Of a stretch of 64,000 nt of DNA, positions 1-64,000 are shown piece by piece. The notes beneath the pieces are model-generated. The model searched no databases, had not been told where the DNA came from, and saw only the letters and a list, made by a program, of their open reading frames with translations. The stretch is from the IMG/VR virus record IMGVR_UViG_3300009151_009564, positions 1-64,000 of that record, one strand, 5' to 3'. A program made the translations under genes and the position numbers. This stretch comes from a virus. Positions within the stretch are counted from its first letter, which is position 1. Each line of letters begins with the position of its first letter.

Positions 1-480
1 TTAGTAAGTTTTTTGGTTAAATCTATAGGATCCCCTATAGTTGTTTATTTTAGATAAAAATGAGTGAGTCATGTTTCCATTATGGATCATTGGGTCAGAA
101 TTTCGCCATCCTAAAAACATATCTTCAACTGTCTTTGGTATATTACCTCTTCGGTAATAATCGAATATGTTAGTTACTTCATGACCGTCTCCAACTTCAT
201 TAGTAGACTCATTTCTAATGTGATTTGCATCAACGTGATTGATTTGATCGTCATCAATCCAACCTATTTGGTATCGGTCTTTACCAAAAAACCCTGGTTG
301 CTTCTCAAGATACAAAATCTTTTCCTTCCCGGTTTTAAAACCTTTAACAAGGATTCTGTATTTTTCTATGTCTTTTACACGCATAGTTTCCCAACTTGAC
401 TTACCAAGTACGTAGGTATCAATGTATTCAAAGTCCTCTCCAAAGTTAAGAGAGTGTTTAGGTAGAAATTCTATTATCAT
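1..480 (-). CDS. Hypothetical protein, 159 aa
   Basis: I do not recognise this protein. It is complete in the window: ATG at 480 and TAA at 1-3. It is soluble, rich in Tyr, Asn and Asp, with no signal peptide, membrane segment or clear motif. It follows the 103-aa gene by one base on the same strand, so it is probably the distal gene of the unit that starts with the DNA ligase. Codon use (AT-rich third positions) matches its neighbours. Confidence 0.7.
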   Translation of the reverse strand: MIIEFLPKHSLNFGEDFEYIDTYVLGKSSWETMRVKDIEKYRILVKGFKTGKEKILYLEKQPGFFGKDRYQIGWIDDDQINHVDANHIRNESTNEVGDGHEVTNIFDYYRRGNIPKTVEDMFLGWRNSDPMIHNGNMTHSFLSKINNYRGSYRFNQKTY

Positions 481-481
481 A

Positions 482-793
482 TTAGTCTAAATTAGTCAAT
501 TTATTCTGTCTTACCATAGAAGAATTAGTTATATGATGTCTGCTTATATCAAAATTCTCTTGATACATATCATTAACATCAGATATAACAACTCGCATCC
601 AAGGGTCCAGATTAGCACCTATTAGTTCAGTGAAATTATTTTCAACACCATTTATTTCTTTTGTGTATTCATGTACTGCCCAGTCCAAAATACTACTTGG
701 ATTACCCGAGCCACTATACAAGAATACAGCAATCTTACCCATCTTACCGTTTTCAAGTAAGTATTCGGACTCGTTTATTGTTAGACCGTTCAT
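482..793 (-). CDS. Hypothetical protein, 103 aa
   Basis: Unrecognised small soluble protein without motifs. Its ATG overlaps the TAA of the upstream DNA ligase gene in a TAATG arrangement (shared base 793), which indicates translational coupling to ligA. The next gene begins one base after its stop. The three genes look like one transcript driven from the promoter in front of the ligase. Confidence 0.7.
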   Translation of the reverse strand: MNGLTINESEYLLENGKMGKIAVFLYSGSGNPSSILDWAVHEYTKEINGVENNFTELIGANLDPWMRVVISDVNDMYQENFDISRHHITNSSMVRQNKLTNLD

Positions 794-2625
794 TATTTTA
801 AAATATTTAACATTGTTTCTAACTGTTCAACAGTCATTATTGTAATACCTAACTCTACTGCTTTCTTCTCTTTAGAAGAACCACTACCAACCGCTTTCAT
901 AATCAAGTGTGTAGTATTCTTTGATACACTACCACCAATTCTACCACCACGAGACTGGATAACTTCCTCAAGGTCAGCACGACGTAATCCGGTGAATACA
1001 AAATTCATACCATCTAAATCAGATGACGTTTTAACATCTTCTACTTTTTCTTGAATGGTGATTGGAAGACCATCAATAAAGTCAAAGAACTTATCATATC
1101 CATCTACATAAGACTTAGCCGAAATTTCAGCGAATCCTTCAATAGACATTACTTGTTCAATAGTTGGTTTAGTTTTGAAGTGTTCCAATAAAGCTAATTT
1201 TTTTGACCCTAACCCCTTGAAAATACCGGTAGCATGTTGTAATTTAGAGAGACTAACGTCCTTTATACATTTTTGTATGGAGTTATAAACAATGGTTGAT
1301 TTACGCTTACCAAAACGGTCAATCTTTTCCAAATCTGTGGCCTTTAAATCCAGAATGTCCTTAACAGTTTTGTAACCAGCATCCCACAACTGTTTGATTA
1401 CACCCTCACCAAAACTCTCAGCTTCCAAGATTTCAAAGAAAGAGACAAGTTGTTTAAACTTTTGCTCATCGGTTTCACCGAGGGTCATAAGTTCAACACC
1501 ATTCTCGTTCCAATCAATGTTAGGAATAGTTGGTAACTGAAATTCAACTGGTTCCACTACTTCATAAATGATAGGAATAACCATACCAGAACGTTTGATA
1601 AGTACTTTAGCACCTACACCCAAACCCAAGTCTTTAACAAAACGTGCGTTATTACCGGTTACATTAGAGATAGTTACCCCATCTAACTTAACAGGATTAA
1701 CATGAAGGGTTGGTTTCAAGTAACCTTGTTTCGAGATGTTCCAAGAAATACCATTGATAGTAGTTTCAGCAGTCTGTTCAAATCGAGGTGATTTGAAAGC
1801 TCTTGCCCAACAAGGATTGTTAGAAGAAGTTTCACGACCTAAATCTCTTTGGAGATCCATGTTATTAACTTCAATGATAAGTCCGTCTATTTCAAAATCT
1901 TCTGACCAAGATTTGAATAGATCGTATAGACTATCTTCTGTGATTTCAGATAGGGATTTTACTTCATATGGAACCTTTACATCTTGACCGGAATTGAGTT
2001 TGTCTAGGATGTCTGATTTGAAATATGTTGTCATAGAATCGACACCATATTTAATGAATAAGAGGTCTTTAAGAGACTCTCTTGCATCCGGTGAGTTGAG
2101 TAATCCAGCAACAAGGTTACGAGGGTTTGCGAAGTCGGATGAGTATTTCTCTATGAAGGTCTTTTTTGGCATCATAACTTCACCAAATGTGTAAGTGAAT
2201 GGTATATGACCATCCCTTTGGTAATGATTCCCAATCAGTCTGTAGTGTTCGTCTGATTTTTGACCGTATTCACCATCACCACGAGTCCAAGCATCTCCGG
2301 TGAACTCATTTACGCATAGTGAAAGACCGTCATACTTAGGAGTTATGATTACTTCAACGCACAATGGTATCTTTTTAAGTCTAAACCACTCTTTAATCTC
2401 GTCGAGTGTTTTAACCTTATTCATAGAAGCCATTGGGATAGGTAGTTTACTTTTGCGGGTTTCGTCTTGTATCTGATGTCCTATTTGTTCGAATAGTTCA
2501 TTAGAAGGATCTAATAGACTAAGTTCATCAACAAGTTGGTCGTATTCATAATCAGTCATTATTGGATGACCTAAACGATAAGCGTCGTTAGCTGATTTTA
2601 TCTTGAGGGAGAGTTCTTGAATCAT
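793..2625 (-). CDS. ligA: NAD+-dependent DNA ligase (LigA family), lacking the zinc finger
   Basis: Seals 3'-OH/5'-phosphate nicks using NAD+. Seen: domain Ia with the NAD-binding pattern around residues 15-35 (YRLGHPIMTDYEYDQL), adenylation lysine K97 in the KYDG motif, an OB-fold region near 290-360, helix-hairpin-helix region about 400-525, and a C-terminal BRCT domain about 535-610 (MNFVFTGLRR, GGRIGGSVSKNTTHLI). At 610 aa it is about 60 residues shorter than typical bacterial LigA. The four-cysteine zinc finger expected between OB and HhH is absent: that stretch (about 365-400) has no Cys. Otherwise it looks complete and active. T4 itself uses an ATP ligase. A host-type promoter lies directly upstream at 2632-2662. 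Confidence 0.95.
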   Translation of the reverse strand: MIQELSLKIKSANDAYRLGHPIMTDYEYDQLVDELSLLDPSNELFEQIGHQIQDETRKSKLPIPMASMNKVKTLDEIKEWFRLKKIPLCVEVIITPKYDGLSLCVNEFTGDAWTRGDGEYGQKSDEHYRLIGNHYQRDGHIPFTYTFGEVMMPKKTFIEKYSSDFANPRNLVAGLLNSPDARESLKDLLFIKYGVDSMTTYFKSDILDKLNSGQDVKVPYEVKSLSEITEDSLYDLFKSWSEDFEIDGLIIEVNNMDLQRDLGRETSSNNPCWARAFKSPRFEQTAETTINGISWNISKQGYLKPTLHVNPVKLDGVTISNVTGNNARFVKDLGLGVGAKVLIKRSGMVIPIIYEVVEPVEFQLPTIPNIDWNENGVELMTLGETDEQKFKQLVSFFEILEAESFGEGVIKQLWDAGYKTVKDILDLKATDLEKIDRFGKRKSTIVYNSIQKCIKDVSLSKLQHATGIFKGLGSKKLALLEHFKTKPTIEQVMSIEGFAEISAKSYVDGYDKFFDFIDGLPITIQEKVEDVKTSSDLDGMNFVFTGLRRADLEEVIQSRGGRIGGSVSKNTTHLIMKAVGSGSSKEKKAVELGITIMTVEQLETMLNILK

Positions 2626-2631
2626 ATTCTA

Positions 2632-2662
2632 CAAATATACGCTAATTTTTTATTAAAACAAA
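2632..2662 (-). promoter_or_regulatory. Bacteroidota-type promoter for the ligase unit
   Basis: On the minus strand TTTG (2659-2662), a 19-bp spacer, then TATATTTG (2632-2639), matching the Bacteroidota primary-sigma consensus TTTG / TAnnTTTG. The ligase ATG follows six bases after the -7 element, so the transcript would have almost no leader. Confidence 0.65.
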
Positions 2663-2663
2663 A

Positions 2664-2672
2664 TTTAATATA
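2664..2672 (+). promoter_or_regulatory. Partial phage-type AT motif upstream of the glycosyltransferase
   Basis: TTTAATATA followed by C, 14 bases before the ATG at 2687. It matches the first nine bases of the recurrent TTTAATATATA motif and lies back to back with the ligase promoter. Confidence 0.35.
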
Positions 2673-2686
2673 CATATTATAAGTGT

Positions 2687-4555
2687 ATGGATATAAATAT
2701 TATCACGAGATGTACCCGACCTTATAATCTTATAAAGATAAAAGAATCTTTATTAAATAACAAGAAAATAAATATTATTTGGTGGGTAATTTTTGATACA
2801 TCAATACTCAAAGATATTGATGTTGAGTTATTATCTATATTAAATAGTGATGACTTTAAAATCAACCTTAGATTTCTAAAATCTACTCCCGGTGCTTGTG
2901 GTTACGATCTAATCAATCAAATACTAAAAGAGATTGATCCTAATGAGTGGATGTATTTATTAGATGATGATAATATCTTACACCCCAATTTTTCAGAAGT
3001 TATTGGTGATATAAAAACCGATAAGTCAGTTATTACTTTTTCACAATTCGTAGATAAAAAAGATTTCACTGGTCTTGAATATAGAATAGCTATTCCTGAA
3101 AATATGAGATTTCAAGGTATAGATTCAGCTCAAATCTTAATAAAAAGATCTATGGTTAGTGAGTTTGCTCTTAACTATGCGGCTGATGGTATATTAATAG
3201 ATGCTCTTTATAAGTCAAATCCTGAAGAGTTCTTATTGATAGATAAAGTTATCAGTTATTACAACTTTATACCTAGTCCAAAATCTTCTTCTCTACCAAG
3301 AGTTCTTTTATTGGGATTGGATGAAAAGGTAGATTTAAAGTCTATAGTTCCAGCTGATTATGAGTCAAAAGATCTTTTGACTTTACAATTAAAAGAAGAT
3401 GATAATCTAGATGAAATTGTTTCTACTTTTAATCCAGATTCAATAGTTACTATTGGGGAGTCTTTTGATAAGTTTCCTAACCTATGTAACTTATCTTTAG
3501 ATATAAGAAGAAGGTGGTCACATTTTGATAAGGTATCTGATACAACTGGTGAGTCAGCGTACTTGGTTGCTAGTAACTATATTTTAAATCCATATCAAAC
3601 AAACAATCCGTTGATTAGTTTCTTTACTCCTTTTTTCAATACTGGGGAAAAGTTATGGAGAACTTATGAATCAGTAAAGAACCAAAGTTATACTAACTGG
3701 GAGTGGGTTTTAGTTAATGATTCTAATGATTGTGGTAAAACTCTTAAAATAGCTGAAGAGATTGCTAAGATAGATTGTAGAGTAAAGGTTTATGATTTCA
3801 GGGAAAAATCTGGTGGTATAGTTGGTGAATCTAAATATAGAGCGGCTTCTTTAGCTAAAGGTTTATATTTAATGGAGTTGGATCATGATGATTATATAAC
3901 TCCGGATGCTGCTTATTGGATGGTTGAAGCATTTCAAAAGTATCCAGAAGCAAAGTTTGTTTATTCTGATTGTGTGGAGATATATGAGAACCATGAGATG
4001 GCATTTGTATATGGGGAAGGTTTCTCATTTGGATATGGTTCATATCGGGATGAGGTTTATAATGGTAGAAGTTATAAAGTAATAAATACCGCAAATATTA
4101 ACCCAAAGACTATACGTCATATAGTTGGTGTACCTAATCATTTTAGAGCATGGGATAGGTTCTTCTATCACTCAATAGGTGGTCATAATAGAAGATTGAC
4201 TATAGCTGATGATTATGAGTTGATTGTTCGTACTTTCTTAAAGACCAAGATGGTTAGAATACCTAAGCTATTGTATTTACAGTTTTATCATAATAATAAC
4301 ACACAGAATGCAACAAGAGCTGATATTCAAAGAAGAGTTAGAACGATTAGTAGTCATTATAACCATCAAATTTATCAACGATTTAAGGAGTTGGGTGTAG
4401 TGGATTGGGCGTATGAATCTAACCCAGAGAATCCGCTATATGTTGAAAGTAGATTTGGTAATCAGGAGAACTATGTTAATCTAACATTTGGAGAGTCTGG
4501 TGATCAATATCAGTATAATCAAAACAATCAAACAACTTTAAATTATTTGTTTTAG
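2687..4555 (+). CDS. Two-domain glycosyltransferase (GT-A / GT2 type)
   Basis: Likely transfers a sugar from a nucleotide-sugar donor. Two glycosyltransferase-like halves are visible. The N-terminal half (about 1-200) has an acidic metal-site motif LLDDDNILHPNF. The C-terminal half (about 305-560) is a clear GT2 fold: PLISFFTPFFNTGEKLW, then WEWVLVNDS, then the DxD-type motif MELDHDDYITPDAA. Possible targets are virion proteins, phage DNA bases, or host surface glycans; nothing in the sequence decides between them. Its position just upstream of the virion cluster is compatible with virion glycosylation (inference). Its last 18 bases overlap the convergent gene 4538-5074. Confidence 0.85.
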   Translation: MDINIITRCTRPYNLIKIKESLLNNKKINIIWWVIFDTSILKDIDVELLSILNSDDFKINLRFLKSTPGACGYDLINQILKEIDPNEWMYLLDDDNILHPNFSEVIGDIKTDKSVITFSQFVDKKDFTGLEYRIAIPENMRFQGIDSAQILIKRSMVSEFALNYAADGILIDALYKSNPEEFLLIDKVISYYNFIPSPKSSSLPRVLLLGLDEKVDLKSIVPADYESKDLLTLQLKEDDNLDEIVSTFNPDSIVTIGESFDKFPNLCNLSLDIRRRWSHFDKVSDTTGESAYLVASNYILNPYQTNNPLISFFTPFFNTGEKLWRTYESVKNQSYTNWEWVLVNDSNDCGKTLKIAEEIAKIDCRVKVYDFREKSGGIVGESKYRAASLAKGLYLMELDHDDYITPDAAYWMVEAFQKYPEAKFVYSDCVEIYENHEMAFVYGEGFSFGYGSYRDEVYNGRSYKVINTANINPKTIRHIVGVPNHFRAWDRFFYHSIGGHNRRLTIADDYELIVRTFLKTKMVRIPKLLYLQFYHNNNTQNATRADIQRRVRTISSHYNHQIYQRFKELGVVDWAYESNPENPLYVESRFGNQENYVNLTFGESGDQYQYNQNNQTTLNYLF

Positions 4556-5074
4556 AACGATTTCTCTTTTGTATTGTAGATCTAGGTTATTAATGATTTC
4601 TTTCCAGAAATTTTGATTAAGTTTTCCTTTATGTACTACAAAAGAGTTTTTGTTTGTAACACTGTATTTTTCTTCTACTATTTTAGCTTCTTTATCATAT
4701 CCAAAACATATATATGTTTGACCACTAATGGTTATATAAAGATCAAAATCTGTAGATACTTTCCAACGGTATGTTTGCATTTGTTCAACTACTTCTTTGT
4801 CTATTTGTAAAGACATAGTTGAGTTGAAAAAAGTAGTATAACTAGATGTTGATAATCTTGTTGTATTTGGATATTTTTTGGATCCAACGGATACAAGATA
4901 TCTTGACTTTTGATTTTCACACCATCCATTATACCAAGTCATAGCAGGTTCAATTATATGAACTTCATACCTTCTACCACCATAAGCTCTAGTGTAGTTA
5001 GACTCTTCACGTATAACAAGAGGTTCTTTGCACTTCTTGAAACCAATAGATTGTATTTTCTTTAAATAGTTCAT
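4538..5074 (-). CDS. Hypothetical protein, 178 aa
   Basis: Not recognised. Soluble, Tyr/Thr/Ser-rich in the middle, basic N-terminus (MNYLKKIQSIGFKKC). A TATCTTTG element sits four bases before the start on the minus strand, resembling a host-type -7 box, but no TTTG at the right distance is seen. Convergent with, and overlapping by 18 bases, the glycosyltransferase. Confidence 0.7.
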   Translation of the reverse strand: MNYLKKIQSIGFKKCKEPLVIREESNYTRAYGGRRYEVHIIEPAMTWYNGWCENQKSRYLVSVGSKKYPNTTRLSTSSYTTFFNSTMSLQIDKEVVEQMQTYRWKVSTDFDLYITISGQTYICFGYDKEAKIVEEKYSVTNKNSFVVHKGKLNQNFWKEIINNLDLQYKREIVLKQII

Positions 5075-5112
5075 TTTGGCAAAGATAATAATTCCAAGTG
5101 AGACTTACGATT

Positions 5113-5123
5113 ATTAATATATA
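5113..5123 (+). promoter_or_regulatory. Phage-type AT promoter motif before the virion gene cluster
   Basis: ATTAATATATA, one mismatch from the recurrent TTTAATATATA motif, 20 bases before the ATG at 5144. It is the only promoter-like element before three coupled structural genes, which fits a late-gene role. Confidence 0.45.
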
Positions 5124-5143
5124 AACAAAAATAAATAGCTCAA

Positions 5144-8100
5144 ATGCCTGTACAGAGTTCTTTTCCTAGTGTAGCTGAACAGATACTTACATTCAATAGT
5201 AATGTGGTTTCACTATTATCAAATATAAACTCCTTAGTATCAAGTACTGCTAGTTCAGTAACATTTAATATTATTGATCAATCTGGTATATCCAGACAAT
5301 ACAGTTTACCATCTTTTGGATACCTTCAATCTGAGATTAATAGATTGAATCATAATGTAAACTCTATCTATAATATAGATGGTGGTGGTGCTCAAATACA
5401 ACCAACTAATGCTAATAAGTTTCAAAAGGTGGTAACTATAGATCTTAATCTACAACCGAGTGATGTAAGTAACATCCCAACTATTTCTAATTTTACAGTT
5501 AAAGATAACTTCTTTTTTGACACATTACTTAATCCAAGTATGTCTATTATAGCTGACTTAACAGGTAAAATACCTGATAATGTAAGAAAAGTATTAATAA
5601 GAAGATATATTCCTAAGTTTTCTCAAGATGCTTCTGGAAATTTTACACCAACTGGTCAGGCGGCCTTAAATAGTTTTAATAGTTTATTTAGAAACAATAA
5701 TAGTTTTACACTTGATGATTTTCTAACATGGCATCAAAATACTCCGGGTATAGTATCTCCATTTGAACCGCCATATGAGGAAAAGATGGTTGATTTACAA
5801 CCTAATCAGTTGCAATACGATGGTAAGTTCTCAGTTATTAAAATTGAGGAGGATACTTTAAATAGGAAACTTTGGTATTGGGTCGATACATTAACATATG
5901 TGGAGAATGTATTTGTAAACGGTATAGAACAACAGCAGCAAAAACAATTAGCTATTGGTGATCAGATCATTATAAATACTGATTCTTCTACTACAATATA
6001 TCAAATACTGGAAATATCAACTTCTACTTCAAGTCCTAGATTAAGATTTGAGAGAATACAAGGATACCAACCTATTCCGGTTGGGATACAAACAATTAAA
6101 ATATACTCAGCAGTTTTGTATGATAAAATGGTTAGTATAAATATTGGTTATAATGAAAGAAATGCTCTTTTTGTTAAGGCATTGGATATGAATAACTATA
6201 TTCTTTCTAATAATTGGAGTACTGGTGTTGGATATTGGACAAATGATCTAAAAGACATATCCAGTGGAATGACTATGGAACAGTTCTATACTCAATATGT
6301 TGATGACTATGGTAAACTATTACAAGATTTGGTTGCTAAAAAAACACCAACTTCTTTAGCTGGTACACCAAACGCAGTTAGTTTAGTTAGTTCCAACTTT
6401 AAAGTGGTTCAGATAAACAAACATTTAACTGACACCCCCAACTCTAATCTTATATTAAATAAGCACAATCAACAAAAGACTTTGAAATCTGAAGTTCAAC
6501 AGTTAAACGATGCGATAACTGATAAGAATAAACAACTAAGAGTAACGAGATTTACATCAGATGCCGCTAGAAAGCAACATGTTAATGAGATTGATTTATT
6601 GACTAAACAAAGAGATAGTAAATCTACTCTTTTATCATCTGTAAATTCGGAAATACTTGATATATCAAAATCTCCGGTTACGAGTGTACCTCCGGTATTT
6701 CACGTTAGAGGTTTCTGGTCTATACCTGAACCTATTTATACAAGGGGTACAAAACCTCAACAAGTAGTTCAGTTTATAGTTCAGTATAGATATTTAAGTT
6801 CTGATGGTAAAGAATCACCAGTTGAAACATTTAAACTAGCGGACGCTCCGGCAACAGCAGCTAGTTCACTTAAAAATGGTGCATTCTCTAACTGGCGTGA
6901 GTTTAAAACAGACGCATTGAAAAGAACATATGATGCTTCGACTAAACAATATACTTGGATGACAGAAGATCTTTCCAACCCGGACTTACCTAATATTAAT
7001 CAGTTAGATATACCGATTCAATATAATGAAAACGTTCAGATTAGAATAAAATCTATATCTGAAGTTGGTTGGCCAGATTCACCAGTTGAATCAGATTGGA
7101 GTAATACAATAACTGTTAACTTCCCAGATTCTCTTAATAACGTTATTAATCAGAATGTTGGTATAGTTCAAACTGCTAACTCGGAAGCTGTTAGGATAAG
7201 TGTAACTAATGATTTAAGTGCAAGAGGATTAGATCATTTACTTGCTCAACAAATTACTGTTAATAATAAAACATTTAACTTATCTACAGATACAGTACTT
7301 TCTGGTTTCCATGATGTAAATGGGGTGGCTACTAGTTTGATTGATCACTTGACAGCAATGAATACTAGATTGGCTGCGTTAGAAGATAAGATCACAAGAG
7401 CACAAGGTCAACTTGTTGTTTCTATCTATAGAAACAGTGAACAATTTGTTGTTCAAAACGGTAGTGAGTTATCATTTAATGTTGAGTGTGAAGACTATCT
7501 TGATACATATAATGCTGCTGGTGTTCCTACTGGTAGAGTTTATCAAAATAATATTTACGTTGTTAAGGATTTCCTAATGAAAATAAGTAATGCTTCAACA
7601 TCATCACCACTAGGACTTTTATCAAGTAGAACATATGCTAATAATACGGATGTTTATAACTCTTCTATACCACAAGTATTCTGGGTTGACCCTCAAAATG
7701 AGCTTATCGTTGATAATAGCACTGGTGTTAGTAAGACACAGTTAGATAACTTATTTATTTGGTCTGTTAACTATGATAGTGTTAACCAAACAACGGTAAC
7801 TAAGTTAGGTGATAACATAGGAAATAACTTCTTATCATTAAGCAATAACTCAATAACAAGTGTTCTTTCGTCAAATGAGTTTAATCTAGGTTATTCGGAA
7901 AACTCAATACTTACATTTGTTGGTAATAATACATCATTATTAGATCCATCTAAGTGGATTGATCCTTCAATAAGTGTTGCTTCTACTACCAAGTTATTAA
8001 CAAGTATTCACCCTCAAGTTCAGGGGTTAGATAAAGTACAAGAAACTAACTCAACTAAGGTACATACGATAAATGGTGGGGTTCAGAATGATATTAATGT

Positions 8101-8347
8101 ACCGATTAACATTTACTTTAAGATGAACTCATTGGATTCAAATCTAACGGGATTGAACTATGAGTATGTTAACTTAAATGGATCTAAAACAACGGTGAGA
8201 CATATTAAGAAGCTTAAATTCTTCTTAGAGAATGAGTCGGAGAATAGACCGTTTGTATTTACGGTTAAGTTTACAATAAGTAGGTCTAAGATTGCTGTAA
8301 AGAAAACTTTAACATCAACACCGACACAATTAATATCAACTAGATAA
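5144..8347 (+). CDS. Large virion structural protein (tail/baseplate type), 1067 aa
   Basis: No family name can be given with certainty. Size, Asn/Ser/Thr-rich composition and coupling to two other structural-looking genes point to a tail or baseplate component. Seen: an N-terminal helical segment (about 1-90), a coiled-coil-like stretch at about 430-505 rich in Gln, Lys and Leu, then a beta-rich region about 520-670 with an Fn3-like flavour (VQFIVQYRYLSSDGKESPVE, VQIRIKSISEVGWPDSPV), and a Ser/Asn-rich C-terminus. Few cysteines, no signal peptide. Its TAA overlaps the next ATG (TAATG at 8345-8349). Confidence 0.7.
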   Translation: MPVQSSFPSVAEQILTFNSNVVSLLSNINSLVSSTASSVTFNIIDQSGISRQYSLPSFGYLQSEINRLNHNVNSIYNIDGGGAQIQPTNANKFQKVVTIDLNLQPSDVSNIPTISNFTVKDNFFFDTLLNPSMSIIADLTGKIPDNVRKVLIRRYIPKFSQDASGNFTPTGQAALNSFNSLFRNNNSFTLDDFLTWHQNTPGIVSPFEPPYEEKMVDLQPNQLQYDGKFSVIKIEEDTLNRKLWYWVDTLTYVENVFVNGIEQQQQKQLAIGDQIIINTDSSTTIYQILEISTSTSSPRLRFERIQGYQPIPVGIQTIKIYSAVLYDKMVSINIGYNERNALFVKALDMNNYILSNNWSTGVGYWTNDLKDISSGMTMEQFYTQYVDDYGKLLQDLVAKKTPTSLAGTPNAVSLVSSNFKVVQINKHLTDTPNSNLILNKHNQQKTLKSEVQQLNDAITDKNKQLRVTRFTSDAARKQHVNEIDLLTKQRDSKSTLLSSVNSEILDISKSPVTSVPPVFHVRGFWSIPEPIYTRGTKPQQVVQFIVQYRYLSSDGKESPVETFKLADAPATAASSLKNGAFSNWREFKTDALKRTYDASTKQYTWMTEDLSNPDLPNINQLDIPIQYNENVQIRIKSISEVGWPDSPVESDWSNTITVNFPDSLNNVINQNVGIVQTANSEAVRISVTNDLSARGLDHLLAQQITVNNKTFNLSTDTVLSGFHDVNGVATSLIDHLTAMNTRLAALEDKITRAQGQLVVSIYRNSEQFVVQNGSELSFNVECEDYLDTYNAAGVPTGRVYQNNIYVVKDFLMKISNASTSSPLGLLSSRTYANNTDVYNSSIPQVFWVDPQNELIVDNSTGVSKTQLDNLFIWSVNYDSVNQTTVTKLGDNIGNNFLSLSNNSITSVLSSNEFNLGYSENSILTFVGNNTSLLDPSKWIDPSISVASTTKLLTSIHPQVQGLDKVQETNSTKVHTINGGVQNDINVPINIYFKMNSLDSNLTGLNYEYVNLNGSKTTVRHIKKLKFFLENESENRPFVFTVKFTISRSKIAVKKTLTSTPTQLISTR

Positions 8348-11300
8348 TGAAGAGTCATGCTATACTAAGAACCAATGTTGGATTGACAAGTAATGTCAAA
8401 TTAATGGTAGGGTCTACCTACAGTCTTTATCTCGATTCAATAGAATCGGATCCAGCTTTGGCTGCAACAAGATATAAGAAGTTACAATTTACAAAGGATA
8501 ACTTCTGGGATGAGTTATTACCACACTTTTACAAGAATACACCTATTAATACAGCGTTTATGGTTAAGTTTGATAATGACAATGATAAAATGGCTACTGA
8601 TTTCTCTAAACAGTATGACGATTTATATTGTTATGGAGCTAGAAACATAGTTAATAATAAAGACTATGATGAAGAGTATGAGTATTTTGCTCCTCTTTAT
8701 ATTAAAAAGTCAAAACTTCCTAAAAAGTTTGTAATATTTCGTATAGATGGTCCTGGATTGAATGTACATGATAAAAGTAATTTTTATTCGGAGATTGTTA
8801 GTAATCTAAAATGTATTAAGATGTTTGATCTTACTCGAGCTACAGAACTTGGTGAGTGGATTGAAACAAATATAACAAAGAATAAAAACTATCCAACCAA
8901 CTCCTTCTATATGGATTTCAGACCAAGTGAGTTCTCTTCATGGTTTGGAGTTGATTATGAAGATGGTGGATATAGTGAAAAAGCTTTCATGTTGGATGCT
9001 ATGCTTCAGTATGAAAATACTTATCATGATTTTGAAAAAATGATATATGACGGTTTTAAAAACAATAAAGTTATTTATCCTCATATAATCAATTTTAGTT
9101 TTCTTTTTAATGATACTCCTGCAACTCCTACTTCCCTTAGAAGATGGTCTTTGAATAGGTACTTAGGTTTTTATCTTGATGATCTAACATTAAAAACATG
9201 GGTTAGTCCATATGAACTACCTAATATTAAGTCAGACGCTATAATAGATAATTACAATGTATTATCTAGTCCTACTGGGGACGCTTTTGTTGATACATTT
9301 AAGAAGAACGAGTTTCCTTATATTGAAGTAAATGGTGAGTTTTATAAGATTGAAAGATATTCAACTACTGAAAATCAAGTTATTAGGGTAGAAACATCAC
9401 CTGGGACTTTTCAGGATATCTTATCTCCGGTTAGTACAACTAAATATAAGATAATAGCTAATGTTTCATTAGCTGGTTTACAATCAACAATCAATAAAAA
9501 TCTTATATTGATTGATTCAAGTACTGGTAAGAATAGATTGTCATATTATAATGGCAATACGTTTGTTATTGACGGATTTGAAAATGCGGATGTTTGGTTA
9601 ATACAAATAGGTGATATGTTTCACAATATTGTTAAGAATCAAGATGGTGAATATTATATCCAATCTGATTATGCTTTCTCACAGTCTTTGGAAAAGTTTG
9701 ATTATTACGTCAATGATCCAGATCCTAAATACAGGACTTCAATAGATTTGAAGATCACATCTGATAATGTGATTACTAAATTTGGTATTTATAGTTGTAA
9801 GTTTAGTGATATCAAAGATTTTGATACAGATATCATTGAGACAAAGTTTGCTAAACATGAATATGAGAAAAAAGCTGAGTTAACTTTAACTGATGAGCCT
9901 AAATTCCATACTATAAATCACCAATCTTTAACACATCCTAAGGACTTAAATGATTATAAGATAAGTGGTGTAGTTACAAACATACCGGCGGCTTCTGAAT
10001 ATACAGCAAATGCTGAGACATTTAGATTAGTTGATAATAAGTTGTCTACTATATGGAGAAAGAACTCTGAAAGGTTGAAGTGGGGATTTAAAGGATCTGT
10101 TTCAGCAAATGATTACCCTTATTTATTGAACAACTCTTTTTCAGCAGAAGATCATAACAGAACGACTAATGTCTTTGCTATGCATCCACATAGACCGGAT
10201 CGTAATCTAGATTATTTTATGAGTGTTAACTCATCAAGTAAGGATTATCTACACCATAGTTTACATGTTCAAAAACATTTACCAACTGGTGAGATAGATA
10301 CTTCGTTTAACTTTGAGTTAGATAAGTATCTTGGTGTAAACTATGATTTAGATTATTTTGACTACTTCTTCAGTATGAAGTCTTACTTCGATGGTGGTAA
10401 TATTACTGCTAATACGGCTAAGTATTCTTATTTCAATACTGGTGATAATGTTACTCCTAACCTTACTTTATACAGAGGTATGAAGTTTAAGATCTCTGAT
10501 GTTGATACGGTTAAGATAACTAATGGACAAATTGAAAATATCAACCTAAAGAACTCAAATAATTGGGAAGACTATAGATTTGGCGTTCTTATTAGTAAGA
10601 ATAACTGGGTTGTTAACTCGGTTATAGATAACCTAAATATAGGTACTATTTCATATACTCAGAATATTCTACAATGGAATATCATAGATAACTGGAAGCA
10701 TGATCAGATTTATACATCAGGTAGTGTTGTATCTTGGAACGAAATACTTTGGATATCAACTACACAATCACAGATAATAGATCCAAATTATGATCCTTCT
10801 AACTCAAGTGATTGGCAGTTATTTACATATTATAACTTATTATCTTATCCAACTATATTCTGGTCACCAGCATTTGATGGGACGAACCCAACGAGTTCAA
10901 ATAATATGTATGGTCAGTTTAGTGGTAACTTACCACCACTTGTTTGGAATAGTGGTGAGTATTACTACTCAACTGGTGCGTCAGGTAGTAACTTTTGGAA
11001 TCCTAACTTATCTTATGACATGGGAGATGTTGTGTTGTATAATAATACGACTTGGATTTCTAATACTTCAAGTAATACTATAACTCCGGGTAATCAATTA
11101 TTTACCTTAACAACACCGTATGTAGATTCAAATGGTGTAACTATATCATATCAACCTTATTGGAGTTCAACATCTACATCTTCAACTATTTGGAACGTGG
11201 TTGAGCTTTGGAAGCAAGATTTTCTTTATACTCCTACCGACACTAACTGGTCGTCATCGTTTGATTCGGGTCATTATGTTGTTTATAATGATGTTGTTTA

Positions 11301-12411
11301 TGCTACTAGTGTAACAGCTTCAGCTGGAGTTATTCCACCAAATGATTCATCATGGACTAGGATTTATAGTATGGTGGCTGATACTGATTATAAGTATGGT
11401 ACTACTTTCTCTCGTAATAATATAATACATTTTAATAATAGGTATTATTGGTGTAATGATTTATTACCGTTGACAACTAATGTTAACCAAACATTGGATA
11501 ATGGTATAGTAGTTTACTTTAATAAAAAGTGGCAAAACGTATTGGTAAACATTTATGTTAATGATAATACGTATAGTAAGTTAGCTAATACGGATAGAGA
11601 TGATCTTTATACTGATATACATTCTAAATTATCAGCTGCTAATTTTATGACTGCTATAAATGATCTTTCTAATAAATATGACTTTAGTGATTACATAAAG
11701 TATGTTATTATTAATGATGATAACAGTTTAAATATTTATGACTTTAAGAATCTATCTTCAATAAAGAACTTACCAGTGTTATTAACATGTGAAGGACCGG
11801 ATGAGTTTTACTCAAGGGTTCAATCAATAACTATATCACCGGTTAGTCTTGAGAGTAGTCAAATTAAACCTAAACGTAAGCTACCCGATGGTAATATTGA
11901 CTCATTAGATCAGTTAAACTATTTTAATGATATCCACTTGGCAACTACTATTGAAAGACGAACAGATGATACCAAGATAATACCAAACTACAGTGGTTTA
12001 AAGAATGAAGTGTTTAATATAATGAATAGACACAGTGGTCCTTATGATCCTATATTCCACACCATAGAGCTATTTAAAACTCATACGGCTACATATAGTT
12101 ATGATAACTATCAGTTTGATGTTGATTTAACTCATTTTGGTACAATAAAAGAGAGAGTTGTATCTAAAGTTAATAGAAGTAAGAATATCTTAAAACTAAG
12201 AAACAATCCAAATCTATCATCAGTTTATCCTATGTTGGATGAGTATGGATATCATACCACTGATTTTTATATATTCAAACCTACTTGGGATTTTGAGTAT
12301 CATATTGAGTGTGTAGATGTACCTCAGTTAGCACCAGTGGTTGCTAATCAGTCTTTGGTATTCCCGGTTGTTAATAACAACTCAAATAATAATAATTTAA
12401 ATCTATTATAA
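8347..12411 (+). CDS. Very large virion protein with CBM5/12-like repeats, 1354 aa
   Basis: Probable tail-fibre or baseplate protein. The N-terminal 700 residues are mixed and aromatic-rich. Between about 775 and 1040 there are several short modules of the pattern W-x-Y-x-x-G-x-x-V-x-[YW]-x-x-x-x-[WY], for example YDMGDVVLYNNTTWIS and FDSGHYVVYNDVVYA, resembling carbohydrate-binding modules CBM5/12 of chitinases. This suggests binding of a surface polysaccharide (inference). The C-terminus ends in an Asn-rich tail. TAATG couplings on both sides place it in the middle of a three-gene structural operon. Confidence 0.7.
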   Translation: MKSHAILRTNVGLTSNVKLMVGSTYSLYLDSIESDPALAATRYKKLQFTKDNFWDELLPHFYKNTPINTAFMVKFDNDNDKMATDFSKQYDDLYCYGARNIVNNKDYDEEYEYFAPLYIKKSKLPKKFVIFRIDGPGLNVHDKSNFYSEIVSNLKCIKMFDLTRATELGEWIETNITKNKNYPTNSFYMDFRPSEFSSWFGVDYEDGGYSEKAFMLDAMLQYENTYHDFEKMIYDGFKNNKVIYPHIINFSFLFNDTPATPTSLRRWSLNRYLGFYLDDLTLKTWVSPYELPNIKSDAIIDNYNVLSSPTGDAFVDTFKKNEFPYIEVNGEFYKIERYSTTENQVIRVETSPGTFQDILSPVSTTKYKIIANVSLAGLQSTINKNLILIDSSTGKNRLSYYNGNTFVIDGFENADVWLIQIGDMFHNIVKNQDGEYYIQSDYAFSQSLEKFDYYVNDPDPKYRTSIDLKITSDNVITKFGIYSCKFSDIKDFDTDIIETKFAKHEYEKKAELTLTDEPKFHTINHQSLTHPKDLNDYKISGVVTNIPAASEYTANAETFRLVDNKLSTIWRKNSERLKWGFKGSVSANDYPYLLNNSFSAEDHNRTTNVFAMHPHRPDRNLDYFMSVNSSSKDYLHHSLHVQKHLPTGEIDTSFNFELDKYLGVNYDLDYFDYFFSMKSYFDGGNITANTAKYSYFNTGDNVTPNLTLYRGMKFKISDVDTVKITNGQIENINLKNSNNWEDYRFGVLISKNNWVVNSVIDNLNIGTISYTQNILQWNIIDNWKHDQIYTSGSVVSWNEILWISTTQSQIIDPNYDPSNSSDWQLFTYYNLLSYPTIFWSPAFDGTNPTSSNNMYGQFSGNLPPLVWNSGEYYYSTGASGSNFWNPNLSYDMGDVVLYNNTTWISNTSSNTITPGNQLFTLTTPYVDSNGVTISYQPYWSSTSTSSTIWNVVELWKQDFLYTPTDTNWSSSFDSGHYVVYNDVVYATSVTASAGVIPPNDSSWTRIYSMVADTDYKYGTTFSRNNIIHFNNRYYWCNDLLPLTTNVNQTLDNGIVVYFNKKWQNVLVNIYVNDNTYSKLANTDRDDLYTDIHSKLSAANFMTAINDLSNKYDFSDYIKYVIINDDNSLNIYDFKNLSSIKNLPVLLTCEGPDEFYSRVQSITISPVSLESSQIKPKRKLPDGNIDSLDQLNYFNDIHLATTIERRTDDTKIIPNYSGLKNEVFNIMNRHSGPYDPIFHTIELFKTHTATYSYDNYQFDVDLTHFGTIKERVVSKVNRSKNILKLRNNPNLSSVYPMLDEYGYHTTDFYIFKPTWDFEYHIECVDVPQLAPVVANQSLVFPVVNNNSNNNNLNLL

Positions 12412-13100
12412 TGAAAAGAAACTATATAAGTCCGGAGTTTATTTATCAAAAAGTACATGGTAGTCTCAACATGGTTGAACATAGTTCTTTTTTTGGATCG
12501 AAAATGTTATCTATTGATGATAGTGTATCAATACTAAATGATAATATCATTTATTATCAACTTGCTAGTGGTGAGCAGTTAGATTTCAACTCTGAAAGTT
12601 CTTTACCACAGGTTATATACGATGCTGTTTTGGATAAGAAATCAAATCATACTTTAATATTAGACCCAGCTCAAACTGATATTCAAAAGGAAGGTAATGC
12701 TGCTTGGATACTAGATGTTAATCTTAAAAGTGTTTTAACTGATTATATTTTTGCTACATTAAAAAAGTGGCGTACATTCGAGGGTATTAGAAATAATATG
12801 ACTATTGGTAATAATGTTGACTCCTCTATAAAACAGTATATTACTGCTAATGTTATTGATAGATATAAGTTTACAAAACTAGAGTTATTTATTAAATCAG
12901 TAGATTTAGTAAATGTAGGTGGTCTTAAATATGATAATGTTTATGATGTTAGTATAGATTTATCAAATAATCTTTTTACTAAGTTTCAAACTATAACTGA
13001 CTCATATGATAAGGATTTAAGGGTTAAGTTTTATCAACCAGATCCAGCTGGTTTATATGCTTTTAATTATTATTTTAATTTATATTTTGATAGAGTGTAA
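12411..13100 (+). CDS. Virion-associated protein, 229 aa (hypothetical)
   Basis: Unrecognised soluble protein, coupled by a TAATG junction to the 1354-aa structural gene, so probably part of the same tail assembly. Contains a mixed alpha/beta pattern and an aromatic C-terminus (FNYYFNLYFDRV), as often seen in small baseplate or tail-completion proteins, but no specific family is identifiable. Confidence 0.65.
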   Translation: MKRNYISPEFIYQKVHGSLNMVEHSSFFGSKMLSIDDSVSILNDNIIYYQLASGEQLDFNSESSLPQVIYDAVLDKKSNHTLILDPAQTDIQKEGNAAWILDVNLKSVLTDYIFATLKKWRTFEGIRNNMTIGNNVDSSIKQYITANVIDRYKFTKLELFIKSVDLVNVGGLKYDNVYDVSIDLSNNLFTKFQTITDSYDKDLRVKFYQPDPAGLYAFNYYFNLYFDRV

Positions 13101-13115
13101 AAAACTTTTATCTTG
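13086..13115 (+). promoter_or_regulatory. Host-type promoter candidate
   Basis: TTTG (13086-13089), 19-bp spacer, TATCTTG (13109-13115); the -7 box has TTG in place of TTTG. It lies 18 bases before the ATG at 13134 and overlaps the end of the preceding gene. Confidence 0.4.
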
Positions 13116-13133
13116 TGACAACATATACATACT

Positions 13134-13541
13134 ATGGAAGAATTTAAAAATAATGAACAGTTATATCGCAATCTAATCGCGGTACTGAAACTATTTAAGA
13201 ATCGTCCTTATCATTTAGCAAAGTACTTCATAGAAAATGACGCTTTTAATGATAGGTTTATTAATAAGTTACTTGAGAGTGATAAACTCAATGAGATCGG
13301 ACAAGAAGAGTCGAAAGCTCTTGTAAAAGCAGTCTATTTTGTTGATATATCTCAAATGACTGACTATTTCAATTCTCTTACTCAAGAAGACTTTAAATCG
13401 AAAAGAAAGTCTATTAGTAATCTAACACCAGAACAACTTAATCAAAAACTGGAACAATATCTTAAAGAAGAAAGATATGAGGATGCTATACGCATTCGTG
13501 ATTATATGGTTAAACGTAATATTAAAAGAAATTCTGAATAA
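13134..13541 (+). CDS. Small protein with C-terminal UVR motif, 135 aa
   Basis: The last 30 residues fit the UVR motif known from UvrB, UvrC and ClpC/McsA-type proteins: LEQYLKEERYEDAIRIRDYM. The N-terminal 100 residues are helical and unrecognised. UVR motifs mediate helical-hairpin protein contacts, so an adaptor role is plausible but unproven. Two more UVR-like small proteins occur at 40397-40642 and 40635-40973. It is followed by the S1-like gene after 59 bases. Confidence 0.7.
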   Translation: MEEFKNNEQLYRNLIAVLKLFKNRPYHLAKYFIENDAFNDRFINKLLESDKLNEIGQEESKALVKAVYFVDISQMTDYFNSLTQEDFKSKRKSISNLTPEQLNQKLEQYLKEERYEDAIRIRDYMVKRNIKRNSE

Positions 13542-13600
13542 CTTTTAAACTTTTAACCTTCCTTAAATACAATAACTTGTAACTCTTTAAAAACAAATAT

Positions 13601-14695
13601 ATGGGTAAAAAAATAATGTACGGCGATCCTCGGAAAATGGATCTTGGAATTGACACGTTAGACATGTTCGATGACGTTGTTGTCGAAAAAGCTTTAGCTG
13701 AAAGAAATAAGCAACAAAAAGCTTATGACGCTTTTGAAATAAAAGCTCCAAAAGAAGGAACAGTTGCTAACGTGAAATACGTTGGCGTTAATGGAAACTA
13801 TTTAGTTTTTGATGGTGGATTCAAAGACTATGTTAGGATTGAAAATCGCCTTTCTGAGGCAAAATACCTCAAGAACACTAATATTGGTGATTCAGTAGAC
13901 GTTTATCTACTTGAAATAAACAACACCAACTTTATCATCAAGGGTTCAATAGCTGAACTATATGAAAGCAGAGCTCGTAAGAGTCTTACTTCTCTTGAAG
14001 AAGGAATATCTGTATCCGCTACAGTTCGTGAACTTACACCAGCTGGTTACAATGTTGACATCTCTTTTGAGGGTGTTACACTCCCAGGTTTTATGCCAAA
14101 TACATTGGCAGGTATCAACAAACTACACGATCCTATTTCGATTGTAGGTTTAACATTCGATGTTATGATCGAGTCTTTCTCAAGGGACGAAGGTACTTAC
14201 ATCGTGAGCCGTAGAAAGTATCTACAAACTCTTATTCCACACGCCATCAAGGAATTAAAACATGGTCATGTTTATACTGGTCACGTTACTGGTACTACTG
14301 ACTTCGGTGTATTCGTTGAGTTTAACGATTGTCTTACTGGTATGATCCATAAGACAAATATTGACCCAGCTTGGTCTGATAGATTGACTTCAATCACTCC
14401 AGGTTTCCAGATTGAGTTCTATATCAAGGAAATCATTAAGGATAAGATTATTCTTACACAAATCCTTCGTGAGTCTCTTTGGGACACAATCAAGATAGGT
14501 CAGACTATCTCTGGTAAGGTAAGGGATATCAAACCATTCGGAGCATTGGTTATTCTTGACGAAGAAACTAACGGATTGGTTCACACGTCTGAACTTGAAA
14601 AGAGTTCACGTAAGTTAACAAGTGGTGAAACCGTAAAGGTAAAAGTAATCGCTGTTGATAGGTCAAATCGCAAAATTTTTCTTAGTGTAGCTTAA
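13601..14695 (+). CDS. Ribosomal protein S1-like RNA-binding protein (four S1/OB repeats)
   Basis: Four S1-type OB folds can be laid out at about 51-116, 134-205, 221-288 and 299-364. The last two are the clearest: GHVYTGHVTGTTDFGVFVEF and GQTISGKVRDIKPFGALVIL. Bacterial S1 has four to six repeats and brings mRNA to the 30S subunit. Here the first 45 residues are acidic/basic and not S1-like. Codon use appears richer in C-ending codons than the structural genes, consistent with high expression (inference). A strong terminator follows at 14717-14750. It may act as a phage mRNA-selective initiation factor or as an RNA chaperone; a degradosome-type role is also possible. Confidence 0.85.
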   Translation: MGKKIMYGDPRKMDLGIDTLDMFDDVVVEKALAERNKQQKAYDAFEIKAPKEGTVANVKYVGVNGNYLVFDGGFKDYVRIENRLSEAKYLKNTNIGDSVDVYLLEINNTNFIIKGSIAELYESRARKSLTSLEEGISVSATVRELTPAGYNVDISFEGVTLPGFMPNTLAGINKLHDPISIVGLTFDVMIESFSRDEGTYIVSRRKYLQTLIPHAIKELKHGHVYTGHVTGTTDFGVFVEFNDCLTGMIHKTNIDPAWSDRLTSITPGFQIEFYIKEIIKDKIILTQILRESLWDTIKIGQTISGKVRDIKPFGALVILDEETNGLVHTSELEKSSRKLTSGETVKVKVIAVDRSNRKIFLSVA

Positions 14696-14716
14696 TACTT
14701 TTAGGAGTTAAAATAA

Positions 14717-14750
14717 AAGTCCAGTTTTTATAGACTGGACTTTTGTATTT
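14717..14750 (+). terminator. Rho-independent terminator after the S1-like gene
   Basis: An 11-bp perfect stem, AAAAGTCCAGT (14717-14727) with ACTGGACTTTT (14736-14746), eight-base loop and T-rich end. Located 22 bases after the stop codon. Confidence 0.85.
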
Positions 14751-14765
14751 TAAATATATATCGGG

Positions 14766-16370
14766 ATGGCAAGAAAGAAATCCAACTCGAATAAGAAACA
14801 ACAACTCGGTCAGTTTATGACCCCTGATAACCTATCTAAAGACATTCTAGATAATATAACCTTCAGTAAAACAGATAAAGTATTAGAACCTTCATTTGGT
14901 GACGGTTCATTTCTAATAAAACTTATACACAAGTTTATACCTTTATACAAAAGTGGGACTATTCAAGATAAGCTTGAGTGGATTTTAAGCTATAACATAT
15001 GGGGATATGAGATAGATGAACTCATGTTTGACGATTGTGTAGATAAGATCATTGAGGAGTGGGGTTATATACCTAAGTCTAACAACTTACATTGTCAAGA
15101 CTTTCTAACATCTGAACTAAAAGTTGAGTTTGACTGGATAATTGGAAACCCACCATTCGGTGGTACAATAAGTCCAGAGTATGATAGAGATTTTGAAAGA
15201 CTATATGGACGTAGGAATAATGAAAAGATTAAAAAGGAAACCTATTCATATTTTATTGTTAAATGTGTTGAGTTGTTATCAGAAGATGGTAAACTAGTCT
15301 TTATATGTTCAGACACATTCAAAACCATTAAAACTATGGAAGGTTTAAGAAAATGGCTAATGACTATAGGATTTATAAATATCTACGATATTGGTTCTTT
15401 TTCCGAGGAAACAAAGTATTCCATGTTAGCATTTGAGTTTATTAATAATAAAATCGAGTCACATATTATAGTAAACAACAATATAATACCTTATGATAGT
15501 ATTTACTCAACTCCAAATACAAGTTGGTCTATTAACGAAGAGTTGTCGTCATTCTTTGGTGGTGAGTTATTAGGACATTATATAGTTTGTTCAGGTGGTT
15601 TAACAACCGGTAAAAATGAATACTTTATTAAGGACTTAGATACATCTACAATTCCATTTACTCTTATAGAGGAGTATAAATATACTTATTATGATGATAT
15701 GATTACTTTACATAATGAGTTAATGAGGGCTAAAAATAATATCCTTTCTAAGGAAAAGATAAGAGAGATAAAGAAGGCAGAAGAAAGAGGTGATACTATC
15801 ATAGATGTTGATATACAGAAGGTGGAACCTAAGACTATACAACTACCACATCCAGATTATTGTTATTATAATGTTTCAAGTCCTGATATTTTATGGTGTA
15901 ATCCAACTAAGGCTATTTACTGGGATGATGATGGAACAGCAGTTAGAACATTTAAAAGAAATGGTAACTGGTATTTACAGGGTATGGGTGGTCAGAAGTT
16001 CTATAAGAAGGAAGGTATGACTTGGCAACTTATTGCTAATAAGATAAGACCTCGTTATATACCGGAAGGTTATATCATAGATAATGGATCTCCGATTGCT
16101 ATTCTAAGAGAAGGTGTAGATGATATGGAGTTATATTTTATAATTGGATGGTGTCTTAGTAATAAGTGTAATGATATATTGAAAATGGTAATCAATCACA
16201 CTAGAAATATTCAGAATAAGGATATAGAAAAATTGCCCTACCCGACTTGGGTAGGACAATCAGATAAAATATTTATCAGTAAGTTTATCAAAGATAAAAT
16301 CTCAGATAAGAAGAGAGGGGTTCAAATAGATGAAGATCAAGTCATAGGGGTTATAAACCGTATGTTTTAA
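14766..16370 (+). CDS. DNA N6-adenine methyltransferase (class I, NPPF type)
   Basis: Transfers methyl from S-adenosylmethionine to adenine N6. Seen: motif X GQFMTP (residues 15-20), SAM-binding motif I VLEPSFGDGSFL (39-50), catalytic motif IV NPPF (128-131), and a long C-terminal part (about 240-534) likely holding target recognition, as in TaqI/Eco57I-type enzymes. No nuclease motif or partner restriction gene is visible, so it is probably an orphan methylase protecting phage DNA or marking it. Its end overlaps the convergent gene 16367-17104 by four bases. Confidence 0.9.
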   Translation: MARKKSNSNKKQQLGQFMTPDNLSKDILDNITFSKTDKVLEPSFGDGSFLIKLIHKFIPLYKSGTIQDKLEWILSYNIWGYEIDELMFDDCVDKIIEEWGYIPKSNNLHCQDFLTSELKVEFDWIIGNPPFGGTISPEYDRDFERLYGRRNNEKIKKETYSYFIVKCVELLSEDGKLVFICSDTFKTIKTMEGLRKWLMTIGFINIYDIGSFSEETKYSMLAFEFINNKIESHIIVNNNIIPYDSIYSTPNTSWSINEELSSFFGGELLGHYIVCSGGLTTGKNEYFIKDLDTSTIPFTLIEEYKYTYYDDMITLHNELMRAKNNILSKEKIREIKKAEERGDTIIDVDIQKVEPKTIQLPHPDYCYYNVSSPDILWCNPTKAIYWDDDGTAVRTFKRNGNWYLQGMGGQKFYKKEGMTWQLIANKIRPRYIPEGYIIDNGSPIAILREGVDDMELYFIIGWCLSNKCNDILKMVINHTRNIQNKDIEKLPYPTWVGQSDKIFISKFIKDKISDKKRGVQIDEDQVIGVINRMF

Positions 16371-17104
16371 ACCCAAGTTTCTAATATAGAAGTCAGGTTC
16401 TTTTCTAAAATCGGAGCAAAATCTTCTACTGTTAGAGAATAAAGTGAACCAGTCTTATTTGCTGCCCATTCTACAACAGTCATGTTATTCCTTGACTTAT
16501 CAAGCATAGCTTGTAATAAGCAAGTGATTAAAATTTTATCACGTTCAAATCCCTCAAAGTGATCGATTTTACGTTTTGTTTTATCAACTTTTTCTACACC
16601 GGTAGCTTCATCAAATACTTCTTTCAAGTGTAAATCACGAGCTTCCTGTGTTGATAGTTTTCTAAAAGTCCTTGAACTAAGCCATCTGTTGGAACCCTCT
16701 ATTTTTAGAAAGATATCATACCAATCATATGAAACACCTCCTTTTTTGATTACATTAACATCGGTTATCTTATAAGTTTTATCTTGTACAAGAGTTTTTG
16801 AGCTCTTGAACTTATAGACTACATAATCACCTGCTTTAGGTAAGTTATCCTCGTCAATCCAACCATCTCTCCAATTTGGTCGGGTAAATCCAGCAACTTG
16901 CCAGTTGATTTCTGGTATTGGAGTACCATCAGTTTGAGTAAAGTTATTTACACTAAATGAGGAATTTACTTCATCATTAATCTTGATGACTATATTTGGG
17001 TGAAAAAATTTATTACCACCAGGATTTTGGTTTTGTAAAGACAAAACATCATATATAACACCCTTTACTATTTGTTTGGTAGCTCTTTTACAAAGTACTT
17101 TCAT
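16367..17104 (-). CDS. Hypothetical protein, 245 aa
   Basis: Not recognised. The N-terminal 130 residues look like small beta-barrel modules (GDYVVYKFKSSKTLVQDKTY, a pattern of short SH3-like folds); the C-terminal 80 residues are helical. Its start overlaps the end of the upstream L7/L12-like gene by 17 bases, so the two are translationally linked. Confidence 0.7.
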   Translation of the reverse strand: MKVLCKRATKQIVKGVIYDVLSLQNQNPGGNKFFHPNIVIKINDEVNSSFSVNNFTQTDGTPIPEINWQVAGFTRPNWRDGWIDEDNLPKAGDYVVYKFKSSKTLVQDKTYKITDVNVIKKGGVSYDWYDIFLKIEGSNRWLSSRTFRKLSTQEARDLHLKEVFDEATGVEKVDKTKRKIDHFEGFERDKILITCLLQAMLDKSRNNMTVVEWAANKTGSLYSLTVEDFAPILEKNLTSILETWV

Positions 17105-17618
17105 TTTGAATATTTAATATTTTTAGCAGTTCTTCTTCTGGAATATGTGTGTAACGTGATTTAAGAATGTTCTTAATCAGTTCAAAATTATCTTTATTAG
17201 CAAATATATTGAAAATATCTGACTCCACAATTTCATCAACGAGTTGGTCTTTTTCATAAAGACCGAGTTGCATCAACTTTACATCACGAATTTTCTGTTG
17301 ATCAGTCATATCAAAGGTACAACCTTCGCAATCGGTGAGATATTTTTTATAACGAGTTATTTCACTTGCTGTAAGTGGTACTCTTATTTTCTGTGGGGAG
17401 GTTACTAAACCATCGACTATATCTTTTGCTTCTTTCAAACCCATTCCGGTTATATCTTTAATAACCTTAACTAGATTAAGCTTAGATGTACCAGTGGTAT
17501 AGATAGTTATATCAACACTATATCGGTGTTCTGTTGAAGTAACAGTTTCCTGACCACCAGACATATGTGTCCATATAGCGATATTTGATCGATCTGTTAT
17601 TATATGAACGTTACTCAT
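17088..17618 (-). CDS. Protein with ribosomal L7/L12 C-terminal-like domain, 176 aa
   Basis: Residues about 33-104 match the bL12 C-terminal domain, the ribosomal stalk part that recruits translational GTPases: beta strand YSVDITIYT, then KLNLVKVIKDITGMGLKEAK, where GMGLKEAK corresponds to the highly conserved GLGLKEAK of L7/L12, then a second helix ending in EGCTFDM. The bL12 N-terminal dimerisation domain is missing; a unique 70-residue C-terminal extension follows instead. Phage-encoded bL12 homologues are known. It could compete for or retarget elongation factors. Host-type promoter at 17623-17653 lies only four bases from the ATG. Confidence 0.8.
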   Translation of the reverse strand: MSNVHIITDRSNIAIWTHMSGGQETVTSTEHRYSVDITIYTTGTSKLNLVKVIKDITGMGLKEAKDIVDGLVTSPQKIRVPLTASEITRYKKYLTDCEGCTFDMTDQQKIRDVKLMQLGLYEKDQLVDEIVESDIFNIFANKDNFELIKNILKSRYTHIPEEELLKILNIQNESTL

Positions 17619-17622
17619 TTTA

Positions 17623-17653
17623 CAAATATAATAAAATTTATCTTGAAAACAAA
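17623..17653 (-). promoter_or_regulatory. Host-type promoter of the L7/L12-like gene
   Basis: Minus-strand TTTG (17650-17653), 19-bp spacer, TATATTTG (17623-17630). The ATG at 17618 begins four bases later, so the predicted transcript would be leaderless or nearly so. Confidence 0.65.
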
Positions 17654-17691
17654 AGGATATTAATACATATAAATTAAAAATATAAATTTAT

Positions 17692-18033
17692 ATGTCCGAA
17701 CAACAACTAAATGACATGGAACCACAGGCAGAAGCTCCTGAATTAAGTCCAGAAGAACAAGAAAGGATTAACGAGATAAACGAACTAATCCAAGCTGAAA
17801 AATTAGATCCAACTACATCTATGAATATCTTAATCAATGCGGTTCAAGTATCTTTTGATAAACCACATTTTAATGATTTAGATCGTTATTTGATTGGTAA
17901 AGCACTTAACTGTTTCAAAGAGAAAGTAGACGCTGGTGAGAACTTTACTATTAATGTAACTGGTGAAGAAATGGAAACATCTGAAACATCTGAAACACCA
18001 CCAATTGAAACTCCAACTCAATTTGAGTTCTAA
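17692..18033 (+). CDS. Acidic hypothetical protein, 113 aa
   Basis: Very acidic, Glu/Thr-rich ends flank a short helical core (LIQAEKLDPTTSMNILINAV). The C-terminus carries an SETSET/PP-rich tail. No family recognised. The stop codon abuts the stop of the convergent CoaE-like gene. Composition suggests a small, highly soluble accessory protein, possibly nucleic-acid mimicking; that is only a guess. Confidence 0.65.
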   Translation: MSEQQLNDMEPQAEAPELSPEEQERINEINELIQAEKLDPTTSMNILINAVQVSFDKPHFNDLDRYLIGKALNCFKEKVDAGENFTINVTGEEMETSETSETPPIETPTQFEF

Positions 18034-18711
18034 TTACATCATCATGTTTTTATAACTTTCGGTTCTATTATAATCATGATAGTCCGGTGTACCCCTCTTC
18101 AAGAGAGCTTTATTGATATTGTTAAGCTGTATCGTTAAGCTCTCTTGTCGATGTTTATAAGAAGTATCAGCAGAACCATAGTTATGAATAGTATAACTTG
18201 CTTTTTTACTTTTTAAGACTTCATCCATCTCACCGTAAAGTATTTCATCTATTTTAGAATCCGGTAAATCTGTTTCATCAAGTAAATCATTCTTCCTAAG
18301 ATTAGACGGTCTTAGAGTTGAGATTGTAAAGTTCATAGACTCATCCAACTTCCGTTCAAATAGAACAGAACATTTAAAAATAGTATAGATAGAGTTCCAG
18401 TGACGTATTCTCCACTTCTCATACATCTTAATGAGGTCAAGTTGAATAATATCCAATAGTTTATCCATACCTTCTGTATCAATTTTCTTGAGGTCAATAA
18501 GTCCGAAGTAATAAATGTCTTTACCAAACTTATCTTCAATACGTTTAATATATTTATTAGAATAGTTAATCATGAACTTAATGGCTAAGTCCGCATCAAA
18601 TACAGGTACACCCATTTCTTCGAACATATCGGAGACTTCATTATAACCAGAATAGTAGTTTCCTGTTAAACCAACTTTAAGCATTTCTTGTTTTTTTACA
18701 AAAATAATCAT
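18034..18711 (-). CDS. Dephospho-CoA kinase-like protein with degenerate P-loop
   Basis: The region after Met10 reads like CoaE: KVGLTG, then EEMGVPVFDADLA (CoaE has GxxVIDAD), then helical lid-like segments. However the Walker A site, expected as GGIGSGKST, is GNYYSGYNE here: the catalytic Lys and Ser/Thr are lost. So it is probably not an active CoA kinase; it may be a structural or regulatory derivative, or may bind another ligand. The start may be Met10 (18684), because CoaE proteins begin right at the first strand. Convergent with 17692-18033. Confidence 0.65.
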   Translation of the reverse strand: MIIFVKKQEMLKVGLTGNYYSGYNEVSDMFEEMGVPVFDADLAIKFMINYSNKYIKRIEDKFGKDIYYFGLIDLKKIDTEGMDKLLDIIQLDLIKMYEKWRIRHWNSIYTIFKCSVLFERKLDESMNFTISTLRPSNLRKNDLLDETDLPDSKIDEILYGEMDEVLKSKKASYTIHNYGSADTSYKHRQESLTIQLNNINKALLKRGTPDYHDYNRTESYKNMMM

Positions 18712-18750
18712 TTTTGACTAACTAAAAAAATCATATATACTATAACACTT

Positions 18751-19713
18751 ATGAAATGGACACCCCAACAATTAGCCTTTATACTTTATAACAACCGTTC
18801 TGTAGAAGGAGTGGTTCAAAACTTTTTACCTATTATTAACGGATTTGAAATGATCGATTTAGAAAAAAAACTTGATTGGTGTAAAGGTTTTTATGAACAG
18901 AATCAACGATTTCTTGAGATCGAATCTTCTAGATTAGATCTAACATCAGATGACGTTATAGTCACTAAACAAGAGTTAGAAGATTTAAGCCAAATAGTAT
19001 TAGATAGTCATATCAATCTATCAGGTATAGAGTTGGAATACTTATTAAATCGTGGTATTACCAAAGACATTATAGATAAATATAAAATCGGTGGTTTGTC
19101 TTTTATTAAAGATCTTAAACATTTGGAGATCCTGAACGCTACTTGTCATCCAATACTTAAACCGATTTTAGAAGATGGTATAGAAGGTGGTGGAATAATA
19201 ATACCGTTATGGAATGGTGATGTGTTAGAAAACTGTGCTATTAGAAAACTATCGGATATAGGTAAGTTGAAATACTCGTTAGCCTGTCCTGATTTACCAG
19301 TCTGGGGGTTGGATTCATTTAATTCAGGAGAGGATGTTTGGATTTGTGAAGGGTTATTTGATATGATGGCTTTACATAATTTAGGATTTAGAGCAGTTTC
19401 GGTATCAAGTGCTATGTGGTCTGGTCCCCAGTTATGGTCTCTTTTACAAAAGAAACCTGGGTTTATTCATATATTATGTGATAAAGATCAAGTTGGATTA
19501 AAAACCGGTTTGATTTTATCAAAATTCTTTAATATATCCGGAATTCCAAATCATACATGTATATGTAACTCTGGTAAAGATGCTGCTGAAATATTATTTG
19601 AGAAGAAGTTGGATATGGACGATATTGATATCATACATATAACAAAGGAAATGATAGAGAAACAAGATGATAGCTTTAACTTCTTAAAGTATTTAGAAAA
19701 TCGTAGGTTTTAA
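18751..19713 (+). CDS. DnaG-type primase (TOPRIM) without zinc-binding domain, 320 aa
   Basis: Synthesises RNA primers. Seen: the RNA-polymerase-basic region typical of DnaG (YLLNRGITKDIIDKYKIGGL at about 98-116; GIIIPLWNGDVLENCAIRKL near 148-167) and a TOPRIM domain with the acidic residues E200 (WICEGLFD) and D244/D246 (LCDKDQVG). The N-terminal CHC2 zinc finger and C-terminal helicase-binding domain of bacterial DnaG are absent, as in phage gp61-like primases. It stands 17 bases before a gene with its own phage-type promoter motif. Confidence 0.85.
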   Translation: MKWTPQQLAFILYNNRSVEGVVQNFLPIINGFEMIDLEKKLDWCKGFYEQNQRFLEIESSRLDLTSDDVIVTKQELEDLSQIVLDSHINLSGIELEYLLNRGITKDIIDKYKIGGLSFIKDLKHLEILNATCHPILKPILEDGIEGGGIIIPLWNGDVLENCAIRKLSDIGKLKYSLACPDLPVWGLDSFNSGEDVWICEGLFDMMALHNLGFRAVSVSSAMWSGPQLWSLLQKKPGFIHILCDKDQVGLKTGLILSKFFNISGIPNHTCICNSGKDAAEILFEKKLDMDDIDIIHITKEMIEKQDDSFNFLKYLENRRF

Positions 19714-19724
19714 TTTAATATATA
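19714..19724 (+). promoter_or_regulatory. Phage-type promoter motif TTTAATATATA
   Basis: Exact TTTAATATATA ending five bases before the ATG at 19730. Same spacing as at 45360 and, on the other strand, 53006. Confidence 0.5.
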
Positions 19725-19729
19725 GGTAT

Positions 19730-20632
19730 ATGATTAAAAAATATCAAAAGTTCTTAGAGGAACTAACCATTACAATGGAACTAAATCCTCAGGAAGCATT
19801 TAGATCTTTTGTTGAGATTTTGAATATGGTTATTCGTAAATTACGTGACGATTCTAAAAATGGTGAAGTGCTTAATGGTCTTTCGTCATACTCAGATGTT
19901 GCTAAACAAAAAAGGAAATGGAATAAAAATTGGACATCATTTACTATACTCGAACAACCAGATCCAGAGGATAATTTTAAACAGATTAATGATTTAATGT
20001 CTAAAAAGGGTTGGAATTTTGAAGTAGTTAAACAACTTATTAGTGAGTTCCCTAACTTTTGGCATGAAATATCTCATGCTATACGACCTGATCCAGGTGA
20101 GGATATTGAAAGATTAAGTGTATGTGCGGTAGTTGATTATTATTTATATAAATTATCTGAAGGTAAATGGCAGTTAGGTGGTCAAACTTGGGGTATTAAG
20201 CCTGATGATTCGGATAGATTCCCAGATCCATACACAAATGAAGTTTTATTTAAGGTAGGATATGGTTGGCATAAAACACCATATGGTCAATTGTTTATTA
20301 ATCAAATGTTTAAAGAAAGGGGTATTAAAGGATTTTTAGAAAAAGCTTTATATTATGCTCCTAAATTTATTGGTGATTTATTATCAAGAAGTCTTGGATA
20401 TGCTGAGGAAAGTTTATATGATCTCGATGAGGAGGAAGGATTTAGTGATTGCTTTACAGTAGAGGGAGGTTCCTGTTATATAGAAACTGATACTCTTTGG
20501 GAGTTCTTAAAAGACACAGTAGCTCATAAGAAACTTGACTATAAGTCGTTTATTGATCTAATCAAGAAAAAGGTAGAAGAAGACGGATTTAAAACATTAT
20601 ACACTACAAACTCATTAAAAATCTATATATGA
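19730..20632 (+). CDS. Hypothetical protein with capsid-targeting-like N-terminus, 300 aa
   Basis: Begins MIKKYQKFLEE, similar to the T4 internal-protein capsid-targeting peptide (MKTYQEFIAE type). The body is unrecognised. It is paralogous to the next gene: both contain a KVGYGWHKTPYGQL / KYAYGWSKTKYGKL block followed by Gln-rich residues, and a YKLSEGKWQLGG / WKFTKGFFPLSG block. Its TGA overlaps the next ATG (ATGA at 20629-20632). Expression is likely from the TTTAATATATA motif. Confidence 0.75.
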   Translation: MIKKYQKFLEELTITMELNPQEAFRSFVEILNMVIRKLRDDSKNGEVLNGLSSYSDVAKQKRKWNKNWTSFTILEQPDPEDNFKQINDLMSKKGWNFEVVKQLISEFPNFWHEISHAIRPDPGEDIERLSVCAVVDYYLYKLSEGKWQLGGQTWGIKPDDSDRFPDPYTNEVLFKVGYGWHKTPYGQLFINQMFKERGIKGFLEKALYYAPKFIGDLLSRSLGYAEESLYDLDEEEGFSDCFTVEGGSCYIETDTLWEFLKDTVAHKKLDYKSFIDLIKKKVEEDGFKTLYTTNSLKIYI

Positions 20633-21474
20633 AATATACAATAAGAGATAATCAATATACGTTAGAAGAAGCATTTAAACTATTTATAGAAGATTTTGAG
20701 AATCTCATTGATAAGTTTAAAGAAGGTGATGGTATATCTGAAGATGAAAGACATTTAGTTTATTACTATAGGAATAACTTATGCCAAAGCAATCATGATC
20801 CCATGGATGATGCTTATATAATTGAGGGTGAGTTATATGATTTAGGATGGAAAGGTACATTACTTAAAGAGTTATTTGAGGTGTATGGAACCGATATTTG
20901 TGATGATTTAGATACCACTAGTCGTGGAGCTTTTGATGTTTTCTTATGGAAATTTACAAAAGGATTTTTTCCTTTATCTGGTTATGATTTGGAGAATCTT
21001 AATGGACCTGATGGGCATTCGGAAGTGATGATTAAGTATGCTTATGGTTGGAGTAAAACGAAATATGGTAAATTACTATTACAACAAAATGGGGTTGATC
21101 CTAAAGAGTTTGATATAATGGCTGCTAAAATATTCCTAACTGAAGATAACTATGGACTTTATGATATTTTATTTCAAGAAACTGTAAAAATTAAACCTTT
21201 TAAGGATTTGAAAATTGAGGATAGATATGGTTTAACCAAAATACATAAAAGCATTGAAAAAATGTGCTCTTTAGATAATACATCAGTTCATATACCTTAT
21301 GTGAAAATAACGGATATGTTTAATACTTTTGCTCTTATAACTCTAATGGGAGATAACTCATCTGAAGAAGAAGCTATCACTTATGAGGAAATGAAAGAAA
21401 AAATATTTAATCTATTTGTTATAAAAAAGTGTAAGAAAGAGGTTGTTAATGAAACAATTATTGTTACCTTTTAG
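20629..21474 (+). CDS. Hypothetical protein, paralog of preceding gene, 281 aa
   Basis: Shares the YGW-KT-YGxL block (KYAYGWSKTKYGKL) and a matching hydrophobic/glycine block (WKFTKGFFPLSG) with the 300-aa protein upstream, in the same order, so the pair arose by tandem duplication. It lacks the MIKKYQKFLEE-type start. No known family. Acidic overall, soluble. Convergent with the exonuclease, ends overlapping by 11 bases. Confidence 0.7.
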   Translation: MKYTIRDNQYTLEEAFKLFIEDFENLIDKFKEGDGISEDERHLVYYYRNNLCQSNHDPMDDAYIIEGELYDLGWKGTLLKELFEVYGTDICDDLDTTSRGAFDVFLWKFTKGFFPLSGYDLENLNGPDGHSEVMIKYAYGWSKTKYGKLLLQQNGVDPKEFDIMAAKIFLTEDNYGLYDILFQETVKIKPFKDLKIEDRYGLTKIHKSIEKMCSLDNTSVHIPYVKITDMFNTFALITLMGDNSSEEEAITYEEMKEKIFNLFVIKKCKKEVVNETIIVTF

Positions 21475-22246
21475 TCATTATTCTTTGTCCTTGATACTTT
21501 TTAATATCAACATCCTGGTGTTCAGTTAAAAACTCAACCATTTTTTCTAACATAGATTTGGCGAGCCGTGTATCTGTTAAGGCATCATGATAGTTAGTCA
21601 TATTGATTCCCAATGCTGGACCTATCTTACTTAATGATGAACTAATAAGACCGTTATCTCTATCGGATGTACCAATCTTTTTAATCATACTATCAAACTC
21701 AGGTTCGGTTTCAGCAAGCTTTTGTAGAGTTGGTAAATAGAATAACTGAGCTATTTGTTTAGTATCAATAACTTCATTGTCAAATCTAACAATAGGACTT
21801 CTTGTATTTAAGAAAGTCATATCAAACTCAGCATTTTGTATAACAAGAATAGGATTCTCATATTTAGAAATAAACTTAAAGAAATCTTCTAATACATTTT
21901 GTTCGTCATGATATTCTGTACCACTTTTGCCATAGTGATTAAAAGAAAGAACTTTCTTTATTCTAACTGTAGGATCTTTCATTAAAGAAAGGGTTTCTGG
22001 TGTAAGCTTTATTTTCTTATCATAAGTATCAACTTCTTCAAAAGAGTTTGAGTTAGGGTTATATTTAACAATCAAACATGATACTTGAGTTAGTTGAACT
22101 TCATATGGATCTTCTCTGAGGCCTGTTGTTTCTACATCAATGAAAACCCAATATCTATCAGATTTTGATTTTAACCAGTTTAAAAATTCCGGTATAGATT
22201 TTCCCCAGAACTTATGTTCGAGTATGAATTGTTGATATTTTTTCAT
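21464..22246 (-). CDS. DEDDh 3'-5' exonuclease with capsid-targeting-like N-terminus
   Basis: RNase T / DNA polymerase III epsilon fold. All three Exo motifs are present: ExoI FIDVETTGL (D37, E39), ExoII QNAEFDMTFL (D142), ExoIII YHDALTDT (H220, D225), the DEDDh subclass. It degrades DNA or RNA from 3' ends with two metals. The first ten residues, MKKYQQFILE, closely resemble the T4 capsid-targeting sequence and end at a Glu where prohead protease would cut, leaving the exonuclease domain intact. Preceded by a small gene with a similar start, seven bases upstream, driven from a TTTAATATATA motif. This suggests a packaged and ejected nuclease (inference). Confidence 0.88.
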   Translation of the reverse strand: MKKYQQFILEHKFWGKSIPEFLNWLKSKSDRYWVFIDVETTGLREDPYEVQLTQVSCLIVKYNPNSNSFEEVDTYDKKIKLTPETLSLMKDPTVRIKKVLSFNHYGKSGTEYHDEQNVLEDFFKFISKYENPILVIQNAEFDMTFLNTRSPIVRFDNEVIDTKQIAQLFYLPTLQKLAETEPEFDSMIKKIGTSDRDNGLISSSLSKIGPALGINMTNYHDALTDTRLAKSMLEKMVEFLTEHQDVDIKKYQGQRIMTKR

Positions 22247-22253
22247 AATTATA

Positions 22254-22556
22254 TTATTTATTAAATAGTTCGTCTAATATTCCTAATCCTTTAGCAGAGT
22301 GATAAGCGCCTGAAGCTAATCTAGAGAACTGACCTTTTGATTTATATTTTTTAGCTTCTTCTCTTACTGCTTCTTCACTCCATTTTTTATTTCTTGGAAA
22401 AATAGATTGTTGAAGTCCTCTTTTTTGAATATTTCTATATAAGTCAGGATTATTACGTCTTAACTCCTCATATGATTTATATTTAGAAGCTTTATCCCTA
22501 AGTTCTTCTATTTCCGTCTTTGATTCAAAAACTTTGAATGTTTCAATATGTTTCAT
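22254..22556 (-). CDS. Small protein with two endonuclease-associated repeats, 100 aa
   Basis: Starts MKHIETFKVFES (capsid-targeting-like). Two repeats follow, SKYKSYEELRRNNPDLYRNI and KKYKSKGQFSRLASGAYHSA, of the type seen as DNA-binding modules in phage homing endonucleases (a matching copy occurs in the protein at 30973-32139). No catalytic domain. It may be a DNA-binding protein derived from such an endonuclease. First gene of a two-gene unit with the exonuclease; a TTTAATATATA motif ends four bases before its ATG. Confidence 0.75.
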   Translation of the reverse strand: MKHIETFKVFESKTEIEELRDKASKYKSYEELRRNNPDLYRNIQKRGLQQSIFPRNKKWSEEAVREEAKKYKSKGQFSRLASGAYHSAKGLGILDELFNK

Positions 22557-22560
22557 ACCA

Positions 22561-22571
22561 TATATATTAAA
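22561..22571 (-). promoter_or_regulatory. Phage-type promoter motif (minus strand)
   Basis: Exact TTTAATATATA on the minus strand, four bases upstream of the ATG at 22556. Forms a divergent pair with the copy at 22585-22595. Confidence 0.55.
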
Positions 22572-22584
22572 AGTGAAAATAATA

Positions 22585-22595
22585 TTTAATATATA
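22585..22595 (+). promoter_or_regulatory. Phage-type promoter motif (plus strand)
   Basis: Exact TTTAATATATA, four bases upstream of the M16 peptidase ATG at 22600. Together with the minus-strand copy it fills a 43-base divergent intergenic region. Confidence 0.55.
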
Positions 22596-22599
22596 TGAT

Positions 22600-23706
22600 A
22601 TGATTGTTAATTTAAAAAGTCAAACCGAAATGTCTGGTTTTTATATAGTCTTTCAAGGATCTACTAATTTAGAAAGACCTGGAATCTATGGAATATCACA
22701 TCTTTTAGAACATTGTGTTTGCCATAGCTTTGAAAATCTAAGAGAGGAACTAGAAAGGGATGGTATAGACTGGAATTTTTATACATCTTCAAATGAGATA
22801 GTTGGTTATTTTACTGGATTGGATAGTTATTTAAATAAATGGAAATCCAAACTGTTAGACTTGATTGGGGAATTCAAAACAACAAAGGATAAATTTGAAA
22901 ACGAAAAGAATATAGTTCTACAAGAATATACAAATTACTTTGCGGATCAAGGTGAGGCTCATGCCTTGAACTTATCCAGAAAGTTATTTAAAGATTTTGA
23001 CCCAATAGGAGTTAAAGAAGATTTAGAAAAACTAAAATTTATGGACGCTCTTAACTTTTGGGAACTTCAGTTTTCAAATCCTTCCAAAATAATTAATATA
23101 TCAGCAAGCAGTCCATTTAAATCTGATATAGAATTCTCCATACCAAAAAATGATAGAACTTATAAATTCGGTCCTTATAATGATGTTGTTTTAGAAAAGA
23201 TGAATGATTATGGTGATAAAGCTTCAGTTATGATGGTTGGTCCGTTAGCTGATTCCGACTTTGCGTATATTTCATTTATTAATGGTATGTTATCAACTGG
23301 TTTATCTTCTCCTTTATATACTGAAGTTAGAGAGAAAAAAGGTTTAGTTTATTATATTAGATGTTCTCAATCTAGGTTGAATAATCAGGGTGTTACTTCA
23401 ATAACAACTCAAACATCGACTGATAATGTTGAAAAGGTTTATGATGCGGTCAAAGGGGTTTTAGATAATCCTAAAAAGTTTATGACTAAAAGTAGGTTTG
23501 AGACTATTAAAGATTCTCATCTTATAAGACTTAAAAAAGAAAAGATAAATAGATTTGCTAATATTCAAAAATGGATAACTCCACCAGAATGGTCTATATC
23601 TTCTATAATAGAAACTGTAACATTAGATAAACTAATGGAGGTATATGATAAGTATTATAAATCTGATGATTTTTATTTATCGAGTGATAAAAATGAATTT
23701 AAATAA
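22600..23706 (+). CDS. M16-family zinc metallopeptidase (pitrilysin / processing peptidase type), 368 aa
   Basis: Inverted zinc motif HxxEH is intact: GISHLLEHCVC with H34, E37, H38; a third ligand candidate is E109 in NIVLQEYTNY. The C-terminal M16 signature SSPLYTEVREKKGLVYYI is also present. M16 enzymes cleave peptides inside a closed chamber. At 368 aa it is a single M16 unit of the half-size class (such as subunits that dimerise). Start chosen at 22600, because the open frame upstream is antisense to another gene and the promoter motif ends four bases before. Followed without gap by two capsid-targeting-like genes. Rare in phages; substrate unknown. Confidence 0.88.
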   Translation: MIVNLKSQTEMSGFYIVFQGSTNLERPGIYGISHLLEHCVCHSFENLREELERDGIDWNFYTSSNEIVGYFTGLDSYLNKWKSKLLDLIGEFKTTKDKFENEKNIVLQEYTNYFADQGEAHALNLSRKLFKDFDPIGVKEDLEKLKFMDALNFWELQFSNPSKIINISASSPFKSDIEFSIPKNDRTYKFGPYNDVVLEKMNDYGDKASVMMVGPLADSDFAYISFINGMLSTGLSSPLYTEVREKKGLVYYIRCSQSRLNNQGVTSITTQTSTDNVEKVYDAVKGVLDNPKKFMTKSRFETIKDSHLIRLKKEKINRFANIQKWITPPEWSISSIIETVTLDKLMEVYDKYYKSDDFYLSSDKNEFK

Positions 23707-24180
23707 ATGAAACATTTAAGATTATTTGATAGTTATTTAGATTCTAGTGAAACTTTATATAAAGAAATAGAATGGAGTGAGTATTATAAAAATGTGGCGT
23801 TAGATAGATTTGGAGAACCTTTTAAAGATCGTTCTGGTAAGTTGATTGTTAAGGAACACAAACCAGTAGCAAATTTTAGAAAAACGGAAATTGATATATT
23901 AAATAGTCTTATGGTTAATAACCCAAATATAATGGAGAGTCCTAAATCTGGATATAATAAGTATCCATCTGAGATATATGGGGTTTTAGATTATTTTGAG
24001 ATTTATAAACGTAGTGGTTTTGATATTAGATATCTAATAACCAAAACAGAAGATGATTGGTTCTGGGTGATATATTTTGATAGTGAAAAAGATTGGAAGC
24101 ATTTATATAGATGTGACCAATTTGAAGGACTACTTCAGTTTTTAACTGATAAAGGTATTATAAAAAATGAATTTAAATAA
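23707..24180 (+). CDS. Hypothetical protein with capsid-targeting-like N-terminus, 157 aa
   Basis: Begins MKHLRLFDSYLDSSE. Unrecognised beyond that; Trp/Tyr/Asp-rich second half. It starts directly after the peptidase stop codon. A 23-base sequence at its 5' junction (23689-23711) is repeated exactly at its 3' junction (24163-24185), so both it and the peptidase end in NEFK. This looks like insertion or duplication of a gene cassette. Confidence 0.7.
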   Translation: MKHLRLFDSYLDSSETLYKEIEWSEYYKNVALDRFGEPFKDRSGKLIVKEHKPVANFRKTEIDILNSLMVNNPNIMESPKSGYNKYPSEIYGVLDYFEIYKRSGFDIRYLITKTEDDWFWVIYFDSEKDWKHLYRCDQFEGLLQFLTDKGIIKNEFK

Positions 24181-24390
24181 ATGAAGAAATTTAGTTCTCT
24201 ATCTGAAGCGGTAAAGACTCCATGTCAAACACCCGACGCTGTATTTCATATTGAAATAAAAGATAAGTCTATAGAGTGTTCTATTGATCTACCATTTAAA
24301 TTAGATCTATCGGAAAAGGAAGATAAGGAGTTAGAAGGTAATATTCACAATGCTATTGAGTTAGCGTTAAGTAAATATTTCGTTAAATAG
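24181..24390 (+). CDS. Small hypothetical protein, 69 aa
   Basis: Begins MKKFSSLSEAVK, again a short amphipathic capsid-targeting-like start. Remainder is acidic with one predicted beta-hairpin and helix. Directly abuts the preceding gene; last gene of the unit started by the M16 peptidase. Confidence 0.6.
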   Translation: MKKFSSLSEAVKTPCQTPDAVFHIEIKDKSIECSIDLPFKLDLSEKEDKELEGNIHNAIELALSKYFVK

Positions 24391-24426
24391 TATAAAAGTC
24401 GTAACTTTATAAAATAAAATAATAAT

Positions 24427-24993
24427 ATGGATTTACAAAATATCTTAAACAAATACTCTATAAAAGCAAATGTTAATATGTTGCTTGACATGTGGAATGA
24501 ATCTCACCGTAGTTTCCACAATTTAAATCACTTAAATGATATTATAAGTCAGATCAACGAAGGTTACTTTAATGGTACTATTAATGATAAGCAAATGGAG
24601 AAGTTATCATTAACTGCTCTTTTTCATGACATTGTTTATGAGCCATCTAGACCAGATAACGAGGAAAGAAGTGCGGATTTCTTTATGAATCTTTGTGAGA
24701 ATAAGTCTAATAAGGATATATTAGATATACGTGATGCTATTTTAGATACTAAAACTCACAAATCATCAACTCCACTTGCTGAGACCTTCAATCGTTTTGA
24801 TATGTCTATTGTCGAAAGGGATTTCGATAACTTATTAGAGTGGGAAAAGGGAATCCACGAAGAGTATTCAGTATATGGTAATGACGCTTATAAAGTGGGT
24901 AGAGTACAGTTTTTAGAGTCTTTATTGGATAAGTATCCAGATAACTATACTAATCTAACACAACTGATTGATTGGGTTAAAACTAACTATTAA
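24427..24993 (+). CDS. HD-domain phosphohydrolase (COG4339-like), 188 aa
   Basis: Metal-dependent phosphohydrolase. Residues H31/H35 (FHNLNHL), H67-D68 (ALFHDIVYEP) and the DNEERSA block (77-83) match the family of predicted HD hydrolases related to COG4339; THKSS near 110-115 fits a further ligand. Substrate not known; nucleotides or nucleotide second messengers are possible. Preceded by a weak TAACTTTA element; followed at once by a strong bidirectional terminator. Confidence 0.82.
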   Translation: MDLQNILNKYSIKANVNMLLDMWNESHRSFHNLNHLNDIISQINEGYFNGTINDKQMEKLSLTALFHDIVYEPSRPDNEERSADFFMNLCENKSNKDILDIRDAILDTKTHKSSTPLAETFNRFDMSIVERDFDNLLEWEKGIHEEYSVYGNDAYKVGRVQFLESLLDKYPDNYTNLTQLIDWVKTNY

Positions 24994-24995
24994 TA

Positions 24996-25025
24996 AAAAA
25001 GTCCTCTCAAAAGAGAGGACTTTTT
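24996..25025 (+). terminator. Bidirectional terminator
   Basis: Perfect 13-bp stem AAAAAGTCCTCTC / GAGAGGACTTTTT with loop AAAA, placed between the convergent HD hydrolase and Dam-like methylase genes; T runs on both strands. Confidence 0.9.
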
Positions 25026-25027
25026 AT

Positions 25028-25756
25028 TTAAAAATTCATAATTAAGTATTCTGTCCCCATTAAACCATTATTATGAATAATTCTACAATCTTTATACCAC
25101 TCTTTCATTTCATCAAAAGAGTAATAACTTAAAACAAATCTACCTTTAATATTTTTTAATATCTCTGATAACTCATAATGTGATTCATTCGTAAATGGAT
25201 GATTAATATAATAGTGTTCTCTTTCTTTATAAGGTGGATCTAAATAGAATAAAGTTTCTTTACTATCATACTTACTTATAACGGATTGATAGTCTTGATT
25301 TAAGACTTCATTAATCTTGTCTAAATTGAAATTGTTCCATTTGAGTTTCATTTTGAATACTTCAAACTCACTATCTCCTCTCCACTCACCATCAAGTATT
25401 TTATATCTCGAATAAGAACAGCAAAGTAAGATTATCCAGTTAATAGTCCATTCATCATCTGTCCAGTTGTTAATACTCCAATCTTTTTGGATTTGGTAAT
25501 ATCTTTTGGGGTTAGCTTTTTCGTTTTGTATTTTATTTACGAAATAGGGATCTTTTGATTTACTAAAAATTAAATAGTTTAAGCGATTAATATCGTTATA
25601 AATGAAATTAGTATTGGGATATTTTGATAAATCTAAGCAAAAGAAAATACCAAACATTCCTCCGAAAGGTTCAACAAATGTTGAAATATCCGTAGGTATG
25701 TTTGGTATTATAAAATTGGAGAACTTAGATTTTTCACCTAAATAGGGTATAAACAT
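25028..25756 (-). CDS. Dam-like DNA adenine methyltransferase (D12 class)
   Basis: Seen: motif X-like start PYLGEKSKF, SAM-binding FVEPFGGMFG (residues 27-36), catalytic DPPY (173-176) in LFYLDPPYKERE, and late FVLSYYSFDEM. This is the Dam / MboIIA-type order. At 242 aa it is somewhat shorter than E. coli Dam (278 aa). Second adenine methylase in the window (other at 14766-16370), of a different class. Probably protects phage DNA. A TCTAATATATA element ends six bases before its ATG. Confidence 0.88.
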   Translation of the reverse strand: MFIPYLGEKSKFSNFIIPNIPTDISTFVEPFGGMFGIFFCLDLSKYPNTNFIYNDINRLNYLIFSKSKDPYFVNKIQNEKANPKRYYQIQKDWSINNWTDDEWTINWIILLCCSYSRYKILDGEWRGDSEFEVFKMKLKWNNFNLDKINEVLNQDYQSVISKYDSKETLFYLDPPYKEREHYYINHPFTNESHYELSEILKNIKGRFVLSYYSFDEMKEWYKDCRIIHNNGLMGTEYLIMNF

Positions 25757-25762
25757 ATACTC

Positions 25763-25773
25763 TATATATTAGA
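25763..25773 (-). promoter_or_regulatory. Phage-type promoter motif variant
   Basis: Minus-strand TCTAATATATA, one mismatch from TTTAATATATA, six bases before the Dam-like ATG; overlaps the ClpP stop codon. Confidence 0.4.
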
Positions 25774-26335
25774 GAATTTCATCCACCACTCCGAGCTCGA
25801 GTGCTTCTTCAGCTGGCATGAACCAATCAACTTTACCATCATAGATTTCTTTCAATTTCTTTCTGGTGATTTTAGTCTTTTCGATTGTCATGTTTTCAAT
25901 CTGTTTCTGAAGACGTTTAGACTCTTCCAATCTTTCTTCCATTTGCTTAACAGTACCAATCACTCCACCTGATACCTGATGGTATAGTGGGGTTGAATAC
26001 TTGTGAGCAAATCTTCTGTGTCCATGAATAAGGATCATAAATCCACAACTCATAGCTGCTCCGGTTACTATAGTGTGTATTGGAGTTTTTGATTTCTCCA
26101 TAACAGACAATAGACCAAAACACTGATAAACAAGTCCGCCATAGGAGTCAATATAAATATTGATTGGCTTTGGTTTATAGTTTAAACCATAAACATCGTA
26201 AAGCTTTTTAAGATGCTCGTCATCCTCATTTATTTCGAGGATGTTCTTAGTTAAATCTCCCATAGATGCTTGATCTACTTGTTTGTTTAGATAAAGATTT
26301 CTTTCCTTTGGTAAGGGTAAATTTCCTGTTGCCAT
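25769..26335 (-). CDS. ClpP-like serine protease, 188 aa
   Basis: ClpP fold with an intact triad: S96 (TGAAMSCGFMIL), H119 (PLYHQVSGG), D170 (GKVDWFMPAEEA); the oxyanion Gly-Gly lies in IDSYGGLV. Forms a barrel protease that normally works with a AAA+ unfoldase; no such ATPase is in this window, so it may join host ClpX/ClpC or act in prohead maturation, where ClpP-fold enzymes are known from other phages. Located between the Dam-like methylase and the release factor gene. Confidence 0.92.
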   Translation of the reverse strand: MATGNLPLPKERNLYLNKQVDQASMGDLTKNILEINEDDEHLKKLYDVYGLNYKPKPINIYIDSYGGLVYQCFGLLSVMEKSKTPIHTIVTGAAMSCGFMILIHGHRRFAHKYSTPLYHQVSGGVIGTVKQMEERLEESKRLQKQIENMTIEKTKITRKKLKEIYDGKVDWFMPAEEALELGVVDEIL

Positions 26336-26373
26336 ATTTTATTATTTAGATATTTTATATGACTGAAATTGAA

Positions 26374-27057
26374 TTAGTTTAGTAACTCAATTTTACCACG
26401 ACAAATTTCTTTATAAGTTGCTGTTCTACCGGTCTCATGATCGATAACCACATCTTCTTTTACTCTAAAAGTTCTTTTTTTATCTGACCTTTCAGAGTTT
26501 CCAATTTGGTTATATCTATCAGTATAAGTTTTTTTATTGAATTTTTCTTCTTCAACAACTTTTAACTTTTCTTCAAGTCTTGTCCAAGCGATTAACTCAT
26601 TTTCCTTTTGATTTCTGGTGTCTTGTACCTTAACCTGTGTTCCACTAGGGACATGGGTTAATATGACGCAGGTTTCGACCTTATTGACGTTCTGACCCCC
26701 TTTACCACCACTACGGGTATATTGGCGAGTTACTTTAGAACGGTCAAGTTTGTATTCAAACTTTTTGCTTGGATCAGTTATAGCAACTGTTATTGTAGAT
26801 GTTTGGGTTCTACCGTTTCGTTCAGTAGGTGGGATGCGAATCCATCTATGACATCCTGATTCGTTTTTGTAAAACTTATTTACTCCATCACCGGTTAGTC
26901 AGATAGAAGCATAACCTTCTCTTTGTTCGTAGATTTTACAATCGAACCCTTGGTTTCTTGCTGATTTACAGTAGATGTTTAATGTGTCTATGACTAATAG
27001 TTTAGAGTCACTTCCGCCTTCTCCGGCGCGAATTTCTAGTATAATTTCTTGTTTCAT
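26374..27057 (-). CDS. Class I peptide chain release factor-like protein with in-frame UGA at codon 53
   Basis: The frame runs from ATG 27057 to TAA 26374-26376 (227 codons) and is interrupted only by TGA at 26899-26901. Before it: 52 residues with RAGEGGSDSKLL (as RAGTGGxEA in RF1/RF2). After it, same frame: KNESGCHRWIRIPPTERNGR, the hydrolysis motif SGGKGGQNVNK (GGQ at 120-122), and the QVGSGxRSE-like block YNQIGNSERSDKKRTF. P76-P77-T78 aligns with the PxT codon-recognition motif of RF1 (UAA/UAG). Domain 1 of full RFs is missing. No Met occurs after the UGA, so the GGQ half needs readthrough. UGA is followed by CUA. Alternatives: pseudogene or a sequencing error. Confidence 0.8.
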
Positions 27058-27116
27058 ATTTTTGTAATTTTTTTAGTTAATAAATGGTAAAAAAATTACT
27101 TATGCTACAAGAATGT

Positions 27117-27317
27117 TCATGGATGACCAAAACGGTTGATTCTAGTACGATTGGATTTTAATTGGGATTCTGTTTCAGCGAGTTTAAGCCAGTCTTGGAA
27201 CTTTTTGAACTCTTCAGGACTTAATTTTTCAGCAATAGTATTAGCCACTTCGTTAGTTAAACGAGAGTTGTTACTTATTGTAACCATTTGTGGTAATATT
27301 TCTCTATAATGTCCCAT
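27117..27317 (-). CDS. Small hypothetical protein, 66 aa
   Basis: Helical soluble protein, no family recognised. It precedes the release factor gene by 59 bases on the same strand. It ends with TGA, followed three codons later by an in-frame TAG. A weak TAACTTTA element lies 10 bases upstream on the minus strand. Confidence 0.55.
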   Translation of the reverse strand: MGHYREILPQMVTISNNSRLTNEVANTIAEKLSPEEFKKFQDWLKLAETESQLKSNRTRINRFGHP

Positions 27318-27368
27318 GTTGTAAAGTTATGATTTATATTATATATAAAAAAATTAAAAGGTTAAAAA

Positions 27369-27929
27369 TTAGCCGGTTGGTGGTTTATAATCTGGTTTTA
27401 TTTTTGTTAAAATATGTATTATATCGTATATATCTTTAGTCTGTTTTTTGGGTGTTCCAGATCTTAAAGATGATATTCTTGCTTTTGTTTCAATGATTTC
27501 AAATGGGTGGTGAAATAGAAATCCATCCTTTTCAATCACTATACTGTTATTCAGTGGAAAGAAATCAACATTATATCCTAATTTATAATTAGGATAATAA
27601 CCAAGTAACTCAATCTCTCCTTCCATTCCCGGATATCGGTTATGATATAGCTTTACATCTGGTTTTTCTTTAACCAAGAAGTCAATATCTTCTGGTAGTC
27701 TATCTAATAGTCCAAAAGCATAAAGAGCTGCTGAGCCGGTTAATACAGCCTTTCCTTTCCATTGCTTAATAATACTCCAGTGTTTATGATTCTGTATTAT
27801 ATTTTTTTTTCTTAATCTTTTAAGATCTGGTGTAAATTCTGGGGATTCTCCTAATACCATTGATAATTTTATATCTCTAATATCGGATTCTAAATCTTTT
27901 AGTTGTGGGGGTAAGGTTATATTAATCAT
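27369..27929 (-). CDS. Nucleotidyltransferase-fold protein, 186 aa
   Basis: Pol-beta-type nucleotidyltransferase signature: VLTGSAALYAFGLL with GS, followed by PEDIDFLV (the DxD pair) and a third acidic candidate in YNVDFFPL. C-terminal KDIYDIIHIL resembles AbiEii / MNT-type proteins. Such enzymes transfer NMP to proteins, RNA or small molecules; several are antiphage or toxin components. Here no antitoxin partner is evident. The ATG overlaps the TGA of the upstream 75-aa gene (ATGA). Confidence 0.72.
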   Translation of the reverse strand: MINITLPPQLKDLESDIRDIKLSMVLGESPEFTPDLKRLRKKNIIQNHKHWSIIKQWKGKAVLTGSAALYAFGLLDRLPEDIDFLVKEKPDVKLYHNRYPGMEGEIELLGYYPNYKLGYNVDFFPLNNSIVIEKDGFLFHHPFEIIETKARISSLRSGTPKKQTKDIYDIIHILTKIKPDYKPPTG

Positions 27930-28153
27930 AAAATTTTGCTTATCTGGTTATCTCTGTGTTCGTCTAAAAATATGAAATTTTCTCTAAATGTTGAAGGGGT
28001 CATTATTATACCATTTATATTAGCCATAATAACTTCATCACATAAAAACTCTAAACTATCTAGTCTAAAGTGATACTTCTCTCCCTTTAGGAAAGAATGT
28101 GTTTTACCAATCGTTTCAATCAAAAAATCTTCTATACATAATACTCGTTTCAT
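27926..28153 (-). CDS. Small hypothetical protein, 75 aa
   Basis: Unrecognised; mixed alpha/beta with a possible small-barrel middle. Its TGA overlaps the ATG of the nucleotidyltransferase gene (positions 27926-27929), so the two are likely co-translated; a partner role is possible but unsupported by motif. Confidence 0.6.
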   Translation of the reverse strand: MKRVLCIEDFLIETIGKTHSFLKGEKYHFRLDSLEFLCDEVIMANINGIIMTPSTFRENFIFLDEHRDNQISKIL

Positions 28154-28167
28154 ATAAGACTATGTAT

Positions 28168-28209
28168 AAAAAAAACTGAAGTTGTTTATACAACAACCTC
28201 AGTTTTTTT
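28168..28209 (-). terminator. Terminator overlapping the end of the 191-aa gene
   Basis: Long hairpin with one mismatch: left arm about 28168-28185 (A8 then CTGAAGTTGT), right arm 28193-28209 (ACAACCTCAG then T7). On the minus strand a T run follows, and the last codons of the gene form part of the stem. Confidence 0.75.
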
Positions 28210-28761
28210 AAGTTTTTTTATTACTTCTTTTGCGTTTTTAAAGTTTTCAATTGCTTCTATCGGTGTAGGTATTTTAGCGTATGTTTTTGTAGTCCAATCA
28301 TATCTACCATTTCTTGACTCTTTTGGAGGCATGAAATTGTGAAACTTAACTAAGATTTCATACCATTCCTGTGTATTACTAACCTCATAAATCAACCATT
28401 CACGATGATGTGAAACCAATGTTTTCACGGTGGATTGAGTCATTCCACCCATTTTAAGAAGTCTAACAATTTGTTTAGTTCTTTTTTCATCTGGTTTTAA
28501 CTCTTGTAGTTTACTTCTAAAATCGGTTAAATACTGAACCAAGGTATTATTATCAAGTAATACAGATAATTGTTCATCACGCTCACGAGTTGTTAGAATA
28601 CCTTTTTTAAGGTCACCTGCTTTAGCAGATTCTACAAACTCATAGATTACAACTTCTCTCATATCAGCTTCATTAGCTGCTTCAAGAAATGATCTTTCTG
28701 TTTTATAGTATCGACCTCTGTAATTCCAGAGTTTTTGTGGAAATTTTGATTTTGTTGCCAT
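28186..28761 (-). CDS. Hypothetical protein, 191 aa
   Basis: Not recognised. Basic ends, helical middle; residues 100-135 (LLKMGGMTQSTVKTLVSHHR) resemble a helix-turn-helix and could bind nucleic acid. The ATG overlaps the stop of a 57-aa gene upstream (TAATG at 28759-28763). The terminator is built into its 3' end. Confidence 0.68.
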   Translation of the reverse strand: MATKSKFPQKLWNYRGRYYKTERSFLEAANEADMREVVIYEFVESAKAGDLKKGILTTRERDEQLSVLLDNNTLVQYLTDFRSKLQELKPDEKRTKQIVRLLKMGGMTQSTVKTLVSHHREWLIYEVSNTQEWYEILVKFHNFMPPKESRNGRYDWTTKTYAKIPTPIEAIENFKNAKEVIKKLKKTEVVV

Positions 28762-28934
28762 TAAATTTTACTTAATATTTTTTTGATTTTTTCTATTTTA
28801 TAGAATCTACTAAAATCTATATTAACTCCCATTCCATCATCATGGGGTGAGAATTTTATATTAGCATACTTTTTATTATTTCTTTGAAGACCAATAAATA
28901 GTTGATTCATTAGTCTAATTTCTTCTTCTAACAT
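28761..28934 (-). CDS. Small hypothetical protein, 57 aa
   Basis: Too short for most gene finders: ATG at 28934, TAA at 28761-28763. Translation begins MLEEEIRLMNQLFIGLQ and ends KIKKILSKI. It fills an otherwise empty gap and couples by TAATG to the 191-aa gene, which supports it being real. No family recognised. Confidence 0.6.
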   Translation of the reverse strand: MLEEEIRLMNQLFIGLQRNNKKYANIKFSPHDDGMGVNIDFSRFYKIEKIKKILSKI

Positions 28935-28964
28935 ACTTTACCATATTTAAATTATATAAAGAAT

Positions 28965-29684
28965 TCAACTAAAGTTTAGTTCTTTTATTCTATTCCTAAT
29001 AACAAAAACTGATTTATTTATTAATACAGACATTTGTTTGGGTGTTAACCCATCATTAATCATTTCTCTCAATTTATCCTCATCTATACTAACATATCTA
29101 GAAGCTTTTTTACCGGTTCTATAACTTGCCTTCTCACTAATGAGTTTTTTTGTTTCATCTTTTTGTGATCTACCAAACATTCCATTTTTATTACCACCAT
29201 GTACTTTTTTATGTTTCTCAACATAATCAATCATTTTTTTATCTGCCTCTTCAATGCCATATAATTCAACCCATTTATTATATAAAGATATACCGTACAT
29301 AGGATTTTTTGTCCCACTAACTGAATTTCTTATTTTTTCAATTGTTTCTGGTTTATGTTTTATTAATTTGTTTGATGAAATTGTACTATTTCTACCACCT
29401 TTTTGAAGATTGTATCCATACATTGGATCACTTGATCTATAGTAGTCAATCCAATATTTTTCTCTTTCGTTTAATAATTCGAAAATATTTTCACCATCTA
29501 TTGTCTCTAGTATTGAAAATTCAAATTTATGTTTGAGTAATGCTCTGTGAAAGTAAGTTTTAGATCCACTTTTGGAGTGGTACATGTGTTCCCTTTCTCT
29601 TATTTTAAGATCTTTTTTTGTCTGTCCGATGTAGTATTTGTTTTCACAAATACAAAATGCGTAATATATAATTCCATATTCCAT
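28965..29684 (-). CDS. GIY-YIG homing endonuclease with NUMOD3 motifs, 239 aa
   Basis: N-terminal GIY-YIG nuclease domain (residues 1-95: GIIYYAF, NKYYIGQT, R..EH, and E72 of the EREKYWI block), then NUMOD3 DNA-binding motifs (KNPMYG at about 125, KNGMFGRS at about 168) and a C-terminal helix-turn-helix (LTPKQMSVLINKSVFVIRNR). This is the layout of T4 Seg / I-TevI-type free-standing endonucleases. A TTTAATATATA motif lies 21 bases upstream within a hairpin loop. Confidence 0.9.
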   Translation of the reverse strand: MEYGIIYYAFCICENKYYIGQTKKDLKIREREHMYHSKSGSKTYFHRALLKHKFEFSILETIDGENIFELLNEREKYWIDYYRSSDPMYGYNLQKGGRNSTISSNKLIKHKPETIEKIRNSVSGTKNPMYGISLYNKWVELYGIEEADKKMIDYVEKHKKVHGGNKNGMFGRSQKDETKKLISEKASYRTGKKASRYVSIDEDKLREMINDGLTPKQMSVLINKSVFVIRNRIKELNFS

Positions 29685-29690
29685 AAATAT

Positions 29691-29739
29691 TAAGTTCTTT
29701 TCCAGTATATATTAAAAATATAAACTGGAAAAGAACTTA
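29691..29739. terminator. 16-bp perfect hairpin with promoter motif in its loop
   Basis: TAAGTTCTTTTCCAGT (29691-29706) and its exact complement (29724-29739) enclose a 17-base AT loop. It sits after the RNA ligase stop (minus strand) and before the GIY-YIG gene. Stem size suggests termination or RNA processing; no long T tract follows. Confidence 0.7.
29706..29716 (-). promoter_or_regulatory. Phage-type promoter motif inside hairpin loop
   Basis: Exact minus-strand TTTAATATATA, 21 bases before the GIY-YIG ATG. Confidence 0.45.
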
Positions 29740-29744
29740 AATGT

Positions 29745-30836
29745 TTATGAAATCTCATCACCCGTCTCCTTATAGGCTGGGTTAATAATCTTCAACCTAA
29801 GTGGAGTACCATCAACAGCTTTCCTATCGATATATGGACGAATTACTACGCCTTCACGAATATGAAGTGTCTTACCAGACACAAGTTCCATTCCCTTACA
29901 AAGGTCAACTACTTCTTTTGGAAGAAGGTAATCAATCTTTGTCTTGTGAATACCCTTTTCTGGATCAGAATAGATAACCACTTCTTTCTTATCAAGAGTA
30001 AGAGTACCATCGAATACTATAGGGACCCACATAGTCTTAAATACTTCCGGAACCATATCGTAAGGGATAGAATCCCCATTGAACCTAATGTCGAATAGAC
30101 GAGCTGTTGGTTTTGTTTGTCCGTAAGAGTATCCAGATTGAATAGGTACTACTTCACCAAATACCTGAATAATGCCCATACCAGACCAGTTAGACTTAAT
30201 CTTATTAACCAATCCGTCATTTTTAGCAGCTTCCCAGTAAGAGTTACCCTCAGCATCTTCGAGAACTAAACCCTTTTTAAGTTGTCCTTTAGACGATACA
30301 ATAGTTTCTCCGGTCTCAAGGTTATGAGCTAGGATGAACTGAGAACCGTGTACTTTTTCGGTAATGACTACCCTTTCACCATCGATAAGTTCGTTAACAT
30401 AAACACCAGCGTGTTCACAATCGTGATGACCGATGAAAGGCATATCGAATGATTTAACCTTACCAGCAAGTTGAGCTGGGATTGGTGGTTCGTACTTGGT
30501 AATACCAAGTAGTTCAGCAACATCTTCGTCCAGACTGATCTGATCGAAATTTGGTACAAGAGAGTTTGGAATGATAATACCACTTGAGATTTCACCACGA
30601 AGGCGAACTGCTTTAACACGGTCTTTGTTAGGACCGCTAAGGTACTTCTCGTATTCGGTTTTAAGTTGTCCGGTAAGTACAGACTTTTCCGGTGCGAAGA
30701 TAACTTCGTCACCATCGTTATAAAGTCCTTTCTGGACTACTACTTGGTATGATCCAACACGACCCAACATTAGGGCATCTGCGTTTGGATGTGTAAAAAG
30801 TGCGATTTTTTGTTTTGATACTCTGAAATTACTCAT
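29745..30836 (-). CDS. RNA ligase (Rnl2/DraRnl-like), 363 aa
   Basis: Covalent nucleotidyltransferase: motif I KVHG with nucleophile K161 (VITEKVHGSQFIL), motif IIIa-like IIQVFGEVV (about 224), motif IV REGVVIRP (about 328), motif V LRLKIINPAYK (about 350). An N-terminal beta-rich domain (1-130) precedes the ligase core, as in the DraRnl/Rnl5 group. Likely repairs nicked RNA, for example tRNA cut by host defence nucleases. No polynucleotide kinase partner is in the window. Codon use is somewhat more GC-rich than structural genes. A host-type promoter lies at 30855-30886. Confidence 0.9.
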   Translation of the reverse strand: MSNFRVSKQKIALFTHPNADALMLGRVGSYQVVVQKGLYNDGDEVIFAPEKSVLTGQLKTEYEKYLSGPNKDRVKAVRLRGEISSGIIIPNSLVPNFDQISLDEDVAELLGITKYEPPIPAQLAGKVKSFDMPFIGHHDCEHAGVYVNELIDGERVVITEKVHGSQFILAHNLETGETIVSSKGQLKKGLVLEDAEGNSYWEAAKNDGLVNKIKSNWSGMGIIQVFGEVVPIQSGYSYGQTKPTARLFDIRFNGDSIPYDMVPEVFKTMWVPIVFDGTLTLDKKEVVIYSDPEKGIHKTKIDYLLPKEVVDLCKGMELVSGKTLHIREGVVIRPYIDRKAVDGTPLRLKIINPAYKETGDEIS

Positions 30837-30854
30837 TAGATACTTTTATTTCTA

Positions 30855-30886
30855 CAAAAATAGGAAAAATACTCTAATCTTCCAAA
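30855..30886 (-). promoter_or_regulatory. Host-type promoter of the RNA ligase gene
   Basis: Minus-strand TTTG (30883-30886), 20-bp spacer, TATTTTTG (30855-30862), followed by an 18-base leader to the ATG at 30836. Confidence 0.65.
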
Positions 30887-30972
30887 ATAATTTGGAGATT
30901 TTATTATATTTCTACATAGACATATTGGATTAAAAAATGACTTTCTGGAAATAATATATAATAAAAAACAAT

Positions 30973-32139
30973 ATGTGGTTAAAAGAGGAGGAAGAATATT
31001 TACTTAGTTATTATTCTTCGATTGATAATATAATCTTGGAAAAAAAATTAAATAAAAATATAGGTTGTATAGTCAGAAAAGCTAATTCAATGGGATTGAG
31101 GAAGTCAAAAGAGTATATCTCATTAATGAAGAGGAAAATAAACCCAAAATTATATTGGAATGATCGTGATTTGGATTATTTAGTCAATAATTATAAACAA
31201 AAAAGTAATAGTGAAATATCTGATTATCTTAAAAAAACGAAAAGATCTGTTTGTAGAAAATTAAAAGAGCTAAATTTAAGAAGGACAAAGGATGAAAAAG
31301 ACTTAATAACATCAAGATTTTGTAAAAAATCAGGACGTGATTTAAATTTTGAATTCGTTAAGAATGAAGCTCTCAAATATTCCAGTAAACAAGAATTTTA
31401 TATATTAGATTCTGGTTCCTATTCAGCATCCATTCGTAATGGATGGTATGATGAAATATGTAAACACATGAGGAAGAAAAAACAAAGTATTCCCCAATTG
31501 ATGTTAAAAGATATTTTAGAAAAAATTCTAAAAACCGAATGTAGTTTTAATAATAGAAAAATTATATACCCAAAAGAAATTGATTGTTATTTTGAGGAAT
31601 ATAAAATGGGATTTGAATATGACGGAAGATATTTTCACTCTAGTCCGGATATTGAAAAAATAAAAATTTGTGAGAATAAAGGATTAAAAATATTCATAAT
31701 AGATGAGAATAATGATATTTATAGAAATTATGAAAGAAATATAAAAACTCAACTAATTAAAATATTACCTGAGATAAATAAAATTACTAATTTAAGTATA
31801 AATATAAATGATATTATAGAATATAAACCTGTCATCAAATTTGATGATGTGTTGGATTGTGAAGAAATAGAATTTGTTTTTGGTAAAAAAATGTCTTTAA
31901 TAAAATCGGAAAATGTTTCGTTATACAATAGATTAAAAAGGTATAAATTTAATATTTCTGATTTAGGTATAATAAATGATGATAAGAAAATAAAAAAGTT
32001 TAAATCTCTAGAAGATTATATGTTTTTTTTAAAAAAAACATATAATTCTTTTACGGAGGCTTCAAAAATCGAACATGTTTATAGAAATGCTATAAAATAT
32101 AATATTAGTATATTAGAAATTAAATCCATATGGACTTAG
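30973..32139 (+). CDS. Homing endonuclease, EDxHD/VSR-like, 388 aa
   Basis: Order of parts: two Myb/SANT-like helical repeats at about 1-45 and 57-100 (WLKEEEEYLL, WNDRDLDYLV), one KYSSKQEFYILDSGSYSASI repeat near 137-156, then a PD-(D/E)XK-type nuclease core YPKEIDCYFEEYKMGFEYDG with downstream FHSSPD and IFIID, as in the EDxHD homing endonucleases related to VSR repair nucleases. The C-terminal 130 residues are unassigned. Strongly A-rich codons, unlike the flanking RNA ligase. Inserted between the RNA ligase and the tail protein gene. Confidence 0.8.
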   Translation: MWLKEEEEYLLSYYSSIDNIILEKKLNKNIGCIVRKANSMGLRKSKEYISLMKRKINPKLYWNDRDLDYLVNNYKQKSNSEISDYLKKTKRSVCRKLKELNLRRTKDEKDLITSRFCKKSGRDLNFEFVKNEALKYSSKQEFYILDSGSYSASIRNGWYDEICKHMRKKKQSIPQLMLKDILEKILKTECSFNNRKIIYPKEIDCYFEEYKMGFEYDGRYFHSSPDIEKIKICENKGLKIFIIDENNDIYRNYERNIKTQLIKILPEINKITNLSININDIIEYKPVIKFDDVLDCEEIEFVFGKKMSLIKSENVSLYNRLKRYKFNISDLGIINDDKKIKKFKSLEDYMFFLKKTYNSFTEASKIEHVYRNAIKYNISILEIKSIWT

Positions 32140-32142
32140 ACA

Positions 32143-32153
32143 TTTAATATATA
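32143..32153 (+). promoter_or_regulatory. Phage-type promoter motif of the 2236-aa virion gene
   Basis: Exact TTTAATATATA, 22 bases before the ATG at 32176, leaving room for a short leader. Confidence 0.5.
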
Positions 32154-32175
32154 ATCAAAAGAATAGAAAGTTTTA

Positions 32176-35100
32176 ATGGCATCAACATTATTTTCAAAAC
32201 CTATAGTATCTAAAATACCTACATCGACTTTAACTAAAAATACGACTTATTTAAAATCTATTGCTAATAAGCAAAGTAAGTTCTATAGTTCAAAGATCCT
32301 TAATTATGTTGAGCCTGTTAATATTGGTTCTTTTGTAAAAACTGCGTTTTGGAGCGAGATCAATACTAATTTTAACTATGGTGATACTGTATTTATAATC
32401 AATGGTAATTATGACTCTGATAGTCTAATATCAGTTGATAAATATGCTCCAAATACAACTGGATATAAAGTATTGGGAGTTGACGGATGTAAGATCATCT
32501 TGGATATTGATTATACAGGAGTTCTTCCATTTCAAGATACAGATGTTGAGCAATATATTAAAGTAAATCATATCTCTTCTCAAAGACAGTTTGATTATAT
32601 CAATAGTATATTAACTCCTATTAATGTTACTCCATTTAGTGGAATGTATTCAAAATTCTTTGGTAACGTTCCTTATGGTAGTTTGACTGCTTCATTATAT
32701 ACAAATGATATAATATTTTCTTCTGGTACTTTTAGTGGAAACACATCTTATAGTGGTATAGGAGTAGGTTTTTTTGTTAGGGATGATTCATCAACTAATA
32801 CATGGGTAAACATTACTTCTCAATTTTTAGATAATAGATTAGGTGGTGTTAATCCAGACTATACAAACGATGGTAGAATTTATATTGTTGGTGAGGATTT
32901 CACATACAATGGTACTGATTATAAACAAAGATTGGTATATGAAGACGTTAATAATAAATGGATTATAGACACGGTTTATAAACAACCAATAATATCTAAG
33001 TTAAATTTTAGATATGGTACATTTAAGGGAACACATAATGATGGTGTATTTGGTAGTGAGAATAAAGTCGCAACGTGGAATAATGCGACTTGGAATTCTG
33101 GTATATTAACAAATGCCACATGGAAGTCGGGTTCAATGAACTCAAAGTCTAATACCGGAGACCGTTCATATTATTCACATTTAAAAAATGGTAAACCAGT
33201 TCAAACATCGGATGTTTCAAATAACAATGGTTATGGGTATAACTTTATAATAGATTCTGATGTTCAGGGTGGTACATTTTTAAATGGGTTATTTGACAAC
33301 TGTAATATAGGTTTATCAAGTACTTTTTCTGCCCTTGATTCTTACTTTGGTATTACTCAATCACCTAGTGTTTCTATTAAGAAAGGACAGTATACTCTTT
33401 GTAATATAACTGACTCAAGTCTATTAAATGGTTTATTTACTAATACGGATATAAACAATACTAATATTGTAAACTCCAAGATAGTTAATAGTCAACTTAA
33501 TAAGAGTACAGTTGATACAAGTGACTATAACTCTGATAGTGGTATACAAGTAATAGGTGCTGATATATGGTCATATGATTCAAATCCTGGTATTTCTGGT
33601 ATATCTCCAGATATATCTACTACAATAAGAGGTATTTTAAAACTTTACATATCTGCGAAAGATTTATTTAAGTTAATCCCCGGTGATAGTTTTTATATAA
33701 CTAAACTAAATAAGGATTATGTATTATCGTCATTAACAAATGATCAAAAAGTTTATTTGCCAATAGAAACAAGATATACTTTAGATACTTATTTTGATTC
33801 AAGTTTAAGCTCTAAGACTATAACAGTTAGTTTAAAGACTAAAATGGATAATATATGGAAGACTTATGTTACTGGTACAACAACTACTGTTAATACATTA
33901 GTATCAAATAGTCAAGTATATGATTCAATTGATATTGATTGTAGTGATTTTGGATATTACTATTCTACATCAGGTAATCCAGTTTATAAGTCGTCTATCC
34001 TAGGTCCAATTAATCTATCTGATGTTAATAACTTATTTTCTAATACTTATTTATATGACTCTGATTTTAAAGATGGTATTTTCAATAACTCTAATTGGAT
34101 TAGTGGTAATAACTTAAACTATCAACAAAACCAAATTAAGAATCTTACGTCTGATGTATTAGACATTTCTTTATACACTTCATTAGATTCATTTATAGTT
34201 AAACTAAACTATGATCCAATGAATAGTGCTTATTCTATTCCTAGTTTTGATACTATTAACGGTGAGTATGTTTGGTTAAATAATATTACATATGTAAATG
34301 GTACTTTTAGTGTATCACTTGATGGTAGATATAAAGTTAACGGTTTGGATAGTCATCTTCCACCATTTATTGCTCCTTACTGGGTTTCTTTAAGATTGTT
34401 CCCACAAGACACTACAATGTCTGCTTTGGGGGTTACATCTAGTGCGGGATCTTATAAGGTAATAGGTGCTGAAAATAATACTTATGCTTCTATTGATAAG
34501 TTTATCATAAAGAACTCTACAATAAGTTCTGGTTTATTTAAGAAAACTGGTATTGTAAATAGTATAGTATCAAGTAATGAATTTGATAATACTGATACCA
34601 ATTTGGTAATATCAAATAATAACATACTTAGGTTTATTAATATTATATTCAGTACCAATAAAAATACTATTAATGATGGTGTTATTTATAAGTCACACGT
34701 AATAAACACAACTTGGAATAATGGTGTTCTATTCAATAGTATTTGGAATGGTCCTTTATTTAGTAATGGGGTTGTTAAATCAAGTTATTGGTTAAATGGT
34801 ACATTTAATAGTGGTAAGTTTTATGATAGTGGATTAACATCCTCTATTGTTCTTGATTATGACTCTGTATCAAGATATCAAGCTTGGTTAAATGGTACAT
34901 TTAGTATAGGTGAGTTTTATAACTCAGTCTGGTTAAATGGTACTTTTAATAATGGTCGTTTATATAAGTCAACATGGTATGGTGGTATATGGAATAATGG
35001 AGTATTAGGTTCTAATAATCTTAGTTTATCTGATACTACATTTGGTACACTTGCTCCTCTTCCTTATTCAGCTACGGTGAGTTATTGGAATAATGGTATA

Positions 35101-38100
35101 GTAGAGAATGCTCTTGTTGGTGGTGATGGTTTAGTTTACTGGTATGGTGGTAAATTTAACAAAGGTGAGTTTACTAGTAATGGTACGTCATCTACTAACC
35201 AGTCTATTTGGTATAATGGTGATTTCAATGGTGGTAAGTTTACCAACTTAGCTAGATGGAAAGGTGGTAACTTCTTTAATGGTAAGTTCTTATCATATTA
35301 TGGATATAATAATGTATCTCCTACTAACTTTTCTACATATTCAACTGATTATGGATGGGAAGGTGGTAGTTTCTATGGTGGGGTATTTGGTAATGCTAAT
35401 ACGGGTACTAACTCTGTTTGGTATTCTGGTGACTTTAATGGTGGTATATTCCAAGGAAGATTTTGGAATACCGGATTATTCTACAATGGTACATTCTTAG
35501 GTAGTGGTAGAGTTAGTGCGACTCCTTCTTCAGTATCATCTATAGGTGAGTTTGATTTTGCTAACTCATTTACATCATCGTATTATGGTTTATGGAACTC
35601 CGGATATGTTTCTGATAAAAAGTATGAGGTTAAGACTAAAGAAAGAGTGTTTACTCAGTTGGTAAGAAAGGTAGATGAGAAGAAGATAAATATAAGTGTA
35701 AATATGTCAAATGTCTTATGGATGGATGGTATGTTTAATCACAACTTTGGTAATATACAAGATTCATTATTCATAGGTGGTACTTTTTCTAATGGTCAGT
35801 TTACTCGTGGGGTATTTAATCCTTATATAGATCAAAACTTTACTGGTTCATTCTCTAGATCTTCGTTTAATACACAATCTTGTGTATGGACTGGTGGTAT
35901 ATTTGCTTCAGGTTCGTTCTATTATTCAGAGTGGCAAAATGGTATATTCCAAGATGGATATATGTCTGGTGCTATTTGGGATAATGGTCTTTGGAATTAT
36001 GGATCTGCTGATAATATTTACTGGAAAGGGGGTCGTTGGAGAAATGGTAACTGGAATGGATCTCCTTATGATTCAACATTAATATCGACATATTCTACTC
36101 CTAATATAATGAAGAGTGGTAGGGAAAAAGATTTGATATTGAATATATCAAATGCCTTAGGTACATCGTCAATACATATAATAAATGTATTTAGTGCTTC
36201 AGTGACTCCTATACAGATTTTATCTGATATACCAGTGGGTTCATTGGGTAGTACAGGAAGCTGGACTTATTCACATGAAACTTATTATGGAGTATTATAT
36301 TATAGTGGGTTTGCGGGGACTCCACACTATGATTACCTTGCTTGTTCAGATTGGAGAATTGGTTCTACATTTAGTTATATTACCGCAACAACGTCAACAT
36401 CTATATCAACTGGTGTTGTGACAGATTCAAATGCTTATACTAAAGGGGGTACTATGTCAGCATCGAGTGGATCATCTTCATATGACTCCACTAATAGGTA
36501 TTATGGTTATAATATAAATGCGACTGCATCGGCAAATACACCACCAAGTAGTAAGTTATATGCTGTAAAAAGTTCTGGAGGACCCACTACTAGTGTGTTT
36601 GTCGATACCGCAACAACTTATACTGTTAAATTACAGGTTACGGTTGAGTTAACGCCAACAGTTTCTATTGAAGTTGGGTATGGTGGTAGTGTACAAACAT
36701 TTACATTATCGTCAGACCATTGGGGTTGGACAACTAATACTACTGGTTATTCATATCTTGGTGTACCATATACCATAACCAACCACTACGATTATTATTA
36801 TCCAAAGTTATATAACTTAACATTCACTATTAACACAACAGACGCTTCTCTTGCGTCTCCGGGTGGTCAACAATTTTATATTAAGAAGACATCCAATGGT
36901 ATAATGAGGTTATTAAGGGGAGAGATTACCGAAAGGTTAACTGAGTATCATGATACTTATAATAATACATTATATAATGGTATAGTTGGATCTACAGTAT
37001 CTCTACCAAATGATAATCATTTGGCTTTGACCGCAGGTGCGTCTGATGGTAATGTCGTAAGTATTGCTTATGGTAATGGTGTTTTCCAATCTGGAATTTG
37101 GGAGAATGGTGTTTGGAATAATGGATATAGGGCTTCTGATTGGTTTGGAACAAGTGATACATTAATATTTAGTGATGTTAATCAAAGTATGACATATCAA
37201 ACGGACACGTCAACTGCTTGGAAAAAGAACTGGATCATAACCTTAGTTTCGTTAGGTTCTATGAATAGTTTATCCATAGGTGATAAAGTATCCATCGGAA
37301 ATATTGTTGGTATTAATATAAATGGTAGTAGAGTTCTTATAAAAGATTACTATACAATAGTAGATATTAATAACACAGTTTCAACTGATTGGCCTAATGG
37401 TTACCTTAAAGTAAGTTTAACTACAAACTTCCCATTAAGACAAATTGTTAAAGACTCATCATATCACCTTATATATGTAACTAAAAATGTTTGGTTGTCT
37501 GGAGCGTTCTTGAATGGTTATTTTAGAGGAGTATGGAATACTGGATTATTCCAAGGTTATCCAAACATAACAGAGATGCAGGACACTCACTGGATTGATG
37601 GTAAGTTTAATGGAGGTCATTACATTTCAAATAATGTACCAGCTAGTCTTACATTACCTTCATATAATACTGGTGTAATACAAAACTTTACATTTATAGA
37701 TAGAAATATAGCTGATCCTTATAACTTCTTATACGAATCTTGGATTGATGTAAATTATACAGCTGATTCACAATCTAATTTGTATCAAGATACTATCTAT
37801 TGGGAGCAAGGTACTGGTTATTATTCTATTAATGGTGTTAGTAGTAAACCAAATCTTAATGGTTTAATTACATACGATGTTTTATCTAGCTTATCAACGT
37901 TTAGGAATGGATATGATACTAGTAGTAAGGATTATAGTTTAGGTGTCAAGTGGACAAAGTATGATAATTATTTACCAGAAGGAAGCTTTAATAACCTCTT
38001 TAGTAAAAGTATACATTCACTTGGTTTAGATAACTTCTATAACGACGGATGGGATATACAATCGTGGGCACAAGGGTCGACTGGGGTTTCAGTTTTAGAT

Positions 38101-38886
38101 CTTGGTATTTATGGGTCTTGGAGTTTATATCCAGAAGATTTTGTCCTAGAGAATACAGATAATACTTTAAAATATATATCAAGTACACATGCGGAGGTAT
38201 ATAGCACCGGTGGGGCGACTGCTTGGCCATCTTCTGCAATACAGACTTATACAATATTGAAAAATTCAAATACTACCAATATACCAGTTAAAAGGTATTC
38301 TATGATGGAGTATAATTTGATAAGTTTCAAAGGATTTACCGGACCGGATCCTGTTCCGGGTGGATATAATCACGCTAGGAGTGTACATAATAGTCCTTCT
38401 TTCTATCCACCTGCTATTAACACACTTTCATTCCCAGCTACTTGGTCTATAAGTCAGTTAATTGCTAATCCAGTGTATAGTTCAGATCCTATAAAGAGAG
38501 AGTATTTTTATAACAAACACTCTTTATCAATGATGTTTGTCGGTGGTGGTATAGCAACATCACCAGCTGATTATTATCCACTTACAATTCAGATGGATAA
38601 CTTATCATTCTATGAAGTAGATATGATTCCATTCTTCCAATATTTTGTTGCTTATGATGAGTATGCGAATACTTCATTAGCTATTGATATGGCTATTAAA
38701 ACACCATACTCAGCAGTTGCTCCACATATTGATTATGGTAGTGGAGCATTTAGTTTCATTGGTACAGTAGATATTGTTATTGATTCCTCTGGGGTTGTAT
38801 CAAGTGGAGCAGGTTCAGTTGGTGGTTCAACTTTAGGGACAACAACAACCACATGGACTACATATTTATCAGCTCCTACTTTTTGA
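32176..38886 (+). CDS. Giant repeat-rich virion protein (probable tail fibre/adhesin), 2236 aa
   Basis: Dominated by many short repeats of the form W-x-[NG]-G-x-[FW]-x-[NS]-G-x-[FLW], for example WLNGTFNSGKF, WYNGDFNGGKF, WQNGIFQDGYM, WKGGRWRNGNW. They begin near residue 295, are dense at about 850-1300 and return at about 1635-1815. The pattern suggests a repetitive beta-hairpin or beta-solenoid shaft built from stacked NG turns. Between them are non-repetitive domains (about 440-820, 1310-1630, 1850-2236) that may be receptor-binding heads. No signal peptide or membrane segment. Ends with TGA TAA in tandem and overlaps the convergent DnaJ-like gene by 11 bases. Confidence 0.8.
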   Translation: MASTLFSKPIVSKIPTSTLTKNTTYLKSIANKQSKFYSSKILNYVEPVNIGSFVKTAFWSEINTNFNYGDTVFIINGNYDSDSLISVDKYAPNTTGYKVLGVDGCKIILDIDYTGVLPFQDTDVEQYIKVNHISSQRQFDYINSILTPINVTPFSGMYSKFFGNVPYGSLTASLYTNDIIFSSGTFSGNTSYSGIGVGFFVRDDSSTNTWVNITSQFLDNRLGGVNPDYTNDGRIYIVGEDFTYNGTDYKQRLVYEDVNNKWIIDTVYKQPIISKLNFRYGTFKGTHNDGVFGSENKVATWNNATWNSGILTNATWKSGSMNSKSNTGDRSYYSHLKNGKPVQTSDVSNNNGYGYNFIIDSDVQGGTFLNGLFDNCNIGLSSTFSALDSYFGITQSPSVSIKKGQYTLCNITDSSLLNGLFTNTDINNTNIVNSKIVNSQLNKSTVDTSDYNSDSGIQVIGADIWSYDSNPGISGISPDISTTIRGILKLYISAKDLFKLIPGDSFYITKLNKDYVLSSLTNDQKVYLPIETRYTLDTYFDSSLSSKTITVSLKTKMDNIWKTYVTGTTTTVNTLVSNSQVYDSIDIDCSDFGYYYSTSGNPVYKSSILGPINLSDVNNLFSNTYLYDSDFKDGIFNNSNWISGNNLNYQQNQIKNLTSDVLDISLYTSLDSFIVKLNYDPMNSAYSIPSFDTINGEYVWLNNITYVNGTFSVSLDGRYKVNGLDSHLPPFIAPYWVSLRLFPQDTTMSALGVTSSAGSYKVIGAENNTYASIDKFIIKNSTISSGLFKKTGIVNSIVSSNEFDNTDTNLVISNNNILRFINIIFSTNKNTINDGVIYKSHVINTTWNNGVLFNSIWNGPLFSNGVVKSSYWLNGTFNSGKFYDSGLTSSIVLDYDSVSRYQAWLNGTFSIGEFYNSVWLNGTFNNGRLYKSTWYGGIWNNGVLGSNNLSLSDTTFGTLAPLPYSATVSYWNNGIVENALVGGDGLVYWYGGKFNKGEFTSNGTSSTNQSIWYNGDFNGGKFTNLARWKGGNFFNGKFLSYYGYNNVSPTNFSTYSTDYGWEGGSFYGGVFGNANTGTNSVWYSGDFNGGIFQGRFWNTGLFYNGTFLGSGRVSATPSSVSSIGEFDFANSFTSSYYGLWNSGYVSDKKYEVKTKERVFTQLVRKVDEKKINISVNMSNVLWMDGMFNHNFGNIQDSLFIGGTFSNGQFTRGVFNPYIDQNFTGSFSRSSFNTQSCVWTGGIFASGSFYYSEWQNGIFQDGYMSGAIWDNGLWNYGSADNIYWKGGRWRNGNWNGSPYDSTLISTYSTPNIMKSGREKDLILNISNALGTSSIHIINVFSASVTPIQILSDIPVGSLGSTGSWTYSHETYYGVLYYSGFAGTPHYDYLACSDWRIGSTFSYITATTSTSISTGVVTDSNAYTKGGTMSASSGSSSYDSTNRYYGYNINATASANTPPSSKLYAVKSSGGPTTSVFVDTATTYTVKLQVTVELTPTVSIEVGYGGSVQTFTLSSDHWGWTTNTTGYSYLGVPYTITNHYDYYYPKLYNLTFTINTTDASLASPGGQQFYIKKTSNGIMRLLRGEITERLTEYHDTYNNTLYNGIVGSTVSLPNDNHLALTAGASDGNVVSIAYGNGVFQSGIWENGVWNNGYRASDWFGTSDTLIFSDVNQSMTYQTDTSTAWKKNWIITLVSLGSMNSLSIGDKVSIGNIVGININGSRVLIKDYYTIVDINNTVSTDWPNGYLKVSLTTNFPLRQIVKDSSYHLIYVTKNVWLSGAFLNGYFRGVWNTGLFQGYPNITEMQDTHWIDGKFNGGHYISNNVPASLTLPSYNTGVIQNFTFIDRNIADPYNFLYESWIDVNYTADSQSNLYQDTIYWEQGTGYYSINGVSSKPNLNGLITYDVLSSLSTFRNGYDTSSKDYSLGVKWTKYDNYLPEGSFNNLFSKSIHSLGLDNFYNDGWDIQSWAQGSTGVSVLDLGIYGSWSLYPEDFVLENTDNTLKYISSTHAEVYSTGGATAWPSSAIQTYTILKNSNTTNIPVKRYSMMEYNLISFKGFTGPDPVPGGYNHARSVHNSPSFYPPAINTLSFPATWSISQLIANPVYSSDPIKREYFYNKHSLSMMFVGGGIATSPADYYPLTIQMDNLSFYEVDMIPFFQYFVAYDEYANTSLAIDMAIKTPYSAVAPHIDYGSGAFSFIGTVDIVIDSSGVVSSGAGSVGGSTLGTTTTTWTTYLSAPTF

Positions 38887-39592
38887 TAACCCATAAGTGA
38901 CCAACTTTTCCATGTTCATCCACAGAAAAGTGTCCCATATATTCAACTTGAAAAGCTTTCTCACCGTCCGGTATTTTTATACCGGACAATTTTTGCTTAC
39001 CTAAAATCCTTTTTTGACCTTTACAAGACTTACAATCAGTCCATCCCACTTGTCCTTTACCACCACAGAAGTAACACGGGTCACCATTCCAGTTCTTTCC
39101 GGAACCTTCACAGAAATCACATCCGTCAGATCCATCAAAGTATCTAACATTGCCTTCAGTATCCCTAATTTCTATCTTAGAAGTTATATCCCTACCATCA
39201 CCACCACAAGTTTTACAGATAACCCATCTTTCATATTCAACAGAACCGTCAAATTTTTCATCAACATAGTGTAGAATGTTTAACTGATTCTTATCAATCC
39301 AAGATTTTAGTTTTTCTTCATCCCAAGTCTTGGCGTTATTATTAAACTCATAGTTTAATATTTCTGATGATTCATCATAGTTAGAACCCCATCTACTTCT
39401 TCTATCATATTCCTGTTTTTTATCAGATGTTAAGATATCATATGCTTCTGTTATTTCACCAAATAGGATAGGATCTCCACCTTTATCTGGGTGGAGGGTA
39501 AATGATAGCTTATAGTATGATTTCTTAATCTCCCTTTCGGTAGAAGTATGACTTACACCTAGAGTAAGATAGTAGTTCTTATTAAAGTCCAT
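38876..39592 (-). CDS. DnaJ-like co-chaperone, C-terminally short, 238 aa
   Basis: J domain with HPD (34-36) in LSFTLHPDKGGDP stimulates Hsp70 ATPase. A four-motif zinc region follows at about 130-205: CKTCGGDG, CDFCEGSG, CYFCGGKG, CKSCKGQK. The two client-binding beta domains of full DnaJ are reduced to about 35 residues, so it probably recruits host DnaK to a specific phage target. Overlaps the preceding 101-aa gene by 11 bases on the same strand and the tail fibre gene in convergence. Confidence 0.92.
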   Translation of the reverse strand: MDFNKNYYLTLGVSHTSTEREIKKSYYKLSFTLHPDKGGDPILFGEITEAYDILTSDKKQEYDRRSRWGSNYDESSEILNYEFNNNAKTWDEEKLKSWIDKNQLNILHYVDEKFDGSVEYERWVICKTCGGDGRDITSKIEIRDTEGNVRYFDGSDGCDFCEGSGKNWNGDPCYFCGGKGQVGWTDCKSCKGQKRILGKQKLSGIKIPDGEKAFQVEYMGHFSVDEHGKVGHLWVIKK

Positions 39593-39887
39593 TATTGATT
39601 TGATTTATTTTATAATCTCTTATATTGTCTTTGCCTATTATAAGTTTATCTTCATGGTATTCTTTACCATCTTTGGTGGTATAATACCAACCTTCTGGCT
39701 TAATATCATGGTGTGTAAATGTCATAGTTTCTCCTTCCATATCCATATCAGGTATATCGTCAAAATTATAAGTAAAACTTACATTATAAGTAGCAACCCC
39801 ATAAGAATCTTGAATAGTATTTTCCTCTCCTGTTTCTTTTATTATGATTTTATCACCCGTAGATCCGTGATTTCTATTTAAGTTCAT
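39582..39887 (-). CDS. Hypothetical protein, 101 aa
   Basis: Unrecognised. Acidic, beta-rich, with a middle region YNVSFTYNFDDIPDMDMEGE. Its stop lies inside the DnaJ-like gene start (11-base overlap), so the two are translationally coupled; it could be a partner of that co-chaperone. Confidence 0.6.
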   Translation of the reverse strand: MNLNRNHGSTGDKIIIKETGEENTIQDSYGVATYNVSFTYNFDDIPDMDMEGETMTFTHHDIKPEGWYYTTKDGKEYHEDKLIIGKDNIRDYKINQINNGL

Positions 39888-39950
39888 ATATTTAATAGTT
39901 TTTTAATAGTAATATCTCTTTCTAATGATGATATACCGGGACGTTTGTAT

Positions 39951-40208
39951 TCATTTATTAGTATTGGTTTCACAGTGTTCGTGTTTACATTTTTTGTGAC
40001 GGCATTTATAGGATGCAAAAATTGCGGGTAATAAACAACAAAATATATGGAATTTAAATCCATATAGTATCATAAGGCCTAACCATCCCCATTTGAGATT
40101 GTTAAGATCTATATGAAATATATTCTCTAATAACCTTTCTATACCTTCCATTACTATAAAAGAAAGTATGAATATGATTATAAACTTAATAATCGATTTT
40201 CTTTTCAT
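39951..40208 (-). CDS. Small membrane protein with Cys/His-rich tail, 85 aa
   Basis: Two hydrophobic segments (about 7-23, IIKFIIIFILSFIVMEG, and about 42-64, LGLMILYGFKFHIFCCLLP) followed by a tail with CRHKKCKHEHC, which could bind metal. Inner-membrane location likely. Overlaps the upstream 73-aa gene by 23 bases. Function unknown; lysis control or host envelope modification are possibilities without direct support. Confidence 0.62.
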   Translation of the reverse strand: MKRKSIIKFIIIFILSFIVMEGIERLLENIFHIDLNNLKWGWLGLMILYGFKFHIFCCLLPAIFASYKCRHKKCKHEHCETNTNK

Positions 40209-40407
40209 CTAAAATAAAATTTATTAAACTATCTCTTGAATCGATTAAATCAAGTAAATGATTCACTGGTTCTAGAAAAGTTTGTTTTGTTTCAGTATCT
40301 TGTATGATATAGTGTGAAGGAGTAACCTGTTCAACTACTTTGAACTTTTTACCACTTATATGAGTATGTACTACCCAATCACCTATATTAAAAGATTTAG
40401 TTTTCAT
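40186..40407 (-). CDS. Small hypothetical protein, 73 aa
   Basis: Begins MKTKSFNIGDWVVHTHISGK, a pattern of small SH3-like barrels (as in KOW or CarD-type folds: GDWVVH). Could bind nucleic acid or protein; no exact family. Its ATG lies within the last codons of the upstream UVR-like gene. Confidence 0.6.
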   Translation of the reverse strand: MKTKSFNIGDWVVHTHISGKKFKVVEQVTPSHYIIQDTETKQTFLEPVNHLLDLIDSRDSLINFILDEKKIDY

Positions 40408-40642
40408 CTATAATAGTATTTATCTTTTCGTCACGCCTACGCTTGATACAATAATCTTTAAGATTCTCACTATATTGCCAATCTACATCTATATCAGGAT
40501 AAATTCTTATTATTTCTATCTCTTTTTCTCTGAGTTTAGCAGCTTCTTTATACCTCTGACTTTTAACTGATTCACGTTTTTTCAACTTTAGAAAAAGATA
40601 GTACTCAATAGTTTCTAAAGGTATTTTATCCAAATTATTCAC
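40397..40642 (-). CDS. Small UVR-motif-like protein, 81 aa, GTG start
   Basis: Start codon is GTG at 40642, inside the end of the upstream gene. Contains a UVR-like helix pair (SQRYKEAAKLREKEIEII). The C-terminus RRRDEKINTIIDEN carries the recurrent RDEKInxIL-type peptide found on several small proteins in this window. Paralog-like to the next upstream gene, which ends RERQINTIISE. Confidence 0.68.
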   Translation of the reverse strand: MNNLDKIPLETIEYYLFLKLKKRESVKSQRYKEAAKLREKEIEIIRIYPDIDVDWQYSENLKDYCIKRRRDEKINTIIDEN

Positions 40643-40973
40643 TTATAATAGTATTTATTTGACGTTCCCGAATAGTTTCTAATAGATCTTTCATTTCATG
40701 AAGTCTTAAATTAATTGGTAGTCCATTTTTCTCATAGATCATTTTTTCTTTATCACGTAACTCTGCAGCTTTTTGAAACTGCATTTCTTTAACACATTTA
40801 TTCTTTTCCAAATAAATATCACGAATTTCCTGTAAAGTAGTAATAGGTACTTTACACAACATATCTAGTATGTCTTCTTCATTCATCTTAGAAGAATCTT
40901 CTAAAAGATTTGGTGGAGAAATAGTGAGTGAATATGTAAGACCTGAGATATTTATAGTTGTTGTTTTACTCAT
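40635..40973 (-). CDS. UVR-motif-like protein, 112 aa
   Basis: N-terminal beta segment (TTTINISGLTYSLTISPP), helical middle, then a UVR-like motif EMQFQKAAELRDKEKMIYEK at about 63-82. Ends RERQINTIISE, matching the C-terminus of the downstream paralog. The two probably arose by duplication. Function unknown; UVR motifs usually mediate protein contacts. Confidence 0.68.
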   Translation of the reverse strand: MSKTTTINISGLTYSLTISPPNLLEDSSKMNEEDILDMLCKVPITTLQEIRDIYLEKNKCVKEMQFQKAAELRDKEKMIYEKNGLPINLRLHEMKDLLETIRERQINTIISE

Positions 40974-41025
40974 ATAATAATCTATTTAATTTAATTTAGA
41001 CTTATAAATTTATCTATTATTTCCA

Positions 41026-43005
41026 TTATTGAAAAAGTGTTTCTAATCTTAAATCTCTACCTTCAGTAGTTACATATTCATTGATAGTAGTGAATACTTC
41101 TTTGTTAATATTCAATATTCTATCAAATAACTCCTGATTTAAAATAGCGTGATGTACTACAAATATATTAATATTATAATCATTAGCAAAAGATTTTAAC
41201 AAATTAAGTATATCTTCACATCCCTCAATATCTATGGAAGAAAAAATCTCATCCAAGAAGAGTATATTAATATGTTTCTTTGTCCTTATTAATTTTAGGT
41301 ATGCAATGAGTATAGATATGTTTATTTTCTTTGTTTCTCCGCAACTTAATGTATCATGATCCACTATATTTCCAAAGTTCTTAATCTGAGCCGTAAATGT
41401 TTCATCCAATTCCACTTGAAATGGTAACCTCATTTTCTTAATATTCTCACTAATAAAGAAGTTAATAGGTTTAATAATACCAGATATAATACTACGTTTA
41501 ACACCATCTTCTCCAAAGACTTTAGTTAACTCTTTATAATAAACTTCTTTTTCCTTACAAACAGTTGAATAATCAATACTAATAGACTTCTTTTCACTTA
41601 GTTCTTTAATGGTATCTTCAAACTCAGACATATCAACTGACTTACCCGATTCTCTATCTTTTTGAGTTTGTAACTTCTCAAGTTGGGATTTATAACTCTT
41701 TAATAAGTAAGTAATATCATTAAAAGCTTTATTAGTCTTATCAGACATTTCTTGAAGCTTTGCTTGTTTCTCTCTAATAGATTTAATAGTAGTCTCTATT
41801 TCGGTTCTAATACCTTCTAATGACTTCTTTTTTTCCAATAAGACATCTTTTAGATTATGAAAGTGATCGTTGTCAAAATCAGTGCCACAAGTAGGACATT
41901 TACCAGAATCATAAAGATCAATATCTTTTTGAGCAGACTTAATCTCACCATTTATAGTAATAAACTGTTCTCTTTCCTTATCCATTTCAGATTTAAGTTC
42001 AGATTCCTTTTGTTTTATCTTTTCAACTCTTTCCTTCAAAGCTTGATATTCATCTTTCTTAGACTCCATATCCGTCTTAATTTGATCGATCTCGGATTGG
42101 ATATTTAACTTTTCTTTTTCAAGAGCTTTTTCGATAGACCTTCTTATAGATTCAATAGAGTCATCTAATGTAGATATTTCTGAATCGTATTTAGTCATTT
42201 GTATCTTATTAGCTTTAGCTAAGTCTTTTAGTATCTGGTTTAAGATATTAATAACTTCAAGATTAAATAACTTATCTAATAACAGTTGTTTCTCCTCATT
42301 AGATAAGCTAATAAAGTTTTTGAAGTCATTAATAGACATAGATATAAAAGATTTGAAGGTTTCAATATCCATTCCAATATAGTTTTCAATCTTTTCATCT
42401 ATATTAGCTTTACCCGCCCTATCATTTTCAATTCCGTTTTCGATTAACTTGAGTGTACTTGGATTAATACCACGCACAACTTCCACCTCACTTCCATTGG
42501 ATTTGAATTTGATTTTATTTTGTAACTCGTTATTAATACGATTAGGTAGAGTAGATAGAGTAGCCCACTTTTTCTTCTTCATTGACTTTACGCGCCCGTA
42601 AAGTACATACTCAAAACTTTCAATAAAAGATGAGTTATGACTTACTATACCATTAGAATAATATTCTTCTCCATCCACTTCTATATCCCATAGATCCTCT
42701 ATGTTCGGGTCATGATTTATAGAATTTAATTTTTGATATCCATCTTTTGTTAAAATTTTGTCACCTATATTTAAATCTTCCAAAAAAGTCCAACTATTGT
42801 TTCTAATTACTCTATGTGTTGGTGATCCAGTTATTTCAAATTTTTCTGTTTTAATATTTATCTTACATGAATTCGGAGATGTTATTCCGATATTTTTAAT
42901 CGACTTATATCCATTTTTTGTATCTACTTCAACATTATATTTTTTTAAAATACTAAATTTAGATTGTAAGTTATTTAACTCATTAAGTGATATTTTCAAT
43001 TTCAT
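41026..43005 (-). CDS. C-intein fused to C-terminal part of gp46/SbcC-like recombination ATPase
   Basis: Residues 1-124 are the C-terminal part of an intein: block B GSPTHRVI, then FLEDLNIGDKIL, block F DLWDIEVDGEEYYSNGI, block G VSHN; the first extein residue is S125. Residues 125-659 are an SMC-type ATPase: SSFIESFEYVLYG completes the Walker A begun in the gene at 44511-44804; long coiled coils surround a Rad50-type zinc hook CPTC (in GKCPTCGTDF); signature LSCGETKKINISI; Walker B ILFLDEIFSSID. Joined exteins give about 576 aa, close to T4 gp46 (560 aa), the DNA-end-processing partner of gp47. Function requires protein trans-splicing with the N-half. Confidence 0.9.
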   Translation of the reverse strand: MKLKISLNELNNLQSKFSILKKYNVEVDTKNGYKSIKNIGITSPNSCKINIKTEKFEITGSPTHRVIRNNSWTFLEDLNIGDKILTKDGYQKLNSINHDPNIEDLWDIEVDGEEYYSNGIVSHNSSFIESFEYVLYGRVKSMKKKKWATLSTLPNRINNELQNKIKFKSNGSEVEVVRGINPSTLKLIENGIENDRAGKANIDEKIENYIGMDIETFKSFISMSINDFKNFISLSNEEKQLLLDKLFNLEVINILNQILKDLAKANKIQMTKYDSEISTLDDSIESIRRSIEKALEKEKLNIQSEIDQIKTDMESKKDEYQALKERVEKIKQKESELKSEMDKEREQFITINGEIKSAQKDIDLYDSGKCPTCGTDFDNDHFHNLKDVLLEKKKSLEGIRTEIETTIKSIREKQAKLQEMSDKTNKAFNDITYLLKSYKSQLEKLQTQKDRESGKSVDMSEFEDTIKELSEKKSISIDYSTVCKEKEVYYKELTKVFGEDGVKRSIISGIIKPINFFISENIKKMRLPFQVELDETFTAQIKNFGNIVDHDTLSCGETKKINISILIAYLKLIRTKKHINILFLDEIFSSIDIEGCEDILNLLKSFANDYNINIFVVHHAILNQELFDRILNINKEVFTTINEYVTTEGRDLRLETLFQ

Positions 43006-44681
43006 TTTTCAAATAATTTTTAATTTCTTCTACCGAAGAAGAATATATATGTTTAAGATTACCACTAACACATAAGGTTTTCTTTCTTTTATACTTGTTC
43101 TTATATTCAATGTTGTTGAACATTCCCATATATTCTACATAGCAATCTAATATTGGTATAAAAAAATCACATTTGTAATTTGAATTAGGATATTTTTTTT
43201 CATATTTGTATTCAATATTATTTTCAACTAAAAATCTAGCTATTATAAACTCAGAATCACTTCTACAAAGATGATTATTAAAATATCTCATATTTCCATA
43301 TTTTGATTTTATATAAATAGAAAGGGACATTAAATAATTAAGCATGTCTTCTATAGTACAATTATAGTATGTTTGTATAATTTTATTTTGAATCTTCAAT
43401 GTTATTTCGGTAATGGAAAGGTTTTTACTAACTAAGAAATCTACCAATTGTGTATATGTGTTAAATTTTAACATATCATAAATCTCATTTTTATCTTTAA
43501 ATGAGGTTTCTTCAATAAATTTTGATGGCCAATCTTCTCCATATTTATGGATATAATAGTCAATACTATTTCCTTTTTTATAGAATGGAAATTTCGATAT
43601 TAGATATTTATGTAGATCAATATATTCGATATTGTAAAACTCAGGAATTAATCTATTATGAATTTTAAGAAAAATATCACCAAATGAATATTTCTTATTG
43701 ATTAAATAATCGATCAAATCCATATAATTTTTAAATTTGAGTAAAAATTTAACAAATTCTTTATTCTTTATAGATTGACAATCTATAAATTTTTCTACCC
43801 AATTATCCCCATAATTTTTTTTAAAGTAATCTATAGATTTAGAGTCCTTACCATCTTTACCATTGTAATTAGATTTATATAGAGATTGTAACCATTTTTC
43901 TTGTCTATTTCTCCAGACTATTAACCCTTGTTCTTTTCCATACTTAGAAACACATTTTTCTAAAGAAAATGTGTGTTGTCGTTCAGATAGTTTATTTTTT
44001 GCTTCTTCGATCGAAAATCCAGAACTTAACCAATATTCAATATTTGTAGGTTGTTTTGATTTGATTATATTTCTAAACTTTTCATCTTCTCGATATTTAA
44101 CACCGCGTTTGAAGCTATTTTCAGATTGAAATTCTTTTATTTTAAGATTTGATTCTTCAACAGAAAAACCCCTCGAAGTCCAATATTCCAAATTTGTTTT
44201 TCTTTGGGATTTTATTTTTTTATTTGCCTCTTCTATAGAAAATCCTTTTGATACCCAATACTCTATTCTCATAGGTGATTTATTACCAACAATTGGTTTA
44301 GTTCTTTTTAGTTCAGCTTCATATTCATCCCAACCCCTAGCTATCCAATAATTTATTGATGATTTACCTATTTTAGGCATATTAATTTTCGATTTCATTA
44401 ATCTTATAAAAACAAATTTACCAACCGTAAAATCATCTTCAACAAACATGGAATTATAGAAATATATTTTTGATGGGTGGAACTCCATCAAGTAATTTTC
44501 CAATTGCTTTTTATTTATCTCTATATTTGATATATTCTTCATATAATTTTATGTTTTTTTCTTTTATATATAAAATATATGAACTTTCCTCTCCCATTAC
44601 TTCCAAAAAATATAAAAGATCTTGTAGAGTAAATAATTCTATTGGAATATTAACCTCTATTGTGGTCGATGGGATTAAGCT
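42634..44681 (-). mobile_element. Split intein plus free-standing endonuclease inserted in Walker A of gp46-like gene
   Basis: The N-intein (44514-44681, 56 aa, starting SLIPSTTIEV after the extein GSNGNGK) and the C-intein (42634-43005, 124 aa, ending SHN) flank a separate 519-aa endonuclease gene that overlaps both by a few bases (31 and 22-23). Removing the element joins GNGK to SSF and restores a normal P-loop. This matches the published 'fractured gene' layout, with the split lying before block B. Confidence 0.85.
42983..44542 (-). CDS. Homing endonuclease between the split-intein halves, 519 aa
   Basis: Four copies of a Y-W-x-x-[RKS]-G-[FW]-[SD]-x-E-E-[AS] DNA-binding module occur at residues about 65-76, 95-106, 120-131 and 170-181 (for example EYWLSSGFSIEEA). 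The middle is helical with repeated SIDY motifs. The C-terminus has a VSR/PD-(D/E)XK-like core: LCRSDSEFIIARFLVENN, then YKCDFFIPILDCYVEYMG. It would spread the intein by cutting intein-less gp46 genes. Start and stop overlap the flanking half-genes, suggesting coupled translation. A-rich codon use, typical of mobile endonucleases here. Confidence 0.82.
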   Translation of the reverse strand: MKNISNIEINKKQLENYLMEFHPSKIYFYNSMFVEDDFTVGKFVFIRLMKSKINMPKIGKSSINYWIARGWDEYEAELKRTKPIVGNKSPMRIEYWVSKGFSIEEANKKIKSQRKTNLEYWTSRGFSVEESNLKIKEFQSENSFKRGVKYREDEKFRNIIKSKQPTNIEYWLSSGFSIEEAKNKLSERQHTFSLEKCVSKYGKEQGLIVWRNRQEKWLQSLYKSNYNGKDGKDSKSIDYFKKNYGDNWVEKFIDCQSIKNKEFVKFLLKFKNYMDLIDYLINKKYSFGDIFLKIHNRLIPEFYNIEYIDLHKYLISKFPFYKKGNSIDYYIHKYGEDWPSKFIEETSFKDKNEIYDMLKFNTYTQLVDFLVSKNLSITEITLKIQNKIIQTYYNCTIEDMLNYLMSLSIYIKSKYGNMRYFNNHLCRSDSEFIIARFLVENNIEYKYEKKYPNSNYKCDFFIPILDCYVEYMGMFNNIEYKNKYKRKKTLCVSGNLKHIYSSSVEEIKNYLKNEIENIT

Positions 44682-44804
44682 TTTACCATTACCATTAGAT
44701 CCGGTTAAAAGAATAAGTTCTCCCTTTTCAGTGTTTAGTTTAATGGTTTGTTCGTTATTTCCAAAGGATTTAAACCCTTTAATAGTTATTTCATTGATTA
44801 ACAT
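44511..44804 (-). CDS. N-terminal part of gp46/SbcC-like ATPase fused to N-intein
   Basis: Residues 1-41 are the ATPase N-terminus: MLINEITIKGFKSFG and the start of Walker A, LLTGSNGNGK. Residue S42 begins the intein (block A SLIPSTTIEVNIP). The intein part is 56 aa, shorter than canonical N-halves (roughly 90-100 aa), so the split lies unusually early. Alone the product cannot bind ATP properly. Overlaps the upstream 181-aa gene by seven bases and the downstream endonuclease by 32. Confidence 0.88.
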   Translation of the reverse strand: MLINEITIKGFKSFGNNEQTIKLNTEKGELILLTGSNGNGKSLIPSTTIEVNIPIELFTLQDLLYFLEVMGEESSYILYIKEKNIKLYEEYIKYRDK

Positions 44805-45343
44805 TTATCATCATTATTTTCATTGTTTAGAAGTTCTTCTAAATTAGATTCTCTGGATAGTTTAGTAGATATACATATTTCATCAATCTCATTAAGAAAA
44901 GCTTCCCTATGTGACTCTTGTTTAATAGAATTTAAAAAAGGACTAAGTCTATCAAACATTTTATCGTCATTATATGATAGTGGATGTTTAACTGGAGTGT
45001 TTCCAAGTGTGAACATTCCACTTGAGTTATATCGATTTATTCTAAATCCTTTTTTATGGATTATAATATCTATTGTATCATTGCCTATGTGTCCAGTAAT
45101 GGTCATCCTTTCCGATGAAGTAGATGTGGTAAACTTATCGGTTGCTTTACCAGCTCTAATAGCAAACTTATAGAAGTTCTCAGATATTTCTTCATCATAA
45201 TAACTCATAGGATCTTCATATGTAGTAGGGTTAGAGACTGTCAGGTATTTATTACTGGTGGTATAGGGTGAGGTATTTTCTGTACTTTTATTGTACTCAC
45301 TGATTGTTTCTTCGATTATTTTCTTTAATTTACTTTTTTTCAT
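44798..45343 (-). CDS. Hypothetical protein, 181 aa
   Basis: Begins with a basic amphipathic helix (MKKSKLKKIIEETISEYNK). Middle region is beta-rich, including MTITGHIGNDTIDIIIHKKG, perhaps a small sensor-like fold. C-terminus is Asn/Glu/Asp-rich. No family recognised. First gene of the unit that leads into the split gp46 gene. Confidence 0.65.
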   Translation of the reverse strand: MKKSKLKKIIEETISEYNKSTENTSPYTTSNKYLTVSNPTTYEDPMSYYDEEISENFYKFAIRAGKATDKFTTSTSSERMTITGHIGNDTIDIIIHKKGFRINRYNSSGMFTLGNTPVKHPLSYNDDKMFDRLSPFLNSIKQESHREAFLNEIDEICISTKLSRESNLEELLNNENNDDKC

Positions 45344-45359
45344 AATACTTATATCTATT

Positions 45360-45370
45360 TTTAATATATA
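45360..45370 (+). promoter_or_regulatory. Phage-type promoter motif TTTAATATATA
   Basis: Exact match, five bases upstream of the ATG at 45376. Confidence 0.5.
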
Positions 45371-45375
45371 GTTTT

Positions 45376-45714
45376 ATGAGAATAAAGAGGTTTAATGAGT
45401 CAAGAAAAGCTACGAAAGTAAATCAAGTTTCCTTTATGGATAAGAAAAGAAATCACATAATGGATGATTTCCTTTCTGTTGAAAGGAAAAAGATTATTGA
45501 AATTTTAATGGATAGAAAGAAAAGACAATATATTCGTTGGTCTTTTAATTCCGATTTTCTCGAAATATGGACTGATAATAACTCCACCGAAGTGGTGAAG
45601 TTAGACGACCTATGGTTTACTGTAATAAGGACAGATAAATGGGGGCAAAATGATTACTTTATCTGTGATGATGAAACCGAGTTATATGACTTTTTGAAGA
45701 ATGAATACTTATAG
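45376..45714 (+). CDS. Hypothetical protein with capsid-targeting-like start, 112 aa
   Basis: Begins MRIKRFNESRKA, similar to the short starts on other probable late proteins here. The rest is Trp/Asp-rich (WSFNSDFLEIWTDNN, WFTVIRTDKWG) without known family. Isolated plus-strand gene with its own TTTAATATATA motif; it overlaps the convergent endonuclease gene by six bases. Confidence 0.65.
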   Translation: MRIKRFNESRKATKVNQVSFMDKKRNHIMDDFLSVERKKIIEILMDRKKRQYIRWSFNSDFLEIWTDNNSTEVVKLDDLWFTVIRTDKWGQNDYFICDDETELYDFLKNEYL

Positions 45715-46773
45715 GTTACAATTTTTTATTGTATTATAATTTTTATCTATTATGAATAAAAAATTATAACCATTTAATTTTGAATATTTTTCTTTGGCTA
45801 AATTTTTGTCTAAATCAACACTGTATGTATAATTAGATTTAACCTCAATTATCAAATTATATTTTTCTATATAAAAATCTGCATGATAAACATGTTTTTT
45901 ACCATTTAATTCATATTCTAATGAAGGACCATTTGAAACTAAATCTATAATATTACTTTCTTGACAATAATTCAAAAAATCTAATTCATATGTTCCCTGA
46001 CTAAATAATTCTTCATTATAATAGGTTATCTTATAAGCCGATAATAACATCTTTTCAAAAATCTCTTTTCTTTGCATTGGATGTTCCACACCATATTTTT
46101 CCAAATAGTTCTCTTTATATGCAATGATTTGTTTATTGGATATTTCTTTATTCTGACTAGGATTTTTAACACCATAGTTTTTAAAACAAGTCTCTTCTTT
46201 CTTCTTTTTTATATCTAATAATTTTGAAACATTATTAACACCATATTTGAATAATAAATCCTCATACATTTTATTTTTTATAACATCTGATTGTAAAGGA
46301 AACTCAAATCCATATTTATTTAACATACCGTTTTTAACTTTATCTCTTAATTTAAGACCGTTTTTAACACCGTAATTTTTTAAACATGTTTCTATTTTTT
46401 TATCTTTTATACTTTGTGATTTAGAAGGATTATCAACACCATAATTTTTAATAAAAGTTTGTTTCTTTTTTTCTTGCCAATTTGAATTTAAAGATAAATT
46501 ATTTTTCTTCATCATTTCGGTTCTTTTTAATAATCCACATTCCTTACATGAATAAAAACTATTTCTTTTAATATTTTTTACATATTTAGCATATTGAATA
46601 TTATATTCATTTTTACATAAATCACAAATAACATCTATTTTTTGGTTTGATACCTCTTTTAAATCTACAATTTTAAATTCAACCTCTTTTTTACTTAAAT
46701 CATATCCTAAATTGGAATAATTTTGTTTTAAACCTGACGATACTTTTAATTTTATTGTTTCATTTTTTATCAT
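45709..46773 (-). CDS. Homing endonuclease with YGVxNPSQ repeats, 354 aa
   Basis: A treble-clef-like zinc site near the N-terminus (CDLCKNEYN ... CKECG), then about six repeats of the K-[NE]-Y-G-V-x-[NH]-P-x-[QK] type (KNYGVDNPSKSQ, KNYGVKNPSQNK, EKYGVEHPMQRK), a module common in phage endonucleases, and a C-terminal PD-(D/E)XK-like core YHADFYIEKYNLIIEVKSN. Start placed at 46773 (MIKNETIKLK), because the longer frame runs back into the RuvC-like gene and a TTTAATATATA motif lies four bases upstream of it. Inserted directly after the RuvC-like gene. Confidence 0.78.
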   Translation of the reverse strand: MIKNETIKLKVSSGLKQNYSNLGYDLSKKEVEFKIVDLKEVSNQKIDVICDLCKNEYNIQYAKYVKNIKRNSFYSCKECGLLKRTEMMKKNNLSLNSNWQEKKKQTFIKNYGVDNPSKSQSIKDKKIETCLKNYGVKNGLKLRDKVKNGMLNKYGFEFPLQSDVIKNKMYEDLLFKYGVNNVSKLLDIKKKKEETCFKNYGVKNPSQNKEISNKQIIAYKENYLEKYGVEHPMQRKEIFEKMLLSAYKITYYNEELFSQGTYELDFLNYCQESNIIDLVSNGPSLEYELNGKKHVYHADFYIEKYNLIIEVKSNYTYSVDLDKNLAKEKYSKLNGYNFLFIIDKNYNTIKNCNL

Positions 46774-46777
46774 AAAG

Positions 46778-46788
46778 TATATATTAAA
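46778..46788 (-). promoter_or_regulatory. Phage-type promoter motif of the endonuclease gene
   Basis: Exact minus-strand TTTAATATATA, four bases before the ATG at 46773, overlapping the stop codon of the upstream gene. Confidence 0.5.
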
Positions 46789-47479
46789 AGTTCCAACTCC
46801 TGTCGAGGATATTATACAAAATCCTTGCATCATTTATATCTTCAAATGGCTTAGGGACTTTCGAGAGCGACATTATATCAGATTTTAAATTTCTACATAA
46901 GTTAACCCACTCGTCTACTAGTTCATCATTATCAACTATTGCTAAAAACATCTCTCTCTTTGTAAAGTTACCACCAGCAACCCCATCATTATTTTTATAA
47001 ACCCACTTTTCTTTCTTCTTACCTATGTTAATTGGTTTGTAAGTAAGTTTACAAGCTTCTTGTTTTAGTGAAGAAGGTGATAAAACTAATATGTCTTTAG
47101 TAACATAATCCCATAACTTCTTTCTTAATAAAGTTGAAAATGCCACCAAATCTATTAGATCTCCAGCAGAAGAACCAAAAGAAAATCCTTCAATACCGAC
47201 TTTAGTTTCTTGATCCTTATCTATATTTTCTAATATATCACTGATAATCATATCAGTGATTAAGTCATAATCTTTTAATTTAGTTAGTTCACCTTCTGAA
47301 TAGTTTTCAAAATGACGGTAAGTAATATATCTTAACTCCATTTTTCCTTCACAAAGTTTAAACCATTTACTAAGTCCACTTTTATTATTTGCGTCACTTT
47401 CACGACAATAGTTAAAAATTTTACCATTTACTACTAAACCAGTTGAGATTAAACTGGGATCTATTCCTATTATATTCAT
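46784..47479 (-). CDS. RuvC-fold Holliday junction resolvase-like protein, 231 aa
   Basis: RNase H-like fold with RuvC pattern: MNIIGIDPSLISTGLVV (D7), VGIEGFSFGSSAGDLIDLVA (acidic E near 96), KDILVLSPSSLKQEAC, and a late acidic DINDARILYNIL (D near 217). Cuts four-way DNA junctions during recombination and packaging, replacing T4 endonuclease VII. About 60 residues longer than E. coli RuvC, mostly in the middle. Works with the gp46-like and UvsX-like proteins encoded nearby. Confidence 0.82.
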   Translation of the reverse strand: MNIIGIDPSLISTGLVVNGKIFNYCRESDANNKSGLSKWFKLCEGKMELRYITYRHFENYSEGELTKLKDYDLITDMIISDILENIDKDQETKVGIEGFSFGSSAGDLIDLVAFSTLLRKKLWDYVTKDILVLSPSSLKQEACKLTYKPINIGKKKEKWVYKNNDGVAGGNFTKREMFLAIVDNDELVDEWVNLCRNLKSDIMSLSKVPKPFEDINDARILYNILDRSWNF

Positions 47480-47536
47480 AATAGTATCTATTTAAAATTT
47501 GTTTTCTCCTTTCAAATATTTTACATATTTTTGTAT

Positions 47537-47710
47537 ATGGATTGGATTGAACGTAAGAAAATACGAACTGAAAAGTATCAGAAAAATCACGGAAAAAAAC
47601 TAATCAAATGTATAGCCTGTAATGGCAGTGGTTATTATGATACAACAATTAATGGTAAAATTCCAAAGTGTTCTTCCTGTATGGGAACGGGTTTGGAGAG
47701 GGAAAAATAA
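47537..47710 (+). CDS. Mini zinc-finger protein with two CxxCxGxG motifs, 57 aa
   Basis: Short gene, ATG 47537, TAA 47708-47710. Basic N-terminus, then CIACNGSG and CSSCMGTG, the zinc motif of DnaJ, here only one pair-set and no J domain. Comparable small DnaJ-zinc proteins exist in bacteria as adaptors. A TATTTTTG element ends three bases before the ATG; its TTTG partner is 24 bases upstream, longer than usual. Confidence 0.7.
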   Translation: MDWIERKKIRTEKYQKNHGKKLIKCIACNGSGYYDTTINGKIPKCSSCMGTGLEREK

Positions 47711-47734
47711 TTTTATTATTTACCAAAATTGTCG

Positions 47735-47742
47735 TATCTTTG
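47735..47742 (+). promoter_or_regulatory. Host-type -7 element
   Basis: TATCTTTG fits TAnnTTTG; the -33 position reads TTTT rather than TTTG. A 19-base leader leads to the ATG at 47762. Confidence 0.45.
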
Positions 47743-47761
47743 TGTAACAAAACAATCAAAT

Positions 47762-48220
47762 ATGAGCGGTATTATAAAACACGAAATGGGTCTTAAATTT
47801 ATCTTTGGTGGTAAGTCATTTGTTACGTTTCTTAATACCAACACTTCAAACCGTTTCACATATAAAGTTGTTAAACACAAGACTGACGACATTTACTTTA
47901 TCAATGTTTTAACAAGTCCAGATACATATACCTTTTTTGGTACATATAGGAACGGACAGTTTAAACACTCCCCTAAAGCTAGAATAAGTGCGGAAGCTCA
48001 GTCGGTTAAAGTATTTCAGTTTGTTATTGCTAAGTTAGCAACAAACACATTAAGTAACTTGATTGAAATCTACCACGATGGTCGTTGTGGTAAATGTGGT
48101 AAACAACTGACTGTACCGGAATCAGTAGAAACCGGGTTCGGACCAGAATGTTACAAACGTATTGCTTCTAAACAAGATATTCGTGACTCAAAACTCACAC
48201 AACTATTAAAAGGAATGTAA
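47762..48220 (+). CDS. DUF6011-like zinc-ribbon protein, 152 aa
   Basis: The C-terminal part has the motif GRCGKCGKQLTVPESVETGF followed by GPEC, typical of the DUF6011 family found in many phages (RCGxCGRxLTDPxSxxxGxGPxC). The N-terminal 90 residues form a beta-rich domain. Function of the family is unknown. Start chosen at 47762 (MSGIIKHEMG): the possible TTG further upstream lies at or before the promoter -7 box. Followed one base later by a membrane protein gene. Confidence 0.8.
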   Translation: MSGIIKHEMGLKFIFGGKSFVTFLNTNTSNRFTYKVVKHKTDDIYFINVLTSPDTYTFFGTYRNGQFKHSPKARISAEAQSVKVFQFVIAKLATNTLSNLIEIYHDGRCGKCGKQLTVPESVETGFGPECYKRIASKQDIRDSKLTQLLKGM

Positions 48221-48221
48221 A

Positions 48222-48473
48222 ATGATAAACACAATAATTTATCTACTCACTATTGTAGGAGTATTTTTCAGTATTCGATTTTTTATTAAGCTAATCAAGA
48301 ATGAAAAAATGGCTAATGTATTTCGCCAAAATCTCCGGAAAGGAGACAAAGTTACCTTTCATGTGATGCGATCTCAAAGACCAGAAGGAGAGATTCTAGA
48401 TCTAGATCCACTTGGTGATGGACAATTTGTTAAGATAACTACTGTTGTGCCTAAACGATTTATATATCCATGA
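48222..48473 (+). CDS. Small single-pass membrane protein, YajC-like layout, 83 aa
   Basis: N-terminal hydrophobic helix (INTIIYLLTIVGVFFSIRFF) followed by a basic linker and a small beta domain with LRKGDKVTFHVMRSQRPEGE. The layout recalls YajC, but similarity is too low to claim. Its TGA overlaps the next ATG (ATGA at 48470-48473). Confidence 0.6.
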   Translation: MINTIIYLLTIVGVFFSIRFFIKLIKNEKMANVFRQNLRKGDKVTFHVMRSQRPEGEILDLDPLGDGQFVKITTVVPKRFIYP

Positions 48474-48949
48474 TTATTCCTATGATAATTCAGTTTTTTA
48501 CTTTAGGTAGTTTCTATTTTATTTTCAGGTATATGAGAATGATGAAGAAACGTGATTTTATTCAAGGATCCCTAGAAAAGGGATTAATATGTTATCATTG
48601 TAATGAAGATATATTTGATACAAGTGATGACCCACAAAGAGCAATAAATCTTTGGGAGAAAGAAGGTATAAATAGGGAATTATGTGTTCCATGTAAAAGA
48701 GATGAATCGTTAAATAACCTTTTGAATAAAAAGAGTATTAGATCGATTGTGGAAGATTTATCTACATCCAAAAACTATAAAAAGATATATTTCCCTCTAC
48801 TGTTTGGTTCTATGGTTTTTAACATACTTGGTGTTCTTATCAAGATTCCAATACTTGGATTGATGGGATCTATATTTTTATTTTCAGGACAGTGGTTCTT
48901 CTATATAAGAACACTTAGAACAACAAGGGAAAAAAAGACCCAATCATAA
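48470..48949 (+). CDS. Membrane protein with zinc-ribbon-like loop, 159 aa
   Basis: One hydrophobic helix at the N-terminus (about 2-22) and two close to the C-terminus (about 105-145); between them a soluble loop with CYHC ... CVPC that could bind zinc. Coupled to the preceding membrane protein, so the two may form a complex. The last codons are part of a bidirectional terminator. No family recognised. Confidence 0.65.
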   Translation: MIIPMIIQFFTLGSFYFIFRYMRMMKKRDFIQGSLEKGLICYHCNEDIFDTSDDPQRAINLWEKEGINRELCVPCKRDESLNNLLNKKSIRSIVEDLSTSKNYKKIYFPLLFGSMVFNILGVLIKIPILGLMGSIFLFSGQWFFYIRTLRTTREKKTQS

Positions 48950-48966
48950 TCTTGATTGGGTCTTTT
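48933..48966. terminator. Bidirectional terminator within convergent gene ends
   Basis: AAAAGACCCAATCA (48933-48946) and TGATTGGGTCTTTT (48953-48966), a 14-bp perfect stem with a six-base loop; the 3' ends of both neighbouring genes lie in it. Confidence 0.85.
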
Positions 48967-49153
48967 CAATTTGTTCCAAAACTCCTCGTTTAAACAGTTC
49001 TTCTAGGACAGACTCACACGTATAAGGTTTGTCTATATAGAACTCTATATTATCAACTATATTGTTGATACCAGCCTTATATAAAATCTCTACATTAAAT
49101 CTCTTAGTATCAAGATTTCTTTCCCTTAAAATGTTTAAAATTCGTTGTTTCAT
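48944..49153 (-). CDS. Small helical protein, 69 aa
   Basis: Unrecognised; begins MKQRILNILRERNLDTKRFN and looks all-helical. Downstream of uvsX on the same strand (43-base gap before its start), so likely co-transcribed with it. Ends with TGA within the shared terminator. Confidence 0.58.
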   Translation of the reverse strand: MKQRILNILRERNLDTKRFNVEILYKAGINNIVDNIEFYIDKPYTCESVLEELFKRGVLEQIEKTQSRL

Positions 49154-49196
49154 GGTCTAAAGATTGTTTGATTTATTGTATATTATTTTTTATTTA

Positions 49197-50423
49197 TTAA
49201 CTGAATAAATCATCAGCACTTATTTCATCAGAGAATCCATTTTCATCTAGTTCGTCATCACCAACTATAGAATTAAATTCCTTTTCAACTTGTTCGATTT
49301 CATCTAAAGATTTGAATCTAAAGTAATCATTAACAATCGGTTCCATTTTCTTCAAAATATCCATAGTGAATATTTGTGGAGTAAATAAATTCTTAGTCGT
49401 AAATGATTTATCTAAATGTGATACATACCAACGATTTCCACCCGGTTTAAACGTCATCTCACCAGTTGATTTATCAACTTCCATCTTACCACAAGCAATA
49501 CCAATTTGACTAAAATATTCTGGACGACAGAAAGCATCAAGACCTGTATAAGGATTCATACCATGTGCGAATGATATATCAAAACGGATTTTCTTTGGTT
49601 TTGCTAATCTTGACTTTTGTGTTTTAAATAGAACTGTAATACCAGATGATCCCAGATCCATATCATCTTCCTCACCAGTTTTTAACTGAGACTTAGACAT
49701 CATACCTATAACTGAAGCTGAATATAGGAGACCATTCCCGCCTTTCATGACGGATTTGGGATACATGTCGAGTGTTAGATAGGTATGGTTGGCTACTAAA
49801 AGTGGAATATCTAAATATCCCAAGTCAGTATTTATGCTTCTAAAAAGGGATCCCAATGCTTTTGCTTTTGTCATATCCTGTTTGATATCTCCTTTTAATA
49901 AGTCTGCTTTTTCTTTATTAGACGCCATCTGACCGAGTGAGTCTATTACTATCATTAATTTTGGTAATTCATATCCTTCTAATTTTTGAGTCTTTAAGTC
50001 ATCCACCAATTGAGTTAATAACATATTAACATCCTCCACTTTATTAGAACGAATGAGTCTGAATTTTTCAAGTGAGTTATCTACCCCAAATTTTGGTAAA
50101 TCTTCCAGATCAATAGCTTGTTCTGTATCAATATAGATAACAGAGTATCCCATTTTTTGGGCATTTTTAGCACATGAATAACACATAAATGACTTACCTG
50201 CTCCGGACTCACCCGCAAATACTGAAATTCTATTAGTTGCTATACCTCCACCTAGTAATCTACCAGACATTGCTGCGTCTACTAGATAAACACCAGTAGT
50301 TATGAATGTCTTTTCTTTTATTTCCTTCTCAACTAAAATTGGAATACTCTTTGCTATATTATCTATTATAGACCCGACTTTACTGAATTCGAACTTTTTA
50401 ACTTCTTTAGTTGCTTTTGCCAT
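49197..50423 (-). CDS. uvsX: UvsX/RecA-like recombinase, 408 aa
   Basis: Forms filaments on single-stranded DNA and drives strand exchange. Walker A GESGAGKS (71-78), catalytic-Glu region YIDTEQAID, Walker B LPKLMIVIDSLGQMAS, and loop regions KALGSLFRSINTDL and LLVANHTYLT as in RecA-family proteins. Length is close to T4 UvsX (391 aa). Acidic C-terminal tail (DELDENGFSDEISADDLFS) as in RecA. Lies next to a homing endonuclease gene on the opposite strand, a common mobile-element target in phages. Confidence 0.92.
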   Translation of the reverse strand: MAKATKEVKKFEFSKVGSIIDNIAKSIPILVEKEIKEKTFITTGVYLVDAAMSGRLLGGGIATNRISVFAGESGAGKSFMCYSCAKNAQKMGYSVIYIDTEQAIDLEDLPKFGVDNSLEKFRLIRSNKVEDVNMLLTQLVDDLKTQKLEGYELPKLMIVIDSLGQMASNKEKADLLKGDIKQDMTKAKALGSLFRSINTDLGYLDIPLLVANHTYLTLDMYPKSVMKGGNGLLYSASVIGMMSKSQLKTGEEDDMDLGSSGITVLFKTQKSRLAKPKKIRFDISFAHGMNPYTGLDAFCRPEYFSQIGIACGKMEVDKSTGEMTFKPGGNRWYVSHLDKSFTTKNLFTPQIFTMDILKKMEPIVNDYFRFKSLDEIEQVEKEFNSIVGDDELDENGFSDEISADDLFS

Positions 50424-50463
50424 TTTATATATTTCTTATTTTTAATTATATATAAAGAAATCG

Positions 50464-50519
50464 TTCCCCCCTTTTATACTTTTTTTAAAAAACCCTTTAT
50501 AAAAAATCAAAGGGGGGAA
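50464..50519. repeat. C6/G6 inverted repeat between uvsX and an endonuclease gene
   Basis: TTCCCCCCTTT (50464-50474) and AAAGGGGGGAA (50509-50519) are perfect complements separated by a 34-base AT-rich stretch containing T7A6. Located in the 117-base divergent gap; no gene fits there. Possible operator or structured RNA leader. Confidence 0.6.
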
Positions 50520-50540
50520 TATATTTTTTATATATACTTT

Positions 50541-51593
50541 ATGACTAAACAAGAATTTTTAGATAGAGCGAGAGACGTTCATGGGTATAAATATCAGTAT
50601 CCAAATTTACCAGATAAGGTATTATCAAATAATACTATTGATATTGTATATCAAGGAGTTTCTTACAAACAAAAAGTTGTTAAACATATTTTATTGGGTA
50701 GGTGTCCGGAAAAGAATACACCGACCAAAACAACAGAACAATTTATATCAGAGGCAAAGGAAGTATGGGGTGATAAGTATGATTATTCGTTATCTGAATA
50801 TACTGGGGCATTAAATAAAGTTAAAATCATATATGATGGTATTGTATTTGAACAGGTGGCTATTTCACATTTAAGAAAATTATCACCGGAAGAGCATATG
50901 AATCTTGAATACTTTAAGAAGAAATCAAGGGATAAGTGGGGAGATAAGTATGATTATTCTTTAGTAGAATATGTTGATTGTAAAACTAAAGTTAAGATTA
51001 TACATAATGGGGTTTTATATAATCAGATTCCAGAGTGTCATCTAATACATGCTCCGGAGAAATTAAATCTTAGAAAAACAACAGAACAATTTATTGAGGA
51101 GTCAAATAGAGTTCATGAGTTTAAGTATAACTATGATAAAACTGAATATAAAAAGAATCAAGTAAAAGTTATAATAACGTGTCTAATACATGGTGACTTT
51201 AATCAAATCCCATTATCTCACTTACAAGGTAGTGGTTGTCCAAATTGTAGTGAGTCTAAGGGCGAAAAGGAAGTATCGAAATTCTTAAAGAAGTGGAATA
51301 TAAATTTTGATAGACAAAAGAAATTTCCGGATTGTAGGAATAAGTTTGAATTACCATTTGATTTCTATATTCCATCTATGAGGACGTGTATTGAGTTTGA
51401 TGGAAAACAGCATTTTCAACCGATGGAATTTTTTGGTGGGATGAAGGCATTTGAGTCTATCAAAATAAATGATAAGATAAAGTCGGATTATTGTGAGGAC
51501 AACTATATTGATTTAATAAGAATAAGATATGACCAGATAGATGATATTCATCAAATTTTGTGGGATAACTTAAAGAATAGGATTAAGAAGTGA
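50541..51593 (+). CDS. Homing endonuclease with tandem GDKYDYS repeats, 350 aa
   Basis: Four tandem modules of about 55 residues (DUF723-like): HGYKYQYPNL, WGDKYDYSLSEY, WGDKYDYSLVEY, HEFKYNYDKTEY, each followed by a V-K-I-I-x-x-G beta unit. Then a zinc site (GSGCPNCSESKGE) and a VSR-like nuclease core LPFDFYIPSMRTCIEFDGKQ with HFQP and IRIRYD. This layout is typical of phage homing endonucleases of the EDxHD/VSR type. Divergent from uvsX; its stop abuts the convergent 142-aa gene. Confidence 0.83.
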   Translation: MTKQEFLDRARDVHGYKYQYPNLPDKVLSNNTIDIVYQGVSYKQKVVKHILLGRCPEKNTPTKTTEQFISEAKEVWGDKYDYSLSEYTGALNKVKIIYDGIVFEQVAISHLRKLSPEEHMNLEYFKKKSRDKWGDKYDYSLVEYVDCKTKVKIIHNGVLYNQIPECHLIHAPEKLNLRKTTEQFIEESNRVHEFKYNYDKTEYKKNQVKVIITCLIHGDFNQIPLSHLQGSGCPNCSESKGEKEVSKFLKKWNINFDRQKKFPDCRNKFELPFDFYIPSMRTCIEFDGKQHFQPMEFFGGMKAFESIKINDKIKSDYCEDNYIDLIRIRYDQIDDIHQILWDNLKNRIKK

Positions 51594-52022
51594 TTATCTT
51601 CTTTTTTTTGTTCTAAATGCTTTTCGGTAGTCATCTACTGGGTCATATTCTTCTTCCATTTCTTGTCTTTGAATGGGTCTTGTTAGTTGTGACCAGTTTT
51701 TTTGGCAGTACTCATGTATTTTTTTTGAGATATACCTAGAACACTTTATAATCTTTGAATCTACTAGGAGAACATAATCAGATGAACCCATTGGATTATA
51801 ATGTTCTTGAATACTTATTACCCAGTCATCTATTTTGAATTGGTATTTTGGTTGTAGTATTGACCAAGGATCTAAATCAGGACCGGTTGGATCTACTATA
51901 GTATATTTTTTAGATTTAACTCTATTTAAAATATCCATCGCTATATCTTCATCAGAGTTAAATTTCTTTCTGAAAAAGGTATTGATTCCAAATAGTTCAT
52001 TTACTGATTTAATGTGATTCAT
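51594..52022 (-). CDS. Hypothetical protein, paralog B, capsid-targeting-like start, 142 aa
   Basis: Begins MNHIKSVNELFGI, near-identical to the next gene's MKHIKSVNELFGI, with matching FRKKFN / LRSKFN blocks and a C-terminal DDYRKAFRTKKRR / SDFRKAYRTR. The pair is a tandem duplication. Basic C-terminus; function unknown. The ATG overlaps the upstream TGA (ATGA at 52019-52022). Confidence 0.7.
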   Translation of the reverse strand: MNHIKSVNELFGINTFFRKKFNSDEDIAMDILNRVKSKKYTIVDPTGPDLDPWSILQPKYQFKIDDWVISIQEHYNPMGSSDYVLLVDSKIIKCSRYISKKIHEYCQKNWSQLTRPIQRQEMEEEYDPVDDYRKAFRTKKRR

Positions 52023-52423
52023 CTTGTTCTATATGCTTTTCTAAAATCAGATATTGGGGATTGTGATTCAATAATAGATTCTAGTTTTTTCCAAATTTTT
52101 TTATTTATATAGTCTGAAGATTTTAACTTTCTATCGTCAATGTATAGGCTATACACAATTGTAGTTATAGAATGTGGACCCTCTTCGTTTACTTTACTTT
52201 CACCAACACCACCGGATCGAATAGTTTCTCTTTCTGATTTTATATTAAATCCATCAATACTAAATTTAAAGGTGTGTATTTTATCATCCTTATCTTCTTC
52301 TATATACAAAGATGATTTTATCATGAGTAAGATTTCCTTAGCCACACCTTCGTCTTTATTGAATTTAGATCTTAATCTATCTCCTATTCCAAATAGTTCA
52401 TTTACTGATTTAATGTGTTTCAT
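52019..52423 (-). CDS. Hypothetical protein, paralog A, capsid-targeting-like start, 134 aa
   Basis: Begins MKHIKSVNELFGIGDRLRSKFN and ends DFRKAYRTR, as in its downstream paralog; the central beta-rich part has diverged. Overlaps the end of the upstream 196-aa gene by 14 bases. Part of a three-gene minus-strand unit, all with similar N-terminal peptides, led by an ATTAATATATA motif. Confidence 0.7.
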   Translation of the reverse strand: MKHIKSVNELFGIGDRLRSKFNKDEGVAKEILLMIKSSLYIEEDKDDKIHTFKFSIDGFNIKSERETIRSGGVGESKVNEEGPHSITTIVYSLYIDDRKLKSSDYINKKIWKKLESIIESQSPISDFRKAYRTR

Positions 52424-53000
52424 CTGTATCAGATTTTAATGTGTTTTTATCGATTTCTAAATACATATCTAGGGTATCAATTGTTTCTTGATCTTTTTTA
52501 TTAAAATGTACTTTCTTATTGGTTAGTTTTACTTTACCGCTTCTGATTAAATCTTGTAAAGGTTCTTCTTTGGCGAATTGTCTCATTTCATCATCAGATA
52601 TTTCTATCTCATGATCAAAATTAACTTTATTCTCACCTATTCTAAATGAGGCTGTATGGCTAGTTCCGCCAACATTGTTAGTTCTTGGAATTCCGTCACC
52701 TCCACTTACTGGATAAGTTTCCATATTTACTTCACCTGGAACACCGTGTTTAGCGTAGTATTCAATGGCTTTCTCTCTTATTTCGTCATCAAAGTACTTA
52801 TCCATATCTTTGCCTTCTAAATCTTTGGGTGGTTCTATTTTAAGATCATCCATTATATCTTTATAGTTAGTACTATAAAGAACTTTATCAACATACTCAG
52901 TTGCTTTTTGCTTATCTAAAGCGTCAGATTTAGGATAACTTCCTTCGTCACCTCTGTTATCGTCATTGACGAATGTTTCGTATTTTTTAATCCATTTCAT
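52410..53000 (-). CDS. Hypothetical protein with capsid-targeting-like start, 196 aa
   Basis: Begins MKWIKKYETFVNDDN. Highly charged and acidic, with a His/Asn/Gly-rich stretch near 105-125 and a helical C-terminus. No family recognised. First gene of the unit with the two paralogs downstream. An ATTAATATATA motif ends five bases before its ATG. Confidence 0.68.
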   Translation of the reverse strand: MKWIKKYETFVNDDNRGDEGSYPKSDALDKQKATEYVDKVLYSTNYKDIMDDLKIEPPKDLEGKDMDKYFDDEIREKAIEYYAKHGVPGEVNMETYPVSGGDGIPRTNNVGGTSHTASFRIGENKVNFDHEIEISDDEMRQFAKEEPLQDLIRSGKVKLTNKKVHFNKKDQETIDTLDMYLEIDKNTLKSDTDETH

Positions 53001-53005
53001 ATAAG

Positions 53006-53016
53006 TATATATTAAT
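53006..53016 (-). promoter_or_regulatory. Phage-type promoter motif variant
   Basis: Minus-strand ATTAATATATA, five bases upstream of the ATG at 53000. Back to back with a host-type promoter for 53052-53417. Confidence 0.45.
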
Positions 53017-53047
53017 TTTGATTTATCATTTATTATTTATAATTTTG
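53017..53047 (+). promoter_or_regulatory. Host-type promoter
   Basis: TTTG (53017-53020), 19-bp spacer, TAATTTTG (53040-53047); ATG at 53052 is four bases further on. Confidence 0.6.
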
Positions 53048-53051
53048 TTTA

Positions 53052-53417
53052 ATGATGAAAGATGGAATTTTTATTGAACCAAGCGATGGGATTAACCTTT
53101 ATGTTAATGGTAAGTCTCATCATTATGACTCTTTCTATCAATCTGGTAGGGATAAGTCATGTTTCCTCATTCCAAAAACTCATTTGGAATCATTTGAGAC
53201 AGATCTAAAAATCGGAAACGTTATTGTTTTTAGGAACTCTAAAAAAGAGTGGATAATGGTGGAAGGTAAACAACAGTCTATTCATGAGAATATTTGGAGA
53301 AATGAGGATCATTTTGAATATGTTGTTTGGGGAGATTTTACTACATTGGATGAAGTTGCGTTACGAGACTTGAAGTTGTCATTCCTTTTGGATGATAAGT
53401 ATCAATACTTCTTCTAA
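53052..53417 (+). CDS. Hypothetical protein, 121 aa
   Basis: Unrecognised soluble protein, aromatic and beta-rich, for example WIMVEGKQQSIHENIWRNED. Two adjacent ATG codons (53052 and 53055) could both serve. Own host-type promoter and own terminator make it a single-gene unit, consistent with early expression (inference). Confidence 0.65.
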   Translation: MMKDGIFIEPSDGINLYVNGKSHHYDSFYQSGRDKSCFLIPKTHLESFETDLKIGNVIVFRNSKKEWIMVEGKQQSIHENIWRNEDHFEYVVWGDFTTLDEVALRDLKLSFLLDDKYQYFF

Positions 53418-53418
53418 T

Positions 53419-53448
53419 AAAAAGAGAGACCATATGGTCTCTCTTTTT
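53419..53448. terminator. Bidirectional palindromic terminator
   Basis: Perfect palindrome AAAAAGAGAGACCATATG followed by its complement GTCTCTCTTTTT and more T, directly between two convergent genes. Confidence 0.88.
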
Positions 53449-53450
53449 TT

Positions 53451-55697
53451 TTATCTTATCAATGTTATATCTCCTTTCTGTAGTCTTTCTTTTCCGTCAC
53501 ATTCATATATAATGAAGTAAAAGTATGTTCCTAAATCTTGAGGAACTCCACCGAATGTTCCATTCCATTTCTCACTTGGATTAGCTGTTTCAAAAACTGT
53601 TTCACCGAATCTATTCTTTATAACAAACTCATGTAACTTATAGTATTGTCCTATTGGTCCAAACTTATCGTTCTTACCATCTCCATTTGGTGAAAAGGCG
53701 GATGGTAACGTTAGTTGGCAACAAGAATGTCCATCAACCCAAACACTATCAGAAGAATGGCAACCATATGGGGTTGTTACTGTTAGTATAGCCCATCCTG
53801 ATGTGTCCATTACACCGTAAGCAGCTCCATTATATAAAGATTCTGATTCTGATTCATAGAAAAATCTAAAGGGTGTCCATCTATAAAAATCCATGTAAGT
53901 TATATTTAGAGGTCTAAACATAACTGTTTCACCAAAGCAAATATTATTTTGGAAAGGGGCTATTCTTGAATCTGGATAGTCTCCTATCTTAATAGTATCT
54001 TGGGATGTTTTTGTACATAATCCATTTGTTGCGGATACTGATATAGTATATATTCCACCATTATTAAATAATATGGTATATGGTCCTCCATGATCAGCGG
54101 ACGTTATTATGTTTGTACTTGAAGGCCAAGTCCATACATAGTCTATAACATCATTACTATGATATGTAAGAGCCACGGTAACTGTATCTCCAATACAAGC
54201 ATATGGTTTTACATAAAAATCAACTGATGGTAGTGGTGTAACTGTTAGGTTTAGTGTTACTAAGGAATCACATCCTTTTATTGTTGTAAAGGTGTGAGTA
54301 TATGACCCAGCAGATGTATAGTTATATCCCGCAAAATTAAATGTATCTCCTTGGCATATATTTGCTGATATAGTGTTGTTATAAGTTGGATTAACTGTTA
54401 AATTCAGGGTTAGAATAGAATCACATCCTTTTACGGTATAGAAATGATTTACAAATGTTCCTGATGTATTGTATGTGTTTCCCGCAAATGTATATGTTTG
54501 ATTATCACATATAGTTGATGTTGTTGTTGATGTATATGAAGGATTAACTGTTATCATTACAGAATCCGAACATAAACCATTTACATATTTAATAATAGAT
54601 GTTCCAGATGAAATACCAGTTACTACACCACTTAAAGATACATTAGCTACACCTGTATTTGTACTTGACCACACTCCGCCAGTACCCGTTGTTGATAGTG
54701 TAATGGTATTTCCTTGACAAACGGTTGTCGGGCCAGTTATTGAAATTGGAGTTGATGTAACGGTTACTATTGTTGGGTTAGTTAAAGTTACTATACCACA
54801 TGAAGTAGTTGTTGTGGCAGTTGCGGTATATGTTGTTGTTACTGTTGGACACACGGTAGCTGTTGTAGGACCACTTGGGCCGCTCCAAGTATAAGTCCAA
54901 GTATATGGGGTACCGGAAGGTGAAAATCTCCATCCTTCTGGTGTGGTAGTTGGTACAGTAAATGTAGTACCATTTTCACCGGGTGCTGTATAGAATAATG
55001 TACCAGCTAAATTTTCTATTCCAGTAACTGCTCTACCGCTATTCCAAGATGAACAGCTATGGTGTTCTCCGATATAGATTTCAATAATGTTAGATGTTTC
55101 GTATAAAACAATTTGACTTGTTTCTACACCAGTACAAGAAGAAGAGAACATTTGTAATTTATAATAAGATACGACAAATGCTCTACAAGGCGAAGTCCCT
55201 ATTGTTTGATATTTAATTGTACCTGTACCAGTTGGATATGTTGTATATCCAGGTGGGTAAATATCACACCATGGTGACATAATTGCATCATAAGTGGCAT
55301 TACTATTAGAACCTGGTAAAGATCCACTTATTGCCCATGGGTCGTAGGCTCCTGACATACTAGGGTTAAATGTGATATTACCATTTGATCCTATGTATAA
55401 AGTGGTATAGTTATTTCCAAAAAAGTTGAAACAAAAGGGAATAGATATACCAGTGGTGTAAATATCATCAGTTGTAGTTGATACATTGGTTCCGGCAGTA
55501 TATGAATAAGGAGCATAAGCAATAGAACTAACCGCATATGTGCTAGTTGCGTTGATTGGAGTTGCTGCTGATGTCATTGTAACACAAGGAGTTGAACAAT
55601 TAACTGTTCCACCGGTGCTGTTCAAGATAGGACAAGTTTGTGCTACCATCTTGAATGTACTTAGAAGTACAAATAGTAAAATGAGTATTTTTTTCAT
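53451..55697 (-). CDS. Secreted surface protein with type IX secretion (gliding-motility type-B) sorting domain, 748 aa
   Basis: Signal peptide MKKILILLFVLLSTFKMVAQ with the A-Q cleavage typical of Bacteroidota. Residues about 30-260 form a Ser/Thr/Gly-rich beta domain; then Ig/PKD-like repeats, including two near-identical units with FAGNTYNTSGTF / FAGYNYTSAGSY and KGCDSILTLNLTVNP / KGCDSLVTLNLTVTP. The last 85 residues match the gliding-motility-associated C-terminal domain: LPSAFSPNGDGKNDKF, FVIKNRFGETVFET, WNGTFGGVPQDLGTYFY, and terminal GDITLIR. Such proteins cross the outer membrane through the T9SS. Encoded by a phage it would coat the infected cell or be shed. Likely of host origin. 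Confidence 0.9.
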   Translation of the reverse strand: MKKILILLFVLLSTFKMVAQTCPILNSTGGTVNCSTPCVTMTSAATPINATSTYAVSSIAYAPYSYTAGTNVSTTTDDIYTTGISIPFCFNFFGNNYTTLYIGSNGNITFNPSMSGAYDPWAISGSLPGSNSNATYDAIMSPWCDIYPPGYTTYPTGTGTIKYQTIGTSPCRAFVVSYYKLQMFSSSCTGVETSQIVLYETSNIIEIYIGEHHSCSSWNSGRAVTGIENLAGTLFYTAPGENGTTFTVPTTTPEGWRFSPSGTPYTWTYTWSGPSGPTTATVCPTVTTTYTATATTTTSCGIVTLTNPTIVTVTSTPISITGPTTVCQGNTITLSTTGTGGVWSSTNTGVANVSLSGVVTGISSGTSIIKYVNGLCSDSVMITVNPSYTSTTTSTICDNQTYTFAGNTYNTSGTFVNHFYTVKGCDSILTLNLTVNPTYNNTISANICQGDTFNFAGYNYTSAGSYTHTFTTIKGCDSLVTLNLTVTPLPSVDFYVKPYACIGDTVTVALTYHSNDVIDYVWTWPSSTNIITSADHGGPYTILFNNGGIYTISVSATNGLCTKTSQDTIKIGDYPDSRIAPFQNNICFGETVMFRPLNITYMDFYRWTPFRFFYESESESLYNGAAYGVMDTSGWAILTVTTPYGCHSSDSVWVDGHSCCQLTLPSAFSPNGDGKNDKFGPIGQYYKLHEFVIKNRFGETVFETANPSEKWNGTFGGVPQDLGTYFYFIIYECDGKERLQKGDITLIR

Positions 55698-55728
55698 TTT
55701 AACAAAATATTTTTTATTATATATAATT

Positions 55729-55760
55729 TTTGGTACTCTGTGATTTTATTTATACATTTG
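55729..55760 (+). promoter_or_regulatory. Host-type promoter of the metallophosphatase unit
   Basis: TTTG (55729-55732), 20-bp spacer, TACATTTG (55753-55760); ATG at 55768. A full match to the Bacteroidota consensus. Confidence 0.7.
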
Positions 55761-55767
55761 TGGTATT

Positions 55768-56379
55768 ATGAAATTTGAAACACAAAACTTATTCTTTATA
55801 TCTGATTTTCATGTAGGTCATGATAATGTTATTCGTTTCGATGGTCGTCCTTTTAAGGACACTTCAGAGATGAACGAGGCACTCATATCCAACTGGAATA
55901 GGGTTGTTGCGGAAGACGATATAGTATTTTATTTAGGTGACCTTTCAATGCGATGTCATCCATCTACCGTTAAGTGGTTTGTCGAACAACTTAATGGTAA
56001 AATACATTTCTTTATGGGCAACCATGACCGTTATCGTGATATTCGTAACCTAAACCGATTTGAAAAGATTTGGGGAGATGACGATGTTCAGGGTGCAGGT
56101 AAGATACAGGTTAAAGACTTAGATGTTAAAGGTGGATACCAACACATTGAAATGTCTCACTATCCTATTCTTTCTTGGAACAAAGGACATCACGGAGCTT
56201 GGCATATACATGGTCATTGTCATCAGTCAATGACTAAGAACCCAGATATGTCTTGGTATTATAAGAGAAAAGTAATCGATGCTGGTTGTAACGGTTGGGA
56301 TTACACCCCGATTTCTTATACACAGTTGAAGTCTATTATGGATCAGAAATCAATCTCATCTGTAGACCATCATGAATAA
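55768..56379 (+). CDS. Calcineurin-like metallophosphoesterase, 203 aa
   Basis: All five metal motifs are present: DFHVGH (13-18), GDLS, GNHDR, SHYP and HGHCH. The closest visible type is the small phage/bacterial phosphoesterase group that includes YfcE-like enzymes. It hydrolyses phosphoesters; substrate unknown. First gene of a long overlapping plus-strand operon; the next ATG lies eight bases before its stop. Confidence 0.9.
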   Translation: MKFETQNLFFISDFHVGHDNVIRFDGRPFKDTSEMNEALISNWNRVVAEDDIVFYLGDLSMRCHPSTVKWFVEQLNGKIHFFMGNHDRYRDIRNLNRFEKIWGDDDVQGAGKIQVKDLDVKGGYQHIEMSHYPILSWNKGHHGAWHIHGHCHQSMTKNPDMSWYYKRKVIDAGCNGWDYTPISYTQLKSIMDQKSISSVDHHE

Positions 56380-56689
56380 GTATGAAATTTGCCTTCATTA
56401 TATGAAGTACCTTTCTAGGTATAATAAAAGCTGGACATTTCGTTCATTGGTTGACTCCATCATAAAAAGTGAGATGAGCAACGAAGATCTTGTTGGTATC
56501 TTACACATGCAATGGTTAGAAACGGTTGAGATGTATGAAAGAGGTTCAATAGAAAGTGTTAATTATACATTAACAGGTATTATGTCTCCGGAAGAGTATT
56601 TATCTAAAGTATTACAGAGTGTAAGAGATAATAAAATAACCGAAATATTAAATGAGAATGAGAGGACAGATACCGGAGAGTTGGGATAG
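56372..56689 (+). CDS. Hypothetical protein with RDNKITEIL motif, 105 aa
   Basis: Helical protein without known family. Near its end is VRDNKITEILNENE, one copy of the recurrent C-terminal peptide; eight further residues follow. The coding sequence overlaps the next gene by 38 bases and the previous one by eight. Confidence 0.65.
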   Translation: MNKYEICLHYMKYLSRYNKSWTFRSLVDSIIKSEMSNEDLVGILHMQWLETVEMYERGSIESVNYTLTGIMSPEEYLSKVLQSVRDNKITEILNENERTDTGELG

Positions 56690-56963
56690 ATATGAGGTTA
56701 TAAGGTTTATAGAAGAAAGGATTATTATAGAAAGGTTTAGAACAATAAAACCTCATTATATAAGAGTAACTTCTGTTGAGGAAACAGATGATTTTGGTAA
56801 GCATTCTATCTATGTTAGATATCAGGTAAAACTTACTACAAAAAGGTTTGAGTTACCTAAACCAGATGAATATATTATGTTTGATTTTAACTTAATCGAA
56901 AGTCATATGAAAACATATATGAGAGATGAAAAACTAAAAAAGATATTTGATGATGATGTTTGA
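56652..56963 (+). CDS. Hypothetical protein with RDEKLKKIF tail, 103 aa
   Basis: Unrecognised; basic N-terminus MRMRGQIPESWDRYE and a beta-rich middle (YIRVTSVEE, IYVRYQVKLT). C-terminus MRDEKLKKIFDDDV is another copy of the recurrent peptide. The final codons contain the start of the next gene. Confidence 0.65.
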   Translation: MRMRGQIPESWDRYEVIRFIEERIIIERFRTIKPHYIRVTSVEETDDFGKHSIYVRYQVKLTTKRFELPKPDEYIMFDFNLIESHMKTYMRDEKLKKIFDDDV

Positions 56964-57249
56964 TCCACAAAAATATAGTTTTATGAGGGCTCCCGCAGTT
57001 TCTCTTGATTTCATTCTATATGAAACTAAACCGGTGGAAGGATATATTATTGGGTGTTATACTTTAATTGATTACATGGATGGTGACTTTCTCTTAGAAG
57101 AAGTAACTAAAAAGTCTATGAAAGACTATGCAATAGTACTTTATCGAGGTAAAATACCAAGTGATGAATTTGCGTTTGAGTTGTTTAAAAACATTGGATT
57201 AGAAGTTCCAATAATACAAAGGGATCTTAAATTAGATACATTACTATGA
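56956..57249 (+). CDS. Hypothetical protein with RDLKLDTLL tail, 97 aa
   Basis: Start taken at the third ATG of a short ATG run (56950, 56953, 56956), giving MFDPQKYSFMRAP; an upstream TTG at 56947 is also in frame. No family. C-terminus IQRDLKLDTLL. Stop TGA overlaps the next ATG (ATGA at 57246-57249). Confidence 0.62.
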   Translation: MFDPQKYSFMRAPAVSLDFILYETKPVEGYIIGCYTLIDYMDGDFLLEEVTKKSMKDYAIVLYRGKIPSDEFAFELFKNIGLEVPIIQRDLKLDTLL

Positions 57250-57605
57250 ATAAGCAAGAAGCAAGAGAAAGAAAGAAATATCTTAAAGATAATCCAAAAT
57301 ATCCAATTATTTTAGAAGCTTTAATCGCATGGCATAAATGGGACTTTGAAACCTCAAGGGAAGAAACCCTGCGAACAAAACAACAAGTTTGGAACTCACA
57401 TTTCTGGGACTATGGTGAGTTTGTAGAGTATATTGGTGTAAATAAAAATGGACTTATATGGTATAGAGAAACACAACCAGGAACTAAACCTGATGATGAA
57501 AATCATATCATAGGTGTATCTACTTGGTATGATGATTATAAACCATTTCATGATAAATGGATGTTACAATTAGATAGGGATAAAAAATTAAATACAGTAC
57601 TATGA
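57246..57605 (+). CDS. Hypothetical protein with RDKKLNTVL tail, 119 aa
   Basis: Unrecognised; basic N-terminus (MNKQEARERKKYLKDN), Trp-rich middle (WHKWDFETS, WNSHFWDYGEF). Ends LDRDKKLNTVL, and its last 30 bases resemble the end of the preceding gene at DNA level. The ATGA at its end opens only a 13-codon frame, so no coupled gene follows; GreA starts 53 bases on. Confidence 0.65.
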   Translation: MNKQEARERKKYLKDNPKYPIILEALIAWHKWDFETSREETLRTKQQVWNSHFWDYGEFVEYIGVNKNGLIWYRETQPGTKPDDENHIIGVSTWYDDYKPFHDKWMLQLDRDKKLNTVL

Positions 57606-57657
57606 ATATAGAATTTATTTTTTTAACATATAAACAAAATTAAAATTAGAAAACACA

Positions 57658-58128
57658 ATGGAAAAAATACCAATGACTCGTGAGGGTTATTTAAAAATGG
57701 AAAAAGAGTATCAACAAATGCGTAATGTTGATCTTAAAGAGTGTCTACAGAACCTCACCGACGCAAGAGACAAAGGAGATTTGAGTGAGAACGCTGAGTA
57801 TGAAGTTGCTAAACAAGCATTAGACGACCTTAACGCTAAACTAAGTAAGGTAAATTCTTTACTAGCTAACTGTCAGATAGTTGATGGTATAGTTGATGAT
57901 GGAACTGTTCAACTTTTAACATGGGTTAAGTTTAAAAACTTAAACATCAATAAAGAAATTGAGTACCGCATTGTACCGGAATATGAAATCAACTTAAAAG
58001 AAGGTAGAATTTCACAAAATAGTCCAATCGGTAAGGCGCTAATGGGAAAGAAGGTAGGAGACAAAACTCAAGTTGATACACCTAAGGGTAAGTTAGACTT
58101 GGAGATTACTAACATAAGAGTTATATAA
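57658..58128 (+). CDS. greA: Transcript cleavage factor GreA, 156 aa
   Basis: Full-length GreA: N-terminal coiled coil with the acidic tip GDLSENAEY (D41 and E44, the residues that position the second metal in the RNA polymerase active site), and the C-terminal FKBP-like domain ending RISQNSPIGKALMGKKVGDK then a final beta pair. It enters the RNA polymerase secondary channel and rescues backtracked complexes. A phage copy could help host polymerase read phage DNA, perhaps modified or roadblocked. Codon use is more C/G-rich than neighbours, fitting high expression. Followed after one base by a HAD gene. Confidence 0.95.
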   Translation: MEKIPMTREGYLKMEKEYQQMRNVDLKECLQNLTDARDKGDLSENAEYEVAKQALDDLNAKLSKVNSLLANCQIVDGIVDDGTVQLLTWVKFKNLNINKEIEYRIVPEYEINLKEGRISQNSPIGKALMGKKVGDKTQVDTPKGKLDLEITNIRVI

Positions 58129-58129
58129 T

Positions 58130-58528
58130 ATGAAATTTGAACCAAAATTATCCCAAAGTAAGATATCATTCGACTTTGACGGAACATTAGATGACGACTT
58201 CGGTGGTGAGTTTAATCCACAGAAAGAAGAAGTAAGGGAGATATGTAAGTATCTTGTTGAACAAGGAAAGGATGTATGTATCATAACCAAAAGATATGGT
58301 CCAGACACAGGGATGGGAGAGGCTGATAAAGTTTATGCAGTTGCTTTGGAATGTGGTGTAAAAGATGTTTATTTTACGGATCGTGAGTTAAAAGATGCTA
58401 AGGTAAAGGAACTGGGTATTCAAGTTCATTTTGAGAACAATCCACATGAAGCTGGTGTTATATCCCAAAAATCATCAGCATTAGTAATCTGTATAGAAGA
58501 TCCTTATTGGAGAGATCTAGTTTATTAA
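58130..58528 (+). CDS. HAD-like hydrolase, 132 aa
   Basis: Catalytic DxD motif in KISFDFDGTLDDDF (D15, D17), second motif VCIITKR, and a late acidic region VHFENNPHEAGV with no clear DD pair. Small cap-less HAD phosphatase type. Substrate unknown; a nucleotidase or an end-healing phosphatase are possible. Two bases after it the next gene begins. Confidence 0.8.
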   Translation: MKFEPKLSQSKISFDFDGTLDDDFGGEFNPQKEEVREICKYLVEQGKDVCIITKRYGPDTGMGEADKVYAVALECGVKDVYFTDRELKDAKVKELGIQVHFENNPHEAGVISQKSSALVICIEDPYWRDLVY

Positions 58529-58529
58529 T

Positions 58530-58844
58530 ATGGAAGGGATAAAGAATTGGGAAATAATTGGATTATATAAAAAGTATATTTTTTCCAAAAATTCAGGTGG
58601 TAAATTGGGTGGGATCCCTTTAGTTAAGTTTCACGGGATTTGGAAGGGAACTGAAGAAGAGTTTGTTAATAAACATAAGAAAGAGTTCCCTAACTCTCGT
58701 ATTGAGATCTTTAAACATACTAGGAAACCAATGTCATCTAATTTTAGATTTGTAGTTGAACACTTTATGTCGAAGAATTCAGAGTTTAAGATATTTAATC
58801 GAGATGAAATTATTAATGAGTTATTAGATGAACGAGTTGATTGA
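58530..58844 (+). CDS. Hypothetical protein with RDEIINELL tail, 104 aa
   Basis: Unrecognised, basic, with one aromatic N-terminal block (NWEIIGLYKKYIFSK). Ends FNRDEIINELLDERVD, another copy of the recurrent C-terminal peptide. The next gene's ATG lies inside that segment (17-base overlap). Confidence 0.62.
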   Translation: MEGIKNWEIIGLYKKYIFSKNSGGKLGGIPLVKFHGIWKGTEEEFVNKHKKEFPNSRIEIFKHTRKPMSSNFRFVVEHFMSKNSEFKIFNRDEIINELLDERVD

Positions 58845-59175
58845 AATAGAAAAAAAATATTGTAGAGAAATTGTTGAATTTTTCTGTAAAGAAATTCCAA
58901 AGTTGTTAATACCTTCTTCAAATGACTTAAATCAGTTAAAATCTTATATACATAGTAGGCTTTGTTCGCAGTTTCAATCTAGGTTATATGGTACTCAACT
59001 AGTAAAAGAATTTCGGGTAGAAGTAAATCTATTGGATAAAGACAAAAGAAGGGATTCTGTTATTGATAATATCCTAGATGATTCCAAAATATTAGAACCT
59101 AATATAATAGTTGTTTTGAAATATAATGATTTTACATTTGAAACATTAGAACAAAGAATCGATTTTTTAATATAA
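58828..59175 (+). CDS. Hypothetical protein, 115 aa
   Basis: Starts MNELIEIEKKYCREIVEFF; helical first half, mixed second half, ending LEQRIDFLI. No family recognised. Coupled to the preceding gene by overlap and to the P-loop gene by a five-base gap. Confidence 0.6.
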   Translation: MNELIEIEKKYCREIVEFFCKEIPKLLIPSSNDLNQLKSYIHSRLCSQFQSRLYGTQLVKEFRVEVNLLDKDKRRDSVIDNILDDSKILEPNIIVVLKYNDFTFETLEQRIDFLI

Positions 59176-59179
59176 AAAT

Positions 59180-59701
59180 ATGAAAAAAACAATATTTATA
59201 AATTTATTTGGTGGTCCGGGTACGGGTAAGTCAACCCTATGTGCAGCTATTTTTACTGAGTTAAAAACTCGTAGTGTTGATTGTGAGATGGCACTTGAAT
59301 ATGTTAAAGACCTTGTGTGGGAAGAATCATTCAAGAAGATTGAAAACCAGATTTATATTTTTGGTAAGCAACAAAACCGTTTATTTAGACTTAATGATAA
59401 AGTTAATGTTGTTATAACAGACTCACCTTTATTGAATAGTATTGTTTATTACACCGGTGATAATCCACATTTCAAGGATTGTGTTATGTGGGAGTTTAAA
59501 AAGTTAGATTCTATCAACTATTATTTAAGTCGTTCTTTTGAATATGTTAATAATGGTAGGATGCAAACTTTGGAAGAAGCTAAAAAGGTTGATGACAACT
59601 ATAAGAAGTTACTTGATGATAATGGAGTAGATTATATTCTATTAGATGCTGGATTGGAAAATGTTCCAAGGATAGTTAATGATATATTAAAATTACTATA
59701 A
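59180..59701 (+). CDS. P-loop ATPase/kinase (AAA_28-like), 173 aa
   Basis: Walker A GGPGTGKST (residues about 11-19) after a hydrophobic strand IFINLF; VVITDSPLL fits a Walker B of the NadR/deoxynucleoside-kinase type, and RSFEYVNNGRMQT may hold a lid arginine. Likely phosphorylates a nucleoside or small metabolite. The TAA overlaps the next ATG (TAATG at 59699-59703). Confidence 0.8.
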   Translation: MKKTIFINLFGGPGTGKSTLCAAIFTELKTRSVDCEMALEYVKDLVWEESFKKIENQIYIFGKQQNRLFRLNDKVNVVITDSPLLNSIVYYTGDNPHFKDCVMWEFKKLDSINYYLSRSFEYVNNGRMQTLEEAKKVDDNYKKLLDDNGVDYILLDAGLENVPRIVNDILKLL

Positions 59702-59901
59702 TGAAAAAAATAATTATATTACTTGTTTTACTTATTGTATCCGTTGAGGTTAATGCTCAATGTGGATTTCGATATAATTATATTATTTGGTTGAAAAGTC
59801 AGGATACTGCTCGTAAGTGTCATCGAGATACTCCTAAAGTAGATCTTAAAACGACTAAAATGATTAAACCGGTTAAAGACACAAGAAAATTTGTTAAATA
59901 A
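59701..59901 (+). CDS. Small secreted/periplasmic protein, 66 aa
   Basis: Clear signal peptide MKKIIILLVLLIVSVEVNAQ with A-Q cleavage typical of Bacteroidota secretion; mature part about 46 residues, basic (KVDLKTTKMIKPVKDTRKFV), with two cysteines that could form a disulfide. Not a lipoprotein by lipobox. Possible roles are lysis or superinfection control; no homologue recognised. Confidence 0.68.
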   Translation: MKKIIILLVLLIVSVEVNAQCGFRYNYIIWLKSQDTARKCHRDTPKVDLKTTKMIKPVKDTRKFVK

Positions 59902-59921
59902 AAAACTTAGTCATATATTTG
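59890..59921 (+). promoter_or_regulatory. Host-type promoter of tRNA-Arg
   Basis: TTTG (59890-59893), 20-bp spacer, TATATTTG (59914-59921), 17 bases before the tRNA 5' end. Confidence 0.65.
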
Positions 59922-59938
59922 TAATATATATGATAAAT

Positions 59939-60011
59939 GGTTCCATCTTTCAATGGATCAGGAAATGGAGCTTCTACCTCCACAATACAGGTTCGAATCC
60001 TGTTGGAACCA
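59939..60011 (+). tRNA. tRNA-Arg (anticodon UCU)
   Basis: Seven-bp acceptor GGTTCCA/TGGAACC, D arm TTTC/GGAA, anticodon stem TGGAG/CTCCA with loop CTTCTAC (anticodon TCT), T arm ACAGG-TTCGAAT-CCTGT, discriminator A. CCA is not encoded. Reads AGA, frequent in this AT-rich genome. Confidence 0.93.
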
Positions 60012-60012
60012 C

Positions 60013-60046
60013 AAAAAAATCCTAAATTTCATTTAGGATTTTTTTT
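60013..60046. terminator. Terminator after tRNA-Arg, shared with convergent gene
   Basis: AAAAATCCTAAAT pairs with ATTTAGGATTTTT around the loop TTC; T8 tail on the plus strand and A7 on the other, so it can work in both directions. Confidence 0.85.
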
Positions 60047-60945
60047 ATCCATTTACGAATAGACGTATCTGATACTCCATATTTTCTACCTGTCCCACAG
60101 TAACCAAGTTCTTCTACTTGTTTTAGTAACTGTTCTAAAGGTGGTCTATCCAACTTTTCTCTTGATTTATCAAAGCACTTTTTACAACGGTTGTTACCTG
60201 TCCAGACCTGTATTCCACAAGAACAAAAACTTTTATTTTTTGGTTTGTTTAGACTTTCTAATAAATATTTATCATAATCAAAATGTTCTAGTGGTTTATT
60301 ATCAATAATAGATCTAATTAAATGGGTCATTTTTTCTTCATTAAAAAATAAACTATAGTGTAATTCATACACCTTATATCCAAGATTGGAAATAAAATCG
60401 TGTCTTTCTTGATAGTATGGTTTTAGTGATCCGTCCTTATTGTAATGTTGATTACCATTTACCTCTATTGCTATTTTATATTGTGGTAATGATATATCAA
60501 TAGAAAATGATCTTTCATCTGACGGTGAGTGTTCTGGTAAGTATTTAATACTTAGCCCGTCTAATACTTTCTTAAAATTTTCACACGGAGCTGATTTAAA
60601 CTTTGTATTTTTTTTCCATGGATGTTTATCCGGGTTTTCCTTTAGATATTGTTTTCTTTTTTCGGATATTTTTAATTTAGTTTCATCACTAGGTTTACAT
60701 CGAGGTTTTATTTTATACATAATCATCCTTGTCTCTTCTTCAGTTCTCATTCTAACATTATTATCTTCTAAAAACTTTCTTAGTATAGTAAAGGTTGATT
60801 TATAATTGATACTTAATTGAGTTAAACTCAAACCAGAATTATATTCTTCTATAATAGAAGTATTCAAATTACAATTGTTTTGATGTCTTATACAAGCACC
60901 ATTATTCTTGAATAAGATATTACATTTATTACATTTATATTCCAT
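60022..60945 (-). CDS. Zinc-finger homing endonuclease, VSR-like, 307 aa
   Basis: N-terminal C2HC finger (YKCNKCNILFKN with H and C at HQNNC), helical linker, VSR/DUF559-like nuclease core FSIDISLPQYKIAIEVNGNQ with HYNK and VYELHYS, then a second zinc site (CSCG ... CKKC) and a terminal helix-turn-helix (YGVSDTSIRKWIKK). It sits right beside tRNA-Arg and uses the same terminator. An ACTAATATATA motif lies four bases before its ATG. Confidence 0.82.
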   Translation of the reverse strand: MEYKCNKCNILFKNNGACIRHQNNCNLNTSIIEEYNSGLSLTQLSINYKSTFTILRKFLEDNNVRMRTEEETRMIMYKIKPRCKPSDETKLKISEKRKQYLKENPDKHPWKKNTKFKSAPCENFKKVLDGLSIKYLPEHSPSDERSFSIDISLPQYKIAIEVNGNQHYNKDGSLKPYYQERHDFISNLGYKVYELHYSLFFNEEKMTHLIRSIIDNKPLEHFDYDKYLLESLNKPKNKSFCSCGIQVWTGNNRCKKCFDKSREKLDRPPLEQLLKQVEELGYCGTGRKYGVSDTSIRKWIKKILNEI

Positions 60946-60949
60946 ATTA

Positions 60950-60960
60950 TATATATTAGT
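60950..60960 (-). promoter_or_regulatory. Phage-type promoter motif variant
   Basis: Minus-strand ACTAATATATA, four bases upstream of the endonuclease ATG at 60945; shares the TAATATATA core. Confidence 0.4.
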
Positions 60961-61057
60961 ATAAGTCTGTTCCGTTGTTCGATTTTTTATTAATCGGGAC
61001 TTTTTTTTATGGATTTTTTTTAGTATTTTTGATACTACATGATATGATATATATTAT

Positions 61058-61522
61058 ATGGATAAATTTTCAAAAATAACAGAAAGTGTTACTAATCCAA
61101 TAAAAATCGGATTAGATTTACACGGTGTGATAGACTCAATGCCTGAGTTCTTTGCTTTCTTCACAAAGGCTATGATTACATCGGGAGCAGAGGTACACAT
61201 TATTACGGGTGGAGCATCAGAAGATGATAAAAAACTATTGAAGGAATATAATATACAATATACCCACATATTCTCGATTTCGGATCATCACAGAGAGTTA
61301 GGTACACCAACTACAAAACTTCACCCAAAACATGGGTTTATGATGGTTAGTGATGAAGAATGGGATAAAACAAAAGGTGAGTATTGTCGTAAAAATAACA
61401 TATCTTTACATATAGATGATACATTAGTTTATAATGATTACTTTACAACTCCTTTTGCAAGGTTGTGGACACACAATAACCGTCCTAAAGGAGATCATAA
61501 GGATTCCAAACACTTATTATAA
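61058..61522 (+). CDS. HAD-like phosphatase with capsid-targeting-like start, 154 aa
   Basis: Begins MDKFSKITESV, then a HAD motif IGLDLHGVIDSM (D20, with His at the +2 position instead of Asp, as in some phage 5'-nucleotidase-like HADs), motif II VHIITGG, and motif IV-like SLHIDDTLVYNDYF. The His at +2 may alter catalysis. Substrate unknown. Its TAA overlaps the next ATG (TAATG). Confidence 0.75.
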   Translation: MDKFSKITESVTNPIKIGLDLHGVIDSMPEFFAFFTKAMITSGAEVHIITGGASEDDKKLLKEYNIQYTHIFSISDHHRELGTPTTKLHPKHGFMMVSDEEWDKTKGEYCRKNNISLHIDDTLVYNDYFTTPFARLWTHNNRPKGDHKDSKHLL

Positions 61523-61689
61523 TGAATAGATATTGTAAGAAATGTGATTCATTGGTACAACCGGACTCAAAAATAGGTTCTGGTACATTACCAGATTGGT
61601 ATAAGTGTCCGAAGTGTGGTAGAGTACATTCAGCGACCACTATGAATAAACAAAAACATAGAGATAAAATTTTAAAAAAGATATTATGA
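61522..61689 (+). CDS. Zinc-ribbon mini protein with RDKILKKIL tail, 55 aa
   Basis: Short gene: ATG 61522, TGA 61687-61689. Two CxxC knuckles, YCKKCDS and YKCPKCGRVH, form a zinc ribbon. C-terminus KHRDKILKKIL belongs to the recurrent RDxKIxxIL group. TAATG coupling on the left and ATGA on the right support expression. Confidence 0.75.
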   Translation: MNRYCKKCDSLVQPDSKIGSGTLPDWYKCPKCGRVHSATTMNKQKHRDKILKKIL

Positions 61690-62132
61690 AGATAAGTGCA
61701 GGAACTGCTATAATTTACAGAAATAAAATATTACTATGTCATCCAACGAATAACAGTTGGGTGAATTCTTTCTCTTTACCTAAAGGTGGTGTTGATGAAG
61801 GAGAAACTATTATAGATGCTGCACTTCGGGAGACAATGGAAGAAGTAGGTATTGCTATTAAGCGTACTCAAATATCAAACTTAAACAGTCCACTTGAGTT
61901 TGATTATATAAATAAGAAGAATGAACTTTTCAAAAGGGTTTATGTTTATGTTGTCAAGATCGATGACTTGTCTGAAATAGGATTAAAGTCTGAGATACTA
62001 CCAACCGATCAGTTGCAGATATCGGAGGTCGATTGGGCTGGGTTCTTGAATATTGAGGAAGCTCATATTAAGATTTTCTACAGGTTTAAATCACTTTTAA
62101 CTGATTTCTTACATGAAGATCAAACAGTATAA
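61686..62132 (+). CDS. Nudix hydrolase, 148 aa
   Basis: Complete Nudix box GGVDEGETIIDAALRETMEE followed by VGI (G34, E40, R48, E49, E52, E53). Hydrolyses a nucleoside diphosphate linked to another group. Single-domain. Possible jobs: cleaning oxidised dNTPs, NAD- or alarmone-type substrates, or RNA cap removal. Overlaps the next gene by 20 bases. Confidence 0.92.
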   Translation: MKISAGTAIIYRNKILLCHPTNNSWVNSFSLPKGGVDEGETIIDAALRETMEEVGIAIKRTQISNLNSPLEFDYINKKNELFKRVYVYVVKIDDLSEIGLKSEILPTDQLQISEVDWAGFLNIEEAHIKIFYRFKSLLTDFLHEDQTV

Positions 62133-62691
62133 TTTTATTAGAGGTAAGTCGAATACAGGTAAAAGTATGGCGGTTATTTCGTTGGTTAAAAACCTTCGTA
62201 ATATAACAATATACTTTGACCTTGATTTAGGTAATCCGTCTAAATTTAAATCTCTAAAGGGTAGTAATGTGACGGTTATTACTATGCAGAACCCAACATA
62301 TACTACATTGTTAAAAACTATAGTTTCTCTTAATGAGAACTGTTTTGAAATGTATAATTTTGTGTTTGATTCTACGGATAGGTTGGATGGTAGTTTTACT
62401 GAGTTCTTAGAAGTTTTACCTAAAAACCATCGATATTTCTTCGTTACAAACAATATATCAGTTAAACCGGATAATGCTTATAACTGGGAACAAAGTGAGA
62501 TTATGTCTTATCATGATTTTTATATTATTCCTCCTAATAGTGTATCTGTTTTTGATATGATTAGAAAAGAGGATGGTGATATTCATATGTATAATCTGAA
62601 TACAAAGGAATCTTATAATATTGGTGATATATCACAGGCTATAAGAAACATGAAAATAAATGAAGTGTTGTCAAATGAAACCGAAACTTAA
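62113..62691 (+). CDS. P-loop NTPase with RNMKINEVL tail, 192 aa
   Basis: Walker A RGKSNTGKSM (about 10-19), Walker B-like FVFDSTDRLDG (about 84-94), then VTNNISVKP, a RecA-like core in miniature. No family name. Near the end, IRNMKINEVLSNE resembles the recurrent C-terminal peptide. Overlaps neighbours on both sides. Confidence 0.75.
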   Translation: MKIKQYNFIRGKSNTGKSMAVISLVKNLRNITIYFDLDLGNPSKFKSLKGSNVTVITMQNPTYTTLLKTIVSLNENCFEMYNFVFDSTDRLDGSFTEFLEVLPKNHRYFFVTNNISVKPDNAYNWEQSEIMSYHDFYIIPPNSVSVFDMIRKEDGDIHMYNLNTKESYNIGDISQAIRNMKINEVLSNETET

Positions 62692-62947
62692 ATATCTTGA
62701 TGAGTTATATCTAAAAGAAGCCAAATCCTCTAAAAGAATTGGTTATTGGTGGTATTATGATAGTGATTATTATAATGACTATTTTGATAGGTTTGAGCAC
62801 TATGATTGTTCTGATGCTTATTACTGGTATTATGATTGGTTGGAAGACCCGACTAGGTGGCGGGATGAGAAAATATCGGAAATTTTAGGAGAGAAAACCA
62901 AGCCTACATTGGGTGATATTTTTCCAGAAAGTTTGACTATCAAATAA
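62675..62947 (+). CDS. Tyr/Trp/Asp-rich small protein, 90 aa
   Basis: Start placed at 62675 (MKPKLKYLDELYLKEA); an ATG at 62660 is also in frame. Residues about 23-55 are extremely aromatic and acidic, with runs such as YWWYYDSDYYNDYF and DAYYWYYDWLED. Then RWRDEKISEILGEK, a copy of the recurrent peptide, followed by 20 more residues. No family recognised. Confidence 0.68.
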   Translation: MKPKLKYLDELYLKEAKSSKRIGYWWYYDSDYYNDYFDRFEHYDCSDAYYWYYDWLEDPTRWRDEKISEILGEKTKPTLGDIFPESLTIK

Positions 62948-62963
62948 ATTTGATTTATCTTTG
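62932..62963 (+). promoter_or_regulatory. Host-type promoter
   Basis: TTTG (62932-62935), 20-bp spacer, TATCTTTG (62956-62963); the ATG at 62978 is 14 bases further on. Confidence 0.65.
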
Positions 62964-62977
62964 TTTAAACAAACGAT

Positions 62978-63118
62978 ATGAACGAGTTACTTAATATTGA
63001 ATATATCAGGGAAAACATTGTTTCGGATTCATTATATAATGATTTTAATGTAATGACATCTGACTTCTTAATGAAGCAAGAAATGAATAAACTTTTATAT
63101 GAAATGGAACAGTCCTAA
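62978..63118 (+). CDS. Small hypothetical protein, 46 aa
   Basis: ATG 62978, TAA 63116-63118, right after a well-formed promoter. Acidic and helical: MNELLNIEYIRENIV at the start and NKLLYEMEQS at the end. Overlaps the following membrane-protein gene by 20 bases. Confidence 0.55.
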   Translation: MNELLNIEYIRENIVSDSLYNDFNVMTSDFLMKQEMNKLLYEMEQS

Positions 63119-63287
63119 GTTCAACTTAGTAATCGGTATTATTTGTGGTTTGGTAGCGACCTTACATACTTTCTATGGTTTAAATCATGGATTTGATGAT
63201 AAAACTACTTTTCACGCAAGTATATCAGGATTTTTATCTGGTTTAAACTTATTTATTTATATCAGGTCGGGTGGCCGAGTGAAGTAG
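63099..63287 (+). CDS. Small two-helix membrane protein, 62 aa
   Basis: Two hydrophobic segments, FNLVIGIICGLVATLHTFYG and FHASISGFLSGLNLFIYI, separated by a short polar turn; probably inner membrane. The last 23 bases, including the stop codon, lie within the tRNA-Cys gene, which is unusual. Function unknown. Confidence 0.6.
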   Translation: MKWNSPKFNLVIGIICGLVATLHTFYGLNHGFDDKTTFHASISGFLSGLNLFIYIRSGGRVK

Positions 63288-63336
63288 GCGTAGGATTGCA
63301 AATCCTATAACGGTGGTTTGAATCCATCCCTGACCT
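63265..63336 (+). tRNA. tRNA-Cys (anticodon GCA)
   Basis: Acceptor GGTCGGG/CCTGACC (one G-U), D arm GCC/GGC, anticodon stem TAGGA/TCCTA with loop TTGCAAA, T arm GGTGG-TTTGAAT-CCATC, discriminator U as usual for tRNA-Cys. CCA not encoded. Overlaps the end of the upstream coding region. Confidence 0.92.
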
Positions 63337-63348
63337 CAAATCTTTTTT

Positions 63349-63576
63349 ATGGAAGAAATTATATTACAAAATGGTTATCAGAAACTTAGCCATGGTTATA
63401 AGAAAGTGATAGTTCAGGATGGATGTTCAATAGAACACTTTATTACTTTATTTACAGAATCCAAGGTTCAATTATTCTCCTTCTATGAAGATGGTGAAGA
63501 GAAGATTTATGATACCTCCGTTGTTGAAATGACACCGGAGATTTTACAAACATTTATTAACGTATTAGTTAAATAA
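63349..63576 (+). CDS. Small hypothetical protein, 75 aa
   Basis: Unrecognised alpha/beta protein: MEEIILQNGYQKLSHGYKKV start and a helical end ending TFINVLVK. It begins 13 bases after the tRNA-Cys and ends seven bases before the YqeY-like gene, so it may be read from the same transcript. Confidence 0.58.
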   Translation: MEEIILQNGYQKLSHGYKKVIVQDGCSIEHFITLFTESKVQLFSFYEDGEEKIYDTSVVEMTPEILQTFINVLVK

Positions 63577-63583
63577 CTATATT

Positions 63584-63988
63584 ATGACAATCGAAATGAA
63601 AATTAACGCTGATTTTATGGTAGCTTTCAAAGCACGTAATACAACAGCAAAGACCCTTTTGGGAACGGTAAAGGGTGAGATGCAGAACCTTAAAAAAGTC
63701 CTTATGGTTGAAAGTCTTTCAGATGAGAAATCTATTGAACTTCTGAATAAGTTTGCAAAAAACATGAAGGAAACAATTCGATTAACTAATGACGAAGCAA
63801 CCAAAGATGAACTTGCTATTATCGAATCATACCTTCCAAAACAAATGTCTGAAGATGAAGTAAACGCTAAGCTTGACGAAGTATTAGCATCAGGTGCAAC
63901 AAACATCGGAGCTATTATGAAAGCATTTGCTGGTCTTCCAGTCGACAAGAAAGTATTGTCTGAACTTGCTAAATCTAAAATGGCATGA
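63584..63988 (+). CDS. YqeY-like (GatB/YqeY domain) protein, 134 aa
   Basis: Matches the YqeY family across most of its length: helical N-terminus (FKARNTTAKTLLGTVKGEMQ), middle TKDELAIIESYLPKQMSEDE (the hallmark ELAxIexYLPxQLsexE), and C-terminus MKAFAGLPVDKKVLSELAKS. The domain is related to the tRNA-binding C-terminus of GatB. Cellular role is poorly known. Start could also be the in-frame ATG at 63596. Codons are C-rich, suggesting strong expression. Confidence 0.85.
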   Translation: MTIEMKINADFMVAFKARNTTAKTLLGTVKGEMQNLKKVLMVESLSDEKSIELLNKFAKNMKETIRLTNDEATKDELAIIESYLPKQMSEDEVNAKLDEVLASGATNIGAIMKAFAGLPVDKKVLSELAKSKMA

Positions 63989-64000
63989 TTAAAGTATCAA
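63986..64000 (+). CDS. Possible start of next gene (truncated by window end)
   Basis: ATG at 63986 overlaps the TGA of the YqeY-like gene (ATGA) and opens a frame that runs off the window (MIKVS). Inferred only from the typical overlap pattern. Confidence 0.3.

Follow-up and report, generated by a model that had tools for sequence, protein, structure and literature searches.

A stop in the way: putative gated synthesis of an RF1-like release factor in a family of phages

The window, by which we mean the whole 64,000-nucleotide stretch of viral DNA that was analyzed, carries on its minus strand a release factor-like gene (27057-26374) that runs for 227 codons plus TAA in one frame and is broken solely by a TGA at codon 53. 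We propose, with a probability of roughly three in four, that this gene encodes a phage class I release factor that is RF1-like, consists of domains 2-4 only, and is synthesized under the control of a stop codon at which the ribosome must fail to terminate. The evidence for gating is wholly comparative, and it comes from a clade of phage genes in which every member is interrupted. The features of the window gene are as follows.

26374-27057, minus strand: a short gene for an RF1-like release factor made up of PCRF domain 2 and the GGQ domain, with no domain 1; the full product would be made only via UGA readthrough.
26902-27057, minus strand: codons 1-52, ahead of the stop; a 52-residue peptide upon normal termination.
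26899-26901, minus strand: in-frame UGA, codon 53, referred to as site B; 20 other homologues have UGA at the same column, and another 10 genes have a CUU-UAG-C shift site there.
26896-26898, minus strand: CUA after the UGA (UGA-CUR context), a context shared by 19 of the 39 in-frame UGAs and by none of 198 genuine UGA terminators.
26374-26898, minus strand: codons past the stop, encoding the rest of domain 2 and the GGQ domain; selection on these codons is purifying in homologues, and the window copy has no Met codon among them.
26839-26841, minus strand: Ile73, where Thermus thermophilus RF1 has Q181, the residue that reads the third stop base; I, L or V in the window clade.
26824-26832, minus strand: PPT, the PxT-type codon-recognition tripeptide of RF1; codons 76-78.
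26803-26805, minus strand: Gln85, where T. thermophilus RF1 has H193.
26692-26700, minus strand: GGQ catalytic motif; codons 120-122.

When the frame is translated through the TGA, the resulting protein matches both the PCRF (E = 3.7e-20) and the RF-1 (E = 1.6e-23) domain profiles. The part ahead of the stop matches PCRF by itself (1.3e-7), and the part past the stop matches PCRF and RF-1. Re-reading of the sequence together with these profiles bears out the first-pass annotation of this DNA, which had described a release factor-like protein encoded in a single frame broken only at this codon. No ORF of at least 50 aa starting with ATG, GTG or TTG is found in frame past the stop in the window, and the second half lacks any Met, so a product that includes the GGQ motif would need readthrough of the UGA, as had been claimed. 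Internal initiation was likewise rejected for the relatives, in which almost no start lies between the stop and PPT. The context of the window stop is ATC TGA CTA, with the same frame continuing past it; a +1 shift runs into TAA immediately and a -1 shift into TGA five codons later. The site is thus no copy of the prfB mechanism, in agreement with the earlier description, and a prfB-type shift (CUU-stop-C, a Shine-Dalgarno element and an open +1 frame) was rejected for the window site, whereas those elements are present in GC-rich relatives. The 73,524-base IMG/VR virus record that contains the window has one release factor gene, and the same is true of each phage genome searched.

Homologues were obtained from searches of phage records and IMG/VR, the two collections from which all family counts derive, and were aligned in a frameshift-aware manner together with the nucleotides around each site. 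Their sources include LR756502, LR756501/503, LR745206 and LR756504 (634-735 kb, complete Mahaphage genomes among them). These sizes agree with those of the >634 kb Mahaphages, for which Bacteroidetes hosts have been predicted (PMC7162821); the description of those phages refers to release factors 1 and 2, and the passages found on them are silent about recoding. A single clade (support 98/97) unites the 40 distinct interrupted genes, and two uninterrupted relatives (L031 and L150) fall outside it. At least one recoding stop is present in all 40 distinct clade members, at three positions and in three forms: an in-frame UGA, with up to two per gene; a +1 shift at CUU-UAG-C; and, in GC-rich phages, the prfB layout GGAGG-NNN-CUU-UGA/UAG. 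At site B, 21 of the 40 distinct genes have an in-frame UGA and ten have CUU-UAG-C (mostly CTATGYCTTTAGC, +1); many of the homologues with UGA at this site are only 43-62% identical to the window protein. Site A, which lies approximately 10 codons upstream of site B, is an in-frame UGA. Site A', farther upstream, is either an in-frame UGA in AT-rich phages or a GGAGG-NNN-CUU-UGA/UAG +1 site in GC-rich phages, and the GGAGG-type site of one gene (L143) has a weaker Shine-Dalgarno element. Two UGAs in series occur in many genes of the family, and two genes (L135 and L148) combine UGA readthrough with a CUU-UAG-C shift that follows it. On the tree of 40 genes, the mode of the gate, its site or the identity of its stop has switched at least 13-14 times.

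A lone stop in one assembled contig would look alike if it had arisen in a pseudogene, by sequencing error or by chance nonsense mutation. The comparative data refute this explanation, to which we attach a negligible probability: the same stop occurs in 20 other distinct genes, every family member is interrupted, and omega is well below 1 past the stop. The alignment of homologues, which the first-pass annotation had suggested as a check, reveals that UGA is retained rather than replaced by UGG and that there are no scattered stops. Programmed readthrough, as in the earlier interpretation, is thus supported. What a single sequence did not reveal is that the gene in other phages uses UAG, a +1 shift (at this site or in the prfB layout), or UGA together with UAG. 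What the family conserves is a stop that the ribosome has to get past, rather than the particular UGA of the window.

For homologue pairs with unsaturated dS, omega past the stop is 0.06-0.25. A conserved in-frame stop flanked on either side by coding sequence under selection is the pattern expected of programmed readthrough, and the window gene and its homologues show it. UGA accounts for every one of the 39 in-frame stops, and the genomes that carry them terminate 70-78% of their ORFs with UAA. The base at +4 of these UGAs is C in 19 cases and A in 20, and is never U or G (n = 39); among genuine UGA terminators of four such phages (n = 198), by comparison, it is C in 4 and U or G in 106. Fisher tests of the +4 contrast, uncorrected for the kinship of the members, give 8e-14 and 5e-12; given that kinship, the counts are not independent trials. 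A leucine codon that follows an in-frame UGA is CUA or CUG in 19 of 19 cases, although CUR makes up only 10-24% of leucine codons. UGA-C has been described as a weak terminator (PMC3521657), in keeping with the leaky context that had been noted for the window stop.

A search for conserved RNA structure around the sites yielded no consensus pairs, and a single locus (L116) gave a z of -2.7 that is not shared. The basal readthrough of UGA-C without a stimulator may be at a low level. Given this, and given the lack of a conserved structure, genes with two UGAs in series would be expected to yield hardly any product except where termination is severely compromised. The same result bears on selenocysteine insertion, which a UGA at a conserved position might also suggest. 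Besides there being no stem downstream of the UGA that is conserved or of unusual stability, no tRNA-Sec is found among the 46 tRNAs of LR756502, no SelB scores above the cut-off in 13 relatives, and homologues have UAG shifts or Ser, Cys or Lys at this position. With neither a SECIS stem nor the Sec machinery in evidence, a selenoprotein was rejected, and we consider its probability to be close to nil.

We also asked how UGA is used elsewhere in these genomes. Of the 75 ORFs on the window contig that reach 100 aa, 10 terminate in TGA, and the mean extension past it is only 8 codons; in LR756502 (complete, 642 kb), 95 of 716 ORFs do so, with a mean extension of 5.6 codons. A codon-usage scan for interrupted frames proved too noisy, so a homology screen by tblastn was used. 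Reciprocal tblastn of ORFs among the window contig, LR756502 and parts of LR745206 and LR756504 produced hundreds of alignments, none of which pointed credibly to another gene carrying an in-frame UGA. These results agree with the earlier statement that UGA is not globally recoded, and they do not fit a genome-wide code 4 in which UGA is a sense codon: UGA terminates, the tRNA set of LR756502 has no UCA anticodon, and the tblastn screen turned up no further genes with in-frame UGAs. A related explanation invokes a dedicated suppressor tRNA for the UGA, or a change of code as in a code 4-like stage of infection, with the gene being switched by the recoding. Phages that use code 4 have been reported to carry RF1, a UGA suppressor tRNA and a tryptophanyl-tRNA synthetase (TrpRS) (PMC10746230), and a compact TrpRS is encoded by three UGA-type relatives of the window phage. 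Nevertheless, the ordinary use of UGA as a frequent terminator with short extensions, the missing UCA tRNA in a complete genome, the lack of a second gene with in-frame UGA in the genomes screened, and the use of UAG and +1 shifts by relatives all argue against it, and we regard it as largely refuted and very improbable.

The compact TrpRS is about 240-254 aa in length and matches positions 6-224 of 328. It is found in three phages with UGA-gated release factor genes, at L050:14257-14976 (LR756502 374257-374976), LR756501 204548-205138 and G007 415191-415790, and it could relate to tryptophan insertion at UGA. In LR756502 the TrpRS gene sits amid tRNA genes, and no tRNA-Trp was found in that genome. 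LR745206 encodes a phage tRNA-Trp(CCA) (L083:3033-3104) whose D-stem has a U11-A24 pair that recalls the Hirsh UGA suppressor. We attach no weight to the resemblance, because bacterial tRNA-Trp commonly has this pair.

In profile searches, the window protein is matched best by RF1 (NCBIfam PRK00591.1, E = 2.9e-51), followed by RF2 and PrfH (E = 9.3e-23 for PrfH). The match begins at approximately residue 105 of RF1, so that the N-terminal domain 1 is absent, and it is because of this missing domain that the score falls short of the NCBIfam RF1 cut-off (174.6 of 400 bits). By these measures, the protein is a relative of RF1 and not an equivalog of prfA. Its best solved relative is T. thermophilus RF1, and an AlphaFold model of the read-through product, made with 18 homologues, has a mean pLDDT of 89.3 and a TM of approximately 0.9 to ribosome-bound RF1. 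The PCRF and RF-1 domains, GGQ, and a PxT tripeptide in the form of PPT are all present, as expected of a class I release factor of the RF1 type and as the first-pass annotation had noted of the motif. One alternative use of such a protein is in ribosome rescue or translation takeover, in the manner of PrfH or ArfB, with the gate merely keeping the full-length factor very scarce. PrfH, too, lacks domain 1, and it appears among the matches by both sequence and fold. However, the recognition motif and the overall score are RF1-like, and the predicted structure is closer to RF1 than to PrfH, for which the TM is 0.64. PrfH is not known to have a PxT or a stop gate. We therefore consider a rescue role quite unlikely.

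Two residues with which RF1 reads the stop codon have been replaced. Q181 of RF1 reads the third stop base, as seen in RF1 structures. The equivalents of Q181 and H193 are replaced in the window protein by I73 and Q85, whereas Q and H are retained in many relatives. For this reason, reading of UAG by the window factor is doubtful and reading of UAA is most likely, insofar as specificity can be predicted from these two residues. All seven genes of the window's own clade, which has UGA gates only, carry I, L or V at the Q181 position and Q at the H193 position. RF2 has Val at the Q181 position, and UAG-gated genes all retain Q or H there. These substitutions could mean that the factors of this clade have changed specificity and read UGA, in which case the gate would provide direct negative autoregulation as in prfB, via readthrough rather than frameshifting. 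Standing against this are the retained PPT, a PxT tripeptide of the kind through which RF1 specifies A as the second stop base, and the RF1-like residues retained by most other UGA-gated members. The association between gate codon and specificity residues is suggestive and rests on one clade; given the single origin of the changes, the correlation with UGA gating is weak. We judge a changed specificity to be unlikely. In one GC-rich relative (L030:3001-3649, LR745208), the codon-recognition tripeptide has been lost (HRVQRTSNGRIHSS) while GGQ and a CUU-UGA-C gate are retained, and the product is possibly a factor without codon specificity. Another gene (L151) likewise lacks the PxT segment.

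Stop-codon-gated synthesis, the reading that we favor, would operate as follows. The gate in the window is UGA-CUA at codon 53. When the host has ample active RF2, termination at the UGA would be fast and only a useless 52-residue peptide would be made. Slow termination would let a near-cognate tRNA, in all likelihood that for tryptophan, read the UGA, and the full factor with its GGQ domain would result. In the relatives with +1 sites, peptidyl-tRNA-Leu would slip at CUU when termination at UAG or UGA is slow. The variable sensed would thus be termination capacity, and for UGA gates this would be host RF2. At UAG gates, host RF1 would compete, as possibly would the phage factor itself, which would amount to true feedback. 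The UGA form would be no simple feedback loop, since the PxT motif predicts no UGA recognition by the factor. Autoregulation in the strict sense, which the first-pass annotation had proposed, would require the product to read UGA, and the PxT motif argues against it. Two stops in series would act as an AND gate. The purpose of such an arrangement may be to restore termination at UAA and UAG late in infection, when host factors would be short or inactivated, while avoiding an excess of factor that would end translation at sense codons.

A close precedent is found in an amoeba virus. The eRF1 genes of Mimivirus (R726) and Megavirus (mg280) use UGA-C readthrough and then a +1 shift at CUU-UAG/UAA-C (Jeudy et al. 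2012, PMC3521657), the same order as in L135 and L148, and they too specify a virus-encoded class I release factor. However, the Mimivirus protein is an eRF1 of the eukaryotic/archaeal type, whereas the phage genes encode a bacterial RF1-type protein and often use UGA readthrough alone. Since the two proteins are unrelated, the likeness would be convergent. Bacterial prfB is likewise a stop-gated release factor gene (PMC12421855), and the GGAGG-NNN-CUU-UGA-C sites of the GC-rich relatives have the spacing and slip of Flavobacterium johnsoniae prfB, AGGAGGUAUCUU-UGA-C (PMC8710568). In contrast to prfB, the phage protein is of the RF1 type, some copies have UAG, and the window copy has no frameshift but only an in-frame UGA. 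In a 2025 survey of RefSeq genomes, UAG was absent from 8,164 prfB shift motifs and no programmed shift was found in prfA (PMC12421855). The prfA family is the nearest one in both sequence and fold. Cellular prfA includes domain 1 and showed no programmed recoding in that survey, whereas the phage family lacks domain 1 and is universally recoded. The release factor of the Lak megaphage MK250016 (L187) belongs to a related clade of huge phages; unlike those of the other Mahaphage-like genomes compared, it is full-length, RF2-like (SPY) and uninterrupted in a code 11 reading of the region, and Lak recodes UAG genome-wide.

A 2016 review considered in-frame UGA readthrough in RF2 genes and noted that it had never been found in sequenced genes and that a UAG/RF1 counterpart was unknown, naming the giant-virus gene as an exception (PMC5009743). 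Our searches of the open-licence literature turned up no description of comparable recoding in a release factor of phages, and the at least 40 phage genes described here would fill both gaps. We lean modestly toward the broader view that bacterial-type release factor genes can be ruled by in-frame UGA readthrough, with an RF1-type/UAG version as well, and that phages gauge host stop recognition by means of a single stop or two in succession (UGA for RF2, UAG for RF1) and produce a substitute factor only if termination breaks down, the gate being conserved and its mechanism freely exchanged. The family would then document evolution swapping readthrough for frameshifting at one site, and phage and amoeba virus would have converged on release factor gating. 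The comparative pattern suggests that the factor is made only when stop signals are poorly recognized, and gated genes of this kind offer testable readouts of termination capacity in the course of infection. In huge phages, such release factors are split or overlooked by gene callers.

Several genes near the release factor gene were also identified in the window. A ClpP-like protease gene (25769-26335, minus strand) lies directly downstream, and a homologue of it is found within a few kb of the release factor gene in six other loci. A weak match to an AbiEii-like nucleotidyltransferase (27369-27929, minus strand) lies near the upstream side, and an RNA ligase gene (PF09414 plus a PHA02142 OB-fold; 29745-30836, minus strand) is found a few genes upstream. 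The window also has an M16 family metallopeptidase gene (22534-23706, plus strand), which is unusual in a phage.

What the first reader, a model, noticed from the sequence alone, without database searches (positions are those of the whole stretch)
41026..44804. gp46/SbcC-like ATPase split by an intein inside its Walker A motif, with an endonuclease gene between halves
The N-gene ends in intein block A right after GSNGNGK; the C-gene starts with intein blocks B, F and G ending SHN and continues SSFIESF. Joining the exteins restores GNGKSS and a ~576-aa gp46-size protein with zinc hook, signature and Walker B. Between them lies a 519-aa VSR-like endonuclease overlapping both halves. This matches the known fractured-gene / split-intein arrangement. 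The break lies before block B (N-part 56 aa, C-part 124 aa), unlike canonical splits, and the N-part uses Ser as residue 1. ATP binding, and so recombination, would depend on trans-splicing.
Basis: partly seen in the sequence, partly recalled or inferred. Interest (0 to 1): 0.85.

Follow-up and report, generated by a model that had tools for sequence, protein, structure and literature searches.

The report
Phage repair ATPase split by intein
In this phage the gene for a DNA-repair ATPase is cut in two at its ATP-binding loop by the two halves of a self-splicing protein (intein) with a gene-cutting enzyme between them, so the two gene products almost certainly have to be stitched together after translation; related phages carry the same broken gene or an unbroken one.

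Summary
Confirmed: window 41026-44804 (- strand) holds a gp46/SbcC-like ATPase whose Walker A is broken by a naturally split intein, with an endonuclease gene (EN) overlapping both halves. The exteins meet on adjacent positions of phrog_77; in a census of 41 gp46 loci, 36 are intact at the site and 5 (three distinct alleles) are fractured there. With later finds there are seven fractured gp46/SbcC alleles, all rebuilding GK^[ST][ST]. The C-part folds as a HINT domain lacking only strand 1 (AlphaFold model; best match VidaL), so this is an atypical split, as in VidaL and PolB16. The EN family accompanies such inteins generally: 73 of 80 loci have an IntC-like segment downstream, in terminase, Clp, helicase, clamp-loader and other ATPase genes. 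Trans-splicing is strongly inferred, not shown. A known kind (fractured gene, atypically split intein) with a host gene I did not find in print, and unusual details.

The parts
44682..44804 (-). N-extein: first 41 aa of the gp46/SbcC-like ATPase, ending in the Walker A GSNGNGK
   Evidence: phrog_77 296-337; intact alleles continue GKSS at this residue
44514..44681 (-). IntN, 56 aa, Ser1, block A (SLIPSTTIEV). Last about 25 aa (about 44514-44588) are a tail absent from the 26- and 29-aa IntN of L117 and L120; last 32 nt of the gene overlap the EN start
42983..44542 (-). Endonuclease gene, 519 aa, overlapping the N-gene by 32 nt and the C-gene by 23 nt
   Evidence: family
43868..44056 (-). EN core 'xxIEYWxxxGFSxEEA...RQxTFSxExCxxKYGxExG..W..RQxKW' (about EN aa 163-225), shared with ENs of other fractured P-loop genes; similar YW..G[FW]..EEA repeats precede it
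42986..43312 (-). EN C-terminal nuclease domain (aa 411-519), E...DF...YxEYxG...K, probably divergent PD-(D/E)xK; not the VSR-type end
42634..43005 (-). IntC, 124 aa: strand 2, helix 1, block B (SPTH, aa 61-64), blocks F and G (LWDIEV...SHN)
   Evidence: alignment; AlphaFold pLDDT 79.3; VidaL Z 13.4
41029..42633 (-). C-extein, 535 aa: second half of Walker A (SS), zinc-hook CPTC, signature LSCGE, Walker B ILFLDE
   Evidence: phrog_77 334-954, E 1.7e-65; Rad50_zn_hook and SbcC_Walker_B matched below Pfam cut-offs

Best explanation
The locus is a fractured gp46/SbcC gene. The N-gene product (ExtN-IntN) and the C-gene product (IntC-ExtC) associate: strand 1 carried by IntN completes the HINT fold of IntC; Ser1, the block B Ser/His, the block F Asp and the block G His-Asn drive class 1 (oxyester) trans-splicing onto Ser+1, leaving an uninterrupted 576-aa ATPase with a whole Walker A. 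The EN between the halves is a homing endonuclease that cuts intein-free gp46 alleles at or near the P-loop codons, so that IntN-EN-IntC is copied in as one cassette. Shown by sequence: anatomy, exact rebuilding of the Walker A, patchy presence at one site, conserved coding of IntC. Inferred: association, splicing, DNA cutting, homing. The tail of IntN most likely arose when its reading frame ran on through the N-EN gap into the EN start, which may also couple translation of the two genes.
For: Continuous extein on phrog_77. Seven fractured gp46/SbcC alleles (window, L001, L050, L069, L092, L117, L120) all rebuild GK^SS or GK^TT with no residue gained or lost. Intact alleles at that residue: 19 of 20 and 36 of 41 (35 directly; in L074 the match starts later but upstream reads GMGKSS). 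Profile of four joined inteins hits the solved inteins VidaL 4.3e-10, gp41-1, CatC, Spl DnaX and NrdJ-1. IntC model: VidaL first, Z 13.4, rmsd 2.3, 119 aligned; model residues 1-3..124 align from about residue 11-13 of complete inteins. IntC more conserved in protein than shuffled substitutions allow: 0 of 2000 in all four pairs tested. gp46 tree of 39 rows: intein presence needs at least 4 changes, 0 of 200 bootstraps give one, while inteins cluster by insertion site (9 changes for 7 groups, shuffled mean 32.6). No Rfam match in 40900-45000, so no sign of an RNA intron. No second phrog_77 gene in the 73,524-base record.
Against: No splicing is shown. The three Ser1 alleles have no histidine at all before block B, whereas Ser1/Ser+1 or Thr+1 inteins nearly always carry, and where tested need, the NX histidine (PMC10189870), so splicing may be slow or incomplete. 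IntN outside the EN overlap is clearly constrained in only two of four pairs (trials as high: 0, 187, 5 and 616 of 2000) and its middle extension clearly in none (93, 1319, 94, 833 of 2000). No significant PDB match covered IntN. No IntN-IntC complex could be modelled. Pfam Intein_splicing is below its cut-off (E 0.0063). The record may be a fragment, so another gp46 copy may lie outside it. A patchy tree also fits an old insertion with repeated loss.
Confidence: 0.87

Rival explanations
1. The halves do not splice but assemble non-covalently into a working split ATPase, as described for gene pieces split by mobile endonucleases in T4-like phages.
For: Split NrdA of Aeh1 and 43A/43B of phage 25 work as separate chains (PMC2988022, passages). 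NX histidine absent.
Against: The break is between the Walker A Lys and the following Ser; intein fragments with intact splicing residues would stay attached there; IntC conserved in all pairs tested; splice residues kept in seven alleles.
Confidence: 0.06
2. A decayed intein: the element is a remnant that no longer splices and the gene is dead in this phage.
For: IntN constraint is weak in some pairs; 56-aa IntN longer than described ones.
Against: No stop inside any of the three ORFs in seven alleles; shuffled substitutions nearly always make stops in IntC (1991-1999 of 2000); block residues intact in the four alleles aligned.
Confidence: 0.05
3. The halves are joined at RNA level by an intron or by frameshifting.
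For: Phage endonuclease genes often sit in introns (general knowledge).
Against: No Rfam match up to E 1 in the region; the gap is filled by intein motifs in frame with each extein.
Confidence: 0.01

Closest known systems
[quoted passage not shown] 2009; recalled, paper not held; seen only as a reference in PMC11766414)
   Same: Split-intein halves on separate genes with an endonuclease gene between them, in phage-like genes.
   Different: Host gene gp46/SbcC; split before block B; nuclease end of the window EN differs from the VSR type.
VidaL atypically split intein (PDB 6vgv)
   Same: Best sequence and fold match; IntC starts with strand 2 and helix 1.
   Different: 24-26% identity; IntN 16 aa and cysteine-dependent according to PMC13014065, here 56 aa and Ser1.
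PolB16 OarG intein
   Different: IntN 15 aa and NX histidine needed; the gp46 Ser1 alleles have no histidine there.
AceL-TerL / GOS-TerL / CatC inteins
   Same: Short IntN, in terminase genes; CatC matches the profile at 2.6e-06; phage hits of IntC are mostly terminases (30 of 75 rows seen, 60 of 313 rows seen). GOS-TerL also uses Ser1 (PMC11766414).
   Different: Split after helix 1 according to PMC13014065; other host gene.
P-loop-inserted inteins such as mycobacterial DnaBi1 and P. horikoshii RadA
   Same: Intein inside a Walker A; the RadA intein disrupts ATPase function (PMC6195587 passages).
   Different: Those are contiguous (DnaBi1 is a mini-intein; RadA recalled); this one is split over two genes with the EN between.

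Membership tests
Naturally split class 1 intein | Cys/Ser at 1, block B His, block F Asp, block G His-Asn, Cys/Ser/Thr at +1 | tested here: met
   Ser1, Ser61-His64, Asp107, His123-Asn124, Ser+1
Naturally split class 1 intein | HINT fold | tested here: met
   IntC model pLDDT 79.3; 32 Foldseek matches at E<=0.001, the listed ones inteins or intein-like domains; IntN part not modelled
Naturally split class 1 intein | Ligates exteins in trans | not testable with these tools
   needs expression
Atypically split intein (short IntN) | Break between blocks A and B | tested here: met
   block B lies in IntC; break after strand 1
Atypically split intein (short IntN) | IntN of 15-37 aa (range given in PMC13014065) | tested here: not met
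   56 aa here; 26 and 29 aa in L117 and L120; script-called terminase relatives 40-113 aa. It works like this type but is outside its published length range
Fractured gene arrangement | Endonuclease ORF between IntN and IntC genes, same strand | tested here: met
VSR-type (EDxHD) homing endonuclease | VSR-type C-terminal domain as in phrog_22677 | tested here: not met
   no match for the window EN; L001 3e-23, L025 and L030 match. The link between phrog_22677 and VSR rests on recalled motifs
Cysteine-less Ser1 inteins | NX histidine | tested here: not met
   no His in IntN or in IntC before block B in window, L001, L050
gp46/SbcC ATPase | Walker A, zinc hook, signature, Walker B in one continuous family profile | tested here: met
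   phrog_77; joined extein AAA_23 E 1.4e-08, over its cut-off

The most novel reading that the evidence does not exclude
An endonuclease family with a shared 'RQxTFSxExC..KYG' core and exchangeable nuclease ends is dedicated to atypically split inteins that break the P-loop of phage ATPases, in at least five or six gene families. In the gp46 branch residue 1 changed once from Cys to Ser without the NX histidine, giving natural cysteine-independent atypically split inteins; the one in L001 has no cysteine at all.
Probability: 0.5. Interest if true: 0.72.

Novelty: new variant of a known kind. Interest (0 to 1): 0.62.

Why it matters
A repair and recombination ATPase that cannot have a whole ATP-binding loop until two proteins are ligated is a clean case of a selfish element holding an important gene. 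The allele series (intact; Cys1 with 26-29-aa IntN; Cys1 with long IntN; Ser1 with long IntN) makes two questions testable: how Ser1 inteins work without the NX histidine, and whether the IntN tail helps assembly. PMC13014065 says PolB16 is the only known natural cysteine-less atypically split intein and that more cysteine-less split inteins are needed as tools. The link of one endonuclease family to broken P-loops suggests that a short conserved DNA site is a repeated target.

Tried and rejected
VSR label for the window EN: a profile of the L001/L025/L030 ends does not find it, a profile of the window-type end does. AlphaFold of the whole EN (two-row alignment) failed, pLDDT 45.6, and was not used. 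PD-(D/E)xK assignment of the window-type nuclease is weak: T7 endonuclease I E 0.11, DpnII-MboI 1 of 8 members at 0.0036, phrog_9019 Holliday junction resolvase 8 of 8, best 1.3e-06, 27% identity over 79 columns to the free-standing endonuclease at 50541-51593. A contiguous gp46 intein was looked for and not found: the five in the census of 41 are all fractured. A functional role for the IntN tail: its profile finds only gp46 alleles (L069, L092 and copies of its sources; E 1e-4 and 3.5e-4) but the shuffle test of the non-overlapping part is not convincing, so I leave it open. dN/dS by codon methods was saturated or failed for several regions. EN searches with single proteins or two-row alignments found no further relatives besides L001; the core alignment did. 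The N-side P-loop was rebuilt by a strict pattern in 31 of the 80 EN loci; for the rest the script did not resolve the N-half, and 'TerL' was the default label for IntC rows that met no other rule; only 10 C-exteins were checked against PHROGs. In print: searches 'intein'+'gp46', 'intein'+'SbcC', 'intein'+'Rad50'+'phage'+'split', 'split intein'+'fractured gene', 'intein'+'VSR'+'homing endonuclease', 'atypically split intein', 'split intein'+'Clp'+'terminase'+'endonuclease' (none) showed no gp46/SbcC intein in the listings and passages that I read; only open-licence papers are held, Dassa 2009 is not.

Papers: PMC10189870 abstract and sections 6, 8, 9; PMC13014065 passages and section 4; PMC11766414, PMC7090010, PMC2988022, PMC5259590, PMC3556154, PMC7412058, PMC10638138, PMC7824862, PMC6195587 passages only; all others search listing only.
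Full report
Observation. On the - strand of the window lie three overlapping ORFs: an N-gene of 97 aa (44511-44804), an endonuclease gene of 519 aa (42983-44542) and a C-gene of 659 aa (41026-43005). The N-gene is 41 aa of ATPase ending GSNGNGK followed by 56 aa of intein; the C-gene is 124 aa of intein ending SHN followed by 535 aa of ATPase. phrog_77 (SbcC-like) matches the two genes at 296-337 and 334-954, so the break falls on one place of the family, between the Walker A lysine and the following serines.

Comparison with unbroken alleles. The nearest 20 viral loci include 19 in which the gene is whole, with GK and the next Ser codon adjacent at that point, and one, L001, with the same fractured layout. 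A wider search with an alignment gave 41 loci: 36 whole at the site (35 seen directly; in L074 the reported match starts later but the upstream sequence reads GMGKSS) and 5 with the intein. Three of the five (L050, L058, L065) are identical over the 2601 bases compared, so there are three distinct alleles besides the window: L001 (found again as L047), L050, L069, all fractured. Three more gp46/SbcC alleles came from a search with the endonuclease core: L092, L117, L120, whose C-exteins all start at phrog_77 position 334. All seven rebuild GK^SS or GK^TT.

The intein. The joined window intein matches VidaL in the PDB at 3.4e-06 and a profile of four alleles matches VidaL, gp41-1, CatC, Spl DnaX mini-intein and NrdJ-1 at 4e-10 to 2e-05; those matches cover IntC only. 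AlphaFold of IntC with four rows gave pLDDT 79.3, with strand 2-5 and helix 7-22 first. Its best structural match is VidaL (Foldseek 5.4e-08; Z 13.4, rmsd 2.3, 119 aligned), and it aligns to complete inteins from about their residue 11-13 on. Hence only the first strand segment is missing from IntC and IntN needs to bring little more than that. This is close to the split position that PMC13014065 describes for VidaL and PolB16.

IntN length. The 56 aa exceed the 15-37 aa published for natural atypical splits (PMC13014065). Alleles L117 and L120 have 26 and 29 aa and a gap of about 50 nt before the EN; the long-IntN alleles (56-59 aa) overlap the EN start by 32-44 nt (for L117 the script used an N-gene end 3 nt too far, so its 27 aa there should read 26). 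The simplest reading, an inference, is that IntN ran on through the gap. The tail is recognisably conserved among the long alleles (profile hits only L069, L092 and copies of its sources), but a shuffle test on the part outside the overlap is not convincing. Long IntNs also occur in several terminase alleles as called by script.

Residue 1. Ser1 is found in window, L001 and L050, Cys1 in L069, L092, L117 and L120. In a tree of 70 IntC sequences the three Ser1 alleles form a supported group (100/95) inside a supported group of six gp46 inteins (97/93); the tree has few columns and a midpoint root, and L120 is a long branch outside that group. Ser1 inteins with Ser or Thr at +1 are reported to carry the NX histidine nearly always (PMC10189870); the three Ser1 alleles have none. 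L001's intein has no cysteine, the window's and L050's have one each.

Selection. With the observed number of base changes dealt out at random, IntC protein identity was never reached in 2000 trials in any of four pairs; IntN without the overlap reached it in 0, 187, 5 and 616 of 2000. So IntC is clearly maintained; IntN evidence is mixed, as expected for so few codons.

Mobility. On a gp46 tree of 39 rows (38 of the 41 loci plus the window; L072-L074 left out) intein presence needs at least four changes, none of 200 bootstrap trees needs only one, whereas the inteins themselves group by insertion site. This fits homing at a fixed site, or an old insertion with losses.

The endonuclease. Its N-terminal part (YW..G repeats and the RQxTFS..C..KYG core) is shared by the ENs of L001, L050 and L069. 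The C-terminal domain differs: L001, with L025 and L030, matches phrog_22677; the window, L050, L069, L078 and L092 share another domain with E, DF, ExG and K motifs, probably a divergent PD-(D/E)xK nuclease. The nuclease end has therefore been exchanged within one allele family. A scan with the EN core gave 235 relatives, of which the best 80 were kept. 73 of 80 have an IntC-like segment within 1000 nt downstream; of the other seven, four end at the contig edge and three (L088, L107, L124) have none. By nuclease end, 57 are of L001 type, 10 of window type and 13 of neither. Some of the 80 are copies of one another (for example L084-L086). Ten C-exteins checked (nine of them from these 80, and L078) are Clp ATPase (3), terminase (2), gp46/SbcC (3), DnaB-like helicase (1) and clamp loader (1); L025 looks like PhoH by eye only.

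Mechanism and limits. Trans-splicing is the best explanation because the intein parts are complete, complementary in fold terms, and placed so that splicing restores a whole Walker A; it remains to be shown. The record (73,524 bases) has no second phrog_77 gene but may be a fragment. Novelty: the kind is known; the gp46/SbcC host gene was not found in print in the searches listed under Tried and rejected.

Noticed in passing
window 45709-46833 and 46784-47479 (-): A DUF7487 homing-endonuclease-like gene (E 5.5e-51) overlaps the end of a RuvC-like resolvase gene (phrog_159); possibly another invaded gene.
   Followed up: no
window 50541-51593 (+), 60022-60945 (-), 30973-32139 (+); record 69607-70257 (+): Further homing-endonuclease-like genes (phrog_559/9084/3339; a second DUF7487), so the phage is rich in such elements.
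   Followed up: partly
L031 (Vibrio phage vB_VmeM-32) 3-533, 505-927, 1035-1586 and 1921-2619, 2722-3858, 3830-4996: uvsX split by intein halves with a SegG-like endonuclease, and a gp41-like helicase split with an EN related to this family, side by side in a named phage.
   Followed up: partly
L100, L122, L147, L155: Two IntC-like segments in one locus, joined to sequences that look like the first and second P-loop of a Clp ATPase: one Clp gene apparently broken twice.
   Followed up: no
L097, L111, L112, L136, L143, L127: A second IntC-like segment downstream in or near the terminase gene, outside the P-loop.
   Followed up: no
window 32176-38886 (+): 2236-aa protein with many W-N-G type repeats, likely structural.
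   Followed up: no
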